Part shown: positions 1 through 64,000 of the stretch, piece after piece
Layout: every line of letters starts with the position of its first letter
Numbering within the stretch: the first letter of the stretch is position 1
Position numbers and translations under genes: made by a program
The notes under the pieces: model-generated
Database searches by the model: none
What the model was told of the DNA's origin: nothing
Seen by the model: only the letters and a program-made list of their open reading frames with translations
From: Oleomonas cavernae
Lineage (GTDB): Bacteria > Pseudomonadota > Alphaproteobacteria > Zavarziniales > Zavarziniaceae
Assembly (NCBI RefSeq): GCF_003590945.1
Contig: NZ_QYUK01000011.1
Coordinates: 1,020,001-1,084,000 of the forward strand
Direction of reading: 5' to 3'
DNA: 64,000 nt

Positions 1-593
1 TGACCAAGCCCGCCGATATCGCCGGCATGGTGACGGAAGCCGAGGCCAAGCTGGGCTCGGTCGACATCCTGGTGAACAATGCGGGCATTCAACTCGTCAA
101 GCCGATCGACGAATTCCCGATCGAGAAGTTCGACCAGATCATCGCCATCAACATGGTCAGCAATTTCCATGCGATCCGCGCCGCCCTGCCGGGCATGAAG
201 AAGCGCAACTTCGGGCGTATCATCAACATCGCCTCGGCCCACGGCCTGGTGGCCTCGCCCTTCAAGTCGGCCTATGTCGCGGCCAAGCACGGCGTCGTCG
301 GCATGACCAAGACCGTGGCCCTGGAAGTGGCCGAGACCGGCATCACCTGCAACGCGATCTGCCCCGGCTTCGTCCGCACGCCCCTGGTCGAGGCGCAGAT
401 CGACGATCAGGCCAAGGCCAACAACATGCCCAAGGAGAATGTCATCCGCGACATCATCCTGGCCTCGCAGCCCAACAAGCGCTTCGTCGAAGTCGAGGAA
501 ATCGCCGCCCTGGCGGTGTTCCTGTCGGGCGACCTCGCCCAGTCGATCACCGGCACCTCGATCTCGATCGACGGCGGCTGGACCGCGCGGTAG
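1..593 (+). CDS. bdhA: 3-hydroxybutyrate dehydrogenase, 3' part
   Basis: This short-chain dehydrogenase/reductase should interconvert D-3-hydroxybutyrate and acetoacetate with NAD in the cytoplasm, at the end of polyhydroxybutyrate breakdown. The gene enters from the left edge; reading starts at base 3, and about 197 codons are visible. The NNAG motif, the catalytic Ser in INIASAHG and the YVAAK active-site motif are present, as is the family C-terminus GTSISIDGGWTAR. The N-terminal Rossmann glycine motif lies outside the window. The assignment to 3-hydroxybutyrate dehydrogenase rests on overall resemblance (PLVEAQI and QPNKRFVEVEEIA segments). Another SDR specificity is possible but less likely. 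It ends just before a 78-bp dispersed palindrome. Confidence 0.88.
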   Translation, partial: TKPADIAGMVTEAEAKLGSVDILVNNAGIQLVKPIDEFPIEKFDQIIAINMVSNFHAIRAALPGMKKRNFGRIINIASAHGLVASPFKSAYVAAKHGVVGMTKTVALEVAETGITCNAICPGFVRTPLVEAQIDDQAKANNMPKENVIRDIILASQPNKRFVEVEEIAALAVFLSGDLAQSITGTSISIDGGWTAR

Positions 594-616
594 GGCAATA
601 CACGCAAACACACAGC

Positions 617-694
617 GTCATTCCGGCGAAGGCCGGAATCCATTCTGGGGCAGCGCGCGACGTCTCAATGGATCCCGGCCTTCGCCGGGATGAC
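617..694 (-). repeat. 78-bp dispersed palindromic repeat, copy 1
   Basis: The outer arms are perfect or near-perfect inverted repeats (gtcattccggcgaaggccgg with its complement), enclosing a central part rich in gcgcgcg. Copies of exactly the same length lie at 4046-4123 and 60249-60326. The central part here is reversed relative to the other two copies, so this copy is on the minus strand. It sits between the stops of bdhA and eutC, and so may act as a shared 3' structure. Confidence 0.9.
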
Positions 695-709
695 GCCGAG
701 GGAGGTGGG

Positions 710-1492
710 TCAGGGCTCGTCGATGAGCAAGGCGCGGGTTTCCGCCTCGAGGGCTGCGCCCGACTCTTCCTTCAGCTCGATGCCCGTTAATTCCCGCTGT
801 AACGCCTCGCGGGCGAGCCAGGCGATCTTGTAGGCGGCATCGGCGATCTCGAGGCCGCCGCGGCGGATGTTCGAGACGCAGTTGCGCCTTGAATCCGGGG
901 TGCCCGGCCGGGGCTTGTAGGTGATGTAGCAGCCCAAGGAGTCGGCCGCCGAAAGGCCCGGCCGTTCGCCGATCAGCACGATCACCAGGTCGGCACCTAA
1001 GGCGCTGCCGATGGGATCGCCGATGGCGACGCGGCCCTGTTCGGCCAGGACCACTGCATCGATCGCGAGGCTTGACCGCAGGGCATCGATCACGGCCAGG
1101 GCATTGGCCTCGACCGCGGCGGCCGACAGGCCGTCGGCGATGATGACGGCGATTTTGGCGGTGCCCAGGGCTCGCAGCCCGGCAAGGTCGTCGGGGGCCA
1201 GTTCCCGCCCCAGGTCCGGCCGGCGGACATAGGTGGCCCGGTCGCCGGCCCGGCTGCGCACCCGGGCCGCTGCCAGGCCGCGGTCGCGCACGGCGGCTTC
1301 CAGGGCGGCCATGTCGACCGCCGACCAGACGGCGTCGCGGGCGCGGGCATGGTCCAGGGTGAATTGCAGGTGCGCCTTGGTCGGCAGGCCGGCGCCGGCG
1401 CGGCCCAGGGCCACCCGGGCGGCGGTGAAGCGGCGCAGGTATTCGAGCGAGGGCGTGGCCGGGATGATCGCGGTCGGCAGGTCGTCGCTCAC
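710..1492 (-). CDS. eutC: Ethanolamine ammonia-lyase small subunit
   Basis: This is the beta subunit of the adenosylcobalamin-dependent enzyme that converts ethanolamine to acetaldehyde and ammonia. It has 260 residues, as expected for proteobacterial EutC. Family features include PTKAHLQFTLDHARARDAVW near the N-terminus, IIADGLSA in the middle, and LGCYITYKPRPGTPDSRRN with RRGGL toward the C-terminus. Its ATG overlaps the eutB stop by four bases (1489-1492), so the two are translationally coupled. No eutA reactivase, microcompartment shell gene or cobalamin riboswitch is seen nearby, so this looks like the short non-compartment form used for nitrogen or carbon scavenging. Confidence 0.95.
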   Translation of the reverse strand: MSDDLPTAIIPATPSLEYLRRFTAARVALGRAGAGLPTKAHLQFTLDHARARDAVWSAVDMAALEAAVRDRGLAAARVRSRAGDRATYVRRPDLGRELAPDDLAGLRALGTAKIAVIIADGLSAAAVEANALAVIDALRSSLAIDAVVLAEQGRVAIGDPIGSALGADLVIVLIGERPGLSAADSLGCYITYKPRPGTPDSRRNCVSNIRRGGLEIADAAYKIAWLAREALQRELTGIELKEESGAALEAETRALLIDEP

Positions 1493-2889
1493 TCCGCCGC
1501 CTCCAGCCGGCTGGACAGGGCGGCCAGTGCGGGGCCAATGGCCACCGGCGCCGGCTTCAGGCCGCCGGCGGCGTCGGTCAGGCCCACCTGCGCCAGCCAG
1601 GCCTCGAATTCCGGGGCCCGGCGGCGGCCCGTGACCTCACGGGCGCACAGGGCGTCGTGGTAGGACAGGCTCTGGTAGTTCAGCATCACATCGTCGGCGC
1701 CCGGCACGGTGATGACGAAATTGACCCCGGCATTGACCAGCAGCAGGAGCAGGCCGTCCATGTCGTCCTGGTCGGCGTCGCAATGGTTGGTGTAACAGAC
1801 GTCGACCCCCATCGGCAGGCCCAGCAGCTTGCCGCAGAAGTGATCCTCGAGCCCGGCGCGGGTGATCTCCTTGCCGTTGTAGAGGTATTCGGGGCCGATG
1901 AAGCCCACGACCGTGTTCACCAGCAAGGGCTCGAAGCGGCGGGCGACGGCATAGGCCCGCACTTCCATGGTCTGCTGGTCGACGCCGTGGTGGGCATTGG
2001 CCGACAGGGCGCTGCCCTGGCCGGTCTCGAAATACATGACGTTGCGCCCGACCGTGCCGCGGCCCAGCGACAGGGCGGCATCCTGTGCTTCGCCCAGCAC
2101 CGCGAGATCGACGCCGAAGCCGGCATTGGCCGCCTGGCTGCCGGCGACCGACTGGAAGACCAGGTCGACCGGCGCGCCCTTTTCGATCGCCTTGATCGCG
2201 GTGGTGACATGGCCCAGGCAGCAGGTCTGGGTCGGCACGCCCAGGCGCTGGCGGACATCGTCCAGCAGGCCGACGACGCGGCTGTAATCCTGCACGCCGT
2301 CGGTCGCCGGGTTGACGCCGATCACGGCATCGCCGGCGCCCAGCAGCAGGCCGTCGATCAGGCTGGCGGCAATGCCGCGGCTGTCGTCGGTCGGATGGTT
2401 GGGCTGCAATCGGGTGGCCAGGCGGCCGGGCAGGCCGATGGTGCTGCGCAACGCGGTGACCACGGTGCACTTGGCGGCGACCAGCACCATGTCCTGGAGG
2501 CGCATGATCTTGGACACCGCCGCGACCATTTCGGGCGTCAGGCCGGGTGCCAGGGCGGTGAGGGCGGCCGGCGTCGCCAGCGGGGAGAGCAGCCATTCGC
2601 GGAATTCGCCCACGGTCATCGAGGCGATGGGGGCGAAGGCGTACCGGTCATGGCTGTCGACGATCAGGCGTGTGACCTCGTCGATCTCGTAAGGCACGAA
2701 GGTCTGGGTCAGAAAATCGGCAAGCGGTGCCTCGGCAAGCGCCATCTGTGCCGCAATTCGGTGCACCGCGCTGCCGGCGGCAAGGCCTGCCAGCTCATCG
2801 CCCGACCGGCGCGGCGTGGCCTTGGCCAACAGGTCGCGCAGGTCGGCAAAGACCCAGTTCGTGCCGTCGAGGAAGATGGAATAGGCCAA
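1489..2889 (-). CDS. eutB: Ethanolamine ammonia-lyase large subunit
   Basis: This is the catalytic alpha subunit (466 residues, usual length) that binds ethanolamine and, with EutC, adenosylcobalamin. The N-terminal FADLRDLLAKATPRRSGDELAG, the VTRLIVDSHD segment, and the late TNHCDADQDDMD and FVITVPGADDVMLNYQSLSYHD segments are diagnostic. The start is TTG at 2887-2889, preceded by a purine-rich GGAAAGG; the protein then aligns from its first residue with the family. An ATG-started reading frame in another phase overlaps the 5' end but is not coding. It is first of a two-gene operon with eutC. About 125 bases upstream hold no recognisable B12 element. Confidence 0.95.
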   Translation of the reverse strand: MAYSIFLDGTNWVFADLRDLLAKATPRRSGDELAGLAAGSAVHRIAAQMALAEAPLADFLTQTFVPYEIDEVTRLIVDSHDRYAFAPIASMTVGEFREWLLSPLATPAALTALAPGLTPEMVAAVSKIMRLQDMVLVAAKCTVVTALRSTIGLPGRLATRLQPNHPTDDSRGIAASLIDGLLLGAGDAVIGVNPATDGVQDYSRVVGLLDDVRQRLGVPTQTCCLGHVTTAIKAIEKGAPVDLVFQSVAGSQAANAGFGVDLAVLGEAQDAALSLGRGTVGRNVMYFETGQGSALSANAHHGVDQQTMEVRAYAVARRFEPLLVNTVVGFIGPEYLYNGKEITRAGLEDHFCGKLLGLPMGVDVCYTNHCDADQDDMDGLLLLLVNAGVNFVITVPGADDVMLNYQSLSYHDALCAREVTGRRRAPEFEAWLAQVGLTDAAGGLKPAPVAIGPALAALSSRLEAAE

Positions 2890-3014
2890 GGACGCGCCCC
2901 TTTCCGCCGTGAATACGAACGCATGGGACCATGGTGGGCCGTGCCCGCCGCGATCCCGTCGCTCATATTGCAGTGCAAGAAAAGGGCCAGCCGGCCCCTA
3001 CATCGCCCGCTTGC

Positions 3015-3428
3015 CTACATCGCCCGCTTGAAGGTCATGGCCGAGCCGTCGGACTCGACGAAGCGTAACAGGCCGTCCGTGCCCACCTCGATCTTCGCCG
3101 GGCCGCCGGGGGCGGGCTGCTGCTTCTCGTCGAGGCAGGCGGTGTATTTGATTTCCTGCGCCGTCCCCCAGGTCCAGTCGCAGGTGATCGATTGCGGCCC
3201 CATCAGCACCTTCATCTTGCCGCCCTCGAACACCACCGCCGAGTCGCCGAACGAGGCCAGGATATCGGCGGCCTCCTTGGGGCTTATGGTCTTGGACGCC
3301 GTCAGGCTGACCAGGCTGGTTTCCTTGTCGACGGCCCAGCGCCCGGCGATTTCGGGTTCGGCCCAGGCGGGGGCGGCGGCGAGCGCGGCCGGGACCAGGA
3401 GGGCGAGGAGGGAGCGACGGAGCAGCAT
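3015..3428 (-). CDS. Small secreted protein of unknown function, paralogue 1
   Basis: This is a 137-residue protein with a clear signal peptide (MLLRRSLLALL...AAPAWA, cleavage near residue 23). The mature part is small, with the segments IAGRWAVD and ITCDWTWG, a second cysteine about 17 residues further on (YTACLDEKQQ) and FVESDGSAMTFKR at the end. The two cysteines could form one disulfide in the periplasm. The next gene (3521-3946) has the same plan, so this is a tandem duplicate pair. I do not recognise the family; the G-x-W start with beta-rich segments suggests a small beta-barrel or lipocalin-like fold, which is inference only. Confidence 0.75.
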   Translation of the reverse strand: MLLRRSLLALLVPAALAAAPAWAEPEIAGRWAVDKETSLVSLTASKTISPKEAADILASFGDSAVVFEGGKMKVLMGPQSITCDWTWGTAQEIKYTACLDEKQQPAPGGPAKIEVGTDGLLRFVESDGSAMTFKRAM

Positions 3429-3520
3429 GGTAGACCTTCATCTTAGGCAATGAGCCAGTGTCACACGGGCTCCGCCCGATCGCCAGCCCGACGCGCGGGG
3501 CGGTGCCGCCGCTTGCCGGA

Positions 3521-3946
3521 CTATTTGCGGCGGAAAACGATCGCGTTGCCTTCCGCCTTGTTGATCAGGTACAGGGCGCCGCCCTTCAACTGGATGGCTT
3601 CCCGCTCGGGGTCCAGGTCGTTGGGCTTGCCCTTGCTGTTCAGGCAATTCTTGGTCACGACCTCGTCGTCCTTGCCCCAGGACCAGTCGCATTTCGTGAC
3701 GTCTTCGCCGGTGTTGGCCTCGAGCTGCTTGCCGACGAATTTCAGCGAGAACTGCTGGCTCATCTTGCCCATCTCGTCGGTCATGGCCTTGAGCTGGTCG
3801 GGCGGCAGCGGCTGCTTGGCGGTCATCAGCTTGACCGTGGCCGGCACGTCCAGGTTCCAGGTGCCTTCCAGCTTGGCATCGGCCGACGCCACCGCCGGCA
3901 CCGCCCACAAGGCAAAGGACAGGGCAAGGGCGGTACGGAACTTCAT
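3521..3946 (-). CDS. Small secreted protein of unknown function, paralogue 2
   Basis: This is a 141-residue exported protein. The start at 3946 is chosen because it follows AGGAG and begins a typical signal peptide (MKFRTALALSFALWAVPAVASA); a longer frame extending into the repeat at 4046-4123 is rejected. The mature protein shares with its neighbour the G-x-W opening (LEGTWNLDVPA), the KCDWSWG motif, a cysteine about 17 residues later (KNCLNSKGK) and a final phenylalanine-basic strand (AIVFRRK). Function is unknown. Same strand and close spacing suggest co-expression with the paralogue at 3015-3428. Confidence 0.75.
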   Translation of the reverse strand: MKFRTALALSFALWAVPAVASADAKLEGTWNLDVPATVKLMTAKQPLPPDQLKAMTDEMGKMSQQFSLKFVGKQLEANTGEDVTKCDWSWGKDDEVVTKNCLNSKGKPNDLDPEREAIQLKGGALYLINKAEGNAIVFRRK

Positions 3947-4045
3947 CGCGAATCTCCTGACATCACCGCCTCGCGGCGGCACAGGCGTTTCCATTAGGGA
4001 AGAAATGCGGCGGATGTAAGAGGGTTTTCCCACCGCCCCAGATTC

Positions 4046-4123
4046 GTCATTCCGGCGAAGGCCGGAATCCATTGAGACGTCGCGCGCTGCCCCAGAATGG
4101 ATTCCGGCCTTCGCCGGAATGAC
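4046..4123 (+). repeat. 78-bp dispersed palindromic repeat, copy 2
   Basis: Same element as at 617-694, with the central segment in the opposite orientation. It lies between a small secreted-protein gene and the VWA gene, close to the VWA stop codon. Confidence 0.9.
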
Positions 4124-4147
4124 GATTGGGGATAGGCCCGCCGGCGG

Positions 4148-5326
4148 TCAGCGGCGCAGTTCGCGGGCCGCGGCGTCGAGGCCGCCGAGGGTGAGCGGGA
4201 ACATCCGGCCTTCCATCAACTGGCGCATGACGTTGATCGAGCCGGTATGTTCCCAGTGCTTTTCCGGGATCGGGTTGAGCCAGACGGCGTGGCTGTAGAT
4301 GTCCAGCAGCCGGCGCATCCAGACTTCGCCCGATTCCTCGTTCCAATGCTCGACCGAGCCGCCGGGATAGACGATCTCATAGGGGCTCATCGAGGCATCG
4401 CCGACGAAGATCACCTTGTAGTCGTGGGCATAGGTGTGCAGCACCTGCCAGGTCGGGATGGTTTCGGTGTGGCGGCGCTTGTTGTCCTTCCACACCCGCT
4501 CGTACATGCAGTTGTGGAAATAGAAATATTCCAGGTGCTTGAACTCGCTGCGCGCGGCCGAGAACAGCTCCTCGCACAGGCGGATATAGCTGTCCATCGA
4601 ACCGCCGACGTCGAGGAACAGCAGGACCTTCACCTTGTTGTGCCGCTCGGGCACCATTTTCAGGTCCAGCCAGCCGGCATTGTTGGCCGTGGCGCGGATC
4701 GTGCCGGGCATGTCGAGTTCGACATCGGCGCCCTCGCGGGCGAATTTGCGCAGGCGGCGCAGGGCGACCTTGATGTTGCGCGTGCCCAGTTCCACGGAAT
4801 CGTCCAGGTTCTGATACTCGCGCTTGTCCCATACCTTGACCGCGCGGCCGTGACGGCCCTTGTCCTGGCCGATACGCACCCCTTCCGGATTGTAACCATG
4901 GGCGCCGAAGGGCGAGGTGCCGGCGGTGCCGATCCACTTGTTGCCGCCCTGGTGGCGCTCCTTCTGCTCCTCCAGGCGCTTTTTCAGCGTCTCCATCAGC
5001 TTGTCGAAGCCGCCCAGGGCCTCGATCGCGGCCTTTTCCTCCTCGGTCAGAGTCTTCTCGGCCAGCTTGCGCAGCCATTCCTCGGGGATCTCGGCGGTGC
5101 CGTCCTCGGCGATCGACTCGATGCCCTTGAAGACCGCACCGAAGACCTTGTCGAACTTGTCCAGGTTGCGCTCGTCCTTGACCAGGGCGGCGCGCGACAG
5201 GAAGTAGAAATCCTCGACCTTGTAACTGGCAACGCCCGCCTTCACGGCCTCGATCAGGGTCAGGTACTCGCGCAACGTGACCGGTATCTTGGCCTTCTTG
5301 AGCTCGTAGAAGAAGTTGATGAACAT
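4148..5326 (-). CDS. VWA domain-containing protein (CoxE-like partner of MoxR)
   Basis: This 392-residue protein begins MFINFFYELKKAKIPVTLRE, the usual start of the CoxE-like VWA family that works with MoxR AAA+ ATPases in assembling or activating metal enzymes or other complexes. The metal-ion-dependent adhesion site is seen as FLDVGGSMDSY, followed by FYFHNC and FVGDASMSPYE. A charged segment rich in E/K (around residues 100-140) precedes a glycine-rich linker. The start at 5326 fits the family N-terminus; longer in-frame extensions are not plausible. The MoxR ATPase lies upstream on the same strand at 6051-6902 but is separated from it by one unrelated exported protein. Confidence 0.88.
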   Translation of the reverse strand: MFINFFYELKKAKIPVTLREYLTLIEAVKAGVASYKVEDFYFLSRAALVKDERNLDKFDKVFGAVFKGIESIAEDGTAEIPEEWLRKLAEKTLTEEEKAAIEALGGFDKLMETLKKRLEEQKERHQGGNKWIGTAGTSPFGAHGYNPEGVRIGQDKGRHGRAVKVWDKREYQNLDDSVELGTRNIKVALRRLRKFAREGADVELDMPGTIRATANNAGWLDLKMVPERHNKVKVLLFLDVGGSMDSYIRLCEELFSAARSEFKHLEYFYFHNCMYERVWKDNKRRHTETIPTWQVLHTYAHDYKVIFVGDASMSPYEIVYPGGSVEHWNEESGEVWMRRLLDIYSHAVWLNPIPEKHWEHTGSINVMRQLMEGRMFPLTLGGLDAAARELRR

Positions 5327-5336
5327 CGCTTCCTCG

Positions 5337-6041
5337 CTATTGGCCGATGGTGCGCGCGGCGGCGAGCCATGCTTCGCTGCCGGCGGCAGACAAATTCTCT
5401 TTGATTCTGGTCGGGCCACTTGCCCGAACCATGATGACCCATGGATTAGCATCAGATAGATACAGCAAGGAATAGAGCTTGATCTCCTGATCGGGAAACG
5501 TCCAAGCATCAATAGTTGGTGAGTGAGTAGTACCATCGATCGAAGCGATGCTTGGGGCCGCAGGAGGGCGTACAACACCGGCGGCTGGGTGCGCGCGCAA
5601 GACTTCCATCCTGGCTGCTTCGGCATAGTCTCGATAGCCGGTTGGTCTGACAGAGTCGCTGGGTTTAACCATGTAAAGCGTTACCGCACCGCCTGGATAA
5701 TTTCCGTAACCACAGGAGACATCCGTACCCGTCGACTTTGTCCCTGGATAAACAATCAGACGGGTGAGGGGAAACTCCTTTAGCGACCGTGGGCAAACGA
5801 CGCGGCTCTGGCGGTGACGGATGCCGTCGCCGACAAGCTGGAAGACATCGCCGTTCTTGCTGATCAGCGGATCGGTCGGCGTGACGGCCTGGGCCGGCGA
5901 TGCGATCGCGGCCAGCAGGAGAAGGCTGGCAACGGCAGCCTGCGTCCTTCGAGACGGCCCTGCGGGCCTCCTCAGGATGAGGAGGGTTTTTTTGGCATGA
6001 AGACCCTCCCCATTCCGAGAAGCCACGCGGGGCGCGGTCAT
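5337..6041 (-). CDS. Exported protein of unknown function between moxR and VWA genes
   Basis: An open frame of up to 234 residues has a hydrophobic export signal (VASLLLLAAIASPAQA) ending near residue 52. The mature part has two cysteines (VVCPRSLKEFPL and DVSCGYGNY), a central segment AEAARMEVLRAHP and a C-terminal VMVRASGPTRIKENL-like stretch. I do not recognise the family. The region upstream of the hydrophobic core is encoded by a dispersed repeat (5941-6004), so the true start is uncertain; no Shine-Dalgarno is evident. Its base composition is somewhat less GC-rich than the flanking MoxR and VWA genes, which suggests it was inserted between them. Confidence 0.55.
   Translation of the reverse strand: MTAPRVASRNGEGLHAKKTLLILRRPAGPSRRTQAAVASLLLLAAIASPAQAVTPTDPLISKNGDVFQLVGDGIRHRQSRVVCPRSLKEFPLTRLIVYPGTKSTGTDVSCGYGNYPGGAVTLYMVKPSDSVRPTGYRDYAEAARMEVLRAHPAAGVVRPPAAPSIASIDGTTHSPTIDAWTFPDQEIKLYSLLYLSDANPWVIMVRASGPTRIKENLSAAGSEAWLAAARTIGQ
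5941..6004 (-). repeat. Partial copy of the ccttcgac...atgagg dispersed repeat
   Basis: The arms gcgtccttcgaga and cctcaggatgagga followed by a T run and ggcatgaag match the ends and centre of the longer copies at 17281-17360 and 21567-21647. It overlaps the 5' end of the exported-protein gene at 5337-6041, supplying its basic n-region if that start is used. Confidence 0.65.
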
Positions 6042-6050
6042 CTTGTGGCC

Positions 6051-6902
6051 TCAGTTCGTGCGGTCGCCGCGCCGGGCGAGGAAGGCCAGGCGCTCGAACA
6101 GGTGCACGTCCTGCTCGTTCTTCAGCAGGGCGCCGTGCATCGGCGGGATCAGCTTCTTGGGGTCGCGCTCGCGCAGAATCTCAGGCGTCAGCGATTCCGC
6201 CATCAGGAGCTTCAGCCAGTCGAGCAGTTCCGAGGTCGACGGCTTCTTCTTCAGGCCCGGCACTTCGCGGATTTCGTAGAAAATCCCCAGGGCTTCGCGC
6301 ACCAGCTCGTGCTGGATATGGGGATAGTGTACGTCGATGATCCGCTGCATCGTCTCCTTGTCGGGGAACTTGATGTAGTGGAAGAAGCAGCGGCGCAGGA
6401 AGGCGTCCGGCAGTTCCTTCTCGTTGTTCGAGGTGATCATGACGATCGGGCGCTGGGCCGCCTTGATGGTCTCGCGCGTCTCGTAGACGTAGAATTCCAT
6501 GCGGTCGAGTTCCTGCAACAGGTCGTTGGGGAACTCGATATCGGCCTTGTCGATCTCGTCGATCAGCAGCACCGGGGCGGGGGCGGCGGTGAAGGCCTCC
6601 CACAGCTTGCCCTTGACGATGTAGTTGCCGATGTCGTGGACCTTCTCGTCGCCCAACTGGCTGTCGCGCAGGCGGCTGACGGCGTCGTACTCGTAGAGGC
6701 CCTGCTGGGCCTTGGTGGTCGACTTGATGTGCCACTGGATCAATTCGCGGTTCAGCGAGGTCGCCACTTCCTGCGCCAGCACGGTCTTGCCGGTCCCAGG
6801 CTCGCCCTTGATCAGGAGCGGGCGTTGCAAGGTGATCGCCGCATTGACCGCGACCATCAGATCCTCGGTTGCGACGTAGGACTCGGTACCGGTGAACTTC
6901 AT
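6051..6902 (-). CDS. MoxR-family AAA+ ATPase
   Basis: A 283-residue cytoplasmic ATPase of the MoxR group, which acts as a chaperone with VWA-domain partners. Walker A is GEPGTGKT (about residue 33), Walker B is VLLIDEIDKAD, sensor 1 is IVMITSNNEKELPDAFLRRC. The C-terminal lid includes the SELLDWLKLL segment. Length and order are normal for the family. It starts with ATG at 6902. The partner VWA protein is encoded at 4148-5326, with one exported protein between, so a common transcript is likely but not certain. The substrate complex cannot be told from the sequence. Confidence 0.93.
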   Translation of the reverse strand: MKFTGTESYVATEDLMVAVNAAITLQRPLLIKGEPGTGKTVLAQEVATSLNRELIQWHIKSTTKAQQGLYEYDAVSRLRDSQLGDEKVHDIGNYIVKGKLWEAFTAAPAPVLLIDEIDKADIEFPNDLLQELDRMEFYVYETRETIKAAQRPIVMITSNNEKELPDAFLRRCFFHYIKFPDKETMQRIIDVHYPHIQHELVREALGIFYEIREVPGLKKKPSTSELLDWLKLLMAESLTPEILRERDPKKLIPPMHGALLKNEQDVHLFERLAFLARRGDRTN

Positions 6903-7006
6903 GGAAGGCGTGTCCTGTTTGATGGGTCTTCAATCGATGACGGTTCAGTCACGGAAATAGAGGCCGTTTTAAATGAGCAAGCAAGATGCAGCCGTTTTCC
7001 GTCGCG

Positions 7007-10000
7007 TCAGCCGCCGCTGCCGGCGAGCCTGGTCAGCGGGAAAAGGTCCGAGCCGGTGAAGAACCAGCGCGGGCTCTGCCGGTGGCCGTTGCCCACCTGG
7101 CGCGCCAGGTCGGGCACTTTCACCTTGGCATATTCGCCGATTTCGAAGATGTCGACGATGCCGTCGCGGTTGCCCCGGGCCTGGGTGTCGGCCTCGCCGC
7201 CCAGGCCGTTCATCAAGGCGCCGGTGAAGACGCCGTGGCCGTTGATGCCGTCCAGCGCTTCCTCGCGCGAGGCGGCGCCGGCCAGGATGAAGCGGCCCGA
7301 GGCGCGCACCAGTTGCCGGCCCGTGGTGTCGTTGGCGGTGTCGCGGATGACCGAATCCTCGACCGCCAGCAGGCCGGCGAAGCAGGTGTCGAGCACCACC
7401 GCCGCACGCCAGGCCCGCAGCTTGGACAGCATGCCGATGATCTCGTCCTGGCTGACCCCCTCGGCCTGGATCGCCTCGCGCGATTTGACCGAGATGTCGT
7501 AGGGCAGGAAGTAATAGCGGCCGTCGATCGGCACGCCGTGGCCGGCCAGGAAGATCACCGCGGTATCGTCAGGTCCGGCCTGGGCCGCCAGGGCGTCCAG
7601 GGCCTTGAGGACTTCGGCCTTGGTCGCCCGCTCGTCGGTCAGCAGGGTGACCTGGCTGGCGCTGCCGCCCAGGGCGGCGGCCATGCCCTCGGCATCGGCC
7701 ACGGCATTGGTAAGGGGCGGAATTTCCGGCGAGCGGAAGCGGTTGACCCCGATCGACACGACAAAGACCCGGCCGCCGGCGACCGCCGGATCGGCGGCGC
7801 TTGCGGCGCTCGTCCCGGTGCCGGGGGCGGGGCCGGTGCCGGTCGGCGGGGTCGGATCCGTGGTCGGCGGCGTCGTCGTGGTGCCGCCCAGCCCGCCACC
7901 CAGGCCGCCGCCCAGGGTCCCGCCGGTCGGCGGCGGGGTGGTCTCACCCCCGGCCACCGGGCCGGTGGGCGGCGGGGCCTCGCGCTCATAGGTCAGGGTC
8001 ACGACGGGCTGCTTGGACTGGTCGACCTCGATCTCGCCGACGCCGTTGAAGGCCGACAGGCGCAATTCGTTGGGCCCCTGGCCCAGCGAGACGACACGCT
8101 CGCCGCTCTGCTCGCCGCCCACCGTGGCGGTCGAGCCGGCGCCGCCCTCGACCACGGCGCCGTTCAGGCGCACCACCACCCGGCCGATGCCGCCGCCCTG
8201 GTCGGCCGCCTTGAATTTCAGGCGGACCTGCTCGGTCGTGATGATCAGGGCATCGCCCGAACGGCCGCGGTCGCCCGGCGCCGGGCGGCATTTCTCGGCC
8301 GCGCCGGCCTTCACCTCGCAGATTTCGGTGATGGCGATCGAGGGCGGCAGGCCGCGGTCCATGACCGCGACGACGCCGCCGATCTTGGCCGCGGTCGAGG
8401 CAATCTCGCTCTCGCCCGACCGGCGCAGCTTGGCGACGACCAGGTCGCGCCGGTAGAACACGGAATAGACCTGGTCGACCGAAACCCATTCGGCGCCCTT
8501 GGGCTTGCCGTCGGCGACCACGTTGACGACATAGCCGAACAGTTTCTCGCCCCCGGTCGAATGGTCGAAGAACCCCTCGACCGTGGTGCTGACCCAGCGC
8601 TTGCCGTCGGCATGGGGGAAGAAGCTCAGGGCCTGGCGGCCGGTCTCGAGGTCGAACCAGCGGATCGTGCCGTCGCCCAGCCCGGCGACCACCCAGCCGG
8701 CCTGCTCGGCGACCGACACCGCCCAGACCGGGCTGGCCAGGTCGGCCTTCCACAGTAGCTTGCCGCCCTCGAACAGGCGCAGGCCAAAATCGGTGCCCAG
8801 GGCCAGGCGCTTGCCGCTGGCGGTGAAGACCGCGCTGCGGGCAAGCTCGTTGGGCTTCATCGGGATGGGCTTGCCGTCCAGCTTGGGCGCGGCGCTGTTG
8901 CGCCAGTCGGCCAGGCGGTCCAGGCCGGCCGGCGCGGGCGGCCGGGGCAGGCCGTCGGCCGACTTGAACTCGCCCGAGATCAGGTCGAAGACCACCGGCC
9001 GGTTGCCGCCGCGCGACAGGCCGAAGCGCACGGTCGCGCCGTCCGGTGCCACCACGAAGCTGCCGTCCACCTGGTCGCGGAAATCGGCGGTGGCGCGGTC
9101 CAGCTTCAGGCCGGGGGTGCCGGCCGCATCCAGGGTGCCCCAGGCCGGATCGGCCGCGCCGAAGGCGATGCCGCCATCGGGCAGGGGGGTCAAGGCCAGC
9201 ACCGTGTCCAGCGAGACGGGCACATCGGTCGGCGTGCCGCCGGCCAGCGGCCAGCGCCGCACCATCTTGGCGCTGTTGGTCGCGCCATAGGTGCCGGCGG
9301 CCAGCACGGCCTTGCCGTCGGCCGACCAGACCACGGTCGAGAGATGGCCGGTGCGGGCGCCGTCGCCTTCCAGGAAACGTTCCAGCTTCAGGCTCCGCCC
9401 GTCCAGGATGGCGATCTTGTCGCCATTGAGGAAGCTGACCGCCAGCTTGCTGCCGTCGGGCGAGAAGGCGACATCGAAGGGCTTCACGTCGCTGGGGGCG
9501 GAATAGATGCCGACCCGCTTCAAATCGGGGCTGTAGAGGCGGACGGTGCCGTCGAGCGAGGCCGCCGCCAGCCGCCCGTCGGGCGCAAAGACAACCCGAG
9601 TGATCGCATCCTTGTAGTCGGCATCGGCCAGGGTGGCGCGCTGGCCGGCCATGTCGACGATGCGCAGGCCCTTGGCATCGTTCACGGCCACGGCGAGGCG
9701 CAGCTTCTTGGGGTCGGTATCGGGCGAGAAGGCCAGGTCGTTGATGGTGTCGGCGGGCGGCTCCGACAGGGCGATGCGCCCGGCCCAGGCCTGCTTGTCG
9801 ACGCTGAAGAAATAGATGCTGGCGGTGCCGTCGGTCGAAAAGCCGGTATTGCCCGCGACCGCGATGAAGCCGCCGGAGGGGGAGACAGCGATGGCGTGCA
9901 GGGCGCCTTCCGGGCCGCTGGCCACGGGCACCCGCAGGGTGGCGTTCAGCCTGCCGGAATCGAGCGACCACAGGCGGACGGTCTTGTCGTCGGATACCGT

Positions 10001-10210
10001 GGCGAGCTGGCCGCCCTTGACCACGGCCATGGCATTGATCGCGGCGCCGTGCATGCCCGTTTCCACCTCGGGCTGCGGCACCACGGTGAAGCTGGAACTG
10101 GGCCTCGGCGATGACTGGGCTTGGACCAGCACCGGAGTCGAGACGGCGACGGCCGCGGCGATGATCGCCGCGGCCGCGAGGGTGAGGCGCCTGTAAGGCG
10201 TTGGGGTCAT
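7007..10210 (-). CDS. Secreted WD40-caspase (peptidase C14) protein
   Basis: This 1067-residue protein has a signal peptide (about residues 1-31), then a beta-propeller of WD40-type repeats (for example ATVSDDKTVRLWSLDSG, AAASLDGTVRLYSPD, GLGDGTIRWFDLETG) to about residue 570. A beta-rich linker follows, then a low-complexity Gly/Thr/Pro stretch near residues 745-805. A caspase-like peptidase domain fills the last 250 residues. Both catalytic residues are present: His891 in FLAGHGV and Cys943 in LDTCFAG. Such orthocaspases cut after basic residues; the WD40 part probably senses or binds a partner in the periplasm or at the envelope. It overlaps the SH3 lipoprotein gene by four bases (10207-10210), so the pair is co-translated. 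Confidence 0.9.
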   Translation of the reverse strand: MTPTPYRRLTLAAAAIIAAAVAVSTPVLVQAQSSPRPSSSFTVVPQPEVETGMHGAAINAMAVVKGGQLATVSDDKTVRLWSLDSGRLNATLRVPVASGPEGALHAIAVSPSGGFIAVAGNTGFSTDGTASIYFFSVDKQAWAGRIALSEPPADTINDLAFSPDTDPKKLRLAVAVNDAKGLRIVDMAGQRATLADADYKDAITRVVFAPDGRLAAASLDGTVRLYSPDLKRVGIYSAPSDVKPFDVAFSPDGSKLAVSFLNGDKIAILDGRSLKLERFLEGDGARTGHLSTVVWSADGKAVLAAGTYGATNSAKMVRRWPLAGGTPTDVPVSLDTVLALTPLPDGGIAFGAADPAWGTLDAAGTPGLKLDRATADFRDQVDGSFVVAPDGATVRFGLSRGGNRPVVFDLISGEFKSADGLPRPPAPAGLDRLADWRNSAAPKLDGKPIPMKPNELARSAVFTASGKRLALGTDFGLRLFEGGKLLWKADLASPVWAVSVAEQAGWVVAGLGDGTIRWFDLETGRQALSFFPHADGKRWVSTTVEGFFDHSTGGEKLFGYVVNVVADGKPKGAEWVSVDQVYSVFYRRDLVVAKLRRSGESEIASTAAKIGGVVAVMDRGLPPSIAITEICEVKAGAAEKCRPAPGDRGRSGDALIITTEQVRLKFKAADQGGGIGRVVVRLNGAVVEGGAGSTATVGGEQSGERVVSLGQGPNELRLSAFNGVGEIEVDQSKQPVVTLTYEREAPPPTGPVAGGETTPPPTGGTLGGGLGGGLGGTTTTPPTTDPTPPTGTGPAPGTGTSAASAADPAVAGGRVFVVSIGVNRFRSPEIPPLTNAVADAEGMAAALGGSASQVTLLTDERATKAEVLKALDALAAQAGPDDTAVIFLAGHGVPIDGRYYFLPYDISVKSREAIQAEGVSQDEIIGMLSKLRAWRAAVVLDTCFAGLLAVEDSVIRDTANDTTGRQLVRASGRFILAGAASREEALDGINGHGVFTGALMNGLGGEADTQARGNRDGIVDIFEIGEYAKVKVPDLARQVGNGHRQSPRWFFTGSDLFPLTRLAGSGG

Positions 10211-11325
10211 GCCGCCGGTCTGGTGATCAGGGCCGGGTCCATGGTGATCGGCTGCTCGAGCTCGAAGGTCGTGCTGCTCAGCATGGTGCGCGATTCGGCC
10301 GCGTCGTCCGCCAGGGCGCGCTGCTTGATCGCATTGGTCTCGGCCAGTTGCACCACGCCGCTGGCGCTTTGCGCCGGCGGCGCTGCCGCGACCGGCTCGG
10401 CCCGCGAGGCGACGGCCTGGGTGTCGCCCCGGTACTTGTCCTGGGTGACGAGCAGGCTGGCGGAAACGAAGCCGGGGGTGCCGTCGGCCAGGCGCACACG
10501 CATCCAGCCGCCCGAAACGCCGGTAACCTCACGCGCTTCGACCACTTCGCCGGCCTTCAGGCCGCCGATCTGGCGCGAGCTCGTGCTGGGCAGTTCGCGC
10601 ACGCGGGTCGATTTGCTGGCCACCAGTTGGCGAATCGGGCCGGTGACCTGATAGCTGGAGGTGACGGGGGCCGGGGCACGGGCGCGGGGGTCGAACGAGG
10701 AGATTTCGGTCGCGGCGTAGGTGTATTCGCTGCCCCGCTCTTCCATCTTGGTGCTGACGCTCTCGGCGTAGCTGACTTCCCACTCGAACTTGGTCTTCAC
10801 GTCGGCCAGCTTGGCCCGCGCCTGGTCGGCGTTGATACGGCCGGCCTTGTAGTCGGCGCGAATCCGCTGGGCTTCGGCGGTGCGGCAGGCCCGTACCGCG
10901 CGGAAGGCCGATGTGGTGCGGTCGATCTGGCTATTCTCGGTCGCGAGATCCTTGTAGACGCCCTGGACCAGGACGGTGCGGTCGGTATTGGCTTCGGCCT
11001 TGGCGGTGTAGTAGCCGGCGGCGGCCCCCGCGACGGCGCCGACACCGGCACCGATGGCGGCACTCTGCGCATCGCCGCCGATGAGGAGGCCGGTCAGGCC
11101 ACCCAGGACGGCACCACCGATCGCGCCTTCGATCATCGCCTGGTTGAAATAGTCGCCGATGGCCGTGAGCTGGCCGCGCTGGCTGCTGCACGGATCGTTG
11201 GCGGCGATCTGGCCGCCGGGGGCGGAACTGTCGGGCACGCAGGCCGCAAGGCTCGGCCCCAGGAGCAGGCTCACGGCCAGCAACGCGGGCAAGCGGCGTT
11301 TCTTTTGGGCGGCTGTCGCCAGCAT
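10207..11325 (-). CDS. SH3-domain lipoprotein with glycine-zipper segment
   Basis: This 372-residue protein has a lipoprotein signal with lipobox LAAC (Cys29). A glycine-rich hydrophobic region follows (AIGGAVLGGLTGLLIGG and AIGAGVGAVAGAAAGYY, residues about 67-105), of the glycine-zipper type that inserts in or spans membranes. A helical charged segment comes next, then a bacterial SH3 domain (RELPSTSSRQIGGLKAGEVVEAREV ... WMRVRLADGTPGFV, split here to show only its ends). It is upstream of, and overlaps by four bases, the WD40-caspase gene. The pair may form an outer-membrane anchored regulator and protease; that partnership is inferred from the overlap alone. Confidence 0.82.
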   Translation of the reverse strand: MLATAAQKKRRLPALLAVSLLLGPSLAACVPDSSAPGGQIAANDPCSSQRGQLTAIGDYFNQAMIEGAIGGAVLGGLTGLLIGGDAQSAAIGAGVGAVAGAAAGYYTAKAEANTDRTVLVQGVYKDLATENSQIDRTTSAFRAVRACRTAEAQRIRADYKAGRINADQARAKLADVKTKFEWEVSYAESVSTKMEERGSEYTYAATEISSFDPRARAPAPVTSSYQVTGPIRQLVASKSTRVRELPSTSSRQIGGLKAGEVVEAREVTGVSGGWMRVRLADGTPGFVSASLLVTQDKYRGDTQAVASRAEPVAAAPPAQSASGVVQLAETNAIKQRALADDAAESRTMLSSTTFELEQPITMDPALITRPAA

Positions 11326-11482
11326 GATTTGGATCCCCCTTAACGCTGTCGTGAAACTCTAGACCAGATAGGAGCGTTTTGCACGGTCAGGCGCTGTGAC
11401 CTGCGTCACGACCGGCAGATTTTGCCCGCAAGCGCCACCCGATGCCATTTGAAAGCCCTTGGATTTCCTGGGTTTTCGCGAT

Positions 11483-11497
11483 TGGTCCGCCCCTTGC
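11483..11497 (+). promoter_or_regulatory. Sigma-54 promoter upstream of flgE
   Basis: TGGTCCGCCCCTTGC has GG at -24 and GC at -12 with the correct 12-base step, and is followed by A as in the consensus. It lies about 60 bases before the flgE ATG, the same spacing as at the flagellin genes. Confidence 0.75.
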
Positions 11498-11557
11498 ACA
11501 TACCGGCCATGAAGGCTGCCGATGATCGGGCGCCGTCCAAATTTCAAGGAAAACGCC

Positions 11558-12795
11558 ATGAGCTTCGTCGGCTTCTTCTCCACTTCCCTCTCGGGCCTCA
11601 ATGCCCAGGCCCAGGCGCTGGGGGCGATTTCCAACAATATCGCGAATTCACAGACGGTCGGCTATCGCCGGGTAGATACTCGGTTCGAGGATCTGGTGAC
11701 CCAGGCCAGCCAGAGCCACTACCAGCCCGGCGGCGTGGTCGCCTCACCGCTCTACGTCAATAGCGCGCCCGGGGTGGTCGAGACCACCGGCACCACGACC
11801 AACCTGGCGATCACCGGCAACGGCTTCTTCGTCGTCTCCAAGCCGACGGATGTCAGCGGTTCCACGGTCTCCTTCGGGGCCCAGGACTATTTCACCCGGG
11901 CCGGCGATTTCCAGATCGACGACAACGGTTACCTGGTCAATGGCTCGGGTTACTACGCCCAGGGCTTCACGATCGATCCCGCCACGGGCCTGACCACCGG
12001 CTCCATCGGCCAGGTTCAGGTCACCGAGCAGATCATGCCGCCCAAGGCCAGCACCGGCGTCACCTATCGCGCCGACCTGCCGGCCGATGCCGCGGCCGGC
12101 GCGCAGCCCCCCTCGTCGGTCGATGTCTTCGATTCGCTGGGCAGCGCCCATTCGCTGGACCTGACCTGGACCAAGGGCGCTGCCGCCGGGGCCTGGACCC
12201 TCGACCTCGCGGCCCCTGACGGCACGGCCACCGCCGGCCCCTTTGCCGTCACCTTCGACGGCGACGGCCTGCTCGCCTCGGTGACGCCGTCGCCGGTCAG
12301 CATCGATGTGACCTTCCCCGGCGCCACCCCCCAGACGATTGCGATCGACCTGGGCGCGATCGGCTCGGCCAGCGGCACGACCCAGTATTCCGGCACCACG
12401 ATCGACCTGGTCAACCTGGCGTCCGACGGCTTCCCAGCGGCGGCTTCCGCGATGCGACCATCGATTCGACCGGCCGGGTGTCGCTCAACTACGACAACGG
12501 CGAGAGCAGCGTCGGCTTCCAACTGGCTCTGGCCCGCTTCAACGCCCCGCAGAACCTGCAGACCGTCGAGGGCAGCGCCTTCCTCGCCACCGGCAATTCG
12601 GGTGCCGCCCTGGTCGGCAAGCCGGGCGAATCCGGGCTGGGCAAGCTGACCGGATCGGCGGTCGAATCCTCGAACGTCGACATCGGCAAGGAATTCACCG
12701 ACCTGATCACCACCCAGCGCGCCTATTCGGCCAACGCCAAGGTGCTGACCACGGTCGACGAAATGCTGCAGGAAATCCTCAACGTGAAGCGTTGA
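11558..12795 (+). CDS. flgE: Flagellar hook protein FlgE (apparent frameshift)
   Basis: FlgE builds the hook outside the cell. The start follows AAGGA and the N-terminus has the axial-protein motif ISNNIANSQTVGYRR; the C-terminus has DLITTQRAYSANAKVLTTVDEMLQ. The reading frame breaks at the CCC of 12433-12435: codons to there are in one frame, and from AGC at 12436 (SGGFRDATIDS) in the next. One added base would restore a 412-residue protein of normal length. As written, the product would lose its last 120 or so residues, including the coiled-coil end needed for polymerisation. It is first in the flgE-flgK-flgL operon behind a sigma-54 promoter. Confidence 0.88.
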
Positions 12796-12821
12796 GGGCC
12801 GGCTGAAGCGGGAGACGTGTC

Positions 12822-14191
12822 ATGAGCCTGAACGGAGCCATGAGTGCCGCCCTGTCGGGCCTCAACGCCCATCAGCGCGCGCTCCAGATCGTCAGCAGCA
12901 ATGTCTCGAATGCGCAGACCGCGGCTTATACCCGCAAGTCCGTGACGGTGCAGGCGCAGGACAATCCCGGGCAAGGGGTGACCACGATCGCGGTCACCCG
13001 GGCGACCGATGCCGCCCTGGCCCAGGACCTTGTCGCCTATACCGCCCTGGCCGGGCAGACCGGCGCCCAGGCGAGTTACATGAAGCAATTGTCGAGCCTG
13101 TTCGGCAGCGCCAACGGCAATGCCGACCTGGCGACCGCGACCGAAGACTTCACCTCGGCCTGGGCGGTGCTGCAGGCCAGCCCCGACAGTGTCGAGGCCC
13201 AGGCGGATGTCGTGGCCAAGGCCGCGGCGCTGGTCGATACGGTCAATCGCCTGGCCGAGGGGGTCGACAAGGTCGACGCCCAGGTTCAAGCCGATACCGG
13301 AGCCGCCGTCGACGATATCAACGGGATTCTGACCGATATCGACAGCCTGAACGACCGCATCACCGCCGGGCGACGCGAGGCCGGCGACACGGTCGAGCTC
13401 GAGGATCAGCGCGATGCCCTGGTGCTCAGGCTCTCGAACCTGATCGACGTCAAGACCATCCCCGGTCGGACGGTGGCCTGGCGGTCTATACCGCCGGCGG
13501 CACCACCCTGGTCGATCAGTCGGCCGCCAGGCTCACCTATGACGGCACCGATGTCACCCGGGCCGGCGATGCCCAGCCGCTGACCGGCACGATCCGGTCC
13601 GGCCGGCTGGCCGGGCTGCTGGCCCTGCGGGCCGACGGCCCCAGCGCCGAGGCGGGCAGGGGCGTGATCGACGAGTTGCGCGATCAGCTTGCCGGATTTG
13701 CCGGCCTGTTCACCGATACCGCGGCTGGCAGCTTCGCCGCTGCCTATGACGGCGCCACGCCGGTTGCGGCGGGCGAACTGGCCTCGGGCTTCTTCGTGGC
13801 GACCGGCAGCGGGCTCGCCGTCAACCCCGCGCTGCTGGACGGCACGGCGACGGTCAAGCAATCGGGCATCGCCGCCGCCAGCACCGCCATGACCGATGCC
13901 ACGCGCGGCTTTGCCGCCACCGGCATCAGCCTGACGGGCGAGGATTATTCAGGCATCGCCGGTGCGATCACGGCGGCGCTCGCCCGCGATGTCGGCACCG
14001 TCACGGCGAAGGCCACCTTGTCGGAAGCGACACGCGGCGAGGCACAAACCCGCTTCGCTGCCGCGGTCGGCGTCAACATGGACGAGGAACTGGCCAATCT
14101 GCAGGTGCTGCAGAATGCCTATGCCGCCTCGGCCCGGGTGATGCAGGTGGTCAACCAGCTCTATGACGATCTCTTCGGGATCATGAGGTAA
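12822..14191 (+). CDS. flgK: Hook-associated protein FlgK (apparent frameshift)
   Basis: FlgK (HAP1) joins hook to filament. The N-terminus (SSNVSNAQTAAYTRK) and C-terminus (LQNAYAASARVMQVVNQLYDDL) are typical. The frame changes near 13468: codons up to IDVKTIPG are in one phase and those from DGGLAVYTAGG in the next, as if one G were missing. Restored length is 456 residues, short but within the range for alphaproteobacterial FlgK. It lies 26 bases after flgE and 5 bases before flgL. If the shift is real, no functional filament cap junction could be made from this copy. Confidence 0.87.
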
Positions 14192-14196
14192 CGGCC

Positions 14197-15198
14197 ATGC
14201 TCGCAGTCTCGTCCTACGGCTCGCAGCTTCTGGCGCTGGCGAGCATGAAGCGCAACCAGGCGGATTTCGACACCCTGTCGCAGCAGCTCGCCACCGGCGT
14301 GAAATCGGCCGATCTGTCGGCCTACGGCGGCACCGATGCGCAGCGCATTCTCGACTCCCACCAGGAGGTGGCGCGGCGGACGGCCTACAACAAGGGGATC
14401 GACATCGTCGAGCCGCAACTCAAGGCCTATGACCTTCAGTTCGGCCGGATGGAAGACCTGGCCACCCTGGCCGAGAAGGCCCTGGGCGGGCAGGACAGTT
14501 ATGATGCCGACAATGTCGCCCAGTTGGGCACGCAGATCGACAACGTCCTGCGCGACCTGACCAGCCTGCTGAACGAGCGCGTGGCGGGCCAGAATGTCTG
14601 GGGCGGGCGCAACAGCGACACCCTGCCGGTCACGGACCTGACGACGCTGCCGACCCTGGCCGCCGCCGATCCCTTCGTCGCCGTCGGTGATCCGGCGGCC
14701 GGCGACTACACCTTGCCGGACTATCACGCCGGCGCGCCCGGCACCGATCAGGCGGCCTGGACCAAGGCGGTGTTTTCGCCCGAGACCGGCAGGACCGTCC
14801 AGTACGGCCAAGTCGCCAACGAGCCGGCGATCCAGCGCCTGGTTTACGCCCTGCGCCTGGCCAAGAGCGGCGTGGAGGCGGCACAGGCCGCGGCGACGCC
14901 GGCAGCGGCCGAAGCCGCCTTCGACAGCTTTCGCCAGCAGTCGATCGATGAGTTGTCGTCCAGCCGCAACGGCCTGCGCGCCCTGCGCGCCGACGTCTCG
15001 ACCGACCTCAAGTCGATCGCCGACAGCCGCGAGGCCAACACGGCGATGATCAACCTGATGCAGGACGAGCACAGCAATATCGTCAATGTCGACAAGACCG
15101 AGGTTGCCGTGAAGCTGACCCAGGTGCAGGCGCAATTGGAGGCGACCTACAAGGCCACCGCCGCGCTCACCCAGACCTCGTTGTTGAAATACCTCTGA
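14197..15198 (+). CDS. flgL: Flagellin-like hook-associated protein FlgL
   Basis: This 333-residue protein is the second hook-filament junction protein (HAP3). Like other FlgL proteins it has flagellin-type ends: SYGSQLLALASMKRNQADFDTLSQQLATG at the start (shown in part) and VDKTEVAVKLTQVQAQLEATYKA at the end. It lacks a large central domain. It follows flgK by five bases and is the last gene of the flgEKL operon; no frameshift is seen. No clear terminator separates it from the convergent flaG gene. Confidence 0.88.
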   Translation: MLAVSSYGSQLLALASMKRNQADFDTLSQQLATGVKSADLSAYGGTDAQRILDSHQEVARRTAYNKGIDIVEPQLKAYDLQFGRMEDLATLAEKALGGQDSYDADNVAQLGTQIDNVLRDLTSLLNERVAGQNVWGGRNSDTLPVTDLTTLPTLAAADPFVAVGDPAAGDYTLPDYHAGAPGTDQAAWTKAVFSPETGRTVQYGQVANEPAIQRLVYALRLAKSGVEAAQAAATPAAAEAAFDSFRQQSIDELSSSRNGLRALRADVSTDLKSIADSREANTAMINLMQDEHSNIVNVDKTEVAVKLTQVQAQLEATYKATAALTQTSLLKYL

Positions 15199-15238
15199 CC
15201 GGCATAGCGCCGGTCGGAATAGCACTGACCGGGGGCCG

Positions 15239-15612
15239 TCAGGCCTCGATCTCGACACCCGACGACTGCCTGTTACCGCCGGAGCGGACGGTGACTGCCG
15301 GGGCTGTCGTCTTTTCGCCGGCCGGCTGCCTGGTTTGGTGCGTCTGCTGACGGCGATATTCCCGCACGATCGTCTCGCTGGGGAACTGGGTGACCACCTC
15401 GCCGGTGGCATCGTCGCGAACCTGCATGATCATCAAGCCCAATTCACGATCGAACGAAAATCGCGGATTGAAGTAGGTCGGTGCGGCCGGGCTTACCGGC
15501 TGCGCGCTTTGCGCCTGGGTCGCCGAACCAGCCTGCACGGCAGCGACCCCGGCCGATGCCACCGCCGGGGGAGAGGGGATTGCGCACCACCGATGCCGAG
15601 GCTCGTCACCAT
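15239..15612 (-). CDS. flaG: FlaG-family protein (apparent frameshift)
   Basis: FlaG proteins affect filament length. The conserved core is NPRFSFDRELGLMIMQV ... TGEVVTQFPSETIVREY, followed by a Gln/Thr-rich tail. The natural-looking N-terminus MVTSLGIGGAQSPLP starts at 15612 but is out of frame with the core; one base added to the G run at 15567-15571 (C run on the coding strand) joins them into 124 residues. Alternatively, a GTG at 15649 is in frame, giving 136 residues with an unlikely start (NGPFDHGDEPRHRW). I prefer the frameshift reading. It converges on flgL and diverges from flagellin A. Confidence 0.68.
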
Positions 15613-15862
15613 GATCGAAAGGCCCATTGGGCAGGGTGGCGCCAGCCACCTGAAAAGCGCCTCAAAGTTGCCCAACATCCTTTGCGCGCTTGTGGGTATT
15701 TTTATCCCCAATTCGGTGAGAGTCAAGCGGGCAGGGAGATTTTGCCTATCTGTCGCAGGCCGCCCCGTCAGGCTGGCAGAATCTGCCGGCCGGGGCTGGG
15801 GCCAGTTTTGACTGCGGGAGAATATACGTTGTGAATCAATTAGTTGACCGTTATTTGACACT

Positions 15863-15877
15863 TGGCACGGTGCTTGA
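15863..15877 (+). promoter_or_regulatory. Sigma-54 promoter of flagellin A
   Basis: TGGCACGGTGCTTGA matches the -24 element perfectly; the -12 element is TTGA where TTGC is usual. It is 64 bases before the flagellin ATG. The 330-base gap between flaG and the flagellin contains no gene. Confidence 0.75.
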
Positions 15878-15940
15878 AATGTCCCCAGCGAACCGCCGCG
15901 ACAGAACGAGGCGGCCGCCACACCTAGAAGGGACAAACCA

Positions 15941-16819
15941 ATGGCTGATATTGCACTCACCTCGACCACCCGGTCCAACCTGCTGTCGTTGCAGCAGACG
16001 ACCGATCTCGCCAACCGTACCCAGGGGCGGCTTTCGACCGGCCTGAAGGTCGCCAGCGCGCTCGACGACGCGGTGGCCTATTTCCAGTCGAAGGGGCTGA
16101 GCGATCGGGCGGCGGACTTCACCGACCGCAAGAACGACATCGACCAGGGCATCTCGTCCCTGAAGGCGGCGGTCAACGCGACCGAAGCCGGCGACAAGAT
16201 CCTGAAGCAGCTCAAGGGTATCGCGATCTCGGCCAAGACCGCCGACGATACCACCAAGGCTGACCTCTCGGCCCAGTTCACCGACCTGCTGGACCAGTTG
16301 AACAGCCTGTTCGGCGATGCCTCGTTCCAGGGCACCAATCTGGTGAACTCGACGGTGCAGGATCTGACCATCCGCTTCAGCGAGGCGACCACCTCCGAGC
16401 TGCAGATCAACGGCCGCGACCTGCGGGCGGGCGCCCTGTTCACCGCAGCCGCCAACGCCTCCGATACCGGCTCGGACATTTTTGCCGCGCTGGTCGGCGG
16501 CTCGTCCTTCACCGCCATCGCCGCCTCGGCGCTGGTCACCACCATCAACGATCTGGCGAACACCGTCGACGGTGCGGTTTCGACCGTGCGCGCGGCGGCG
16601 GCCAATCTGGGCTCGAACATCACCCTGCTCCAGACCCGCCTCGATTTCTCGAAGAACTACATCAACACCCTGACGGAAGGCTCGGACAAGCTGCGGCTGG
16701 CCGACCTGAACGAGGAGGGCGCCAACCTGGTGGCCCTGCAGACCCGCCAGCAGTTGGCACTTCAGGCGTTGCAGTTCGCCGGCCAGAACGAAAAGGCCGT
16801 CCTGCAGCTCTTCCAGTAA
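15941..16819 (+). CDS. fliC: Flagellin A
   Basis: This 292-residue flagellin forms the filament. It consists only of the conserved D0/D1 ends (LANRTQGRLSTGLKV at the N-terminus, NLVALQTRQQLALQAL at the C-terminus) with a short centre and no variable D2/D3 domain. It is collinear and of identical length with flagellin B at 30904-31782, which lies in the opposite orientation 14 kb away. Ser/Thr-rich surface segments such as GGSSFTAIA are possible glycan sites, which is inference. A small FlaF-like gene follows after 31 bases. Expression is presumably from the sigma-54 site at 15863. Confidence 0.95.
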   Translation: MADIALTSTTRSNLLSLQQTTDLANRTQGRLSTGLKVASALDDAVAYFQSKGLSDRAADFTDRKNDIDQGISSLKAAVNATEAGDKILKQLKGIAISAKTADDTTKADLSAQFTDLLDQLNSLFGDASFQGTNLVNSTVQDLTIRFSEATTSELQINGRDLRAGALFTAAANASDTGSDIFAALVGGSSFTAIAASALVTTINDLANTVDGAVSTVRAAAANLGSNITLLQTRLDFSKNYINTLTEGSDKLRLADLNEEGANLVALQTRQQLALQALQFAGQNEKAVLQLFQ

Positions 16820-16850
16820 TCGCAACACCCAGACACGTGGAGATTGACCA

Positions 16851-17186
16851 ATGACCAACACCAAAGCCGCCCTGTCGGCCCGTGAAGAAGCCGCCTATCC
16901 CTTCCTCGAATGCGCGGTGCTGCTCGATCATGCGCGCAAGGGCGGCGACGCCCTGCCGCTGGCCGATGCCCTCGATGTCAACGCGGCGCGCTGGATGACC
17001 GTCGCCAACCGCGCCACCGGCCGGGCCAACAGCCTGCCGGCGACCACCACGGCGTTCTTCGACCGGGCCAGCCGCTTCATGGTCGAAGCGGCCCGCACCC
17101 TGCGTCACCAGCGCGACGAAAAGGTCATCGACATGATGATCCACATGAACCTGAACATGTCGGAAACCATCCTCAGCACGCACTGA
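16851..17186 (+). CDS. FlaF-like small protein linked to flagellin A
   Basis: This 111-residue protein follows flagellin A, with GGAG six or seven bases before its ATG. It has no signal or membrane segment. Its pattern A-x3-N-x3-W (DALDVNAARWMTV), then LP, then S-x-F (ASRFM) and a C-terminal VIDMMIHMNLNMSETIL lines up by eye with the canonical FlaF at 29947-30381. It also aligns with the 112-residue protein at 24592-24930, with which it shares PFL-x2-AV-x-LD-x-A and the NLNMSE ending. FlaF is a small flagellin-specific secretion factor that works opposite FlbT, so a chaperone role for flagellin is the likely one. The family call is inference. Confidence 0.7.
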   Translation: MTNTKAALSAREEAAYPFLECAVLLDHARKGGDALPLADALDVNAARWMTVANRATGRANSLPATTTAFFDRASRFMVEAARTLRHQRDEKVIDMMIHMNLNMSETILSTH

Positions 17187-17207
17187 GGCCGGCATGAACA
17201 GGCGATG

Positions 17208-17236
17208 GCGGCCGGAACCCTGAGTGTTTCGGCCGC
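17208..17236 (+). terminator. Possible terminator after flagellin A operon
   Basis: A GC-rich hairpin (GCGGCCG at 17208-17214 pairing with CGGCCGC at 17230-17236, plus AA/TT) is followed by only a weak T tract (TTGT). It is placed correctly to end the flagellin A transcript before the convergent legI gene. Confidence 0.4.
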
Positions 17237-17280
17237 TTGTCGCTCGAGTATTCCGGGCAGAGACCTTGCACGGACACCCT

Positions 17281-17360
17281 GCGTCCTTCGACAAGCTCAG
17301 GATGAGGGGAATTTTTGTGGCAAAAAGATTCACCTCATGGTGAGCCTGTCGAACCACGCA
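17281..17360 (+). repeat. Dispersed repeat of the ccttcgac...cctgtcgaa type, copy A
   Basis: An 80-base element with imperfect inverted ends (gcgtccttcgacaagctcag and ctgtcgaaccacgca) and a T/A-rich centre (atttttgtggcaaaaag). A near-identical copy in the opposite orientation lies at 21567-21647 and a partial one at 5941-6004. It sits between the FlaF-like gene and legI, which converge. Confidence 0.8.
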
Positions 17361-17380
17361 ATCAGGTCGATCCCACTCGA

Positions 17381-18430
17381 CTATCCGAGATCGGCCCAGT
17401 TCAGGGCATGATTGGCGGCGACCGGGCGCAGCAGGATGCGCCCCGCCACCTTGTCGAGCTGGTCGGGTGAAATCCCGTCGCCGGGGCGCAGGGCCACCAG
17501 GCTGTCGAGATCCAGGCGGATGCCGGCGGCGAGATCGCGCTTTGCGCACAGGCTGCGCTTGGCCACGGCCGCGACATTGCCTTCGCTGGCTGCCGGCGCC
17601 TTCACCCCGTTGCCCAGCGCCCGCTCGATCAGGCGGATGCCGCGCACCAGGGCGCCCAGCGATTCCGGCGTGGCCGAGGTGCGGTGATCGGGCCCGGGCA
17701 GGGACTGGTCGAGCGTTACATGTTTTTCGATGATGGCGGCCCCCAGGGCGCGGGCGGCAAAGGCCGTCTCGTTGCCCAGGGTGTGATCGGAATAGCCGGT
17801 GACGACATCGAAACGCGCCGCCATGGTCGCCATCGCGCGCAAGTTGGCATCCCTTGGATCGGCCGGGTAGTTCGAGGTGCATTGCAGGACCGCGACCGGG
17901 CCGCTGCCGGCCCGGGCCAGCACGCCGAGTGCCGCCTCGACTTCCGTCAGCGAAGCCATGCCGGTCGACAGGATCACCGGCAGGCCGGTGTGGCCGACCG
18001 CGCTGAGATGCAGGTGGTTGCGCACCTCGCCCGACGGCACCTTGATCATGGGCATGCCCAGCGAGACCAGGAAGGCCAGGCTCTCCTCGTCGAAGGGGGT
18101 CGAGAGGAACAGGATGCCGCGGGACCTGGCGTAATCGGCCAGGTCGCGGAAGACCTCGAAGGGCAGTTCCAGGGCGCGCAGCAGGTCGGCCTGGGTGCCG
18201 TCGCTGCCGGTGGTTGCTTCCTGATAGGCGGCCTTGGGGGCATCGGCCCGGGTCAGGGCCTGGGTGCGCCAGGTCTGGAATTTCACCGCATCGGCGCCGG
18301 CCGCAGCGGCCGCGTCGATCAGGGCACGGGCCAGGGCCGGGTCGCCGTTATGGTTGACCCCGGCCTCGGCGATGATGAAGCAGGAGGCATCGCCGCCGAT
18401 CGGGCGGGGGCCGATGTGAAAGGCGCCCAT
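17381..18430 (-). CDS. legI: N-acetylneuraminate/legionaminate synthase family enzyme
   Basis: This 349-residue NeuB-family enzyme condenses phosphoenolpyruvate with a six-carbon amino sugar to form a nine-carbon sialic acid-like sugar. FIIAEAGVNHNGD, VKFQT, STPFDEESL, KVPSGEV, LSTGMASL, YPAD and YSDHTLG are the TIM-barrel motifs; the C-terminal SAF (antifreeze-like) domain begins near residue 285 (VAKRSLCAKRDLAAG). The neighbouring ptmE, legB, legC and legG genes indicate N,N'-diacetyllegionaminic acid as product rather than sialic acid, although the exact sugar cannot be read from sequence. Its ATG overlaps the legH stop by one base. It is last in a leftward operon of five genes. Confidence 0.92.
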   Translation of the reverse strand: MGAFHIGPRPIGGDASCFIIAEAGVNHNGDPALARALIDAAAAAGADAVKFQTWRTQALTRADAPKAAYQEATTGSDGTQADLLRALELPFEVFRDLADYARSRGILFLSTPFDEESLAFLVSLGMPMIKVPSGEVRNHLHLSAVGHTGLPVILSTGMASLTEVEAALGVLARAGSGPVAVLQCTSNYPADPRDANLRAMATMAARFDVVTGYSDHTLGNETAFAARALGAAIIEKHVTLDQSLPGPDHRTSATPESLGALVRGIRLIERALGNGVKAPAASEGNVAAVAKRSLCAKRDLAAGIRLDLDSLVALRPGDGISPDQLDKVAGRILLRPVAANHALNWADLG

Positions 18431-19071
18431 CAGGCGACGTCCCGGCCGCGCATGGGCCTGGCCGGCACCCCGATCACGGTGAAGCCGGCGGAGACATCAT
18501 TGGTCACCACCGCGCCGGCGCCGACACGGGCACCGCGGCCGATCACGATCGGCCGGTCCGGCCGGCCGTTGCTGACCACAGCGCCGATCCCTAAGAACGC
18601 ATCGTCGTGAATCGCGGCATTGCCGGCGACATGGACGCCGGGCGCCAGGCTGACGAAATCGCCCATCACCACGTCATGGGCGATGGTCACACCCGGATTG
18701 ATCAGGACATGGGCGCCGAGGCGGATGTTCACCGTCAGGCTGACCCCCGGCAGGATGATGGCACCGGCGCCGATCACCGTATCGTCGGCGATGGGGGTCG
18801 CGGGGTCGATCAGGGAGGTGGCGGCAAGCCCGGCCGCCGCCGCTGCCGCGGCCAGATGGCGGCGCAGGGCACTGTCGCCGACGGCGATCGAAACCTCGGC
18901 CCCGGGCCAGCGCGCGACGGCGCCGTCGAGGGTTACCACCGGATGGCCGCCCAGCGTGCCGGGGGCGCGATCGACGAAAGCGGTGACACGGCGCCCCAGG
19001 CGCTGTGCCAGGAAGGCAGCCTCGCGCGCCAGGCCGCCGGCGCCAAAGATCAGCAGCGGACGCTCGCTCAC
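18430..19071 (-). CDS. legH: NeuD/PglD-type sugar acetyltransferase
   Basis: This 213-residue protein has an N-terminal small Rossmann domain (LLIFGAGGLAREAAFLA) and a C-terminal left-handed beta-helix of hexapeptide repeats (TVIGAGAIILPG, LGAHVLINPGVTIAHD, IVIGRGARVGAGAVV), ending VIGVPARPM. It would use acetyl-CoA to acetylate the 4-amino group of the sugar intermediate. The start is the GTG at 19071, which overlaps the ptmE stop (GTGA); the open frame further upstream only mirrors ptmE. The position in the leg operon supports the LegH role. Confidence 0.87.
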   Translation of the reverse strand: MSERPLLIFGAGGLAREAAFLAQRLGRRVTAFVDRAPGTLGGHPVVTLDGAVARWPGAEVSIAVGDSALRRHLAAAAAAAGLAATSLIDPATPIADDTVIGAGAIILPGVSLTVNIRLGAHVLINPGVTIAHDVVMGDFVSLAPGVHVAGNAAIHDDAFLGIGAVVSNGRPDRPIVIGRGARVGAGAVVTNDVSAGFTVIGVPARPMRGRDVA

Positions 19072-20153
19072 CGGCCCAGCCCTCCCGGGACCGCGCCGAA
19101 GACGGTGCGATAGTCGGCATTGGCCTGGGCGAATTCCGCCTTCTGGCCGACGTCCAGCCAGTATTCGTGCATGGGGAAGGCCACCACCTTGCCACCGGAA
19201 TCGACCACCCGGTCGATCAGGGTGGGCATGTCGATCGGCTCGCCCTGGTCGATTTCCTGCAAGGCTTCGGGCGAGAGGACATAGACGGCGGCATTGACCA
19301 TGAAGCGCAGTTCCGGCTTTTCGGTGATGCGGGCGACCAGGCGCCCGGCCAGGTCGACGGTGCCGTACGGCACCTGCACCCGGTATTCGCGCACGCACAG
19401 GGTTACGTCGGCGCGCTGGCTGCGGTGATAGTTCAGCAACTCGTCGTAGTCGACATTGGTGAGCAGGTCGCCATTGGCGACCACGATCGGCTCGATCACG
19501 GCGTCGCGCACCAGGCCCAAGGCGCCGGCGGTGCCCAAGGGGCGGTCTTCCTCGATATAGCGGATCTCGGCGCCGAAGCGGCTGCCGTCGCCGAAATAAT
19601 CTTTGATCTTCTGGGCCTGGTAGTGGACCGAGATGAAGAAGCGGGAATAGCCGTGGCGCAGGAAGGATTCCATGATCGTCTGCAGGATCGGCCGGTCGCC
19701 CACCGTCAGCATGGGCTTGGGGGTGTCGTTGGTCAGCGGCGCCAGGCGCTTGCCGAAGCCGCCGGCCATCAGCATGACCCAGCCGTCCTTGCGCCCCTCG
19801 ACGATGGCCGTGCCGTCCAGGGTTTCGATGCCGGTGATGCGGCCCAGCGCGTCGAGCTGGGGCAACTGCCGGATGTGGTGCTGGCGGCAGCGGGAATAGA
19901 GTGCGAACAGCTCGGCCGTCGACACGCCGGCACGCTTGGCCAGGGGCCTCGCGTTCATGATCTTCTCGATCGGGGCCTCGAACGAGGTGCCGGCCAGGAT
20001 CGCCCGGCGGACGTCACCGTCGGTCACGGTGCCGACCAGGCGATTGTCTTCGTCGGCGACCAGGCAAATCTTCACCGGTGCCGCGTTGAGGGTCTCGACT
20101 GCCCGCTTCAGCGGCCAGTCGGGACGCACCAGCATCTGTCGCCAATCGGCCAT
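19068..20153 (-). CDS. ptmE: CBS-domain sugar-1-phosphate guanylyltransferase (PtmE-like)
   Basis: This 361-residue protein carries two CBS domains (about residues 5-115; LVADEDNRLVGTVTDGDVRRA, shown in part) followed by a nucleotidyltransferase (GGFGKRL and TPKPML near residues 132-148, then EDRPLGTAGAL and VANGDLLTNVDYD). PtmE of Campylobacter makes GDP-glucosamine at the start of the legionaminic acid pathway; the domain order here is the same. It sits between legC (34 bases) and legH (overlap). The CBS pair may respond to a nucleotide. Alternatives such as mannose-1-phosphate guanylyltransferase are less likely in this operon. Confidence 0.85.
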   Translation of the reverse strand: MADWRQMLVRPDWPLKRAVETLNAAPVKICLVADEDNRLVGTVTDGDVRRAILAGTSFEAPIEKIMNARPLAKRAGVSTAELFALYSRCRQHHIRQLPQLDALGRITGIETLDGTAIVEGRKDGWVMLMAGGFGKRLAPLTNDTPKPMLTVGDRPILQTIMESFLRHGYSRFFISVHYQAQKIKDYFGDGSRFGAEIRYIEEDRPLGTAGALGLVRDAVIEPIVVANGDLLTNVDYDELLNYHRSQRADVTLCVREYRVQVPYGTVDLAGRLVARITEKPELRFMVNAAVYVLSPEALQEIDQGEPIDMPTLIDRVVDSGGKVVAFPMHEYWLDVGQKAEFAQANADYRTVFGAVPGGLGR

Positions 20154-20187
20154 GCGATACCCGTTCCCTTAGCTATCACGGGGCTCA

Positions 20188-21384
20188 TTAAACGCTGGAC
20201 AAGGTTAAAAGATCGTTGGCCACCGGCAGATGGTCGGCCAGCCAGGCGCTGGACGGCAGGTTCACCAGTCGGGCGATGATATCCAGCGCGACGGACAGGG
20301 AGCCGGTGCGCGGCGCCGCGTTGAAGGCGGGCAGTTCGTGCATCGGCACCCAGGCCGGGCGGGTGTCGATTCCCATGGCGTTGGATTGGGCCAGCACGGC
20401 GTCGCGCGCAGCCTGATCCTCGACCAGGGCTGCGTTCAGCCAGAAAATGCTGCGGTCGCCCTGGGGCTCGTCGAGGAAGGTCACCCCGTCGAGGCCGGCC
20501 AGCGCGCGCCGGTACCAGGCCGCGACCCGCCGCTTGGCCGTGATCAATTCATCCAGGGCCTCGACCTGGGCCAGGCCTAAGGCGGCGTTCAGGTTGGGCA
20601 GGCGATAGTTGAAGCCGACCTCGTCATGCAGGAACTGCCAGTCGTGCTTGACCCGGGCGGTGGTGGTCAGGTGTTTCAGCCGGCGTGCCAGGGCTTCGTC
20701 GTCGGTCACGATCATGCCGCCGCCGCCGGTGGTGACGATCTTGTTGCCGTTGAACGAGAAGGTGCCGATGCGGCCCACCCCGCCGCAGGGACGCCCGCGA
20801 TGCAGGGTACCCAGGGCTTCGCTGGCATCCTCGACCATCGGCAGGTCCCAGCGCAGGCACAGCTCGGCGAGCGCGGTCAGGTCCGCCGCATGGCCGAAAA
20901 TATGCACGGGCAGCACCGCCGCGATGCGCCGGCCCTCCAGGAACAGGCCGTCCGGCCGCCGCACCGCCCTGGTGCGCAGGAAATCGTCGAGAGCGGCGGC
21001 ATCGAGGCCCAGGGTCGTCGGCTCGCTGTCGGCCAGCAGGGGGGTGGCACCGCAATAGGCGATGGCGTTGGCGCTGGCCACAAAAGTCAGGGTCGGGCAG
21101 ACGACCAGATCGCCAGGCCCCACGCCCAGGGCGTGCAGGCTGGCATGCAGGGCCGCGGTGCCGTTCACGGTGGCGACCGCGAACCGGGTCCCGGCCCGTG
21201 CCGCCATCGCCGCTTCGAAACGATCGACATAGGCGCCGACGGAGGAGACCCAGCCGGTATCGAGGCAGTCCTTCACATAGTCCCATTCGCGACCCCGGAA
21301 CACCGGGGTGTGCAGGGGCACCTGGCCCTCGAGGCACAGGTCGTCGCGGATGATCCGGCGCAGGCGATCGGAGAGGGGGTGCAT
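20188..21384 (-). CDS. legC: LegC-type PLP-dependent sugar aminotransferase
   Basis: This 398-residue enzyme of the DegT/DnrJ/EryC1 family transfers an amino group to the 4-keto sugar made by LegB. It has HTPVFRGREWDYVKDCLDTGWVSS near the N-terminus (shown in part), the cofactor-binding VEDASEALG, and the Schiff-base lysine in SFNGNKIVTTGGGG. The start at 21384 (MHPLSDRLRR) fits the family; longer extensions run into a repeat. The gap to legB upstream is 288 bases and holds two dispersed repeats, so legC to legI may need its own promoter or transcript read-through. Confidence 0.9.
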   Translation of the reverse strand: MHPLSDRLRRIIRDDLCLEGQVPLHTPVFRGREWDYVKDCLDTGWVSSVGAYVDRFEAAMAARAGTRFAVATVNGTAALHASLHALGVGPGDLVVCPTLTFVASANAIAYCGATPLLADSEPTTLGLDAAALDDFLRTRAVRRPDGLFLEGRRIAAVLPVHIFGHAADLTALAELCLRWDLPMVEDASEALGTLHRGRPCGGVGRIGTFSFNGNKIVTTGGGGMIVTDDEALARRLKHLTTTARVKHDWQFLHDEVGFNYRLPNLNAALGLAQVEALDELITAKRRVAAWYRRALAGLDGVTFLDEPQGDRSIFWLNAALVEDQAARDAVLAQSNAMGIDTRPAWVPMHELPAFNAAPRTGSLSVALDIIARLVNLPSSAWLADHLPVANDLLTLSSV

Positions 21385-21403
21385 CACTGATTCATCTCGA
21401 TAA

Positions 21404-21548
21404 GGCCCTCTCCGCCGCGCGCGGGGGAGAGGGAGGGGACCCGTCGCGTCAGCGATGGGGAGGGTGAGGTGGTGGTCGGGCAAGAACGTGCTCTATGCCG
21501 CCGACCCACCTCACCCCACCCTCTCCCCCCTGAAGGGCGGAGAGGGCT
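21404..21548. repeat. Long imperfect palindrome of ccctctcc...ggagaggg type
   Basis: A 145-base element with GC-rich arms (ggccctctccgcc and ggcggagagggct) and inner inverted segments (gggagggtgaggtgg and ccacctcaccccaccctc). Related in arms to the element at 24941-25047. It lies inside the leg operon between legB and legC and could fold into a strong hairpin in the RNA. Confidence 0.8.
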
Positions 21549-21566
21549 ACTTGGGATCGACGGGGT

Positions 21567-21647
21567 TGCGTGGTTCGACAGGCTCACCATGAGGACAATC
21601 TTTTTGCCACAAAGACCCTCCTCATCCCGAGCCTGTCGAAGGACGCA
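21567..21647 (-). repeat. Dispersed repeat of the ccttcgac...cctgtcgaa type, copy B
   Basis: An 81-base element that is the inverted counterpart of 17281-17360 (tgcgtggttcgacaggctca at the left, gagcctgtcgaaggacgca at the right, T-rich centre). Together the two copies flank legC, ptmE, legH and legI in inverted orientation. Confidence 0.8.
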
Positions 21648-21672
21648 CATCGGCGCTGCCATCCCGGTCTCC

Positions 21673-22671
21673 TCAAATATTGTACTGCCCCGCCTTGTAG
21701 CGGGCGAGGTTGGCGGGGTCGCGGAACCAGTCGACGGTCTTGGCCAGGCCGCGCGCGAGGCCGTCACGGCCGCCATGGGCCGGGCGCCAGCCCAGCAGGC
21801 GCCGGGCCTTGTCGTTTGATGCCCACAGGCGTTCGACCTCGCTGGCGGCGGGGCGCAGGCGCTGGTCGTCGGACTCGATGTCGAGGTCGCAGCCGATCAC
21901 CTGCGCGATCAGGCGGGCGGTGTCGCCGATCGAAATCTCGAAGTCGCTGCCGAAGTTGATCACTTCGCCGGCAATCTCGCTCTGGGCCAGGGCGATGAAG
22001 CCGGCCACCGTGTCGTCGACATAGTTGAAGTCGCGGGTGGGGTGGACGGCGCCCAGCTTGATCCGCCGCGTACCCGCCAGCAACTGGGTGATGACCGTGG
22101 GGATCACCGCCCGGGCCGATTGGCGCGGGCCATAGGTATTGAACGGCCGTGCCACCGTCAGCCCCAAGCCGAAGGCGGCATGGAAGGAGAGGGCGATCTG
22201 GTCGGCGCCGATCTTGGTGGCGGAATAGGGCGATTGGCCCTGTAACGGGTGGTCCTCGGTGATCGGCACGAAGCGGGCGGTGCCGTAGACTTCGCTGGTC
22301 GAGGTATGGACCACCCGGCGCACGCCCAGGTCGCGGGCGGCCTGCACCACGTTCAGGGTGCCGGTGATGTTGGTATCCACATAGGAGGCGGGCGAGTGAT
22401 AGCTGAACGGGATGGCGATCAGCGCGGCCAGGTGCAGCACCGTGTCGATGCCGCGCATCGCTTCGCGCACGCCGTGGGGGTCGCGGATGTCGCCGGCGAA
22501 GACCTCGAACTTGCCGCGCACGTCGGGCGCGGCATTGTCCAGCCAGCCCCAGGAATTGAACGAGTTGTAGAAGACGAAGGCGCGGGTGTCGAAACCCTGG
22601 CGCACCAGGGCCTCGACGAGATGCGAGCCGATGAAGCCGTCGGCACCGGTGACCAGGATCTTAGCCGCCAT
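21673..22671 (-). CDS. legB: LegB-type NAD-dependent sugar 4,6-dehydratase
   Basis: This 332-residue extended SDR enzyme removes water from a nucleotide-activated N-acetylglucosamine to give a 4-keto-6-deoxy sugar. The NAD-binding TGADGFIG, the STSEVYG strand and the catalytic YSATK are present, with RPFNTYGPRQSARAVIP further on. The start is set at the third of three nearby ATGs (22671), directly before AAKILVTG. It is the first gene of the leftward leg operon; 98 bases separate it from the divergent legF, which must contain both promoters, although none is obvious. Confidence 0.9.
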   Translation of the reverse strand: MAAKILVTGADGFIGSHLVEALVRQGFDTRAFVFYNSFNSWGWLDNAAPDVRGKFEVFAGDIRDPHGVREAMRGIDTVLHLAALIAIPFSYHSPASYVDTNITGTLNVVQAARDLGVRRVVHTSTSEVYGTARFVPITEDHPLQGQSPYSATKIGADQIALSFHAAFGLGLTVARPFNTYGPRQSARAVIPTVITQLLAGTRRIKLGAVHPTRDFNYVDDTVAGFIALAQSEIAGEVINFGSDFEISIGDTARLIAQVIGCDLDIESDDQRLRPAASEVERLWASNDKARRLLGWRPAHGGRDGLARGLAKTVDWFRDPANLARYKAGQYNI

Positions 22672-22769
22672 GACCATTTCCATGCGCGGGTTGCAGCCCG
22701 CTGTTAACCATGTCCATGCTGTCACGGGATCGTTAAGGAACTCTTCAGGCTGTTGGGCGAGTTTTGGGC

Positions 22770-23429
22770 ATGATCGACGGCCAGCGTGTACTCGCCCTCA
22801 TTCCCGCCCGCGGCGGCTCCAAGCGCTTGCCGGGCAAGAATGTAAGGCCCTTTCGCGGTCGCCCCCTGATCGCCTGGAGCATCGAGGCCGCCCTGGCGGC
22901 CGCGGCGGTCGACCGCCTCGTGGTTTCGACCGACGACGATGCGATCGTCGCTGCAGCGCTCGCGGCCGGGGCGGAAGTGCCGTTTCGCCGCCCGCCGGCG
23001 CTGGCCGGCGACGGTGCCGGTTCGGTCGATGTCGCCCTCCATGCCCTGGATGCCCTGGGCGATCCCGCCCGGATCCTCCTGCTGCTGCAACCGACCTCGC
23101 CCTTGCGCCAGGCCCAGGATATCGACGCTGCCCTGCGCCGCCTGGCCGATGGCGCGGCCCCGGCCGTCATCGGCGTGACCACGCCGTTCAAGCCGCTGGG
23201 CTATCATGTCCGCCTCGGGGCAGGGGACAAGGTTACCCCGGTCGAGGTCGAGGGGGGTGACGAGATCCGCCTGATCAACGGCGCGCTCTATGCCATTCGC
23301 GTCGACGTGCTGCGGCAGGCTCGCGATTTCGCGCCGCCGGGGACCGTCGCCTTCGAGATGCCGTTCGAACGCTCGATCGACATCGACACGGCGCTGGACT
23401 GGCAACTGGCCGAGGCCCTGGCGCCATGA
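22770..23429 (+). CDS. legF: CMP-nonulosonic acid cytidylyltransferase
   Basis: This 219-residue enzyme activates the nine-carbon sugar with CTP, giving the donor for transfer to flagellin. The NeuA-family motif IPARGGSKRLPGKN is at the N-terminus, followed by VVSTDDDAI and LLLQPTSPLR, with INGALYAI and SIDIDTALDW toward the end. The ATG at 22770 is preferred to a TTG two codons earlier. It overlaps legG by four bases (ATGA at 23426), so legF, legG and the FlaF-like gene form one coupled rightward operon. Confidence 0.9.
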   Translation: MIDGQRVLALIPARGGSKRLPGKNVRPFRGRPLIAWSIEAALAAAAVDRLVVSTDDDAIVAAALAAGAEVPFRRPPALAGDGAGSVDVALHALDALGDPARILLLLQPTSPLRQAQDIDAALRRLADGAAPAVIGVTTPFKPLGYHVRLGAGDKVTPVEVEGGDEIRLINGALYAIRVDVLRQARDFAPPGTVAFEMPFERSIDIDTALDWQLAEALAP

Positions 23430-24595
23430 GCAGGATCTGCGTCGTCACCACCACCCGCGCGGAATACGGCCTGCTGGTGCCCCTGCTGCGTGCCATTGCC
23501 GCCTCGCCCAGGCTCGACCTTCAGCTCGTGGTCAGCGGCACCCATCTCGACCCGGCGCACGGCCACACGATCGGCGAGATCAAGGCCGACGGCTGGAAGA
23601 TCGATGCCGCCGTCGAGATGCCGATCGGCGGCGCGGGCGTCCACCAGGTGCGGGCCTTGGCCAAGGGCCTGGAGGGGTTCGGCCGCGCCTTCGCCCGGCA
23701 GAAGCCCGATGCCGTGGTGCTGCTGGGCGACCGCTTCGAACTGCTGACCGTGGCGACCGCGGCCACCGTGCTGCGCCTGCCCATCGTTCACCTGGAGGGC
23801 GGCCACGTCACCCAAGGCGCGATCGACGATTCCGTCCGCCATGCCTTGACCAAGCTCAGCCACCTGCATTTCACCGCCCATGCCGACTATGCCGCGCGGA
23901 TCGCCCAGATGGGCGAGGCGCCGGCGCGGATCCATGTGGTCGGGTCGCTGGCGGTCGACAACATCATGGCCCTGCCGCGCCTGTCGCTGGCGCAGTTGGA
24001 AGCCCGGGCGGGGATCGATCTTGCGCCGGGCTTTGCCCTGCTGACCTATCACCCGGCGACCGTGGCGGGCGAGGCGGCCAGCCTCGCGGAACTCGATGTG
24101 TTGCTGGCCGCGCTCGATGCCTTCCCGAAGCTGGCCCTGCTGGCGACGGCGCCCAATGCCGACCCGGGCGGCCTGGCCGTCCGCGAGCGGCTGGAGGCCT
24201 ATGTCGCAGCCCGGCCCGGCCGCACGGTCCTGATCCCGTCGCTGGGGCGGCAGGCCTATCTGTCCGCCGTGGCGCTGGCGGCGCTGGTGATCGGCAATTC
24301 ATCCTCGGGCGTGATCGAGGCGCCGGCCCTGGATACGCCTTGCGTCAATATCGGGGCGCGGCAGGCTGGCCGTCTGCGCAGCCCCGGGGTGTTCGATTGC
24401 CCGGCCGATGTCGGCAAGATCAAGGCCGCGATCGGCAAGGCCATGCGCCACAAGCGCGGCGGCAAGGCCTCGATCTTCGGTGACGGCCACGCCGCACAGC
24501 GCATCGTTTCGATCCTCGAGGCGACGGACTTCACCAATCTTTTACTTAAAAGCTTCCATGATCAGCCTCAACAGCGGGAGGCTCGAATGCCATGA
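23426..24595 (+). CDS. legG: LegG/NeuC-type nucleotide-sugar hydrolysing 2-epimerase
   Basis: This 389-residue enzyme would cut the nucleotide from the diacetamido sugar and invert C2 to give the free substrate for LegI. Family motifs: TTTRAEYGLL at the N-terminus, LLGDRFE, HLEGGHVTQGAIDD, HVVGSLAVDN, and GNSSSGVIEAPALDTPCVNIG with RQAGR. The overlap with legF is four bases and with the FlaF-like gene four bases (ATGA at 24592). The whole pathway legB-legC-legH-legG-legI-legF is therefore present within 7.2 kb. Confidence 0.92.
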   Translation: MSRICVVTTTRAEYGLLVPLLRAIAASPRLDLQLVVSGTHLDPAHGHTIGEIKADGWKIDAAVEMPIGGAGVHQVRALAKGLEGFGRAFARQKPDAVVLLGDRFELLTVATAATVLRLPIVHLEGGHVTQGAIDDSVRHALTKLSHLHFTAHADYAARIAQMGEAPARIHVVGSLAVDNIMALPRLSLAQLEARAGIDLAPGFALLTYHPATVAGEAASLAELDVLLAALDAFPKLALLATAPNADPGGLAVRERLEAYVAARPGRTVLIPSLGRQAYLSAVALAALVIGNSSSGVIEAPALDTPCVNIGARQAGRLRSPGVFDCPADVGKIKAAIGKAMRHKRGGKASIFGDGHAAQRIVSILEATDFTNLLLKSFHDQPQQREARMP

Positions 24596-24930
24596 GCGAA
24601 GACGAGAAATTGAATCCGGTGGAAGAAACAGCTTTTCCCTTTCTGCAACATGCCGTGCAACTCGATCAGGCGCGGGCCGCCTGGGCCGTGCTCGACAAGG
24701 CCCTGGGCAAGAATGCCGAGATGTGGCTGAAGCTGACCGACGACGCGCTCGCCGCCCACGGCAAGCTGCCGCTGGAAACCATCGAGTTCATCCACAAGAC
24801 CTCGGCCTTCGTCGCCAAGGTCGCCGCGGCGGTGCGCACCGAAATGGATGACAACCTGCTCGATACGCTGATCAAGCTGAACCTGAACATGTCGGAAATG
24901 ATCCTGGCCAGGGACGCCCAGGCGGCGTAA
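24592..24930 (+). CDS. FlaF-like small protein in the legF-legG operon
   Basis: This 112-residue soluble protein is translationally coupled to legG (ATGA). It is a paralogue of the 111-residue protein behind flagellin A: shared features are ETAFPFLQHAVQLDQAR, a N-x3-W (GKNAEMW), LP, S-x-F (TSAFV) and the ending LLDTLIKLNLNMSEMIL. The same pattern runs through the canonical FlaF at 29947-30381, so I read it as a third FlaF-family member. Its coupling to sugar-activating enzymes suggests it couples flagellin handling to glycosylation, which is inference. Confidence 0.7.
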   Translation: MSEDEKLNPVEETAFPFLQHAVQLDQARAAWAVLDKALGKNAEMWLKLTDDALAAHGKLPLETIEFIHKTSAFVAKVAAAVRTEMDDNLLDTLIKLNLNMSEMILARDAQAA

Positions 24931-24940
24931 CCTTGTAACT

Positions 24941-25047
24941 CCCTCGCCCCGCTTGCGGGGAGAGGGCTGGGGTGAGGGGCCGGCCGGGTCAGGGCGAGGC
25001 ATCGACACCCCTCACCCTGACCCTCTCCCCGCAAGCGGGGCGAGGGG
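24941..25047. repeat. Long palindrome of ccctcgcccc...ggggcgaggg type
   Basis: Arms ccctcgccccgcttgcgggg and ccccgcaagcggggcgaggg pair perfectly, with a second inner pair (gggtgagggg and cccctcaccc). It lies between two convergent genes (FlaF-like and the flagellin-shaped protein) and could act as a bidirectional terminator. Confidence 0.85.
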
Positions 25048-25058
25048 ATTTACCTTTT

Positions 25059-26090
25059 TCAGCTCCCGCCCAGGATCGAGAAGACGCTCTTGCTGGAAAC
25101 CGGGTCGGGCTGGATCATCGCGCCGATCACCTCGCGCTGGGCCTGCGCCGCGAAGGCGAGGCCGCGCAGGGTCATCTCATAGCGCGTGGTCGCGGCCGCC
25201 TTGGCGGCCGACATTTCGTCGAACTGGGCGTCGTTCAGGCGCAGGGCCTCGTCACCCATGGCATCGAGCCGGCTTTGCAACATGCTGGTTCCCACCTCGG
25301 CCTGTAGGCCGCCATTGCTGAGATCGTCGGTCGCCTTGCGCACCAGTTTCATGGCGGCGGTGATGTCTTCGATTGCCTTGGCCTGGCCGTCGCCGGTCAG
25401 CCCGCCGTAAGTCCAGGCCGAGCCGACCGGCAGGCCGCCCGACTTGAAGTCGGCGGTCCAGGTGTCGGTGCCGTCGGTGAAGGTCAAGGTGTCGCCATCG
25501 CGCGAGATCAGCGACAGGTCGGCGACGGCGACCCGCTTGTCGCCGACGCTCAGGGTCTGGTCGATGAAGTTGGGCTCGAACTGCCTGCCGGTGCCCTGCT
25601 CGACCAGGGCGAAGCGGCTGCCCAGCGCGCGCAGCGACAGCAGGATCTGGCTCGATCCCGCGTCGATGAACTCGGACCGCGCGCCGTTCTGCCCGGCGGC
25701 GACATTGCCCACCAGCTCGTCGAGGCCGGCACCGCGGCTGCCGACCGCGATATTCAGCCGGTTGATGGCCGTGTCGAAGCCATTGGCATTGCCGTTCTTG
25801 GCCGCGGCCAGCGCCTCGTTGAGGCGCAGCAGCACGGATTGCGAGGTCTCGCCGGCCGATTTCAGCGCGCTCACCGCATCGTCGGCGGCCGACTTCACTT
25901 CCGAGAGGCGATTGATGTCCTGTTGCAGCGTGGTCAGCGCGCTCGACTGGTTGAAGCGGTTCTGGATCGTCGCCAGTTGCTGCTGGTGGCGGGCTTCCAC
26001 GCCGGCCTTGATCAGCAGATAGGTGCGGTCGAGCGCCGCGCTGATCTGCGCCTTCTGCTGGGTGGCCGAAAGGCCGAGGAGCGAGGTCAT
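25059..26090 (-). CDS. Flagellin-shaped coiled-coil protein of unknown function
   Basis: This 343-residue protein begins MTSLLGLSATQQKAQIS at 26090, where its ATG overlaps the maf stop (ATGA). Long helices without Pro fill residues about 1-140 and 255-325. They enclose a beta-rich centre (ISRDGDTLTFTDGTDTWTAD near residue 210), the arrangement seen in flagellin and FlgL, although end motifs of flagellin are not found. It ends SSKSVFSILGGS. A 993-residue open frame that fuses it to the upstream maf gene is an artefact of the maf frameshift. It could be a minor filament protein, a glycosyltransferase substrate, or a secretion partner. I do not recognise a named family. Confidence 0.7.
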   Translation of the reverse strand: MTSLLGLSATQQKAQISAALDRTYLLIKAGVEARHQQQLATIQNRFNQSSALTTLQQDINRLSEVKSAADDAVSALKSAGETSQSVLLRLNEALAAAKNGNANGFDTAINRLNIAVGSRGAGLDELVGNVAAGQNGARSEFIDAGSSQILLSLRALGSRFALVEQGTGRQFEPNFIDQTLSVGDKRVAVADLSLISRDGDTLTFTDGTDTWTADFKSGGLPVGSAWTYGGLTGDGQAKAIEDITAAMKLVRKATDDLSNGGLQAEVGTSMLQSRLDAMGDEALRLNDAQFDEMSAAKAAATTRYEMTLRGLAFAAQAQREVIGAMIQPDPVSSKSVFSILGGS

Positions 26091-28040
26091 GCGCGCATTT
26101 CCTCCGTCAGCGGCGCCGCCTCGTCGAGGTTTTCCTCGAGCCGGCGCAGAAGTTCGACGGTGCCGTCGCGCATGAAGCAGACGATCGCCCGATACTCCTC
26201 GAAGAAGTCGGCGATCAGCCGCTGGCGCTTGGCCCGATCGGTAATTCGATGAGCAAAGAACATGCCGATCTTGGGCATCGAGCGGATGGACCCGATGGCC
26301 ACGCTGTGGGTGCCGGCATAGTTGCCCTCCAGGGTCGCCATGAAGGGTCCTAAGCGCCGCCAGAAGCTGACCAGGTCGCCATCCTCGGCGATCGTCTCGT
26401 CGACCAGGGTCAGCAATTCGGCAAAGAAGGCCTCGGCCGCGCCGAGCAGGACGCCGCGCGGCCAGCGCGCCAGGAAGGCGCCGGGGCGAAGGGGTGGTGA
26501 TGCGGGCGAGATCGGCGTTCAGCCGGCTGCGGTCGGCCAGATGCGACAGGCGCCGGATGGTCGACGACAGGCGCGGCGTGGTGGCGTGCAGGCGGGCGCC
26601 GTCGGCGGTGTTGAGCACATTGAGGCGCAGGTGGGCGGCGGCGTCGCCGATCATGCGGGCGCACAGCGACAAGATCCAATGGGTCTCGACCGCGCCGCCG
26701 AAATTGCCGGGCAGGGTCTGGTTGAACTGGATCTTGGCGTCGACCGCCTTGAACTTCTGCTCGGTGCCGTAGATCGAATCTTTCGAATGCTTGGCCTGGC
26801 CCAGCTTGGTGCCGCAGTCGGTGCCGAACAGCACCAGCTCGGTGAAGCCCAGGGCCGCGGCGAGGCGCACGGCCGTGTTGACGCAGGTCGGGGCGGCCCC
26901 GCGCAACTCGTGGCGCGGCGGCGCCAGGATCCGGGTCGAGCTGACCGAGTCGCGGAAGAAGAAGTATTTTTCCGCGAACAGGGCGGGCACCCGGGGATCG
27001 ACCGTCATCGAGGCGATCAGCTTGATGCCCGACAGGTCGAATTCCCGCGCCAGCGCCGAGAGCACCTCGAAGGTCGCCTCGCCATTCTCCAGTTCGCAGT
27101 GGAAGTCGGGGCGGATGCCGTTGCGCAGGCAGACCCGCAGGCCGGTCCCGGCCGAGAAGACGATGCCGTCGCGTTGCAGGCGCTTGAGATCGTCCAGCGA
27201 GCGGTCGATCGACGGGCCTGAGCCGACGATGATCGCGGTTTCCTTGCGGGCCAGCTTGGGCTTGGCGTCGATCACGCGATAATCGTGATGCACCATGTTG
27301 CCGACGGCATTGGTCATCATCAGGAGTTCGTCTTCGTAGAACCCCTTGGAGATGAAGATCTGGTCGACCACCAGTTGCAGGCGGTCGCGGGTCTCGGTCA
27401 GGGCCCAGGACGGGTAGTGCAGGAAGACATAGGCGCCGTCGATGAACGGCTCGCCCACCCGGCCGATCAGCGCCTTGACCGCGTCGACGATGGCCTCGGG
27501 CGTGGCCGACAGGTTGACCTCCAGGGTCAGGCCCCGCGCTTGCGCCCGCTCGAACAGGGCGGGCCAGTCGACCGTCTCCATGGCGTGGGCCATGAACTCG
27601 GCCACCGGCTCGACGATCAGGACGTGGCGGGCCTTGGTGGTCTCGATCAGGCCGGCCAGGTGGTGGCCGAGGCCGACCCCCAGGATGACCAGGAAGGTGC
27701 CTTCGTAATCCGGCTTATCAGTGAGCGTGGTGATGCCCATCTCGCGCAGGCTGCCCAGCAGGCGATCGCGCAGGCGCGCCGAAACCGCGCTGCCGATGTT
27801 GGCCCCGGCCAGGTCGTTGAGGAAGAAGCGCAGCGGGCGCGCCTCGAAGCGTTCCACCTGATCGGCGGCGATCTTGCTGCCGTCGCCGGTGTAGAGACGG
27901 CCCTGGCCCAGGTCGATGTCGATGGCGCGGCCGGCCGCGTCCCGGATCAGCTTGGTGTGCAGCGGCCCCGTGGGCAGGGCCGCGGCGGCCGCGGGAAAGC
28001 GCGCAGCGAAATCGGGGTTCGCCGGCGCCGGGGCGGTCAT
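26087..28040 (-). CDS. maf: Maf-type motility-associated glycosyltransferase (apparent frameshift)
   Basis: Maf proteins (DUF115, 6-hydroxymethylpterin diphosphokinase MptE-like fold) transfer pseudaminic or legionaminic acid to flagellin. Here AIIVGSGPSIDRSLDDLK marks the core domain (around residue 275), with TGLRVCLRNGIRPDFHCELE and VLFGTDCG further on. The frame changes near the G run 26491-26494: removing one base rejoins LARITT with RPGAFLARWPRG and on to MFFAHRI and EEMRA, giving about 650 residues. This is the only apparent insertion among the frameshifts seen. It overlaps the upstream TPR/GT41-like gene by four bases (28037-28040). Confidence 0.85.
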
Positions 28041-29944
28041 CGTGCCGCCTCGCGCAGGGCATCGAGCAGCGCCTGGGCGAAGCGCTGCGGGGCGAAGGCG
28101 GGGGCGGCGGCGGCGGCATCGGCCGTGCGCTGGCGGGCCTCGCGGTCGCCGGCCAGGCCGACGGCGATCTCGACATAGCCATCGATCGTCGGGGCGGCCT
28201 GGGCACCGAGGCCCAGCGCGGACAGGGCGGCGGCGGCGAACCGGCGGTGGCGGACGGGACCGGCCAGGGCAACGGCAGGGGTCGCCACGGCCGCGGCGGT
28301 GACGACGTCGTGGCCGTCGGTGGCGACGAAGGGTGTCAGCAGCAGGTCGAGGCCGGCGGTGAAAGCCTGATCGGCCCCGTCGACGATCTCGATCCGCTCG
28401 GCGATCCCCAAGGCCGAGGCGCGGGCGATCAGGGAGGCGACATTGTCGGGATGGCTCATCTCGCGGTCGCGCAGCAGCAGCCGGGCCTGCGGCAGGCGGG
28501 CGAGGATCGCCGCCCAGGCCTGCAACAGCTCGTCGTGCAACTGGCCGGGCAGGATATCGGCGCCCAGCAGGGGGACGGCGTTGCCGGTGACCAGGCGGGG
28601 GCTGCGTTCCAGCCGGCCGACCAGGCCGCCGGCGCAGGGGGCGACAGGCAGGGGCCCGGTGCCGGGGTCGAGGGCATTGCCGCCGATCATCAGGTCGAGC
28701 CCCGGCGCGAAGCCGTCGAAGGCGCCGTTGAGCCAGGCCGCGGCGCAGCCGGCGGGGTGCTGGGCCAGGGTGGAGAGATGGAGCGCCGCGCCGATGCCGC
28801 CGGCGTCGAGCAGAATATTCAGGTTCTCGCTGGCGATGGTGTAGGCGAGGGTGTCGCCGTCGAAGTCGGCGGCATCGATGTGCCGGGCGACGCGGCCCTG
28901 CAGCAGGCGGTTGCGGGGCGCCGCCAGGGCGCCGCTGCCGAACACGACCAGGTCGGCCGCGCCGCCGTCGCGCAGGCCCTGGCCCAGGACGGCGATGGTT
29001 TCAAGGTCGCGCGGGTGGGTCAGCGCGGCGGCCAGGACGCCGATCCGGCGCGGCGCCTCGACGCCGGCGACATGGCCGGCGATGGGGGCCGCACCGCATA
29101 GCGGTGCCTGGACCTGTGCCACCAGGGCGGCGAGCGGCGCACCGTCACGCGGTGTCGCGGGATCGAACAAAGCGGCGACCAGGCGTGTCGCCACCAGGTC
29201 GGCCTCGGCCCCCGGGGCAAGATCGGCGGCGGCCTCGGCACAGATGCCGTGGGCCGCCTGTGCCTCGCCGGCGCAGGCCAGCGCCAGCCCCAGGCGCGAC
29301 AGGTCCCAACTGTCGGCGGTGCCGTTGGCGGCGAAGCGGGCCAGGATATCGGCGGCGCGGCGCGGCTGCCCCGCGGCCAGTTCGGCATCCGCCAGGGCCC
29401 GCTGGGTCATCCCGTCGTTGGGGCTGAAAGCCGCCTGCACGGCCAGGTTCTTCCGGGCCTCGTCGATCTCGCCCCGCGCCAGCGCGGCCAGGCCGCGGGC
29501 CAGGAACGGGCGCTCGCCGATGGTGCTGAAGGCGGTGGTGAAGCGCGGCCAGCCGCGCGGGAACAGCGCCAGGGTCGCCTCGTCCAGGCCGTTGGCCTTG
29601 GACAGCTTGGCATAATAGGTCGCCTCGGCCAGTTCGCCGGCCAGGGCGAAGAGAATGGCCAGCGCCTCGGCGATCACGGCGCTCGCCGGGGCCAGGTCGT
29701 GGGCTTCGCGCAGGGCCTCCAGGGCCAGGGCGAAATCGCTCGACAGGAAGCCCAGGTGGCCCATCGCGGTCAGCGCCGCGGCATCGGCGGGCGCCTGTTC
29801 CAGCCGGCCCTCGACCCGGGCAATCGCCTGGTCGCGTTCGCCCGCGTCGAGCAGGGCAACGATCTCGCCCAGGAACGGGGCGATCATCTGGTCGGCGCTG
29901 GTGGCGGGCGCCGCGGGGGCGGCGGCGAGGCTGGCAATGGTCAA
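28037..29944 (-). CDS. TPR protein with GT41/SPINDLY-like glycosyltransferase domain
   Basis: The first half is TPR repeats (for example AIARVEGRLEQAPADAAALTAMGHLG, shown in part, and IDEARKNLAVQAAFSPND). The second half resembles O-GlcNAc transferase-type enzymes: IGVLAAALTHPRDLE, HLSTLAQHPAGCAAAW, LLQAWAAILARLPQARLLLRD and the terminal LLLTPFVATDGHD followed by AVATPAVAL. The match is divergent, so catalytic ability is uncertain. The start is taken as TTG at 29944, right after the flaF stop; ATG at 29887 is the alternative. No strong ribosome site is seen for either, so coupling to flaF is likely. About 635 residues. It probably glycosylates flagellin or an associated protein. Confidence 0.72.
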   Translation of the reverse strand: MTIASLAAAPAAPATSADQMIAPFLGEIVALLDAGERDQAIARVEGRLEQAPADAAALTAMGHLGFLSSDFALALEALREAHDLAPASAVIAEALAILFALAGELAEATYYAKLSKANGLDEATLALFPRGWPRFTTAFSTIGERPFLARGLAALARGEIDEARKNLAVQAAFSPNDGMTQRALADAELAAGQPRRAADILARFAANGTADSWDLSRLGLALACAGEAQAAHGICAEAAADLAPGAEADLVATRLVAALFDPATPRDGAPLAALVAQVQAPLCGAAPIAGHVAGVEAPRRIGVLAAALTHPRDLETIAVLGQGLRDGGAADLVVFGSGALAAPRNRLLQGRVARHIDAADFDGDTLAYTIASENLNILLDAGGIGAALHLSTLAQHPAGCAAAWLNGAFDGFAPGLDLMIGGNALDPGTGPLPVAPCAGGLVGRLERSPRLVTGNAVPLLGADILPGQLHDELLQAWAAILARLPQARLLLRDREMSHPDNVASLIARASALGIAERIEIVDGADQAFTAGLDLLLTPFVATDGHDVVTAAAVATPAVALAGPVRHRRFAAAALSALGLGAQAAPTIDGYVEIAVGLAGDREARQRTADAAAAAPAFAPQRFAQALLDALREAAR

Positions 29945-29946
29945 GG

Positions 29947-30381
29947 TTACACCGAGTGGCTGAAGCCGCCGGCGGGCTTGGCCGGCACGGAAACCGTTGC
30001 TGTCACCGCCGCGGTCGCGGGCGTCGCCAGCAGGCCGGCGGCGATCTCGCGGTTGATGCGGATCAGGATGTCCAGCTTGCCGGGGCTGGGATCGGCGAGC
30101 ACGCCGACCGTGTGGCGGTCGATGAAGTTCGACAGCGACAGGACATTGGCCTTCAGCTCGTTGGGCATGGGCGAGTCGGGCGACATCACGCCGGCCTGGA
30201 AGATCGTCCACAGGCGCCAGTTGCGCCGGACGGCATCCAGGAAGGCGGCGTTGTCGGCCGGGTTGCGCTGGGCCTCCGCCAGGCGGCGGGCGGACTCCGT
30301 CAGGGCCCAGCCCTCGGTGCGCCGCGGATCGCCCTCGGGCGGGATCTGGCTATAGGTGGGCCGGCGCTGGGTCGGGTACAT
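29947..30381 (-). CDS. flaF: Flagellar biosynthesis regulator FlaF
   Basis: FlaF (144 residues) is an alphaproteobacterial factor needed for flagellin secretion and works opposite FlbT. The ATG at 30381 follows AAGGAGA and overlaps the end of flbT by 32 bases. Typical segments are TEGWALTESARRLAEAQ, LDAVRRNWRLWTIFQ, MPNELKANVLSLSNFIDRHT, and a C-terminal KLDILIRINREIAAGLL that is matched by the two small FlaF-like proteins at 16851 and 24592. A Thr/Val/Ala/Pro-rich tail follows. Confidence 0.9.
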   Translation of the reverse strand: MYPTQRRPTYSQIPPEGDPRRTEGWALTESARRLAEAQRNPADNAAFLDAVRRNWRLWTIFQAGVMSPDSPMPNELKANVLSLSNFIDRHTVGVLADPSPGKLDILIRINREIAAGLLATPATAAVTATVSVPAKPAGGFSHSV

Positions 30382-30760
30382 GGGCGAAAATCTCCTTCTC
30401 GTGCGCCAATAGCTTCTTGGCCGTCTTCAGCGCGGGATAGATCTGCCGGGTCGCCAGTTGTTCGGTGATCTCGGCGATGGTGGCGGCGGCACTGGGGGCC
30501 GCGGCGGCGTAGTCCGCAAGAAATCCCTTGGCGGCAGCCTGATAGTCGGCGGCGCGGTCGGGGAACAGGTACAGGCACTGAAGCACGTAATAGATACGGG
30601 TGGCCGGCGTCTGGGCGTCTTCCGCGGCCAGGATGTCCTTGCCGCGCAGGATCTGGGCGCGATTGAGCACCGACAGAGTCGCAGGCCCACCGGCATTGGC
30701 GATGACGACGCCGTTGACGATGATCTTCTCTTCCGGTGCTAGCGTAATTTTCAGGGGCAC
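30350..30760 (-). CDS. flbT: Flagellin mRNA regulator FlbT
   Basis: FlbT (136 residues) binds the 5' end of flagellin mRNA in Caulobacter and holds back its translation until the hook is built. It begins at a GTG (30760) preceded by GAGGAGG, giving the family start PLKITLAPEEKIIVNGVVI; the frame is open further upstream but that part is not plausible. The centre ILRGKDIL and the segment RIYYVLQCLYLFPD are characteristic. Order on this strand is flagellin B, flbT, flaF, TPR/GT41, maf, flagellin-shaped gene, all tightly packed after flbT. Confidence 0.92.
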   Translation of the reverse strand: MPLKITLAPEEKIIVNGVVIANAGGPATLSVLNRAQILRGKDILAAEDAQTPATRIYYVLQCLYLFPDRAADYQAAAKGFLADYAAAAPSAAATIAEITEQLATRQIYPALKTAKKLLAHEKEIFAHVPDPAPAHL

Positions 30761-30852
30761 GCCGAAACCTCCTCGTCTCACTCGACGGAGGTCACTCTGG
30801 GCCCGGTTTCGTTAATTCGAGGTAAAGCGCGCGGGCGCTTGCCTCAAAGCAG

Positions 30853-30875
30853 AAGGGCGGCCCAAGGCCGCCCTT
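30853..30875 (-). terminator. Hairpin between flagellin B and flbT
   Basis: A perfect 10-bp stem (AAGGGCGGCC with GGCCGCCCTT) and a 3-base loop lies 29 bases after the flagellin B stop. There is no U tract, so it may attenuate or protect the flagellin mRNA 3' end rather than stop transcription fully. Confidence 0.55.
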
Positions 30876-30903
30876 CCGTTACCAACCCTGTTTTTGCTGT
30901 CGC

Positions 30904-31782
30904 TCAGCGGAACAGCGACAGGACGTTCTGCTCGCTCTGGCCGGCGAAGTTCAGGGCCTGCAGGGCAAGCTGCTGGCGGGTCTGCAAGGCAACCAGGTTG
31001 GCGCCTTCTTCGTTCAGGTCGGCCAGGCGCAGCTTGTCGGCGCCTTCCGTCAGCGAGTTCACATAGTTGCTGGTGAAGTCGGCGCGGGTCTGCAGCAGGG
31101 TGATGTTCGAGCCGAGGTTCGAGGCCGTGGCGCGGACCGTGGAGACCGCCGAGTCGACCGCCGAGGTGATGTCGTTGATCGTGGTGATCAACGCCGAGGT
31201 CGCGATGGCGGTGAACGAGCTGCCGCCGATCAGGGCCGCGGCGATGTCCGAACCGACGTCCGAGGCATTGGCCGCAGCGGTGAACAGGGCACCGGCGCGC
31301 AGGTCACGGCTGCTGACGTCGAGCTGCGCCGTGGTCACTTCCGAGAAGCGGACGGTCAGGGACTGGGTCGTCGAGTTGACGAGGTTGGTGCCCTGGTAGC
31401 TGGCGTCGCCGAGCAGGCTGTTCACCTGGTCGAGCAGGTCGGCGAACTGGGCGCCCAGGTCGGCCTTGCCGGCATCGTCGGCGGTCTTGGCCGAAATCGC
31501 GACGCCCTTGATCTGCTTCAACAGCTTGTCGACCGATTCGGTGGCGTTCACCGCGGCCTTCAGGGTCGAGATGCCCTGGTTGATCTCGTCCTTGCGGGCG
31601 GAGAAGTCGTTGGCGCGATCCGACAGGGTCTTGGAGGCGAAATAGGCCGCCGCGTCGTCGATGGCGCTGGACACCTTCAGGCCGGTGGCCAGACGGGTCT
31701 GGGTCCGGTTGGCGAGGTCGGTGGTCTGGTTCAGCGAGAGAAGATTGGACCGCGAGGTGGCGGTCAGGGTGATATCGGCCAT
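30904..31782 (-). CDS. Flagellin B
   Basis: This 292-residue flagellin has the same length and plan as flagellin A, with substitutions spread along it (for example LANRTQTRLATGLKVSSAID against LANRTQGRLSTGLKVASALD). It has D0/D1 ends only. The ATG at 31782 is preceded by an AGAAGGA ribosome site. A sigma-54 promoter lies at 31841-31855. The two flagellin genes are in inverted orientation and bracket the glycosylation genes. The filament is probably mixed from both subunits. Confidence 0.95.
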   Translation of the reverse strand: MADITLTATSRSNLLSLNQTTDLANRTQTRLATGLKVSSAIDDAAAYFASKTLSDRANDFSARKDEINQGISTLKAAVNATESVDKLLKQIKGVAISAKTADDAGKADLGAQFADLLDQVNSLLGDASYQGTNLVNSTTQSLTVRFSEVTTAQLDVSSRDLRAGALFTAAANASDVGSDIAAALIGGSSFTAIATSALITTINDITSAVDSAVSTVRATASNLGSNITLLQTRADFTSNYVNSLTEGADKLRLADLNEEGANLVALQTRQQLALQALNFAGQSEQNVLSLFR

Positions 31783-31840
31783 TTGCTTGATCCTTCTGGG
31801 TCTTGGTTTCGAAGCTCTTCTGAGCCTCGGCAGGATCAGT

Positions 31841-31855
31841 GCAGGGTCCGTGCCA
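31841..31855 (-). promoter_or_regulatory. Sigma-54 promoter of flagellin B
   Basis: On the minus strand TGGCACGGACCCTGC has a perfect -24 block and GC at -12 in register. It lies 59 bases from the flagellin B start, nearly the same spacing as for flagellin A. Confidence 0.8.
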
Positions 31856-32047
31856 AAGAACCGGAATGGCGGAAAATCTTGCCGATTTGGGAATTTCGCG
31901 CCGGCAGCTCGGCAAAATTTGCCGGCTCGAGGGGTTTTACCCGGCAAAACTTGCCGGCTGGGCAACGACTGCCCGGCACCTTTTGCCGTCGATCGCCATC
32001 GCTTTCGCCTCTATCCTGCCCGGTGGCAGGCAGGGGCCACGGCGATC

Positions 32048-32941
32048 GTGAACTTCGACATCAAGGCGGCGGTGCATTTCGTGGCGGTGGCCGAGGAGGC
32101 CTCGTTCACCCGGGCCGCGGCCAAGCTGGGGCTGGCCCAGCCCTGGCTGTCGCAGCGGATCAGGCTGCTCGAGGCGCAACTGGGCTTTGCCCTGTTCACC
32201 CGTACCACAAGGCGCATCGAGCTGACCGAGAAAGGCCATGCCTTTCTGGCGGCCGCGCGCCCGCTGGCCCAGGCCGCCGCGGCCCTGGCCCAGGCCGCGC
32301 GCGCCTTGGGCCACGCGGATCCGGCACGCCTGCGCATCGGCGCGCCGCCCTACAGCGCCCGCATCCCGGTCCGCACGAAACTGGTCTCGGACTTCATGGC
32401 CCGGCACGGCGATGTCAGCCTGGAGTTGGAGATCGGCTGGACGCCCCTGCTGCTCGAGCGGGTGCTGAGCGGGGCGCTGGACGGCGCCTTCGGCATCGGC
32501 TGGCTGCAGCCCGAGGGGTTGCGGCAGGTGCCGATCTGTACCCTGGCGGTCGAATTCCTGCTGGCTGCGGACGATCCGCTGGCCGGGACCGGGCCGCTGC
32601 CGGCCGCGGCCCTGGCCGGGCGGCGGGTGGCGGTGTTCACCCGCGGCCTCTATCCCCAATTGTTCGACGTGGCCTTCAAGCCGCTGGCCCAGGCGGGCGC
32701 GCAACTGGTCCAGATCGTGGAATTCCACGAGGAGCCCGAGGCGGACCAGCGCGAGACGCCGCCCCTGATCGTCACCGATTTCGGCCTTGGCCGCTCGAGC
32801 CTGGCGAAATCGGTCAAGCGCACCCGTCGTCCGTTGCAGGATTCGCCGCCCGTGCCGTTCAGTTTCTTCACCAGGGCCGAGGGCGCCACCGCCCCGGCAG
32901 AGCGGTTCTGGCGCCTGGCCCAGCAATACGCCCAAACCTAG
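32048..32941 (+). CDS. LysR-family transcriptional regulator
   Basis: This 297-residue regulator has an N-terminal winged helix-turn-helix (HFVAVAEEASFTRAAAKLGLAQPWLSQRI, shown in part; recognition helix AQPWLSQRIRLLE) and a substrate-binding domain (residues about 90-290, LRIGAPPYSARIPVRTK, FFTRAEG). It starts at GTG 32048 in a position that fits the family; the open frame upstream overlaps the flagellin B promoter region and is not coding. The effector and target are unknown. It diverges from flagellin B and converges with flgN, so no target gene is obvious. Confidence 0.88.
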   Translation: MNFDIKAAVHFVAVAEEASFTRAAAKLGLAQPWLSQRIRLLEAQLGFALFTRTTRRIELTEKGHAFLAAARPLAQAAAALAQAARALGHADPARLRIGAPPYSARIPVRTKLVSDFMARHGDVSLELEIGWTPLLLERVLSGALDGAFGIGWLQPEGLRQVPICTLAVEFLLAADDPLAGTGPLPAAALAGRRVAVFTRGLYPQLFDVAFKPLAQAGAQLVQIVEFHEEPEADQRETPPLIVTDFGLGRSSLAKSVKRTRRPLQDSPPVPFSFFTRAEGATAPAERFWRLAQQYAQT

Positions 32942-32951
32942 GTCCGGGCGC

Positions 32952-33407
32952 CTAGACCTGGGCGTGGAAGGCCATCGCCGCCGGCGCCGCGCTGGCGGTG
33001 CGGACCGCGGCCCCCGGGCCATAGCCCAGCACCGGCCGGGCCTGGGTGGCGACGGTGTCGGCGATCGAGCGCATCAGGCGATCGGCCACGGTGCGGGCGG
33101 CCGCGATCTGGACCGTGTGCAGGGCCAGGATCTCGCGCAGGCGGGCGGTGGGCTCGCGCAGGGCGGCGCTGGCCCCGATGTCGCGGGCGACCGCTTCCGG
33201 CCCGCCCAGGCGGTGCAGCTGCGCGTCATAGGCGGTGACCACCTGCAGCTTGGCCTCGACCAGCGGCTGCAGTTTCTCGAAGCGGCGGTCGGCCATGGCG
33301 CCGCACTCGTTTTCCACCGCCTGGGTCAGGCGATCGGTCAGGCTGGCGAGGATCGCCACTTCGCGGGCGGGCAGGGGGGCGTCAGGTGGGGGCGCGTCAT
33401 TGGCCAT
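32952..33407 (-). CDS. flgN: FlgN-like flagellar chaperone
   Basis: This 151-residue, mainly helical protein (LASLTDRLTQAVENECGAMADRRFEKL, shown in part) has the position and shape of FlgN, the export chaperone of FlgK and FlgL. Its ATG lies 11 bases inside the flgJ end. The last 40 residues are Ala/Pro-rich and lack helix pattern. The name is based on context and a weak pattern match. Confidence 0.6.
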   Translation of the reverse strand: MANDAPPPDAPLPAREVAILASLTDRLTQAVENECGAMADRRFEKLQPLVEAKLQVVTAYDAQLHRLGGPEAVARDIGASAALREPTARLREILALHTVQIAAARTVADRLMRSIADTVATQARPVLGYGPGAAVRTASAAPAAMAFHAQV

Positions 33408-33702
33408 GGGGGATCTCCTGGGTCACCATGAGGGAACGGATCAGCATGTCGGCGACGCCGATGCCGCCGCGGGCGGCGATCGCCTTGCCGTATTCCTGGG
33501 TCAGGAAGCCGCGAAAGGCTTCCTCGCCCTGGCCGCCGCCGAAGGGGCCGTCGGTCTTCAGGCCCGCGAACATCGGGCTCATCATCTCGCTCAGCACCAT
33601 GGCCTCGAAATCCTGGGCCGACGCCTTGAGCTTCGCCGGGACCGCGGGCAGGGCCTTGTAGGCCGGATAGGCGACGGTGACGGGATCGGCGAGGGTGCTC
33701 AT
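33397..33702 (-). CDS. flgJ: FlgJ-like rod-binding protein
   Basis: This 101-residue protein matches only the N-terminal rod-binding domain of FlgJ (ASAQDFEAMVLSEMMSPMFAGL, shown in part, and GGGQGEEAFRGFLTQEYGKAIA). The muramidase domain of enterobacterial FlgJ is absent, as is normal in alphaproteobacteria. The ATG overlaps the flgI stop (TGATG), and its own end overlaps flgN. Confidence 0.88.
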   Translation of the reverse strand: MSTLADPVTVAYPAYKALPAVPAKLKASAQDFEAMVLSEMMSPMFAGLKTDGPFGGGQGEEAFRGFLTQEYGKAIAARGGIGVADMLIRSLMVTQEIPHGQ

Positions 33703-34811
33703 CACATCACCTCGATATCGGCCTGGAGGGCGCCCGCGGCCTTGATCGCCTGCAGGATCGAGATCAGGTCGCGCGGGCCCACCCCCAGCCCGTTGAGGCC
33801 GTTCACCAGGTCTTGCAGGCTGACGCCCGAGCGCATGACCACGACCCGCTGCTCGCCCCCTTCGTCGACCTGGACGTCGGTGCGCGGCACCACCACGGTC
33901 GAGCCGTCCGAGAACGGGGCGGGCTGCGAGACCTGCGGGGTTTCGGTGATGCGCACGGTGAGGTTGCCCTGGGCGATCGCCACGGTCGAGACCCGGACAT
34001 CGGCGCCGATGACGATGGTGCCTGAGGCTTCGTCGATGACGATGCGGGCGGTCGTGTCGGGGGTGACACGCAACTGTTCGATGCCGGTGACGAAGGCGAC
34101 GATATCGGCGCGTGCCGCCGGCGGGATCTGGATTTCCACGGTCGAGGGATCGAGCGCCCGGGCCGCCCCGGTCAGCTTGGCATTGACCGCCTGGGCGATG
34201 CGCCGCGCGGTGGTGAAATCGGGGTTGCGCAGGGCCAGGCGCAGGGTGGGCTCGGTGCCGAAGGCATAGGCCACCTCGCGCTCCACCACCGCGCCGTTGG
34301 CGATGCGGCCCGAGGTGGGCACGCCCTTGGTCACGGTGGTGGCCGCTCCTTGCGCCTTGAAGCCGCTGACCGCGACCTGGCCCTGGGCGACGGCATAGAC
34401 CTCGCCGTCGGCGCCCAGGAGGGGCGTGACCAGCAGGGTGCCGCCCAGCAGGCTCTTGGCATCGCCCAGCGCCGAGACGTTGACGTCGATCCGGCTGCCG
34501 GCGCGGCCGAAGGGCGGCAGTTCGGCGGTAACCATGACCGCGGCGACATTCTTGGTCTTGAGGTCGCTGTCGCGGGTGTTGACGCCCAGCCGTTCCAGCA
34601 TCGCCTCCAGGCTCTGCTTGGTGAAGGGGGAGTTGCGCAGGGAATCGCCCGAGCCGTCCAGCCCGACGACCAGGCCATAGCCCACCAGCATGTTGTCGCG
34701 CACGCCCTGGACGCTGGCGATGTCCTTGATCCGCGATTCGACGGCCTGCGCCCACGCCGGGGCGAGCAGGGCGGTCAGCAGGACCAAGAGGGGGGCGAAG
34801 TACTTCGACAT
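33702..34811 (-). CDS. flgI: Flagellar P-ring protein FlgI
   Basis: This 369-residue periplasmic protein forms the P ring around the rod in the peptidoglycan. The signal peptide is LLVLLTALLAPAWAQA. Typical segments include RIKDIASVQGVRDNMLVGYG (20 residues), VGLDGSGDSLRNSPFTKQSL, and the C-terminal LQDLVNGLNGLGVGPRDLISILQAIKAAGAL (parts). First gene of flgI-flgJ-flgN. A sigma-54 site lies 48 bases upstream. Confidence 0.96.
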   Translation of the reverse strand: MSKYFAPLLVLLTALLAPAWAQAVESRIKDIASVQGVRDNMLVGYGLVVGLDGSGDSLRNSPFTKQSLEAMLERLGVNTRDSDLKTKNVAAVMVTAELPPFGRAGSRIDVNVSALGDAKSLLGGTLLVTPLLGADGEVYAVAQGQVAVSGFKAQGAATTVTKGVPTSGRIANGAVVEREVAYAFGTEPTLRLALRNPDFTTARRIAQAVNAKLTGAARALDPSTVEIQIPPAARADIVAFVTGIEQLRVTPDTTARIVIDEASGTIVIGADVRVSTVAIAQGNLTVRITETPQVSQPAPFSDGSTVVVPRTDVQVDEGGEQRVVVMRSGVSLQDLVNGLNGLGVGPRDLISILQAIKAAGALQADIEVM

Positions 34812-34858
34812 CGGCTTCCTTCCGAACGCGCGGATTTCTTCCGCTCGGGGGAGACGAT

Positions 34859-34873
34859 GCCAAAGCCATGCCA
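34859..34873 (-). promoter_or_regulatory. Probable sigma-54 promoter of flgI
   Basis: On the minus strand TGGCATGGCTTTGGC has GG and GC in the right register; the -12 block is TGGC in place of TTGC. Position 48 bases before the flgI ATG supports it. Confidence 0.6.
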
Positions 34874-34976
34874 GGAATTAGCTAAATGAAATCAACGCCT
34901 TGCCGTCTATGCCCGGCCCCGGGCCCGGCAAGCCCTGCCAGGAGGGCGGCAATCTCTGCCGCCCTGCGCACCGGGC

Positions 34977-35582
34977 TCAGAGCGCGCCGCCCAGCAGGCC
35001 CAGGCCACCCAGGGCGATGAGGCCGCCGGCAGCGCGGACGACCAGCGCGCCGTATTTCTCGCCGGCCTTGCCGACGGCAAAGCCCAGCCCGATGCCGCCC
35101 AGGTGCAGCAGGGCGGTGGCGGCCATGAAGCCGGCACCATAGCCGAACGCCGAAGCGTCTTGCGGCATCTCCGCGCCATGGGCATGGCCGTGGAAGACCG
35201 CGAAGAAGCCGACGAGGCCCATGGCCAGGGCCGGCGGCGCCTCGACGCCCGCCGCGACGACCGCGCCCAGCACGATGACCGACAGGGCGATGCCCAGTTC
35301 GACAAGGGGCACCTCGACGCCCGCGACGCCCAGCGCCCCGCCCACCGCCATGATCCCGACGAAGCTGGCCGGCACCAGCCACAGGGCGCGGCCGCCCATC
35401 TGCCAGGCGAAGATGCCGACGGTTACCATGGCCAGGATGTGGTCGAGGCCGGCGATCGGATGGGCGAAGCCCTGGGCCAGGCCGCCGCCATCGCCATGCC
35501 CGCCATGGGCGAAAGCGACCGTGGGCAGCAGGCAGGCAACAGCGGCGAGCGATAGGCGACGGGCCAACGGGCGAAGCGGCAT
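34977..35582 (-). CDS. hupE: HupE/UreJ-family metal permease
   Basis: This 201-residue membrane protein has a signal peptide ending VAFAHGGHGDGGG, a His-rich start of the mature part, followed by the family motif HPIAGLDHILAMVTVGIFA and about six membrane helices; HGHAHGAEM lies between helices. HupE/UreJ proteins bring nickel or cobalt into the cell for hydrogenase, urease or cobalamin. The link to B12-dependent eutBC is possible but speculative. The start at 35582 follows GGAG; an upstream in-frame ATG at 35597 is an alternative. It interrupts the flagellar cluster between flgI and fliX. Confidence 0.87.
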   Translation of the reverse strand: MPLRPLARRLSLAAVACLLPTVAFAHGGHGDGGGLAQGFAHPIAGLDHILAMVTVGIFAWQMGGRALWLVPASFVGIMAVGGALGVAGVEVPLVELGIALSVIVLGAVVAAGVEAPPALAMGLVGFFAVFHGHAHGAEMPQDASAFGYGAGFMAATALLHLGGIGLGFAVGKAGEKYGALVVRAAGGLIALGGLGLLGGAL

Positions 35583-35655
35583 ACGGGGGAACTCCATCAC
35601 GGGGGACGCGGATGACCCCATCACGATGACCGCAATGCAGCATTCGGGCAATCGG

Positions 35656-35707
35656 CAGAATTGGGGCTGTGTCTGCCGGGTCGTTTGCCGACAGCGTCCC
35701 AATTCTG
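35656..35707. promoter_or_regulatory. Inverted repeat between hupE and a divergent gene
   Basis: CAGAATTGGG (35656-35665) and CCCAATTCTG (35698-35707) pair perfectly, and inner CTGT/ACAG segments extend the symmetry. A regulator site or the remnant of an insertion is possible; location upstream of both divergent genes favours an operator. Confidence 0.4.
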
Positions 35708-35784
35708 GCGCTGTCCGCGATGCGGCGGGTTGGTTGAACCGCGATGTTCACGCTATGATTGTTCGTAGCGGGCTGCGACGGTGA

Positions 35785-36267
35785 ATGGGTGGCGCCAATC
35801 GGGGATACGACAGAATGCTGCATCCGGCATATCCAGAGGACATCGATTGGGAATGGTTCTGCGCCGATAGCTTTGGATCGGTCGGTGTTTTCTTCACGGC
35901 TGGTCGCGCACCAATACCAGTCGAAGTGTTGAGGTTGCAGTGGAATGATCCCGACGTGACCGGCGATTTTTTCAAATATCCGCGTATTGTTGGTTCTGAC
36001 GGCGATATTATTTACCAGTCGACGTATGAATATTATCCAGAACGTGGGATATTTGTATTTGATTGGAGCGATATCCACAGGATCCGGGACTACCTAAATC
36101 AGTACGAATTTATCGCTGCTCCGTTTCAGCCGGCAAAAATCGCGGACTTTCCGCCCAGTTTGGTTTCCCGCATCCCTGTAATCCTGGATCACTCCGTCCG
36201 GTTTGCAGACCGGGTCAACGTTGACGTCCGTCGTTTTTTTGACTGTGTGGAAGGGGATCACTGCTGA
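35785..36267 (+). CDS. Hypothetical cytoplasmic protein, AT-rich
   Basis: This 160-residue acidic protein has no signal or membrane segment and is rich in Phe, Tyr, Trp and Asp (HPAYPEDIDWEWF, YESTYEYYPERG-like segment, IFVFDWSDIHRIRDYL). Base composition is clearly poorer in GC than the flanking genes, so it is probably a recent arrival. The start could also be the ATG at 35815. This type of small aromatic, acidic protein is common among immunity proteins, but no toxin partner is seen. Function unknown. Confidence 0.6.
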   Translation: MGGANRGYDRMLHPAYPEDIDWEWFCADSFGSVGVFFTAGRAPIPVEVLRLQWNDPDVTGDFFKYPRIVGSDGDIIYQSTYEYYPERGIFVFDWSDIHRIRDYLNQYEFIAAPFQPAKIADFPPSLVSRIPVILDHSVRFADRVNVDVRRFFDCVEGDHC

Positions 36268-36334
36268 TTATCGCAACGAGCCATGATGACGGGCACGGCA
36301 GGAAGTGACCTTGAACGTCGCTGATTCGCCCGCG

Positions 36335-36360
36335 CAAAAATAGGGGACGGACCACGATTT
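36335..36360 (-). repeat. Left inverted end of the RAYT element
   Basis: caaaaataggggac followed by ggaccacgattt is the inverted counterpart of the two right-hand copies at 37114-37140 and 37156-37180, with one or two mismatches. It lies 45 bases before the transposase ATG. Confidence 0.85.
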
Positions 36361-36404
36361 CAATGTTAATTTCCTCCCGATCCTGACCGAGAGGGCCATG
36401 CGCC

Positions 36405-37115
36405 ATGCCCCGGCGTCCCCGCGTCATCCTCCCCGGTGCCTCGCTGCACCTGATCCAGCGGGGCAATAATCGCTCGGCCTGCTTCTTCGCCGAGGCGGAT
36501 TACCGCTTCTATCTCGATCATCTGGCCGAGCAGGCACAACGGCACGCCTGCGCCATTCATGCCTGGTGCTTGATGACCAATCATGTCCATCTGCTGTTGA
36601 CGCCAGCGGCGCCGGAGAATGCCGGGCATCTGATGAAGGGCCTGGGCCAGCGGTATGTACAGTATGTCAATCGCCGCTATGGGCGCAGCGGGACGTTGTG
36701 GGAGGGGCGGTTCCGCTCCTGCCTCTTACAGGAAGAGGCTTATGTGTTGGCCTGCCATCGCTATATCGAACTCAATCCCGTCCGTGCGGGGATAACGGCG
36801 CATCCCGGTGACTATCCCTGGTCGAGCTACCGCGTCAACGCGCAGGGGGACGGCTCCGCCCTGGCGACGGCGCATCCGCTCTATCGCGCCTTGGGTGCCG
36901 ATCAGGCTGCCTGCGCGAAGGAATATCGGGCGCTGTTCCGCGGCCGGCTGAGTGCCGATCTCGTCGAGCAGATCAGGCAGGCGACCAACGGCAACTATGC
37001 GCTCGGCACGCCACGCTTCGCCGCAGAAGTCGAAGCCACGCTGGGCCGGCGGGCCACCCGCGGCCGGGCTGGTCGGCCGAAGCGGCTGGCGGAGAGCGAG
37101 GCGGGCAGTGGATAA
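36405..37115 (+). CDS. REP-associated tyrosine transposase (RAYT, Y1_Tnp)
   Basis: This 236-residue protein is a single-strand DNA nuclease of the HUH/IS200-like group. The HUH motif is seen as MTNHVHLLLTP (around residue 60), and the catalytic tyrosine is probably in GLGQRYVQYVNRRYG (around residue 85-95), followed by SGTLWEGRFRS. The C-terminal portion CHRYIELNPVRAGI and HPGDYPWSSY is typical of RAYT. Such proteins are domesticated and move short palindromes flanking their genes. Its flanks carry one copy on the left and two on the right of an inverted terminal repeat, so this looks like a complete unit. Confidence 0.92.
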   Translation: MPRRPRVILPGASLHLIQRGNNRSACFFAEADYRFYLDHLAEQAQRHACAIHAWCLMTNHVHLLLTPAAPENAGHLMKGLGQRYVQYVNRRYGRSGTLWEGRFRSCLLQEEAYVLACHRYIELNPVRAGITAHPGDYPWSSYRVNAQGDGSALATAHPLYRALGADQAACAKEYRALFRGRLSADLVEQIRQATNGNYALGTPRFAAEVEATLGRRATRGRAGRPKRLAESEAGSG

Positions 37116-37180
37116 ACGTGGTCTGTCCCCTATTTTTGTTACCCTATTTTTGTTTTAACGTGGTCTGTCCCCTATTTTTG
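37114..37180 (+). repeat. Two tandem right ends of the RAYT element
   Basis: Two copies of acgtggtctgtcccctattt (20 bases) plus ttg, at 37114-37140 and 37156-37180, separated by a third partial ccctatttttg. They are complementary to the left end at 36335-36360. The first copy overlaps the RAYT stop codon. Confidence 0.88.
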
Positions 37181-37203
37181 CTACTATTTTTGCCCTATTA
37201 ATG

Positions 37204-37599
37204 CTAATCATGGATGCGCGCCTCTTTGCGTTCCCTCAATCGCAAGAAAATGTAAATGATCAAAAATCCTATAAATTGTAGTATAACGCGCTTTAATTCG
37301 TAGTCGAATGTTCCTGTTTCCCAAACAAATTGATGAAATTTGTAGTAATATGGCGCGTTCCATATATGGAGGTAGTGTGGAAAAGGCGCGGCGATTAAAG
37401 GTAAGGAAAATATTATAGTTTTGTATAATCTGTTTTTTTTAAACGAGCTGAACAAAAACAAAATATAAAAAGCAAAACTATAAATTATATTCGCAAATCC
37501 AACAAATACACCAAGAAAGATGTCGATTCCTGGCCCTATAATGAATGCTATCGTGCAGACCACAAATAGCATTTTATTGCTCCAGCAAAAAGATACCAT
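37204..37599 (-). CDS. AT-rich small membrane protein of unknown function
   Basis: This 131-residue protein has about four hydrophobic helices (MLFVVCTIAFIIGPGIDIFLG region, IIYSFAFYILFLF, TIIFSLPLIAAPF, VILQFIGFLIIYIFL) and a charged tail (RLRERKEARIHD). Codon use and base composition are strongly AT-rich, quite unlike the rest of the window, so it came from a low-GC donor. It lies directly beyond the RAYT element. No family is recognised. Expression in this host is uncertain. Confidence 0.6.
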   Translation of the reverse strand: MVSFCWSNKMLFVVCTIAFIIGPGIDIFLGVFVGFANIIYSFAFYILFLFSSFKKNRLYKTIIFSLPLIAAPFPHYLHIWNAPYYYKFHQFVWETGTFDYELKRVILQFIGFLIIYIFLRLRERKEARIHD

Positions 37600-37877
37600 G
37601 ATCGCGACAACGTAATTTTACATTACGACGCAGGTATCAACGATATAGACCGAGGCATCGGCCTCGGACGGATAAACAGCTTTATATAAGCGCACGTCCA
37701 AAAAAAGTGCCAGGAATTTGGTGGACTGCACCCCCTTGGACTGCACCCTTTGGGTGAGACACGACAATCAAGGACAACTGATGGAAACGGGCTTGGCGCC
37801 ATGTAAGCCCCCACCCCTTCACCACCCATTAACCCTACCCGCCGCATCATCGCGCCATCACCACGGGTGGCGGCGGT
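37600..37877. other. Gap between the AT-rich gene and fliX
   Basis: This stretch holds no gene that I can support. It contains the boundary from AT-rich to GC-rich DNA (about 37700) and a short direct repeat of ggactgcaccc near 37730-37750. The fliX promoter must lie in its right part, but no sigma-54 match is visible. Confidence 0.5.
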
Positions 37878-38285
37878 ATGAAGATTGACGGGAATGGCAG
37901 GATCGGCGGGCCCAGCGGCCCCGGCGCCAAGCGTGGCACCGGTGGCGGCGGTCAGTTTTCCGTGCCGGATCTCGATGAGGCGCGGCCCGCAGTCTCGGTC
38001 GGGGCGGCGGCGCCCATGGGCGGGGTGGCCTCGCTGTTCGCCTTGCAGGAGGTCGATGTCGACGGCGAGCGGCGGCGCGCGGCCAGGCGCGGCCATGATG
38101 TGCTGGACCGGCTGGAGGAGCTGCGCATGGGCCTGCTGTTCGGCCATGTCCCCAAAGAGAAGCTGCACGACCTGCTCAACCTGGTGCGCAGCCGGCAGGA
38201 AAAACTCTCCGATCCGCGCCTGATCTCGGTGCTGGCCGACATCGAACTGCGGGCCGAAGTGGAGCTGGCCAAACTGGGCTTTTGA
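37878..38285 (+). CDS. fliX: Flagellar assembly regulator FliX
   Basis: This 135-residue alphaproteobacterial protein links completion of the class II basal body to sigma-54 activator FlbD. The family core is ASLFALQEVDVDGERRR, ARRGHDVLDRLEELRMGLL and LVRSRQEKLSDPRL, with a Gly-rich N-terminus. Downstream is dksA on the same strand. The presence of fliX fits the sigma-54 promoters seen on hook, ring and filament genes. flbD itself is not in the window. Confidence 0.92.
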   Translation: MKIDGNGRIGGPSGPGAKRGTGGGGQFSVPDLDEARPAVSVGAAAPMGGVASLFALQEVDVDGERRRAARRGHDVLDRLEELRMGLLFGHVPKEKLHDLLNLVRSRQEKLSDPRLISVLADIELRAEVELAKLGF

Positions 38286-38419
38286 TCCTCGGATGCGGGT
38301 CTTGCGCGTAAGTGGCTGAAAATACGCGATATTTTGTCCCGTAAGCGCTCTTGAACACAGGGCGGGCGCTGCCTATACTCCGCCCGCCTTGCGGCCTACG
38401 TTCGTGGATGAGGGATGGC

Positions 38420-38836
38420 ATGGGAGCAGAGTTGGCGCCGGACTATTATCCGAGCGAAGACGAAGAGTTCATGAACCCGCGCCAGCGTGAGTATTTCCGG
38501 CGCAAATTGTTGGCGTGGCGTGAGGAAATCCTGCGGGAGAGCCAGGAAACCCTCCAGCACCTGCAGGAAGACACGGTGGCGGAACCCGATATGGCCGATC
38601 GCGCATCGGCCGAATCGGAGCGGGCCCTGGAACTGAGAACCCGCGACCGCCAGCGCAAGCTGATCGGCAAGATCGATGCCGCGCTGCGGCGAATCGAAGA
38701 TGGCAACTACGGCTATTGCGAAGAGACGGGCGACCCCATCAGCCTGCGCCGCCTCGACGCCCGCCCGATCGCCACCCTGTCGATCGAAGCGCAGGAACGG
38801 CACGAGCGGCGGGAGAGAACTTATAGAGACGACTGA
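38420..38836 (+). CDS. dksA: DksA/TraR-family RNA polymerase-binding factor
   Basis: This 138-residue protein enters the secondary channel of RNA polymerase and acts with ppGpp. The coiled-coil tip region is near AEPDMADRASAESERALELRTRDRQRKL (shown in part) and the zinc-finger region is YGYCEETGDPISLRRLDARPIATL. Only one of the four usual cysteines remains, as in other alphaproteobacterial forms, so metal binding is doubtful. The start at 38420 follows GAGGGA. It often neighbours fliX and flgH in this class. Confidence 0.92.
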   Translation: MGAELAPDYYPSEDEEFMNPRQREYFRRKLLAWREEILRESQETLQHLQEDTVAEPDMADRASAESERALELRTRDRQRKLIGKIDAALRRIEDGNYGYCEETGDPISLRRLDARPIATLSIEAQERHERRERTYRDD

Positions 38837-38947
38837 CGTCGTCCCTCAGGCGCCGGGCGGCGGGCATCCGCCCGCCTTGGCTCGCTTCGCTGAAGCTTCG
38901 CGGCGCCTCAATGGCGCTTGAGTGAAGCGGGGACGCTTGAATGAATC

Positions 38948-38973
38948 GGGCGCCTTCCGGTGGGAAGGCGCCC
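38948..38973 (+). terminator. Strong hairpin between dksA and RTX gene
   Basis: GGGCGCCTTCC pairs with GGAAGGCGCCC across a 4-base loop, followed by gtttcgtttc. It lies between two convergent genes and probably serves both as a terminator. Confidence 0.75.
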
Positions 38974-38981
38974 GTTTCGTT

Positions 38982-40994
38982 TCAGACGAAGAGGAAGTCG
39001 CTGGCGTCGACGTCGGTGGCATGGACGCCGCGCAGGACGATCATGTCGCCGCCGCCAAAGTCGATCACCGTCCGGCTGCCCTGGTCGACGATGGTGAGGG
39101 CGCCGAAGTCGGCGGCGAGGGTGGTGCTGATCTCGACCTTGTCGAGGCCGTCGGCAAAGCGGGTGACGGTGTCTTTGCCAAAGCCGGCGCGAGCGTAGGC
39201 GAAGGTGTCGTCGCCGCTGCCGCCGATCAGCAGGTCGTCGCCCGCGCCGCCCTGCAGGGTATCGTTGCCCAGCCGCGCCGAGATGCGGTCGGCACCCGCG
39301 GTGCCGATGATCTCGACGCCGCCGCCGGCGCTGCTGCGCGCCGCCAGCGTCAGGCCGTCGGCCAGCAGGGTGAAGTCGGCGAGCGCGCCGTCCTCGACCA
39401 CGATCCGTTCGACATTGGCGATGCTGCCCGCGGCGAAGGTGATCGTGCCGTCGACGATCAGCGTATCGCTGCCGTCGCCGCCGTCCACATCCGCCGGCGC
39501 ATCATAGAGTGTGATGGTGTCGGTGCCGGTGTCGCCGTTGAGGGTATCGCCCAGATCGCCATAGAGACGATCGTTGCCGCCGCCGCCGGAGAGGACATTG
39601 GCGCCCGCATCGCCCAGCAGCAGGTCCGCCCCGCCGGAACCGGTGACGTTCTGGAAGTTCGCGACCCCGTCGGCCCCGCTGGCATAGCCGCTGGCGAGGT
39701 TGACGATGACCCGGGTCGTCCAGCCCGAATAGGCCAGCGTGTTGGTGCCCAGGCCGCCGTCGCTCTGGCCGTCGATGCTGGAGCCGCTGCCCAGCGTCAG
39801 CGTGTTGTCGCCGCTGCCGAACAGGATCGCGGTGCCGTTGCCGCTGGTGATGGTGCCGTTGTTCTCGATCGTGTCGGCCAGGGCGCTGACCAGCTTGATG
39901 CCGAACAGGGCGGTGCCCTCGATCGTGCCGTCGTTCACGATCGTGGTCTGGAACGTGGCGTTCCCCTGCGAGCTGTCGTCGACCAGGATGCCGATGCCGG
40001 CGCCGCTGATGGTGGCGCCGGCGTGGTTGGTGATGCTGCCGCCGCCTGCCGCGATGCCTTCGCTGGTGTTGGCCAGGCCGTCGGAACCATGGCCGCCGGC
40101 GCCGGTGCCCTGGATCGTGCCGTAGTTGATGATGGTCGCCTGGAAGTCGAAGTCGACACCGTCGCCGTCGCCGTCAGCCTGACCGTCGGGCGTGCCGCCC
40201 GCACCGGCGCTGTTCACGTCGGAGGCGATGTCGTTGCTGAACGACCCGGTGATGGTGCCGTAGTTGGTGACACCGCCGCCGCCGTCGGAGCCGACGCCCG
40301 AGCCATTGCGCCCGGTGATGGCGGCGCCGGCCTCGTTGATCACGATGATGGTGCCGGCAACGTCGTTGTCGCCCGCGTTGACGCCGTGGCGATCGGCGGA
40401 GATGTCGCCGCCGGTCAGGTTGTGGAGCGAGCCGCTGAAGGCGCGGAAGTCGACGCCGTCGGTCGAGGCGGTAAAGCCGGCCGTGGTGCCGCCGTTGATG
40501 GTGCCGGAATTGACGACCTCGGCATTGGCGCCGGTCCGGATGGCATCGTTCGCGCCGGATTGGATGGCGCCGGTGTTGGTCAGGGTGACGGTGGCGCCGT
40601 TGACCGCGCCGAAGTCGATCGCCTGGCCCACCGTCGACTTGATCAGGCCGGCATTCTCGATCCCGATGGTGCCGCTGGTGATCGCCGACTGGACCTGGAT
40701 GGCGTCGTCGTCGGACTGGATGATGCCGCCGGCATTGTTGGTGAAGGTCGCGGTGAAGCTGCTGCCGACGCCCGTCTCGATGCGGATCGCGCGCCCGGCG
40801 CCGGCGGTGTCCTCGATCGTGCCGCTGTTGGTGATGACGCCGTCGGTCGTGGCGGCGGTGAAGCGCACCGCCTGGGCGTTGGCGGAAACCGAGATGGCGG
40901 CGGTCGCCTCGACCGTCAGGTCGTTGACACCGGCCGTGTTCATGTCGAGACGCGTCGTGCGCGTGGTCCCGGCTGTAATGGTCAAGTTGGTCAT
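38982..40994 (-). CDS. Secreted RTX protein with beta-helix-type N-terminus
   Basis: This 670-residue protein starts MTNLTITAGTTRTTRLD with no N-terminal signal. Residues about 50-430 are repeats of the type IENAGLIKST, VVNSGTINGG, VTNYGTITGS, IVNDGTIEGT, as found in beta-helical adhesins. Residues about 470-640 hold RTX nonapeptides (LSGGGGNDRLYGDLG, LQGGAGDDLLIGGSGDDTF) that fold with calcium outside the cell. The C-terminus DASDFLFV is a usual type I secretion signal. No ABC exporter genes are in the window. It interrupts the flagellar cluster between dksA and flgH. Role: surface or matrix protein. Confidence 0.85.
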   Translation of the reverse strand: MTNLTITAGTTRTTRLDMNTAGVNDLTVEATAAISVSANAQAVRFTAATTDGVITNSGTIEDTAGAGRAIRIETGVGSSFTATFTNNAGGIIQSDDDAIQVQSAITSGTIGIENAGLIKSTVGQAIDFGAVNGATVTLTNTGAIQSGANDAIRTGANAEVVNSGTINGGTTAGFTASTDGVDFRAFSGSLHNLTGGDISADRHGVNAGDNDVAGTIIVINEAGAAITGRNGSGVGSDGGGGVTNYGTITGSFSNDIASDVNSAGAGGTPDGQADGDGDGVDFDFQATIINYGTIQGTGAGGHGSDGLANTSEGIAAGGGSITNHAGATISGAGIGILVDDSSQGNATFQTTIVNDGTIEGTALFGIKLVSALADTIENNGTITSGNGTAILFGSGDNTLTLGSGSSIDGQSDGGLGTNTLAYSGWTTRVIVNLASGYASGADGVANFQNVTGSGGADLLLGDAGANVLSGGGGNDRLYGDLGDTLNGDTGTDTITLYDAPADVDGGDGSDTLIVDGTITFAAGSIANVERIVVEDGALADFTLLADGLTLAARSSAGGGVEIIGTAGADRISARLGNDTLQGGAGDDLLIGGSGDDTFAYARAGFGKDTVTRFADGLDKVEISTTLAADFGALTIVDQGSRTVIDFGGGDMIVLRGVHATDVDASDFLFV

Positions 40995-41086
40995 AAAAGT
41001 GCCCCTCAGATGATTTCCCCAGTGTGCGGACTGGTATCACAAGGGCGCAGGGCGGAATTTGAATAGTCTGTGACAGGTGGCGTAAC

Positions 41087-41120
41087 CCTCAGGCGCCGGG
41101 CTGCTGCCCGGCGCCTGAGG
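41087..41120 (-). terminator. Terminator-like hairpin after flgH
   Basis: CCTCAGGCGCCGGGC pairs perfectly with GCCCGGCGCCTGAGG across a 4-base loop, seven bases beyond the flgH stop. The U tract is weak. It probably ends the flgFGAH transcript. Confidence 0.7.
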
Positions 41121-41126
41121 GGCCCG

Positions 41127-41888
41127 TCAGAACGGCAGGATCACGTCGAGGAGCTGCTGGCCGTAGCGGGGCTGCTGGACATCGGTGATCTGGCCGCGGC
41201 CGCCGTAGGAGATGCGGGCCTCGGCGATCTGGGTGTGCTTGATCGTGTTGGCGGCGGAAATGTCCGAGGGGCGCACGATGCCGGCGATCAGCAATTCGCG
41301 CACTTCGTAGTTCACGCGCACTTCCTGGCTGCCCTGGATGACCAGGTTGCCGTTGGGCAGGACCTGGGTCACCACCGCGGCGATGGTCAGCTTCACCGCT
41401 TCCGAGCGGTCGACCGAGCCGGTGCCGTTGGTCGCGGTGTCGGAGTCGACGTCGACCGCGGCGCTGGGGTTGTAGCCCTCGGGCAGGAACTGGCCGGCCG
41501 CGCCTTCGAGGCCCAGCAGGCCGTTGAGGCCCATGCCCTCGGTCGCGGCGCGCTTGCGCTTGGTCTCGTTCGACAGGCTGGCCTGTTCGTCGATATCGAT
41601 CGCGACGGTCAGGATGTCGCCCACGCGGGCGGCGCGGTTGTCCTTGAAGAAGGCACGCGAGCCGGTCTGCCACAGGCTGGCCGAGGAGGCGCCGGCGGCG
41701 CGGCCCTGAGGGTCGTTGGGCATGGGCAGGCTGACGGGGGTGTAGCCGGCGGCCGTGGTCGGGTTGGCGATCGGGGTCAGGTCCGGGGCCCGGCCGATGC
41801 GGTCCAGGCGTTCGGTGAGGCTCGAGCAGGCACCCAGGCTGGCGGCGAGGGCGACGAGGGCGAAGCGGGCGGCGATCTTCTTGGTCAT
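41127..41888 (-). CDS. flgH: Flagellar L-ring lipoprotein FlgH
   Basis: This 253-residue lipoprotein forms the L ring in the outer membrane. The lipobox is LGAC (Cys21). Characteristic are SLWQTGSRAFFKDNRAARVGDILTV (parts), the KLTIAAVVTQVLPNGNLVIQGSQEVRVN stretch (parts), and the ending YGQQLLDVILPF. The ATG at 41888 lies 5 bases after the flgA stop. It is last in flgF-flgG-flgA-flgH. Confidence 0.95.
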   Translation of the reverse strand: MTKKIAARFALVALAASLGACSSLTERLDRIGRAPDLTPIANPTTAAGYTPVSLPMPNDPQGRAAGASSASLWQTGSRAFFKDNRAARVGDILTVAIDIDEQASLSNETKRKRAATEGMGLNGLLGLEGAAGQFLPEGYNPSAAVDVDSDTATNGTGSVDRSEAVKLTIAAVVTQVLPNGNLVIQGSQEVRVNYEVRELLIAGIVRPSDISAANTIKHTQIAEARISYGGRGQITDVQQPRYGQQLLDVILPF

Positions 41889-41893
41889 GATGG

Positions 41894-42406
41894 TCAGCCT
41901 TCTGGCGTGAGGGGGACGGCCGGGGCGGCGGTTACGGGGACTTGCGCCTCGCCGGGGCCGGTGACGACGGCCTGGACGATGCGGTTGGAGGTCAGGTTCA
42001 TGACCCGCACGACCTCGCCCATGGCGCCCTGTTCGATCGCCTTGGCGGTGGTCGAGAGCTCGATGCCCGGCATCGAGACGCGGATGTTTACCAGGCTGCC
42101 CTTGGCGACCAGGATCGGCTGGCGCAGTTCGCTCAGCGCGACGGGCTTGCCGGCGCGAAGGGGCTTGCGGGCGGCGAGGCCGACGATGTCCTGCTCGCGC
42201 TGCACGACGCTGCCGGCGACCGGGCCCTGGACGGGCAGGTCGACCAGGTCGTCGGCCGTTACCACCTCGCCGGCGGCCAGGTCGCGGGCCAGGACGGGGA
42301 TGGTTACGGTTGGGACGGCCATGGGGGCCGCCTCGTCGGCGCGGACGGGCATGGCCAGGCCCCAGGCCAGGGCCCAGAGCAGGATGCCGAAGCACAAGCG
42401 GATCAT
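41894..42406 (-). CDS. flgA: P-ring assembly chaperone FlgA
   Basis: This 170-residue periplasmic protein has a signal peptide (LLWALAWGLAMPVRA) and an SAF-type domain: PVLARDLAAGEVVTADDLV, then KPLRAGKPVALSELRQP and the C-terminal GAMGEVVRVMNLTSNRIVQAVV. It helps FlgI assemble the P ring. The start is 11 bases after flgG. The sequence is short compared with enterobacterial FlgA, as is normal in this class. Confidence 0.92.
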   Translation of the reverse strand: MIRLCFGILLWALAWGLAMPVRADEAAPMAVPTVTIPVLARDLAAGEVVTADDLVDLPVQGPVAGSVVQREQDIVGLAARKPLRAGKPVALSELRQPILVAKGSLVNIRVSMPGIELSTTAKAIEQGAMGEVVRVMNLTSNRIVQAVVTGPGEAQVPVTAAPAVPLTPEG

Positions 42407-42416
42407 GGCGCTCTCC

Positions 42417-43202
42417 TCACCGTAGCTGGCTGACGGTCTGCAGCATCTCGTCGGATGCCGTGATGACCTTGGAATTGAGCTCGTAGGCGCGCTGGGCCGA
42501 GATCAGGTTGGTGATCTCCTGCACCGGGTTGACGTTCGAGGATTCGAGGAAGCCCTGGAGCAGGGTGCCGAAGCCGACGTCGCCCGGGATGCCGGTGGTC
42601 GGCGTGCCCGAGGCCGGGGTCTCCAGGAACAGGTTGTTGCCGGTCGCCTCCAGGCCCGCCGGATTGATGAAGGTCGCCAGGTCGAGCTGGCCCACCACCT
42701 GCGGCGTTACCTGGTTGGGCACGCTGACCGCGACCTCGCCCGAGGCGGAGATCGAGACTTCCGTCGCATCCTGGGGGATGACGATGCCCGGCTGCACCGT
42801 ATAGCCGTCCTGGGTGACGAGCTGGCCGTCGCCGTTGAGCTGGAACGAGCCGGCGCGGGTATAGGCCTCGTCGCCGCTGGGCAGCTCGACCCGGAAATAG
42901 CCGCGGCCCTGGACCGCCATGTCGTAGGTGTTCTCGGTCATGGTCATGTTGCCCTGGCCGATGATGCGGTAGACCGAGCCGGTCTTGACGCCGGTGCCGA
43001 GCTGGATGCCCGACGGGATCACCGTGCCGGCGTCGGACGAGCTGGTGCCCATGCGCTTCAGGTTCTCGTAGAGCAGGTCCTGGAACTCGGCCCGCTGGCG
43101 CTTGAAGCCGGTGGTCGAGAGGTTGGCCAGGTTGTTGGAAATGACTTCGACGTTGAGCTGCTGGGCCAGCATGCCGGTCGCGCCGATGGAAAGACTGCGC
43201 AT
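42417..43202 (-). CDS. flgG: Distal rod protein FlgG
   Basis: This 261-residue protein forms the distal rod. The N-terminus MRSLSIGATGMLAQQLNVEV, then VISNNLANLSTTGFKRQRAE, and the C-terminus LISAQRAYELNSKVITASDEML are diagnostic. YTRAGSFQLNGDGQLVTQDG is the family mid-segment. It follows flgF by 14 bases. No frameshift is seen. Confidence 0.97.
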   Translation of the reverse strand: MRSLSIGATGMLAQQLNVEVISNNLANLSTTGFKRQRAEFQDLLYENLKRMGTSSSDAGTVIPSGIQLGTGVKTGSVYRIIGQGNMTMTENTYDMAVQGRGYFRVELPSGDEAYTRAGSFQLNGDGQLVTQDGYTVQPGIVIPQDATEVSISASGEVAVSVPNQVTPQVVGQLDLATFINPAGLEATGNNLFLETPASGTPTTGIPGDVGFGTLLQGFLESSNVNPVQEITNLISAQRAYELNSKVITASDEMLQTVSQLR

Positions 43203-43216
43203 GGGAATTCTCCTCG

Positions 43217-43954
43217 TCAGGCCTGGTTGACCCTGCCCAGCCGCTGGATGGCGGTGCGCTGCAGGTCGTGATCACTGGTCATCAGGTTCTGCATGGTCTG
43301 GTAGCGGCGCTGCAGGTCGATCATGCGGGTCATCTCGACCACCGGCTGCACGTTCGAGCCTTCGAGCATGCCCTGGACCACCTGGGCGGTGTCGTTGGCC
43401 GCGGTCGGGGCGGCGCCCGCCGGGGCTTCGTACAGGCTGTCGCCGGCGGCGCGCAGTTGCTGGTCGTTGGCGAAGGTGAAGACGCCGACCCGGCCGATCT
43501 GATTGGTGCCCTGGGCCACGGTGCCGTCGCGGCCGATCACGGGGGTGCCCAGTTCGGGCTGGTCGATGGTGATCTCGCCGCCGCCGTCGTCGAGCAGGGC
43601 ATAGCCTTCGCGCGTCACCATGCGGCCGTCCGGGTCCATGGTGAAATGGCCGTTGCGGGTATAGCGGACGCCGTTGGGGGTCTGGACCGAAAACCAGCCG
43701 TCGCCGTTCATGGCGACGTCGAAGGGGCTGTCGGTGGGGGTGAGGACGCCGGCGCGGCTGTCGCGCGAAACGCCGTAATCCAGCACGAAGGAGACCGGCT
43801 TGTTCTGGCCCGCCTGCATCACGTATTCCTGAAACACCGGCCGTTCGCCCTTGAAGGCGGTGGTGTTCAGATTCGCGATGTTGTTGGCCACCATTTCCAT
43901 CTGGCGCTCCAGCACCATCTGCTGGGACAGGCCGACATAAAGCGCGTTTTCCAC
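43217..43954 (-). CDS. flgF: Proximal rod protein FlgF
   Basis: This 245-residue rod protein starts at a GTG (43954) with GGAGAAC at the right distance; the frame is open to 44029 but that part is the promoter and leader. NNIANLNTTAFKGERPVFQE, RYTRNGHFTMDPDGRMVT and the end MTRMIDLQRRYQTMQNLM fit FlgF. First gene of the operon, with a sigma-54 site 60 bases upstream. Confidence 0.94.
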   Translation of the reverse strand: MENALYVGLSQQMVLERQMEMVANNIANLNTTAFKGERPVFQEYVMQAGQNKPVSFVLDYGVSRDSRAGVLTPTDSPFDVAMNGDGWFSVQTPNGVRYTRNGHFTMDPDGRMVTREGYALLDDGGGEITIDQPELGTPVIGRDGTVAQGTNQIGRVGVFTFANDQQLRAAGDSLYEAPAGAAPTAANDTAQVVQGMLEGSNVQPVVEMTRMIDLQRRYQTMQNLMTSDHDLQRTAIQRLGRVNQA

Positions 43955-44013
43955 CGTTTGCGTTCTCCAGCGACACCGGCGACAGGCCGATGATGTGCTC
44001 GCCAGGAACAGGT

Positions 44014-44028
44014 GCATGCCGCGTGCCA
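44014..44028 (-). promoter_or_regulatory. Sigma-54 promoter of the flgF operon
   Basis: On the minus strand TGGCACGCGGCATGC, followed by A, has a perfect -24 block and GC at -12 in register; 60 bases before the flgF start. The same gap to 44212 must also serve fliL on the other strand. Confidence 0.8.
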
Positions 44029-44212
44029 ATCGCTAACGCCTTGATTTCATGGGGCAAGGGGTGGGCGAGGGGCCTGGGCAGGCCCCGGACCGGTCCAGCC
44101 TTGCCCGGCAGAAGCTGCCCAGAAGTTGCCTCGATCAAAACCGCTTGTTAACGAAGATCGCCGTAGCTTGGCGCCAGAACAGGGGCACGGCCCTACGGAG
44201 CTTGGCGCACTC

Positions 44213-44775
44213 ATGGCTAGCAAAGCGGCAACCAAGGACGACCTCGACGCACTGGTCAGCGGCCTCGGCCCGGCCGAAGGCGGCGGCGAGGGGGATCGGC
44301 CGGCAAGCGCGGCAGCAAGAAGCTGTTGCTGATCGTCGTGCCGCTCCTGGTCGTGCTGCTGGGCGCCGGCGGGGCCTGGTACATGGGCATGCTCGACTCG
44401 CTGCTGGGGGCATCGAGCGAGGAGGAGGCCCACGCCGCTGCGGAGGCCGAGGCCGCACAGCACGCCCCCGATCCGGTGTTCTACGACCTGCCCGACATGC
44501 TGGTGAACCTGCAGACCACGGGGACCCGCGCCGCCTACCTGAAGATCAAGCTGGCCTTGCAGTTCAGCGACCCGGCCGTGACGCCCGTGCTGCAGAAATT
44601 GCAGCCGCGCCTGGTCGACAGTTTCCAGATCTACCTGCGGGAATTGCGCCTGAGCGACCTCGAAGGGTCGGCCGGGGTGATGCGCCTGAAGGAGGAACTG
44701 CTGGCCCGCGCCAATCAGTTGATGGCGCCGGCCGTCATCGACGACGTCCTGTTCAAGGAAATGCTGGTGCAGTGA
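44213..44775 (+). CDS. fliL: Flagellar basal-body protein FliL (apparent frameshift)
   Basis: FliL sits in the inner membrane near the stator. The N-terminus MASKAATKDDLDALVSGLG is followed by a Gly/Lys linker, then a membrane helix (LLLIVVPLLVVLLGAGGAWY) and a periplasmic stomatin-like domain (FYDLPDMLVNLQTTG, YLKIKLALQFSD). The frame breaks in the G run 44290-44294: one added G gives GSAGKRGSKKLLL and a 187-residue protein of normal length. As written it would stop after about 40 residues. The stop overlaps the fliM ATG (TGATG). Confidence 0.87.
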
Positions 44776-45881
44776 TGGCTGATGCGCCCGACGATCAGAC
44801 CCTGAGCGACGACGACAAGATGGCGGCCGAATGGGCCGCGATGGCGGATGCCGGCGACGGCAGCGACGCCGCCGCCGAGGGCGACGATGCCCTGGCCGGC
44901 CAGACCGGGCGGGCGCTGAGCCAGGACGAGATCGACAGCCTGCTGGGCTTCGACGCCGCGACCGACTCCTCGGGCAGCCAGACCGGCATCCGCTCGATCA
45001 TCAATTCCTCGCTGGTCTCCTACGGCCGCCTGCCGATGCTGGAAATCGTGTTCGACCGGCTGGTGCGCCTGCTGTCGACCTCGATGCGCAATTTCACCTC
45101 GGACAATGTCGAGGTAACGCTCGACAACATCACCTCGATCCGCTTCGGCGAGTACCTGAATTCGATCCCGCTGCCGGCGATCCTGGCCGTGTTCCGGGCC
45201 CCCGAGTGGGACAACTTCGGCCTGCTGACGGTCGAATCCAACCTGATCTATTCGATCGTCGACGTGCTCCTGGGCGGGCGCAAGGGCACTACGCCCATGC
45301 GCATCGAAGGCCGGCCCTATACCACGATCGAGCGTAACCTGGTCGAACGCATGATCCAGGTCGTGCTGAAGGACATGAAGGCGGCCTTCGAGCCCTTGAC
45401 CCCGGTCGATTTCACCTTCGAGCGGCTGGAGGTCAATCCGCGCTTCGCCACCATCGCGCGCGATGCCAATGCGGCGATCCTGGTGCGCCTGCGCGTCGAC
45501 ATGGAAGACCGCGGCGGGCGCCTGGAACTGGTGCTGCCCTATGCCACGATCGAGCCGGTGCGCGAACTCCTGCTCCAGATGTTCATGGGCGAGAAGTTCG
45601 GCCGCGACACCATCTGGGAAAGCCACCTGGCGACCGAGTTGTGGCAGACCGAGGTTCAGGTCGACGCCGTGCTCGACGAGCAGATCATGAACCTGGGCGA
45701 GGTCATGAAGTTCAAGGTCGGGCAGACCATCATGCTGAACTGCACGCCGGACTCGCCCGTCGATCTCAAATGCGGCGGCACCGCGATGCTGCGTGGCCGC
45801 ATGGGGCGCATCGGCTCGACCATTTCGGTCCGGGTCGACCAATCGCTGATGAAGAACAGGAAAGAGGGGGCCAAGCCATGA
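44775..45881 (+). CDS. fliM: Flagellar motor switch protein FliM
   Basis: This 368-residue switch protein forms the C ring and binds CheY-P. The CheY-binding motif LSQDEIDSLLGF is near residue 50, behind an acidic Ala/Asp extension longer than in E. coli. The middle domain (LEIVFDRLVRLLSTSMRNFT, NITSIRFGEYLNSIPLPAIL) and the C-terminal SpoA domain (LNLGEVMKFKVGQTIMLNC in part) are intact. The start overlaps fliL and its stop overlaps the DUF6468 gene by four bases. Confidence 0.96.
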   Translation: MADAPDDQTLSDDDKMAAEWAAMADAGDGSDAAAEGDDALAGQTGRALSQDEIDSLLGFDAATDSSGSQTGIRSIINSSLVSYGRLPMLEIVFDRLVRLLSTSMRNFTSDNVEVTLDNITSIRFGEYLNSIPLPAILAVFRAPEWDNFGLLTVESNLIYSIVDVLLGGRKGTTPMRIEGRPYTTIERNLVERMIQVVLKDMKAAFEPLTPVDFTFERLEVNPRFATIARDANAAILVRLRVDMEDRGGRLELVLPYATIEPVRELLLQMFMGEKFGRDTIWESHLATELWQTEVQVDAVLDEQIMNLGEVMKFKVGQTIMLNCTPDSPVDLKCGGTAMLRGRMGRIGSTISVRVDQSLMKNRKEGAKP

Positions 45882-46276
45882 CCACGATCGGTCTCATCCT
45901 TGATCTCGTGCTTGCCGGCTTGTTGATCGCGACCGTGGTGCTGGCGGTCCGCCTGCACAAGAAGCTGCAGGGCCTCAAGGGCGGCCACGACGAATTGCGC
46001 CTGCTGGTCGAGGGCCTGAACGAGGCGACCCGCCGCGCCCAGGCCGGGCTGATGGAACTGCGCATGGCCGCCGAGGCCTCGGCCACCCGCCTGGGTAACC
46101 AGGTCGATGTCGCCCGGCAGTCGACCGACGAACTGGCCCTGCTGGTCGCCTCGGCCAACAATCTGGCCGACCGCCTGGTCAAGGTCGGCGCGCCCGCCCG
46201 CCCGGCGGAGCCGTCGATGCGCGGCAACGGCGGCGGCGAGCCCTCGCTGCTGCGCGCGCTGCGTGACGTCCGCTAG
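45878..46276 (+). CDS. DUF6468 membrane protein of the fliM operon
   Basis: This 132-residue protein has one N-terminal membrane helix (IGLILDLVLAGLLIATVVLAV, in part) and a long helical cytoplasmic or periplasmic part (LVEGLNEATRRAQAGLMELR). Proteins of this type follow fliM in many alphaproteobacteria; their role is not established. ATG overlaps the fliM stop (ATGA). Confidence 0.75.
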   Translation: MTTIGLILDLVLAGLLIATVVLAVRLHKKLQGLKGGHDELRLLVEGLNEATRRAQAGLMELRMAAEASATRLGNQVDVARQSTDELALLVASANNLADRLVKVGAPARPAEPSMRGNGGGEPSLLRALRDVR

Positions 46277-46279
46277 ATC

Positions 46280-46968
46280 ATGGCCCGGCGCTTTTACCTG
46301 CTGCCGGTGCTGGCCGGCGTGGCCGCGCTGGCGATCGCCGTGCGCCTGCCCCAGACCCTGAGCACCGCCGGGGACTTCCTGCCCGGCACCGCGAAGGCGA
46401 TCGCGGCCGAGCCGGCCCCCCGGCGCACGATGCCCCGGCGCACGATGCAACACCGGCGGTGCCGGCACCGACCGCCGCTGCGCCAACACCGCCGCCGGCA
46501 CCGGCGACGGGTTTCGATCCCAACACCTTGACCGCGGGCGAGGTCGACGTGCTGCAGAACCTCGGTCGCCGGCGGGCGGAAATCGAGGCACGGGCGCGCG
46601 AACTCGACGGGCGCGAAGCCCTGATCGCCGCGGCCGAGGCGCGCGTCGACCAGAAGCTGGCCGAGCTCAAGGCCCTGGAGGCGAAGATTGCCACCGCCGA
46701 CGCGGCGGCGACCCAGGCCGAGGATGCGCAATTGGCCCGCCTGGTGAAGGTCTATGAAACGATGAAGCCGGCGGAAGCCGCCGGGATCTTCAACACGCTG
46801 GATTTTGCGGTGCTGCTCCAGGTCGCCAGCCGCATGAAGGAGGCCAAGATTGCGCCGGTGCTCGCGGCGATGGATCCTCAGGCGGCCAAGGCATTGACCG
46901 TGGCCCTGGCCACCAGGAAGGTACCAGTCCCGCCAGCGCCGGCCGCCGCCGCCGGCACGGCGGGCTAA
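46280..46968 (+). CDS. motE: MotE-like flagellar protein (apparent frameshift)
   Basis: This protein has an N-terminal hydrophobic anchor (FYLLPVLAGVAALAIAV), a Pro/Ala-rich linker, a helical coiled coil (RRRAEIEARARELDGREALIAAAEARV in part), and an MgtE-N-like end (ETMKPAEAAGIFNTLDFAVLLQ, MDPQAAKAL). MotE chaperones the periplasmic motor protein MotC in rhizobia. The frame breaks in the C run 46416-46421 inside the linker: one added C restores 229 residues. As written the coiled coil would be lost. Confidence 0.8.
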
Positions 46969-46981
46969 GGGAAGCAGGCCC

Positions 46982-47641
46982 ATGAGCGAGACCATGCGCA
47001 ATACCAAGATCATGACCTACGACGATCGCCTGGCGGCCCTGGCGACGGAGACCGGCGGCAGCGTGCCGGTGGCCGAAATCGGCCGGGTGGTCGCCGGCCT
47101 GATGCAGAGCTTCGAAAGCGAAACCCAGGCGATAGGCCAAGCCCAGGCGATCGACACCGACACCGCCCAGGAACTCGCCGACCTGCTGGCCTATGTCCGC
47201 CAGACCCAGGAGGACATCGCGGCCATCCAGCCGGCGGAGTTGACCGGCGAGCACATCCCGCACGCCAACGACCAGTTGCGCTCGGTCGTGCGCGCGACCG
47301 AGGAGGCAACCGGGGTCTTCCTCGATGCGGCGGAAGAACTCGAGAACCTGGCCGAGGAACTGGGCGGGGGCGAGGCCGAGCGGTTGCGGAGCATCACCAC
47401 GCGCATCTACGAGGCCTCGAACTTCCAGGACATTACCGGCCAGCGCATCGCCAAGGTGGTGACGACGCTGGTGGTGATCGAGGAACGGCTGTCGCGGCTG
47501 GTGCGCATTGCCGGCGAGGCGGCGCGTGCGGCAGCGACCGCGCCCGCCGAACCCGAGCCGGAAGACCTCTTGAACGGGCCGCAGTTGCCCGACGTGGCGG
47601 CGACACAGGATGACATTGACCGTCTCTTCGCGTCGCTCTGA
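46982..47641 (+). CDS. cheZ: CheZ-like chemotaxis phosphatase
   Basis: This 219-residue helical protein has the CheZ-family region VRATEEATGVFLDAAEELENL and IYEASNFQDITGQRIAKVVTTL, in which the QD pair corresponds to the catalytic acid and glutamine region of CheZ. The C-terminus DIDRLFASL resembles the CheY-binding tail (usually DxxxLFxSL). It would dephosphorylate CheY-P. Its end overlaps the next gene by 32 bases. Confidence 0.85.
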   Translation: MSETMRNTKIMTYDDRLAALATETGGSVPVAEIGRVVAGLMQSFESETQAIGQAQAIDTDTAQELADLLAYVRQTQEDIAAIQPAELTGEHIPHANDQLRSVVRATEEATGVFLDAAEELENLAEELGGGEAERLRSITTRIYEASNFQDITGQRIAKVVTTLVVIEERLSRLVRIAGEAARAAATAPAEPEPEDLLNGPQLPDVAATQDDIDRLFASL

Positions 47642-50632
47642 GGCGCCGCGCTGGCGCCGCTGGGCGCAAGCCGGCGCCCTGGCCGGGCTGCTGGTGCTTG
47701 CCCTCGGGGTACAGTCCCGGGCGGCGACGGCGATCGGCGCGCGCGGCTGGGACCACGGCGACTATGGCCGCCTGGTGTTCGACCTCGGGCCCGGCGTCAG
47801 CGGCCAGGCCAGCCTCGACGGCGATTTCCTCGTCGTCACCTTTTCCGAGGCGGTCACCGTCGATCCCAAGACCGCCTTGGGCAAGCTGGCGCGCTTTGCC
47901 GGCGTCGCCCAGTTGAGCGATGACGGGCGCACCTTGCGCGTGGCCCTGAAACAGGCCGTCACCCTCAAGCCCGAAACCTATCAGCGCAAGCTGGTGCTGG
48001 ACCTGCGGCCGGCGACTGCCCCCACCAAGCCTGTGCCCGCCAAGCCCGCCCCCACCAAGCCCGCCCCCGCCAAGCCTGCTCAGGCCAAGCCGCCGGCGCA
48101 AGCGGTCCCGGTCGAACCGGCTCCCGCCGCGGCGGTCGAAGCGGCGCCGCCGTCCCATGAACCGGCCGCCCCCGCGCCGCCGCCCGCGCCCGTCGCCGCG
48201 ATGCCGGCCCCGGCCGTGGCCCGGCCCGTCGCGCCGCCCGGCCCCGTCGCCGCGACGACGCCGGCCCAGCCGGCCCCGGCGGTGGGCGAGACCAGCCTGC
48301 AGGTGCGGACCGCCCTGGGCGGTATCGAGGTCGAAGCCGGCTTTCCGGCACCCGCGGGGGCTGTCGTCTTCGCCCGGGGGATGCGGTCTGGGTGGTCTTC
48401 GACCGTCCCGGTTTCGATGCCGCTTCGCTGGCTGATACCCCGCTCGGCACGCTGGGCCGGATCGAGCCGCTGGACCTGGCCCACGCCTCGGGCTTCCGGC
48501 TCGTCGGCCGCCAGTTGCCGCCCGAGGTTTCGGCCGACGGCAATCGCTGGCGCCTGGTGTTCGCGCCCGATGCCCGGCCGCCGGCAACGCCCCTGGTCGT
48601 CGGCATCGCCACCGACACCCATGGCAACCGGCAACTGGCGATCAAGGTGGCCGGTGCCCATGCAGCACTCAACCTCATCGATCCCGATATCGGCGACACC
48701 ATCACGGTGGTGCCGGTCACCAAGGGCGGGGCAGGGATTCTGGCGGCGGCGAGATTGCCGGACTTGAGCCTCCTCGCCAGTACCCAGGGCATCGCCTTCC
48801 TGCCCTTGTCCGACGGGCTGGAGACGCTGGTCGACGCCAATGCCGTGGTGATCACGGGGCCCCAAGGGGGGCTGACCTTGTCGGGAACGCCGCCGGCGGT
48901 GCCGGGCCACGGCCGGGGACCGGCCCAGGCCGGCCTCGATGTCGGCACCTGGGCGCTGCCGGGCAATGTCGGTGACCTTCGGGCGCAGCTTGCCCGCGAG
49001 GTATCGACGGCCGAACCGGCGAACCGGCAGCAGGCCCGCTTGCGCTTTGCCCGCTACCTGGTCTCCCAGGGCCTGGGCGCCGAAGCGATCGGCCTCGCCA
49101 AGCTGATCGCGCAGGACGATCCGGCCCTGGCCGATGACCTGGGCTTTCGCCAGATGCGGGGCATCGCCCAGGCCATGCAGGAGCGTCCGGCGGAAGCCTT
49201 GACCGACCTGAGCCTGCCGGCCCTGGAATTTTCCCCGGATGCGGTGCTGTGGCGTGGCTATGCGCTGGCCGCCCAGGGGCAGACGGCGCAGGCGCACCGG
49301 GTCTTCGCCGGGACGGCGGCGGTCGACCACTACCCGGCCCATATCGCCACGCGGCTGCTGGCGGCGATGACCGATACCGCCCTGGCCGCCGACGACTTGG
49401 CCGCTGCCGCCGAGTTTTCCCGCGCGCTGGGCGAACGGGCCGCCACGGCCGCGACCAAGGCCCAGGCGCAGGCCCTGGCCGGCCGCGTCGCCCTGCGCAA
49501 CGCCGATGTACCGGCTGCCCGCGAGCAATTCGAGGCGGCCCTGGCCAGCGGTGAACGGACCGCCCGGGTCGATGCCGAACTGGGCTTGATCGAACTTGGC
49601 CTGGCCGACGGCACCATGACGCGGCCCCAGGCGATCGAGCGGCTGGACCGGCTGCGCTATGCCTGGCGCGGCGACGCCAAGGAACTGGCCGTGTTGCGCC
49701 GCCTGGCCGACCTGCAACTGGCCGAAGGGCGCTGGCGTGACGGTCTGGAGACCTTGCGCGTTGCCATGAAGCTGTTTCCCGATGACCCCGGCCGCGATGC
49801 CCTGGCCGAAACCCAGGTCGCCGCCTTCCGCCGCCTGTTCCTGCTGGGGGCGGCCGATGCCCTGCCGCCGGTCCAGGCGGTGGCGCTCTATTTCGACTAC
49901 CGCGACCTGACCCCCCTGGGGGCCGACGGCGACGAGATGATCCGCCGTCTGGCCGACCGGCTGATCCAGGTCGAGTTGCTGGACCAGGCCAAGACGCTGC
50001 TCACCCACCAGGTCACCTACCGCCTGCAGGGGATCGCCCAGGCCCAGGTCGCCGCCAATCTCGCCTTGCTGCACCTGGCGGATCACGAAGCCGCCAAGGC
50101 ACTGGGCGTGCTCGACGGGACCGAGCAGCCGACCTTGCCCGAAGCCACCGCCCGGCTGCGCCGCCTGCTGCGCGCCGGCGCCCTGGCCGATCTCGGCCGC
50201 GGCGCCGAGGCCAAGGCCCTGCTCGCCGGCGATAGCAGCGAGGATGCGGCGCGCCTGGGGGCCGAGATCGCCTGGAATGCCCGCGATTGGGCCGGCGCTG
50301 CGCAAAGCCTCGGCCGCCTGCTGGCCAATGTAACGCCACCCGCCGGCGGGCCGCCCGGCGCCGGGACCGAACGCCTGGCGCTGCGCCTCGCCATCGCCGC
50401 CGCGCTGGCCAAGGATGCCGAGCGGCTGAAGGCGCTGGTCCAGAAGTGGGGCCCCTCGATGGCCCAGAGCAAGAGCGCCGAGGCCTTCGCCATGCTGACC
50501 GGCACGACCGACCCCTCGGCCATCGCCACCCGCAATCTGGCCCAGACCATGGCCAATGCCGGCGCCGACACCGGCTTCATGGACATGCTGCGCCAGCGCC
50601 TGGCCGCGGGTCAGTTGAACGCGATCAACTAG
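47610..50632 (+). CDS. Large exported TPR protein of the flagellar operon (apparent frameshift)
   Basis: The start at 47610 is inside cheZ. A signal anchor (AGALAGLLVLALGVQSRAATA) is followed by an AMIN-like beta domain (DYGRLVFDLGPGVSG, FSEAVTVDPKTALGKL), a Lys/Pro/Ala repeat linker (KPAPTKPAPAKPAQAKP) and many helical repeats of TPR type (for example ALAAQGQTAQAHRVFAGTAA, LADLQLAEGRWRDGLETL). The frame breaks in the G run 48376-48380; one added G gives 1007 residues. Proteins of this plan are found beside motor genes in the class. It may organise the periplasmic side of the motor or polar envelope, which is inference. Confidence 0.75.
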
Positions 50633-50667
50633 GCGTCTGGCCGCTTCTATAAGACACGCGCCGTAAC

Positions 50668-51034
50668 TCGTCATGGCCGGGCTTGTCCCACGGCTGTCCG
50701 TTTAAGGAAAACGAGCGTGGGAGGCCATTTCCTTCGGGTGGTTTTCCTTCCATCCTCACCACCCTAACTCGTCATGGCCGGGCGAAGTCCCGGCCATCCA
50801 CGTCGGCAAGCTACCTATGCCGTCAACAGATGTGGCTCGGCCCGACGTGGATGACCGGGACAAGCCCGGTCATGACGATTAAGAGTGGTACGCATATGCC
50901 GTGAAACAACCCGATTTCCTTAACCGGACAGCCGTGGGCAAAGTCCCGGCCATCCACGTCGGCAAGCTGCCTATGCCGTCAACGGATGTGGCTCGTCCCG
51001 ACGTGGATGACCTGGACAAGCCCGGTCATGACGG
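50668..51034. repeat. Nested dispersed repeats between TPR and sulfotransferase genes
   Basis: The 505-base gap after 50632 holds no gene. Two copies of an element of about 95-108 bases (50770-50877 and 50941-51034) share cccggccatccacgtcggc, ctatgccgtcaac, and cccgacgtggatgacc. Each is itself palindromic. An outer inverted pair (ccacggctgtccgtttaagg at 50689-50708 and its complement near 50915-50936) encloses the first copy. The arrangement suggests one element was inserted into another. Confidence 0.8.
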
Positions 51035-51137
51035 CTGGAGTATCATGCATTAACCTCGAAGAGGGGCGGTCTCTTGGCGCCTCAAACACCGCAGCGGCAA
51101 ATCGGAGGGTGATGCTTCCGACTAAACCCGAGACGCG

Positions 51138-51851
51138 CTAGTCCGCGAGCGAGTCCGGGTAGAACCGTTCGAGTAGCGGCCTGAAATGCTCGCGGATATA
51201 GATGATCACCCCGCGCGGCAGCTCGGTGCGCCAGGCGTCGGGGTGGCCCGAGCGATAGGGCGAGTTCTCGTCGACCACGCCGGGCGCGCGGCCGCCGGAC
51301 ATGGCCTTGAAGGTGAAGGCGCTCGCGTCCGGCCATTTCAGGTCGGCCCCTTGCTCGGCCGCGGCGCGCGACAAGGCGAGGTCGATGCGGTCGCCGTAAT
51401 CTTCCATGCGCACGGTCACGAACCGGTTGTCGTCATAATCCCATTGCCGCAACCCGCAGAGCGGTCCGGGCGTGAGATGAAAGAAGTCATTCCGCTCGCA
51501 AAAGACGACGGTCAGCATCTTGCCTTCTTCCGGCGAGCATTGCTCGAGGACGCGGCGCTGGGCCACCAGCATGGGCAGCGTCTTCTTCACGGGATGCGAG
51601 CGCAGGTGCGAGTAGTAGGCCGATTGGGCGACGTTCAGCGGGTTGCGAATGATGTGGATGGCCCGCCGGGCGACATGCTCGGTCAAAAACGGGTAGGAGG
51701 CGTTGCTGAGGAAATTCACGTCGTGGTCCGGCGAGGGCGGCCTGTTGCCCCGCGGCGATCCATAGAAGGTGAGGTCGTTGTCGAGGCAGAGCTGCTTGAC
51801 GTATCGGCCACTGAGCGTGGAGGCGCATTTGTGATGCGTCACAAACAACAT
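51138..51851 (-). CDS. Sulfotransferase-like protein
   Basis: This 237-residue protein starts MLFVTHHKCASTLSGRYV, where KCASTL corresponds to the PAPS 5'-phosphosulfate loop, and has HIIRNPLNVAQSAYYSHLR, which corresponds to the 3'-phosphate-binding R-x-P-x3-S-x-Y region. LPRGVIIYIREHFRPLLERF closes the domain. It would transfer sulfate from PAPS to a sugar or protein. The acceptor is unknown. It is next to the giant RTX gene, though a long intergenic repeat lies on its other side. Same-strand position with gap about 180 bases. Confidence 0.78.
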   Translation of the reverse strand: MLFVTHHKCASTLSGRYVKQLCLDNDLTFYGSPRGNRPPSPDHDVNFLSNASYPFLTEHVARRAIHIIRNPLNVAQSAYYSHLRSHPVKKTLPMLVAQRRVLEQCSPEEGKMLTVVFCERNDFFHLTPGPLCGLRQWDYDDNRFVTVRMEDYGDRIDLALSRAAAEQGADLKWPDASAFTFKAMSGGRAPGVVDENSPYRSGHPDAWRTELPRGVIIYIREHFRPLLERFYPDSLAD

Positions 51852-52029
51852 GCTTTATTCCCTGCTTCAACTTCGATCGATGACGGGCCTGTGATCCCGG
51901 CATGTTTTTGATCCGGTTCGGTCTTGTCAATCCGAAACTGAAGAAGGGCTGCCCGCGCTCGGCCAGCGCCACGGTTTCACGGGGGCAATACTTATTTCAT
52001 CTTGCACGGCCGCGACCGGGCTTGCGTTC

Positions 52030-55000
52030 TCACGAGGCGTAGATGAAGTCGGATGAACTCGTGCCCATGTCGCCCAGCGGCGTGCCGATCAGGTCGACGA
52101 AATTGCCGGCGCTGAAGGTTACGCGCGTATCGGCGCCACCGTTGATCGAGGCGATGCCGCCGCCACCCGCCTGCATCTCGGCAAAGCCGTGGTAGCCGTA
52201 GGCGACGACATTGATCTGGTCGAGGCCGTCCTTGTAGTCGGCGGTGTCATGGCCGCCGCCGGGGGCGAAGACGAAATTGTCGTTGCCCGCGCCACTCAAC
52301 AGGCTGTCGTTGCCGCCGCCGCCGGCCAGCCGGTCGTCCCCGCCCAGGCCGGACAGGGTATTGGCGCCGCTGTTGCCGGTCAGCCTGTTGTTGGCGCCGT
52401 TCCCCGTGGCGTCGATGGCCGATGCGCCGTCAAGGGTCAGGTTCTCGACATGGGCGGACAGCGTGTAGGTGGCGGCCGAATGAGCAAGGTCGGTGCCGTT
52501 GCCGGAATCCTCGACGATCACGTCGCCCGTGTTGTCGACATAATAGGTATCGTTGCCCGCCCCGCCGCGCATGGTGTCGGCGCCGGCCAGGCCGTTCAGC
52601 GTGTCGTCGCCGCCCAGGCCCGACAGCGTATTGCCGGCGCTGTTGCCCGTCAGCGTATTGGCATCAGCATTGCCGGTGCCGTTGATCGACACGCCGCCGG
52701 TCAGGACCAGAGTCTCGACATTGGCCGACAGCGTATAGCTCGCCGACGAGCGGACCGTGTCGGTTCCGGCGCCGGCATCCTCGATGATCGTGTCGCCGGC
52801 GGTATCGGCATAATAGGTGTCGTTGCCGGCACTACCCCGCAGCGTGTCGGCGCCGGTCGATCCGTCCAGCGTGTCGTTGCCCGAGGTGCCGAAGATCAGG
52901 TTGCCCAGGCTGTTGCCGAAGCCGCTGGCCCCGCCCGCATTCTCCAGGGCCAGATTCTCGACATTGGCGCCCAGCGTGTAGGTGCCGAGCGTCGTCATCA
53001 CCAGGTCGGTGCCGCCGCCCGAGAACTCGATGACCACATCGCCCCCGTTGTCGACATGGTATATCTCGTTGCCCGCCCCGCCCTGCATGGTGTCGGCGCC
53101 GGCCCCCCCGTCCAGCGTGTCATTGCCGACCCCGCCGGTGATCGTGTTGTTCAGGGTGTTGCCCGTGCCGGCACCGCCGCCGGCCGTGCTGACGACAAGG
53201 TTCTCGACATTGGCGCCGAGCGTGTAGCTGCCGGCCGTGCTGTTGACCGTGTCGGTGCCGCCGCCCGAAGCCTCGGTCACCACATCGCCGGCGTCGTCGA
53301 CAAAATAGTGATCGTCGCCACTACCGCCCACCAGCGTGTCCTGTCCCGCCCCGCCGTTCAGGGTGTTGGCGGCGGCATTGCCGAACAGCGTGTTGGCATC
53401 GGCGCTCCCGGTGCCGTTGAGGGGCGAGGCGCCGGTCAGGATCAGGGTCTCGACATTGGCCGACAGCGTGTAGCTGACGGAGGAGCGGACCGTGTCGATG
53501 CCGCCGCTTGCGTCCTCGTTGATCACATCGCCAGTGTTGTCGACATAGTAGGTGTCGCTGCCGGTGCCGCCCCGCAGCGTGTCGGCGCCGCTCGATCCGT
53601 CCAGCGTGTCGTTGCCCGAGGCACCGAAGATCAGGTTGTTCAAGCTGTTGCCAAAGCCGCTCGCCCCGGCGGCATTCTCCAGGGCCAGATTCTCGATATT
53701 GGCGCCCAGCGTGTAGCTGCCCAGGCTGGTCTGGACAAGGTCGGTACCCTGGCCGGCCAGTTCGATCACCGCGTCGCCCAGATTGTCCACATGGAATATG
53801 TCGTTGCCCAGCCAGCCCCGCAGGGTATCGGCGCCGGTGCCGCCGTCCAGCGTATCGGCACCATCGCCGCCAACGATCGTATTGTTGAGCGCGTTGCCGG
53901 TGCCCGTCGCGCCGGCCGCGCGGGTCAGGGACAGGTTCTCGAGATTGGCGCCGAGGACATAGTTGGCGAGGCTGGTGGCGACCGTGTCGACGCCGCCGCC
54001 GGCGGCCTCCGTCACCACGTCGCCGGCATCGTCGACCATATAGGAATCATCGCCGCCGCCGCCCGTCATCGTGTCGTGGCCGAGCCCGCCGTCCAGCGTA
54101 TCGTTGCCGTCGAGACCGCCCAGCGTGTCGTTGCCGTCGCTGCCGGTGATGTGGTTGTCCAACTCGTTGCCCGTACCCGTGGCGTCGGCCGGCGTGCCGG
54201 CGAAATCGAACACCAGGTTTTCCAGGTTGGCGCCCAGGGTATAGGCGGCCAGGCCGGTGACGACGGTGTCGGCGGCATTCGCGGCCTGGGAGATCGATGC
54301 CGTTACAACATCGCCGATGTTGTCGACATGGTAGGTGCAGTTCCCGGCACCGCCGTACATCTTGTCGCGGCCGGTGCCGCCGTCGAGGATGCCGCCGTCC
54401 ATGCCTGTCACGCTCAGCGTGTCGTTGCCGTCGTCGCCATGCAGTTCGACGATGAAGGCATCGACCGACTCGATCGTGTCGTTGCCTGCCAGTCCGTGGA
54501 CGGTCAGGCCCGACGAGCCTTGGGCGGTAATGTGGTTGTTCAGGCTATTGCCGGTGGCATCGATCGGGGATTCCGAAGCGCCCGAGGGCAGGTCGAGGTT
54601 TTCGATATTGTCGCCGAGGGTGATGACGGGAAACTGCTCGTAAAACAGGATGACGACCTTGTCGGTGCCTTCGCCCGCAAGCTCCACGGCGCTGTCGGCC
54701 GCGTCGTCGATGTAGTAGGTGTCGTTGCCGCTGCCGCCCTGCATGGCGTCGCCGCCAAAGCCGCCGTCCAACGTGTCGTTGCCGTCGCCCCCGGCCAGCG
54801 TGTCGGCCCCTGCGGCCCCGATGATCGTATTGGCCAGTGTATTGCCGGTGCCGGCAGCGCCGGCGGCGCGGGTCAAGGTCAGGTTCTCGACATTGGCGCC
54901 CAGCGCATAGGCCGAAAGGCTGGTGATGACGATGTCGGTGCCCTTGCCCGATGCTTCGACGACACTGTCCCCGGCATCGTCGAGGAAATAGGTGTCGTTG

Positions 55001-55413
55001 CCGGCACCGCCCTGCATGGCATCGGCCCCGGCCTTGCCGTCCAGCAGGTCGTCGCCCGCTGAACCGACAAGCAGGTTGGCCAGGGTATTGCCGGTCCCGG
55101 TGGCGCCCGTCGCCAGTGTCAGGGTCAAATTCTCGACATAGCTGCCCAGGGTATAGGCCGCGAGGCCGGTGACGACCGTGTCGACATCGGTGCTGTCGCT
55201 GCTGATTTCCCGAACCGTGTCGCCGATGTCGTCGAGGTAATAGGTATCGTTGCCCGCGCCGCCGACCATGCGATCGGCGCCGGTGCCGCCGTCGAGACTG
55301 TCGGCCCCCGCATTGCCCACCAGCGTGTCGTCGCCGCCCAGGCCGCTGATCGTATCGGCGTCGGCCGTCCCGTTCAGGGTTTCGGCATTTGCCGTCCCGT
55401 TGATAGTGCTCAT
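52030..55413 (-). CDS. Giant RTX calcium-binding exoprotein
   Basis: This 1127-residue protein is built of about a dozen tandem units of about 85 residues. Each has RTX nonapeptides (GGTGADRMVGGAGNDTYY, GGDGNDTLDGG), a segment VTEASGGGTDTV, and YTLGANVENLTLT with a GTGN-x-L-x-N turn. The first residues MSTINGTANAETLNGT lack a Sec signal; the C-terminus GTSSSDFIYAS fits a type I secretion signal. No enzyme domain is found. The repeats are also strong at DNA level (units of about 250-280 bases), so copy number may vary by recombination. Role: secreted matrix, S-layer-like or adhesion protein. Confidence 0.9.
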   Translation of the reverse strand: MSTINGTANAETLNGTADADTISGLGGDDTLVGNAGADSLDGGTGADRMVGGAGNDTYYLDDIGDTVREISSDSTDVDTVVTGLAAYTLGSYVENLTLTLATGATGTGNTLANLLVGSAGDDLLDGKAGADAMQGGAGNDTYFLDDAGDSVVEASGKGTDIVITSLSAYALGANVENLTLTRAAGAAGTGNTLANTIIGAAGADTLAGGDGNDTLDGGFGGDAMQGGSGNDTYYIDDAADSAVELAGEGTDKVVILFYEQFPVITLGDNIENLDLPSGASESPIDATGNSLNNHITAQGSSGLTVHGLAGNDTIESVDAFIVELHGDDGNDTLSVTGMDGGILDGGTGRDKMYGGAGNCTYHVDNIGDVVTASISQAANAADTVVTGLAAYTLGANLENLVFDFAGTPADATGTGNELDNHITGSDGNDTLGGLDGNDTLDGGLGHDTMTGGGGDDSYMVDDAGDVVTEAAGGGVDTVATSLANYVLGANLENLSLTRAAGATGTGNALNNTIVGGDGADTLDGGTGADTLRGWLGNDIFHVDNLGDAVIELAGQGTDLVQTSLGSYTLGANIENLALENAAGASGFGNSLNNLIFGASGNDTLDGSSGADTLRGGTGSDTYYVDNTGDVINEDASGGIDTVRSSVSYTLSANVETLILTGASPLNGTGSADANTLFGNAAANTLNGGAGQDTLVGGSGDDHYFVDDAGDVVTEASGGGTDTVNSTAGSYTLGANVENLVVSTAGGGAGTGNTLNNTITGGVGNDTLDGGAGADTMQGGAGNEIYHVDNGGDVVIEFSGGGTDLVMTTLGTYTLGANVENLALENAGGASGFGNSLGNLIFGTSGNDTLDGSTGADTLRGSAGNDTYYADTAGDTIIEDAGAGTDTVRSSASYTLSANVETLVLTGGVSINGTGNADANTLTGNSAGNTLSGLGGDDTLNGLAGADTMRGGAGNDTYYVDNTGDVIVEDSGNGTDLAHSAATYTLSAHVENLTLDGASAIDATGNGANNRLTGNSGANTLSGLGGDDRLAGGGGNDSLLSGAGNDNFVFAPGGGHDTADYKDGLDQINVVAYGYHGFAEMQAGGGGIASINGGADTRVTFSAGNFVDLIGTPLGDMGTSSSDFIYAS

Positions 55414-55659
55414 CGCTCAGGCCTCGCGGGTTGGAGAGGACAAGACATGAGAAAGGCCCCCGGCGCGCCGCTTGGCATCGCCCAGGCCATGGGAAGGGGC
55501 GGGCCTTTGCCGGCCGCGCCCAAAAACTCAAGATCGCCACTGCTGGCCCCCGATCCGTCTGCCCCCGCTAACGGACCTGTGGCATTATGGCCACAGGTCT
55601 GCGAAAGCGCAAGGGAGGCCGAATCCCGGCTTGCCCCGGCCGTCATGCCCGTCGGCAGA

Positions 55660-57867
55660 TCAGCGGGAGCGCAGGCCTTGCCGCAGGATCGGCGACGCTG
55701 CCCGCTGCAAGGTCGCCAGCAACTCGGTCGTCGATACGGGCTTGCTGCAGAATTCGACGTTCACGGCCGGGCCGACGATGCCCGCTTCGTCCAGGGTCTG
55801 GCTGTCGGCATTGGCGGACCACAAGACGATCGGGACGAGATTTCCCTGTTCGCGCAGGCGGCGGATCAGTTCCGGCCCCCGTATGCCGGGCATCAGGTCG
55901 TCGGTCAGCACGACATCGATGGCGCCGGGCCGGTTGCGCAGCACGGCAAGGCCCGACTCGCCGTCGTTGGCGAATTCGACGTGATGGCCGGCCCGCGTCA
56001 GGGCCTCCCCCGCGGCCTCCGACAGGTACTTGTCGTCGTCGACGAGCAGGACACGCAGCGCCTGCGGTGCCGTTTCGGCCTCGGGCGCCGCGGCCGGCTG
56101 GGTTGCTTCGCCCTTGGCGAGCGGCAGCAGGAGTTCGAAGCGGGTGCCTTTGCCGGGCGTGCTCCAGACGGCGATCTCGCCGCCGTGGGCGGTGACGATG
56201 CCGTGGACCACCGCCAGGCCCAGGCCGGTGCCCGAGCCTTCGGGCTTGGTCGTGAACAGCGGTTCGAAGATCTTGACCAACTGGCTCTCGGGGATGCCGC
56301 AGCCATCGTCTTCGACAACCAGCCTGATGTAGCGCCGATCGGCCTGGCGCGATCCCAGGCGAACCGGCGCATCGGTGGAAAAATCCTGTGGGCCGGCGAT
56401 CTGGATGCGTATCTGCCCGCGGCCGCCGCCCAGGGCGTCTCGTGCGTTCACACCCAGGTTCATCAGCACCTGGATCAATTGATCTGCCGGCATGTCCACC
56501 TTCAGGTCCGACGCCGTCCCGGTCACCGACAAGGTCATGCCCTTGGGCAGGGCGCCGATCAGCAGGCCGGCCGCCTCGTCGACGGCCGCGGCAAGATTGC
56601 AGGTCTCGGCGCCGCCGCCGCGGCGCGGGCGTGCAAAGCCCATGATGCGATCCACCAGGTTCTGGCCCCGCCGGACACCCGTCAGAATCTGGCCGGCGAA
56701 GCGCCGCGCCGATGCTTCCCCACCGGCCGCGTCCTCGATGATTTCGGCATAGCCCTGGATCGAGCCCAGGACATTGTTGAAATCATGGGCAAAGCCGCTG
56801 GCCAGGCGTCCGATCGCCTCCATTTTCTGCGCCACCACGAGCCGTTCTTCCAGCCGACGCCGGGTTTCCGCATCGGCACGCTGGCGCGTGACATCACGGC
56901 TGATGCACAGCATGCCGCCGTCGTCGAGCAGGGTGACGCTCATATCCTGGTCGATGGTGTCGCCGTTCAGGGTCTGACCCACGGCGTGGCCGTGCCAGTG
57001 ATTGCGCGCCTCCAGTTCCGGCATGATTTCCTGCATCAGCCGTTCGTGCTCGGCCGGCGAGTACAGGGTGGTCCAGGCCTTGCCGAGGACGGCCTGCGAC
57101 GAGGGGATGCCGAACATCTCCAGATGGGCGCGATTCATGGCGGTGAAGCAGCCGTTGGGATCGGTGAGCGCGATCGCGTCGCTGGAGGCGGCGATGGCGA
57201 GGCTCAGCCGGTTCGCATCCGCCTTCGCGGCCCTGGCTTCGCGATAGAGGCCGCTGGCCCGGCGCGCCTGGATCATCGCCAGCGCGATGAAGCACAGGCC
57301 CAGCACGAACAGGGCCGACAGGTAGATGATCATTTCGGCGGCGATCTGAACGAGGGCGCCGCGATTGTAGACGTATTGGTCCTGCATCTGGGTGTAGCGG
57401 ACCAGTTCGCGAATGCCGTTTTCTTCGCCGGCCAGCGACTGGCGGATGATTTGCGGGGCATCGGCCGGCATCCGCGTCGACGTCCCGTCCAGGCCCAGCC
57501 GCCGGTCCGTCGCCTCGAGGGCGGCGCGCAGCTTCTTCAGGGTTTCCGTGACGCCGGGGATCTGGCGCACGCCTTCGGCATCGACACCGGTCTCGAGGAT
57601 GATCAGGCGGCTCCAGAAGATGTCGTAGCGTTCGCCCAGCGCGTCATAGCGCGCGGGCGTGCGATCGATTTCGGCCCACAGGTCGGCCACCAGCAGGCGG
57701 TCGTATTCCTGTTGCAACTGGACTGCGGCCCAGCTTCCGGTGCGGTAGGTGTTGCCGATAAGCTGGCGCGTCTCGACGAGACGGGCGACCACATAGGTGG
57801 ACGCCGCGATATAGATCGCGGCGATGACGGTGGTGGCGATCCAAAGCCAGCGGCTTCGCCGGGGCAT
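55660..57867 (-). CDS. Hybrid sensor histidine kinase
   Basis: This 735-residue membrane kinase has two membrane helices (about residues 8-28 and 178-198) with a 150-residue helical periplasmic domain between. A PAS domain follows (about 215-325, SLAIAASSDAIALTDPNGCF), then HisKA with His361 in GFAHDFNN, an ATPase (NLGVNARDAL, EDDGCGIPE, GSGTGLGLAVVHG) and a C-terminal receiver (VLLVDDDKYLS, VVLTDDLMPG). The ATG is 2 bases after the small exported-protein stop. It is last of a three-gene operon with a response regulator-EAL protein, so it probably feeds a c-di-GMP output. Confidence 0.92.
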   Translation of the reverse strand: MPRRSRWLWIATTVIAAIYIAASTYVVARLVETRQLIGNTYRTGSWAAVQLQQEYDRLLVADLWAEIDRTPARYDALGERYDIFWSRLIILETGVDAEGVRQIPGVTETLKKLRAALEATDRRLGLDGTSTRMPADAPQIIRQSLAGEENGIRELVRYTQMQDQYVYNRGALVQIAAEMIIYLSALFVLGLCFIALAMIQARRASGLYREARAAKADANRLSLAIAASSDAIALTDPNGCFTAMNRAHLEMFGIPSSQAVLGKAWTTLYSPAEHERLMQEIMPELEARNHWHGHAVGQTLNGDTIDQDMSVTLLDDGGMLCISRDVTRQRADAETRRRLEERLVVAQKMEAIGRLASGFAHDFNNVLGSIQGYAEIIEDAAGGEASARRFAGQILTGVRRGQNLVDRIMGFARPRRGGGAETCNLAAAVDEAAGLLIGALPKGMTLSVTGTASDLKVDMPADQLIQVLMNLGVNARDALGGGRGQIRIQIAGPQDFSTDAPVRLGSRQADRRYIRLVVEDDGCGIPESQLVKIFEPLFTTKPEGSGTGLGLAVVHGIVTAHGGEIAVWSTPGKGTRFELLLPLAKGEATQPAAAPEAETAPQALRVLLVDDDKYLSEAAGEALTRAGHHVEFANDGESGLAVLRNRPGAIDVVLTDDLMPGIRGPELIRRLREQGNLVPIVLWSANADSQTLDEAGIVGPAVNVEFCSKPVSTTELLATLQRAASPILRQGLRSR

Positions 57868-57869
57868 TG

Positions 57870-58361
57870 TCAGGTTACGGCCACGGTTTTCACCTGCCAG
57901 ATCAGCCGGTCGTGGACCTTGGGCACGTTCAGCTCCGGCCGCTGCGACAGCGGATAGATCAGCCACAGCGGGCCCTTGTTGCGGACGGACAGGAGCTTGC
58001 CGTCCTGGCGCATCGCCAGGATCGGCCCGTAGGCGGCGAGATCGCTCATCGGCACGTCGACCGTGTAGTCGTTCAGTGCCGTCAGCCTGAGCTGCGTGCC
58101 GGCGGTGGCGTTGGCGGCTTCCAGCACGGCCTGCATGGTCGGGCCGCCGAAGTCCGACATGCCCTCGGTAAACGGCGTCATGGTGGCGATCGTGGCCTGG
58201 GGGAGGGCTTCGAGGGCGGCCCTGTCGAATGCGGTCGCCGCCCCGGCGGCGTTGGCAACAGTGAGCAAAGCTTGCTCGGCGGCAAGGCCGCGGCCGGCAC
58301 GGGCGGCCAGGAGTGCGCCGGCCGCGATCGCCATCAGGTGGCGGCGGGTGGTGTCTTGCAT
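57870..58361 (-). CDS. Exported molybdopterin-oxidoreductase-like domain protein, no cysteine
   Basis: This 163-residue protein has a signal peptide (RRHLMAIAAGALLAARAGRGLAA; the double arginine suggests Tat export). The mature part resembles the small oxidoreductase molybdopterin-binding fold (LEALPQATI, TPFTEGMSDFGGPTMQAVLEA in part, LTALNDYTVDVPMSDL, GKLLSVRNKGPLWLIYPL). It has no cysteine at all, so the usual Mo-ligating residue is missing and it is probably a non-catalytic sensor. Its start overlaps the response regulator-EAL gene by 28 bases and it lies upstream of the kinase, so it may present a ligand to the kinase periplasmic domain. Confidence 0.75.
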   Translation of the reverse strand: MQDTTRRHLMAIAAGALLAARAGRGLAAEQALLTVANAAGAATAFDRAALEALPQATIATMTPFTEGMSDFGGPTMQAVLEAANATAGTQLRLTALNDYTVDVPMSDLAAYGPILAMRQDGKLLSVRNKGPLWLIYPLSQRPELNVPKVHDRLIWQVKTVAVT

Positions 58362-59557
58362 GGGATGTCGATCGCTCCGGATTTCAGCAGGTTGCCAAAG
58401 GTCGCGGCGTCCACGGCCTTGCCGAACAGGTAACCCTGGCCGCGGTCGCAGCCCATCTGCGCCAGGGCGGCACAGGTGGCTTCGTCCTCGATCCCTTCGG
58501 CGACGCACAGGAGGCCCAGATTGTGAGCGAGGTCGATCGTCGTCTTGACGATCACGCGGGCGTCCCGGTCGTTGCCGATGCGCTGGACGAACGAACGATC
58601 GATCTTCAGCTCGCAGAACGGCATCGCATGGAGCACGGAAAGCGACGAGAACCCGGTGCCGAAATCGTCGAGCGACAGGTCGAAGCCCTTGATCCGCAGC
58701 CAGGTCAGGGCGCGCAGGGATGCACCGGTGTTCGACATGGCGGTCTGTTCGGTTACTTCAAAGCTGATCCATTTGGGATCGACGCTGCGGGCATTCAGGA
58801 TGCTGGCGGCGGTCAGGCCGAAGTCGGGATCGGAGGCATTGACGGCGGCCAGGTTGACCGAGATTTTGCACGGCGAGATGCCGGACTCCCGCCAGTGCTC
58901 GATGGCTTTTGCCGTGTCGGCGAGGATGCGCTCGGTCAGCGAGCACCAAAGGCCTGCTCGCTCCACGATCGGCAGGAAGCCGCCCGGCAGCCCGACCGCG
59001 CCGGAAAAGGGTACTCTGCGGGCCAGGGCTTCGGCGCCCACGATCTTGCCCGTGGCCAGATCGACCTGGACCTGGAAATAGGGCCGAATGATGCCGTTCT
59101 TGATGTCGGCCGCGACCGAACTGGCGTCGGGATCATCGGGCACGGCGACGGAGGCCCGGATCGCGGCGGAGAGCATCGAAAGCGAGAAGGGTTTGTGGAA
59201 GATGCCGGGAATGCTCAAGCCCAGCGTCTCGCCGTGACGCCTGGCCGCGCCGATGACCCGCTCGTCCGATCCGCTCATCAGGAAGACCGGCCCGCGAAAC
59301 CTCAATTTCGCGAGGAGTTCCGAAGCCTGAAGGCCGTCATGGCACCCCAGGTTGAGATCCACCACCACCGCCGCCGGAAGGGCCCGGCGGCAGGCTGCCT
59401 CCAATTCGCCCAGGGTGGGGGCGGTGATGACATTGAAACCGTCACGCTCCAGCCTGATCCGCAGCACCTGCGCAATATCGGGGTCGTCATCCAGGACGAT
59501 GACGGCGGGCCGGCGCAGGTGATGATCCGTTGGCGGTGTCTGCATGATCGAGCCCAT
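58334..59557 (-). CDS. Response regulator with EAL c-di-GMP phosphodiesterase domain
   Basis: This 407-residue protein has a receiver domain (AVIVLDDDPDIAQVLRIRL, phospho-acceptor in VVVDLNLG, residues about 17-135) fused to an EAL domain. The active-site set is largely intact: AEALARR, SVNLAA, ISFEVTEQ, LDDFGTGFSSL, LKIDRSF, CVAEGIED, GYLFGKA. It should hydrolyse c-di-GMP when phosphorylated by the kinase encoded two genes downstream, and so favour motility. The ATG at 59557 is the first plausible start. The 166-base gap upstream should hold the operon promoter. Confidence 0.92.
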   Translation of the reverse strand: MGSIMQTPPTDHHLRRPAVIVLDDDPDIAQVLRIRLERDGFNVITAPTLGELEAACRRALPAAVVVDLNLGCHDGLQASELLAKLRFRGPVFLMSGSDERVIGAARRHGETLGLSIPGIFHKPFSLSMLSAAIRASVAVPDDPDASSVAADIKNGIIRPYFQVQVDLATGKIVGAEALARRVPFSGAVGLPGGFLPIVERAGLWCSLTERILADTAKAIEHWRESGISPCKISVNLAAVNASDPDFGLTAASILNARSVDPKWISFEVTEQTAMSNTGASLRALTWLRIKGFDLSLDDFGTGFSSLSVLHAMPFCELKIDRSFVQRIGNDRDARVIVKTTIDLAHNLGLLCVAEGIEDEATCAALAQMGCDRGQGYLFGKAVDAATFGNLLKSGAIDIPCKTPPAAT

Positions 59558-59723
59558 TGTCGAGCGAGTATATTAATGATTGGTATCCAAGGGGTTTGAT
59601 GTGTATCAACGCGAGCACCGGCGCGGCGTTCTGCCCCTAGGGCAGCGGCCTTCGGGTCCAGGCGCGCCGCCGCCGCTCGGCCATTGCCGTCGCGGCTGCC
59701 AAGGCTAATCAATAGGCGCTTAG

Positions 59724-60200
59724 CGATCTGTTAAGGCCGAGGCCAAGCGCCTGGTCCTGAACGGGCTGCAACTGACGATCACCGATTTCGTCGCCGAGGT
59801 GCATGACACCCACCACCCGATCGCGGTCGAGCTCTACTACGAGGACCAGAAGAAGACGGCCAAGCTGCGGGCGGGCCATTTCCTCGAGCACCGGGTGCCC
59901 AAATACATGGGCTATTTCGAGCGCGTGCTGGCCCGGAACCCCAAGAGCGACAGCCACATATTCGGCAAGTCGCTGACCTATGTGGACCTGTCGCTGTTCC
60001 AGGTGGTGGAAGGGCTGCACTATGCCTTCCCCCGCGCCATGAAGAATTTCGCCGAGCACTATCCAGGACTGTCGGCCCTGCGCGAACTGGTCCGCAGCCG
60101 CCCGAACATCGCACGTTACCTGGCCTCGAGCCGGCGCATCCCCTTCAACGAGTCCGGCATCTTCCGCCACTACCCCGAACTGGACCGCCCGGCACCCTAG
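59724..60200 (+). pseudogene. 5'-truncated glutathione S-transferase remnant
   Basis: The frame from 59724, following TAG at 59721, encodes the C-terminal helical domain only: LQLTITDFVAEVHDTHHP, YYEDQK, VPKYMGYFERVLARN, YVDLSLFQVVEGLHYAFP, YLASSRRIPFNE and FRHYPELD, all typical of one bacterial GST group. The N-terminal thioredoxin-like domain, which binds glutathione, is missing and is not seen in another frame upstream. A GTG at 59799 could start a 133-residue product, but it would not be active. It is a deletion relic; a 78-bp repeat lies 49 bases downstream. Confidence 0.8.
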
Positions 60201-60248
60201 GGGATCGAATCCAAGGCTCGATACCCGTGGAGGCATCCGGGCTATCGA

Positions 60249-60326
60249 GTCATCCCGGCGAAGGCCGGGATCCATTGCAACATCGCGCGCTACCCCAGAA
60301 TGGATCCCGGCCTTCGCCGGGATGAC
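60249..60326 (+). repeat. 78-bp dispersed palindromic repeat, copy 3
   Basis: Same length and arms as copies at 617-694 and 4046-4123, with compensating base changes in the arms (atcccgg with ccgggat) that keep pairing, and a centre in the orientation of copy 2. Confidence 0.9.
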
Positions 60327-60382
60327 GACGGGGTGAGATCAGGAGGCTCACAGACCGGGAGCCAAACGTTGGATTTTGTCCC

Positions 60383-61081
60383 CTAGGCCCGGGGGCCGAT
60401 CAGCCAGCCGAAGGCACGGCGCAGGAAGGCGGGGGCATCCTTCTCGACCGGTGCCCCGTGGGCCATCAGCACCTTCTCGGCGGGCCATGCGAGAAGGTGC
60501 TTCAGCGCGTCACGCGCGGGGCGGCGGTTGGTGAAGGCGAGGCGGAACTTGCGCGGCACCGACGGCTCGGGGCCCACCATGAGGTCCAGTTTCGCCACGA
60601 CGGCCCGCCAGCCCGAGAGCAGGTTGGCTGGTATCTGCTGGATCAGGTCGGTGAAGAGCACGGTGCCGCTCTTGGTGTGAAAGAACACCACCTCGGTCGT
60701 GATCAGGTTGCCGCGCATCAGGACCTGGTCGATCTCGCCGGTCCAATCCGGGTCCGTCGCATCGCCGAGGTCGGCATCGAAGGCGATGTCCTGGCGCTTC
60801 TTGCGCAGTCCCGGCGGGGCGTGGAGCCTGGCGGCCGGATAGGCGCGCTGCCATTCCGGCAGAAACAGGTGGTGAAGCGAATTGGGCGCAACGATGTGCC
60901 GCACCTCGCCGAGTGCATCCACTTCTACCCGCAGGGCGTCGGTAAGCCGGGTCGGCGACCAGATGAACAGGCCCCGGTCCGCGAGCCTTATGACGGCCAT
61001 TCGCGTCGGATAGTGAAACCCGGCGACCGCGACCTGCGGTCCGTCCGCAATCCAGATCTCGTGACCGAATTCCTTCAGCAT
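60383..61081 (-). CDS. DUF4336-type metallo-beta-lactamase-like protein
   Basis: This 232-residue cytoplasmic protein has the segments IWIADGPQVAVAGFHYPTRM, NSLHHLFLPEWQRAYP, and LPANLLSGW-like and EKVLMAHGAPV segments seen in DUF4336 proteins, which are degenerate relatives of the metallo-beta-lactamase fold (HH and H residues remain). Function is unknown. It converges with the GST relic and diverges from nothing; fliP lies on the same strand upstream. Confidence 0.75.
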   Translation of the reverse strand: MLKEFGHEIWIADGPQVAVAGFHYPTRMAVIRLADRGLFIWSPTRLTDALRVEVDALGEVRHIVAPNSLHHLFLPEWQRAYPAARLHAPPGLRKKRQDIAFDADLGDATDPDWTGEIDQVLMRGNLITTEVVFFHTKSGTVLFTDLIQQIPANLLSGWRAVVAKLDLMVGPEPSVPRKFRLAFTNRRPARDALKHLLAWPAEKVLMAHGAPVEKDAPAFLRRAFGWLIGPRA

Positions 61082-61149
61082 GGCCGATCCAGCGTTGCCG
61101 GTGCTGATGGACAGTTAACCGCCCCGGGCCGTACTGGCAAGATTGGTTG

Positions 61150-61902
61150 TCAGCCGCCGCCGTAGCTCTGGATCAGGCTGGCCACGGTCAGGTGCCAGCC
61201 GTCGACCAGGACGAAGAAGATCAGCTTGAAGGGCAGGGAGATCACCACGGGCGGCAGCATCATCATGCCCATGCCCATCAGGATCGACGCCACCACCATG
61301 TCGATCACCAGGAACGGGATGAACAGCAGGAAGCCGATCTCGAAGGCGCGGCGCAGTTCGGAAATCATGAACGCCGGCACCAGGGCGATCAGGGGCGTCG
61401 CCTCCGGGGTCGCGGGGCGTTCCATTTTCCCTAAATCGATGAACAGGGCGAGGTCGGGCTCGCGCGTGTGCTTCAGCATGAAGTCGCGGAACGGGGCGGC
61501 GCTGGCGTCGAAGGCGGCGCGCTCGTCCATCTGGCCTTCCATATAGGGCGAGATGCCGTCCTTCCAGGCCTTGTCGAAGGTCGGCGCCATGATGAAGGCG
61601 GTGAGGAACAGGGCGAGGCCGATGAGGATCGTGTTGGGCGGCGTCTGCTGGGCGCCGATGGCGCTGCGCAGCAGGGACAGCACCACGACCAGGCGGCCGA
61701 ACGAGGTGATGACCACCAGCAGCGACGGGGCCAGGCTGAGCACCGTCACCAAGACGATGATCTGCACCAGGTTCGAGGTCATGCCCGAGCGGTCGCCGCC
61801 CAGGTCGAGCGAGAGCGATTGCGCGGCGGCGGCGCCGGCAAAGCCGAGCAGGCCGATGGCGAGGCCGATCAGGATCGCCGGCCGGGGCAGGAACTTGCTC
61901 AT
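61150..61902 (-). CDS. fliP: Flagellar export gate protein FliP
   Basis: This 250-residue protein is a core part of the type III export gate. A signal peptide (AIGLLGFAGAAAAQ region) is followed by four membrane helices; TSFGRLVVVLSLLRSAIGAQQTPPN, PFLVIDMVVASILMGMGMMMLPP and PFKLIFFVLVDGW (parts) are diagnostic. It lies downstream of fliO and the flhB-like gene. Confidence 0.97.
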   Translation of the reverse strand: MSKFLPRPAILIGLAIGLLGFAGAAAAQSLSLDLGGDRSGMTSNLVQIIVLVTVLSLAPSLLVVITSFGRLVVVLSLLRSAIGAQQTPPNTILIGLALFLTAFIMAPTFDKAWKDGISPYMEGQMDERAAFDASAAPFRDFMLKHTREPDLALFIDLGKMERPATPEATPLIALVPAFMISELRRAFEIGFLLFIPFLVIDMVVASILMGMGMMMLPPVVISLPFKLIFFVLVDGWHLTVASLIQSYGGG

Positions 61903-61912
61903 GGCGTCTCCC

Positions 61913-62176
61913 TCATGGCGTCTCGGGCGGCAGCGGCCCGCGCTCGACCACCAGGTCGCCGGCCGGGCCTAGAAGCAGTAGATGTTCGCGCCCGTCGTGG
62001 CGCACGATGACCAGGCGCCGGCGGGCGTCCAGGCTCAGGGATTCGGTGACCGCCAGGCGCTTGCCGGCGCGGGTCGCCGGGCCGTGGCCGAAACGGCGCA
62101 TGACGGCGCCGAAGGCGAGGATCAGGACGACGACGGCGGCCAGCGCGATGCCGGCCCGCAGCAGCTCCGGCATCAT
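61913..62176 (-). CDS. fliO: FliO-like flagellar protein
   Basis: This 87-residue protein has one N-terminal membrane helix (LLRAGIALAAVVVLILAFGAV) and a short cytoplasmic SpoA-like part (VTESLSLDARRRLVIVRHDG, LLLLGPAGDLVVE). FliO helps FliP assemble. Its two ATGs overlap the flhB-like stop (ATGATG), and fliP begins 10 bases after its end. Confidence 0.9.
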   Translation of the reverse strand: MMPELLRAGIALAAVVVLILAFGAVMRRFGHGPATRAGKRLAVTESLSLDARRRLVIVRHDGREHLLLLGPAGDLVVERGPLPPETP

Positions 62177-62474
62177 GGGGCGCCCCCGCCAAGGCGCAGG
62201 TCGCGCAGCCGGTTGTTGGCCATGTAGACATAGGCGAGGATCTCGGCGACGGCGGCGAAGGCCGCCAGCGGGATGGTCTCGTCCAACTCGATGGTCTCGA
62301 GGATTTCCACCAGGTCGCCGTCCTCGCGCACCTTCACGCCATGGGCCAGGGCCAGGGAGATGATCCGCTCGGCCACTTCGCCGCGGCCGCTGGCAACCAC
62401 CCGCGGCGCCTCGTCCTCGCCCGGGGCGTAGGACAGGGCCACGGCCTTCTGTCGGGGGGATGGGGTTCGGTCAT
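62173..62474 (-). CDS. Stand-alone FlhB C-terminal-like protein (apparent frameshift)
   Basis: This protein matches the cytoplasmic tail of FlhB: KAVALSYAPGEDEAPRVVASG, GRGEVAERIISLALAHGV and LDETIPLAAFAAVAEILAYVY. Such FlhB-like proteins can replace the cleaved FlhB tail in export. The natural start is the ATG at 62474, which follows GAAGGA; its frame meets the core only if one base is added in the G run 62454-62459, giving 100 residues (MTEPHPPRQKAVAL). The in-frame alternative is GTG at 62442 with no ribosome site. Promoters for this and for flgB lie in the 139-base divergent gap. Confidence 0.82.
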
Positions 62475-62613
62475 CGGCGGGTCGTTTCCTTCGAACGTTG
62501 GCCGATCTTGCGCGATTAAGGTTAACGAGTGCTCACCGAGGCGTTTACCAGCCGTTAAGTGCGATGGCCGCAGCATGGCCTCGGTCGCAACGACTGGCAG
62601 AGGCGAAAGCCCG

Positions 62614-63044
62614 ATGGATTTGGATCGCATCCCGGTGATCGGCATGCTGGTGCGCCGGATGGAATTCCTGGGCGCCCGGCAACGCGTGATCGCGCAGAAC
62701 GTCGCCAATGCCGATACCCCGGCTACCAGGCGCGCGACCTGGCACCCGACAGCTTCGCCCGTCACGTCGCGGCCCAGTCGGGCAGCACCACGCCCAGCGC
62801 ATCGGCGGGCCTGGCGGTGACGGCGGCCGGCCACCTGGGCGGCACCATCGAGCCCAACCGCGGCACGGCGCTGTCGACCCGGGCCGACGATTTCGAGACC
62901 ACCCCGTCCGGCAATGCCGTCGTGCTCGAGGAAGAGATGGCGCGCCTGGCCGAGACGAAGATGGACTACGACACCATCACCGGCATCTACCGCAAGCAGG
63001 TGTCGATGCTGAAGACCGCGCTGGGTCGCGGCCAGAGCGGTTGA
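62614..63044 (+). CDS. flgB: Proximal rod protein FlgB (apparent frameshift)
   Basis: This rod protein begins MDLDRIPVIGMLVRRMEFLG and has the axial motif QNVANADTP; the correct continuation GYQARDLAPDSFARHV lies in the next frame. The break is in CCCCGG at 62717-62722; one added G gives 143 residues, the normal length. The end MDYDTITGIYRKQVSMLKTAL is typical. Start of the operon flgB-flgC-fliE-fliQ. As written only about 36 correct residues would be made before the frame is lost. Confidence 0.88.
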
Positions 63045-63051
63045 GGAAATC

Positions 63052-63471
63052 ATGGCGATCGACGAGTTGAACAAGACCCTGATGATCTCGGCCGCCGGCA
63101 TGCGGGCGCAAAGCGTGCGCATGCGCGTGATCGCCGAAAACCTGGCCAATGCCGAGACCGTGGGCCTGAAGCCGGGCGACGATCCCTATCGCCGCAAGGT
63201 GGTGACCTTCGCCAGCGAGCTGGACCGGGCAACCGGCACCGACACGGTGGCGATCAAGGGCGTGACCCGCGACCAGTCCGAATTCGGCACGCGCTACGAG
63301 CCGGGTCATCCGGCGGCGGATGCCAATGGTTACGTGCGTACCCCCAACGTCAACATGCTGGTCGAGGTCAGCGACATGCGCCAGGCCCAGCGTTCCTATG
63401 AAGCCAACCTCAACGTGGTCGACAGCGCGCGCAGCATGCTGATGCGCACCATCGACCTGCTGCGCGGCTAA
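63052..63471 (+). CDS. flgC: Proximal rod protein FlgC
   Basis: This 139-residue rod protein has MISAAGMRAQSVRMRVIAEN and NLANAETVG at the start, and the typical YVRTPNVNMLVEVSDMRQAQ and RSYEANLNVVDSARSM at the end. It follows flgB by 7 bases and is intact. Confidence 0.96.
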   Translation: MAIDELNKTLMISAAGMRAQSVRMRVIAENLANAETVGLKPGDDPYRRKVVTFASELDRATGTDTVAIKGVTRDQSEFGTRYEPGHPAADANGYVRTPNVNMLVEVSDMRQAQRSYEANLNVVDSARSMLMRTIDLLRG

Positions 63472-63485
63472 CGGAGAGACAGACC

Positions 63486-63815
63486 ATGGACCCGATCGCC
63501 GGCCGCGCCTTGAGCGCCTATACCGATGCCCTGCGCCGTGGTGCCGGCACCGGCACCGAGGCGGCCCCCGCCGCCGGCATGGGCAGCGCCCAGGCCGGTC
63601 CCAGCTTCGGCGACGTGCTGGGCCAGGCGCTGGACAGCGCCATGGCCACCGGCGCCCGTGCCGACCAGACCTCGCTGGCCGCCGCCAGCGGTAAGGCCAG
63701 CGTGACCGATGTGGTCACGGCCCTGACCAATGCCGACGTCACCCTGCAGGCCGTGGTGGCCGTCCGCGACAAGGTCGTGGCCGCCTACCAGGACATTATG
63801 CGGATGCCGATCTGA
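63486..63815 (+). CDS. fliE: Rod-MS ring junction protein FliE
   Basis: This 109-residue protein links the MS ring to the rod. The C-terminal ADVTLQAVVAVRDKVVAAYQ and DIMRMPI are diagnostic; the N-terminal half is Ala/Gly-rich. It follows flgC by 14 bases and precedes fliQ. Confidence 0.95.
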   Translation: MDPIAGRALSAYTDALRRGAGTGTEAAPAAGMGSAQAGPSFGDVLGQALDSAMATGARADQTSLAAASGKASVTDVVTALTNADVTLQAVVAVRDKVVAAYQDIMRMPI

Positions 63816-63856
63816 CGCACTGAAGCTGCCCACGGACGAGCCAGAAGGAAGTCCTC

Positions 63857-64000
63857 GTGAACGCCGGTGAAGCCCTCGATGTTGCGCGCGAAGCGCTGCT
63901 GACGATCATGCTGGTCTCGGGGCCGATCATGGCGGTCGCCCTGATCGTCGGCCTGTCGATCTCGCTGATCCAGGCCCTGACCCAGATCCAGGAGGCGACC
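63857..64000 (+). CDS. fliQ: Flagellar export gate protein FliQ, 5' part
   Basis: The GTG at 63857 follows AGAAGGA. The 48 visible codons encode EALDVAREALLTIMLVSGP, IVGLSISLIQALTQIQEAT, the first helix and the conserved loop of FliQ. The rest lies beyond the right edge. Confidence 0.95.
   Translation, partial: MNAGEALDVAREALLTIMLVSGPIMAVALIVGLSISLIQALTQIQEAT

What the first reader, a model, noticed from the sequence alone, without database searches (positions are those of the whole stretch)
25059..26090. Flagellin-shaped protein coupled to the Maf glycosyltransferase
A 343-residue protein with two long helical ends and a beta-rich centre, as in flagellin or FlgL, is read by ATGA overlap right after maf, yet has none of the flagellin end motifs. 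It may be a minor filament protein, a glycosylation substrate or a scaffold for the modifying enzymes.
Basis: partly seen in the sequence, partly recalled or inferred. Interest (0 to 1): 0.6.

Follow-up and report, generated by a model that had tools for sequence, protein, structure and literature searches.

The report
Flagellin-like protein tied to flagellin glycosylation
Next to the enzyme that puts sugars on the flagellum of this bacterium (Zavarzinia) sits a gene for a strongly changed relative of flagellin itself; it forms its own branch of the flagellin family, keeps company with sugar-adding genes wherever it was found, and is probably a rare, sugar-coated extra part of the flagellum.

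Summary
The ORF is real: 343 aa on the minus strand, window 26090..25059, overlapping maf by ATGA. The overlap is conserved in all six Zavarzinia-group genomes. "Flagellin-shaped" is right. The AlphaFold model's best PDB matches are nearly all flagellins (Z 12-15, residues 11-330), and a profile-profile comparison with flagellins gives E 2.5e-9 along almost the whole length (reversed control 0.31). "None of the flagellin end motifs" is too strong: the ends are degenerate but recognisable. It is neither an ordinary flagellin nor FlgL: both exist separately in the same genomes, and X forms a third clade (100/99). Its ends are not its best-conserved part, unlike flagellin; FlgL is similarly flat. 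X was found only in Maf-bearing genomes (6 of 26 Maf-positive, 0 of 359 Maf-negative in the class sample). In a second, distant family it is not beside maf but heads a pseudaminic-acid (PseG) operon. The steady association is therefore with nonulosonic-acid flagellin glycosylation. Most likely X is a low-copy, exported, flagellin-fold filament or junction protein modified by the neighbouring enzymes (inferred). A cytoplasmic Maf accessory or FljJ-like regulator is not excluded. No homologues outside two alphaproteobacterial families were found.

The parts
25059..26090 (-). X: flagellin-superfamily protein, 343 aa
   Evidence: ORF and conserved orthologues; fold search; profile-profile homology to flagellins; own clade
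25947..26066 (-). X residues 9-48: N-terminal helix in the place of flagellin ND0
   Evidence: AlphaFold model, aligned to flagellin chains from residue 11 on
25740..25940 (-). X residues 51-117: helices in the place of flagellin ND1a and ND1b; ND1b is the best-conserved helix (0.65)
25434..25679 (-). X residues 138-219: small beta domain; conserved FTDGT...GGL stretch runs on to about residue 236
   Evidence: no confident structural match on its own
25116..25394 (-). X residues 233-325: long C-terminal helix in the place of flagellin CD1/CD0; carries a degenerate flagellin C-terminal motif (LAFAAQAQREVIG)
25062..25115 (-). X residues 326-343: short tail beyond CD0 (V..SVF.I.G), conserved among orthologues, absent from flagellins
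   Evidence: alignments; flagellin ends
26087..28040 (-). maf: Maf-family flagellin glycosyltransferase; frameshifted in this assembly near 26470-26500, C-terminal part readable in 26087-26416
   Evidence: PF20157 E 2.6e-35 and PF01973 E 1.6e-30; intact in relatives; site sequence
28037..29960 (-). TPR protein, FlmG-like by position; GT41 similarity only weak (E 0.025); start uncertain, the longest ORF runs to 30211 and overlaps flaF
29947..30381 (-). flaF, flagellin secretion chaperone
   Evidence: PF07309 E 5.6e-28
30350..30781 (-). flbT
   Evidence: PF07378 E 2.3e-35
30904..31785 (-). fliC1, ordinary flagellin of the same gene row
   Evidence: PF00669 E 2.1e-15, PF00700 E 1.7e-8
14197..15198 (+). 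FlgL (hook-associated protein 3), present separately from X
   Evidence: NCBIfam TIGR02550 E 2.4e-18, below its curated cut-off; position beside flgK
15941..16819 (+). fliC2, second ordinary flagellin
24592..24930 (+). convergent 112-aa ORF of unknown family that meets X tail to tail in the relatives
17381..24595 (.). legionaminic-acid-type synthesis genes (NeuB, NeuD-like, PtmE-like, LegC, LegB, CMP-transferase, NeuC)
   Evidence: LegC and LegB above curated cut-offs; NeuC E 1.7e-117

Best explanation
X is a third, divergent branch of the flagellin superfamily, besides flagellin and FlgL, that serves flagellin glycosylation with nonulosonic acids. Shown here: flagellin homology and (predicted) fold, reading-frame overlap with maf, restriction to Maf-bearing genomes, and linkage to nonulosonic-acid genes in two families. 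Inferred: X is made together with Maf, receives the same sugar (legionaminic- or pseudaminic-acid type) on its beta-rich centre, is exported through the flagellar export gate as flagellin is, and takes a low-copy place in the filament or at one of its ends, in the manner of FlgL or a minor flagellin.
For: Fold: the top 50 PDB matches are nearly all flagellins, Z 12-15, up to 240-260 residues aligned. Homology: profile-profile E 2.5e-9 over 246 columns against E 0.31 for the reversed control; the positive control flagellin-FlgL gave 2.5e-8. Both D0-equivalent helices are kept, and the CD0 stretch (0.54) is better conserved than CD1 (0.47), although D0 is dispensable for recognition by a Maf enzyme (PMC11339370), which suggests that export or assembly still constrains X. 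Its flat conservation is like that of FlgL (N60/C60/middle 0.48/0.51/0.52) and not like bulk flagellin (0.81/0.86/0.66). Context: row fliC-flbT-flaF-TPR-maf-X; PseG operon in the second family. X occurs only with Maf: 6/26 against 0/359.
Against: No direct evidence of export, of incorporation or of glycosylation. The conserved tail beyond CD0 would lie in the narrow filament channel, awkward for a subunit inside the filament. The distant family keeps X with sugar-synthesis genes and not with filament genes. The centre of X is less rich in Ser/Thr (17%) than that of fliC1 (28%). The Maf association counts only two families, so its low Fisher p is inflated by shared descent.
Confidence: 0.42

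Rival explanations
1. X is a cytoplasmic accessory of the glycosylation enzymes: a flagellin mimic that binds Maf and/or the TPR protein (or FlaF) and sets their activity, stability or timing, without entering the filament.
For: Strict ATGA overlap with maf; in the second family it heads the PseG operon, away from flagellin and maf; only in Maf-bearing genomes; best conservation in ND1b and residues 201-240, not at the polymerising ends; extra tail beyond CD0.
Against: Most Maf-bearing genomes do without X: 20 of 26 Maf-positive genomes in the sample lack it, and none of 20 other maf neighbourhoods encodes an X-like protein. Both D0 helices are kept, which a Maf adaptor should not need.
Confidence: 0.28
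2. X is a regulatory flagellin paralogue working like Caulobacter FljJ: an early, glycosylated, hook-proximal flagellin whose binding by FlbT links flagellin translation to assembly.
For: X shares a gene row with flbT and flaF. In Caulobacter the regulatory flagellin FljJ is glycosylated by FlmG, exported, hook-proximal, unable to build a filament alone, and bound by FlbT (PMC7591256).
Against: FljJ is 49% identical to the other flagellins, whereas X is a separate deep clade. In the second family X is not near flbT. FlbT binding is untested.
Confidence: 0.15
3. X is the filament cap or another terminal factor that stands in for FliD, which these genomes lack.
For: No FliD_N or FliD_C match in the X-bearing genomes; flagellin-like fold with a tail; flat conservation as in the low-copy FlgL.
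Against: The Caulobacter control also shows no FliD match although it lacks Maf, and X was found in only two families, so X cannot be the general substitute. X has no large D2/D3 plate as in FliD.
Confidence: 0.07
4. X is a decayed flagellin pseudogene product or annotation artefact.
For: Long branch (1.3) and low identity to flagellin; other genes of this window carry frameshifts.
Against: Intact ORF without stops in nine genomes, conserved start overlap, invariant residues across two families.
Confidence: 0.02

Closest known systems
Bacterial flagellin (FliC; PF00669/PF00700)
   Same: Whole-length fold (ND0, ND1a, ND1b, beta region, CD1, CD0), remote sequence homology, same gene row as a true flagellin
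   Different: No Flagellin_N/C match at cut-off; spoke motif (RLSTGLKV.SA.DDA) and C-terminal ADLNEEGANLVALQTRQQL motif lost; ends not better conserved than the centre; extra tail after CD0; separate clade
FlgL (HAP3)
   Same: Same superfamily, similar length, similarly flat conservation
   Different: No direct profile match (E 0.12), separate clade, and a FlgL gene exists elsewhere in the same genomes, beside flgK
Caulobacter crescentus FljJ, the regulatory flagellin
   Same: An extra flagellin-family protein in a genome with FlbT, FlaF and cytoplasmic flagellin O-glycosylation
   Different: FljJ is a near-normal flagellin (49% identity to the others, as read in PMC7591256); Caulobacter has no Maf; X is far more divergent and lies in the maf or Pse gene row
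Maf systems with known acceptors (Aeromonas caviae Maf1, Clostridium botulinum Maf)
   Same: Maf acts on flagellin-fold acceptors in the cytoplasm before export
   Different: No divergent flagellin-fold partner encoded with Maf was found in the papers read

Membership tests
Flagellin superfamily (flagellin/FlgL fold and homology) | Flagellin-type fold with paired N- and C-terminal helices | tested here: met
   AlphaFold model pLDDT 77.6, pTM 0.62; top PDB matches flagellins, Z 12-15, residues 11-330
Flagellin superfamily (flagellin/FlgL fold and homology) | Detectable sequence homology with flagellins above controls | tested here: met
   hhalign E 2.5e-9, reversed control 0.31; weak genome hits that were read are flagellins
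Flagellin (FliC) proper | Flagellin_N and Flagellin_C matches at gathering score | tested here: not met
   One weak Flagellin_N match (E 0.3) in one of seven members, no Flagellin_C match listed
Flagellin (FliC) proper | Ends strongly conserved, centre variable | tested here: not met
   X 0.46-0.54 at the ends, up to 0.71 in the centre; flagellins 0.84/0.89 ends, 0.56 centre
Flagellin (FliC) proper | Groups with flagellins in a tree | tested here: not met
   X is its own group, support 100/99; flagellins a separate group, 87/74; long branches, so exact placement is uncertain
Flagellin (FliC) proper | Polymerises into the filament | not testable with these tools
   Needs filament proteomics or electron microscopy
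FlgL (HAP3) | FlgL profile match or direct homology | tested here: not met
   No TIGR02550 match; hhalign against seven FlgL E 0.12
FlgL (HAP3) | Would be the genome's only FlgL | tested here: not met
   A separate FlgL at window 14197-15198 and in relatives
FliD cap | FliD_N/FliD_C profile match | tested here: not met
   No match in any X-bearing genome searched
FljJ-like regulatory flagellin | Bound by FlbT and regulates flagellin translation | not testable with these tools
   Only sharing of a gene row with flbT is seen in Zavarzinia

The most novel reading that the evidence does not exclude
A flagellin paralogue that has left the filament and become a dedicated partner of nonulosonic-acid flagellin glycosylation: a flagellin mimic that positions, licenses or times Maf and the TPR protein, able to travel with either the legionaminic or the pseudaminic acid pathway.
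Probability: 0.25. Interest if true: 0.65.

Novelty: new variant of a known kind. Interest (0 to 1): 0.42.

Why it matters
How Maf enzymes choose their acceptor, and how glycosylation is timed against export, are open questions. A flagellin-fold protein that is fixed beside Maf or the Pse genes, but is neither flagellin nor FlgL, gives a concrete gene to delete and pull down. If it enters the filament, it is an unrecognised axial component in bacteria without a recognisable FliD; if it stays in the cytoplasm, it is a new kind of glycosylation accessory.

Tried and rejected
Single-sequence Pfam, NCBIfam and PHROG scans gave nothing above chance for X. Sequence searches of solved structures gave only chance helical-bundle hits. 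The beta domain predicted alone is poor (pLDDT 61) and has no confident structural relative; the best, PH-like and fatty-acid-binding barrels, have E above 0.1 and Z at most 5, so I make nothing of it. A viral relative found no support. No match on plasmids. An X-like protein beside maf in 20 other alphaproteobacterial maf neighbourhoods was sought and not found. The idea that X is the genome's FlgL was dropped, because FlgL exists separately. The first alignment used wrong strands for three loci and was discarded. No paper found describes such a protein; only open-licence papers were searched.

Full report
Observation. The minus strand of 25059-26090 encodes a 343-residue protein, X. Its ATG overlaps the last stop of the maf reading frame as ATGA, and the same overlap is found in all six Zavarzinia-group genomes, G000-G005. 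The genus is inferred from locus L009, a contig of Zavarzinia sp. isolate STE_95 that equals the G003 contig in length and match. Orthologues share 49-60% identity within the genus and 44% in G006 of the same family.

Gene context. In the window and relatives the order is fliC1 - flbT - flaF - TPR protein - maf - X, meeting a small convergent ORF tail to tail; in the window, G001 and G003 this is followed by the NeuC-like gene. The window carries a legionaminic-acid-type gene set: LegB and LegC exceed their curated cut-offs, with NeuB-, NeuC- and NeuD-like genes and a CMP-sugar transferase. In G006 a contig break falls between maf and X, with contig ends that fit the same order.

A second context. 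Profile searches found X in one other family: G098 (E 5.6e-43) and its congener G389. In both, X is the first gene of a row X - PseG - PseF-like - oxidoreductase - aminotransferase, divergent from PseB - PseC; PseB and PseG of G098 exceed their curated cut-offs. In G098 the fliC-flbT-flaF-TPR-maf row lies about 21 kb away. So the constant is the nonulosonic-acid glycosylation of flagellin, not adjacency to maf.

What X is. The AlphaFold model has three N-terminal helices (9-48, 51-98, 102-117), a beta region and one 93-residue C-terminal helix. This is the flagellin layout ND0, ND1a, ND1b, beta region, CD1-CD0. Foldseek's best hits are flagellins (best E 1e-5), and a realignment gives Z 12-15 over most of X. 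Long helical models can reach Z near 13 by chance, as the tool warns, so the sequence evidence matters. The X profile aligned with 15 alphaproteobacterial flagellins gives E 2.5e-9 over 246 columns; the reversed profile gives 0.31; X against FlgL gives 0.12; the flagellin-FlgL positive control gives 2.5e-8. Independently, the weak hits of the X profile in hundreds of genomes that I read are C-termini of flagellins.

What X is not. FlgL and two ordinary flagellins are encoded elsewhere in the window. In a tree X, flagellins and FlgL are three separate groups (X 100/99, FlgL 100/100, flagellins 87/74), with long branches that leave their mutual order open. Flagellins of these genomes keep their ends (0.84 and 0.89) and vary in the centre (0.56); X does not (0.46 ND0, 0.54 CD0, up to 0.71 at 221-240). 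FlgL is flat as well, so flatness points away from a bulk filament subunit but does not choose between a low-copy axial part and a cytoplasmic protein. X also has a conserved tail after CD0 that flagellins lack.

Distribution. In a sample of 385 genomes of the class, 26 have Maf and 6 have true X; all 6 are among the 26 (Fisher p 5e-8). The p-value overstates the case, because only two families are involved. Twenty other maf neighbourhoods show fliC-TPR-maf rows in several families but no X. X is thus a lineage-restricted addition and not a general need of Maf.

Function. Established knowledge: Maf enzymes transfer nonulosonic acids to Ser/Thr in the exposed D1 loop or D2/D3 of flagellin in the cytoplasm, and the C. 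botulinum enzyme does not need D0 (PMC11339370). In Caulobacter, FlmG binds flagellins through its TPR part, FlaF is the secretion chaperone, and FlbT binds the regulatory flagellin FljJ (PMC7591256). From this I infer that X, which keeps both D0-type ends, is most likely still exported and assembled in few copies, and glycosylated by the enzymes it is encoded with (0.42). A cytoplasmic flagellin mimic serving Maf (0.28) and a FljJ-like regulator (0.15) remain open. No step of export, modification or binding is shown.

Verdict. It is a new variant of a known kind, of moderate interest.

Noticed in passing
window 26470-26500 (maf, minus strand): maf is frameshifted in a C-rich stretch; all relatives examined have maf in one frame. 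As a result the N-terminal maf frame and X read as one open frame of 993 codons.
   Followed up: partly
window 11522-12795 and 12822-14191: flgE and flgK are also split between frames in this window, while flgK of G001 is in one frame; three frameshifts within about 16 kb suggest indel errors in the assembly.
   Followed up: partly
window 24592-24930 (+) and 16851-17186 (+): Two paralogous small proteins (112 and 111 aa, 38% identity, E 2e-21) of no known family: one tail to tail with X, one directly after fliC2. Relatives keep these positions.
   Followed up: partly
L121, L123, L125, L126, L128 (other alphaproteobacterial families): A TPR protein gene (FlmG-like by position) stands directly before maf in several families, so both presumed flagellin glycosyltransferases often share one row.
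   Followed up: partly
genomes G000-G006, G098, G389: No FliD_N or FliD_C match in the X-bearing genomes searched, so the filament cap of these bacteria is unidentified; the Caulobacter control is also empty.
   Followed up: partly
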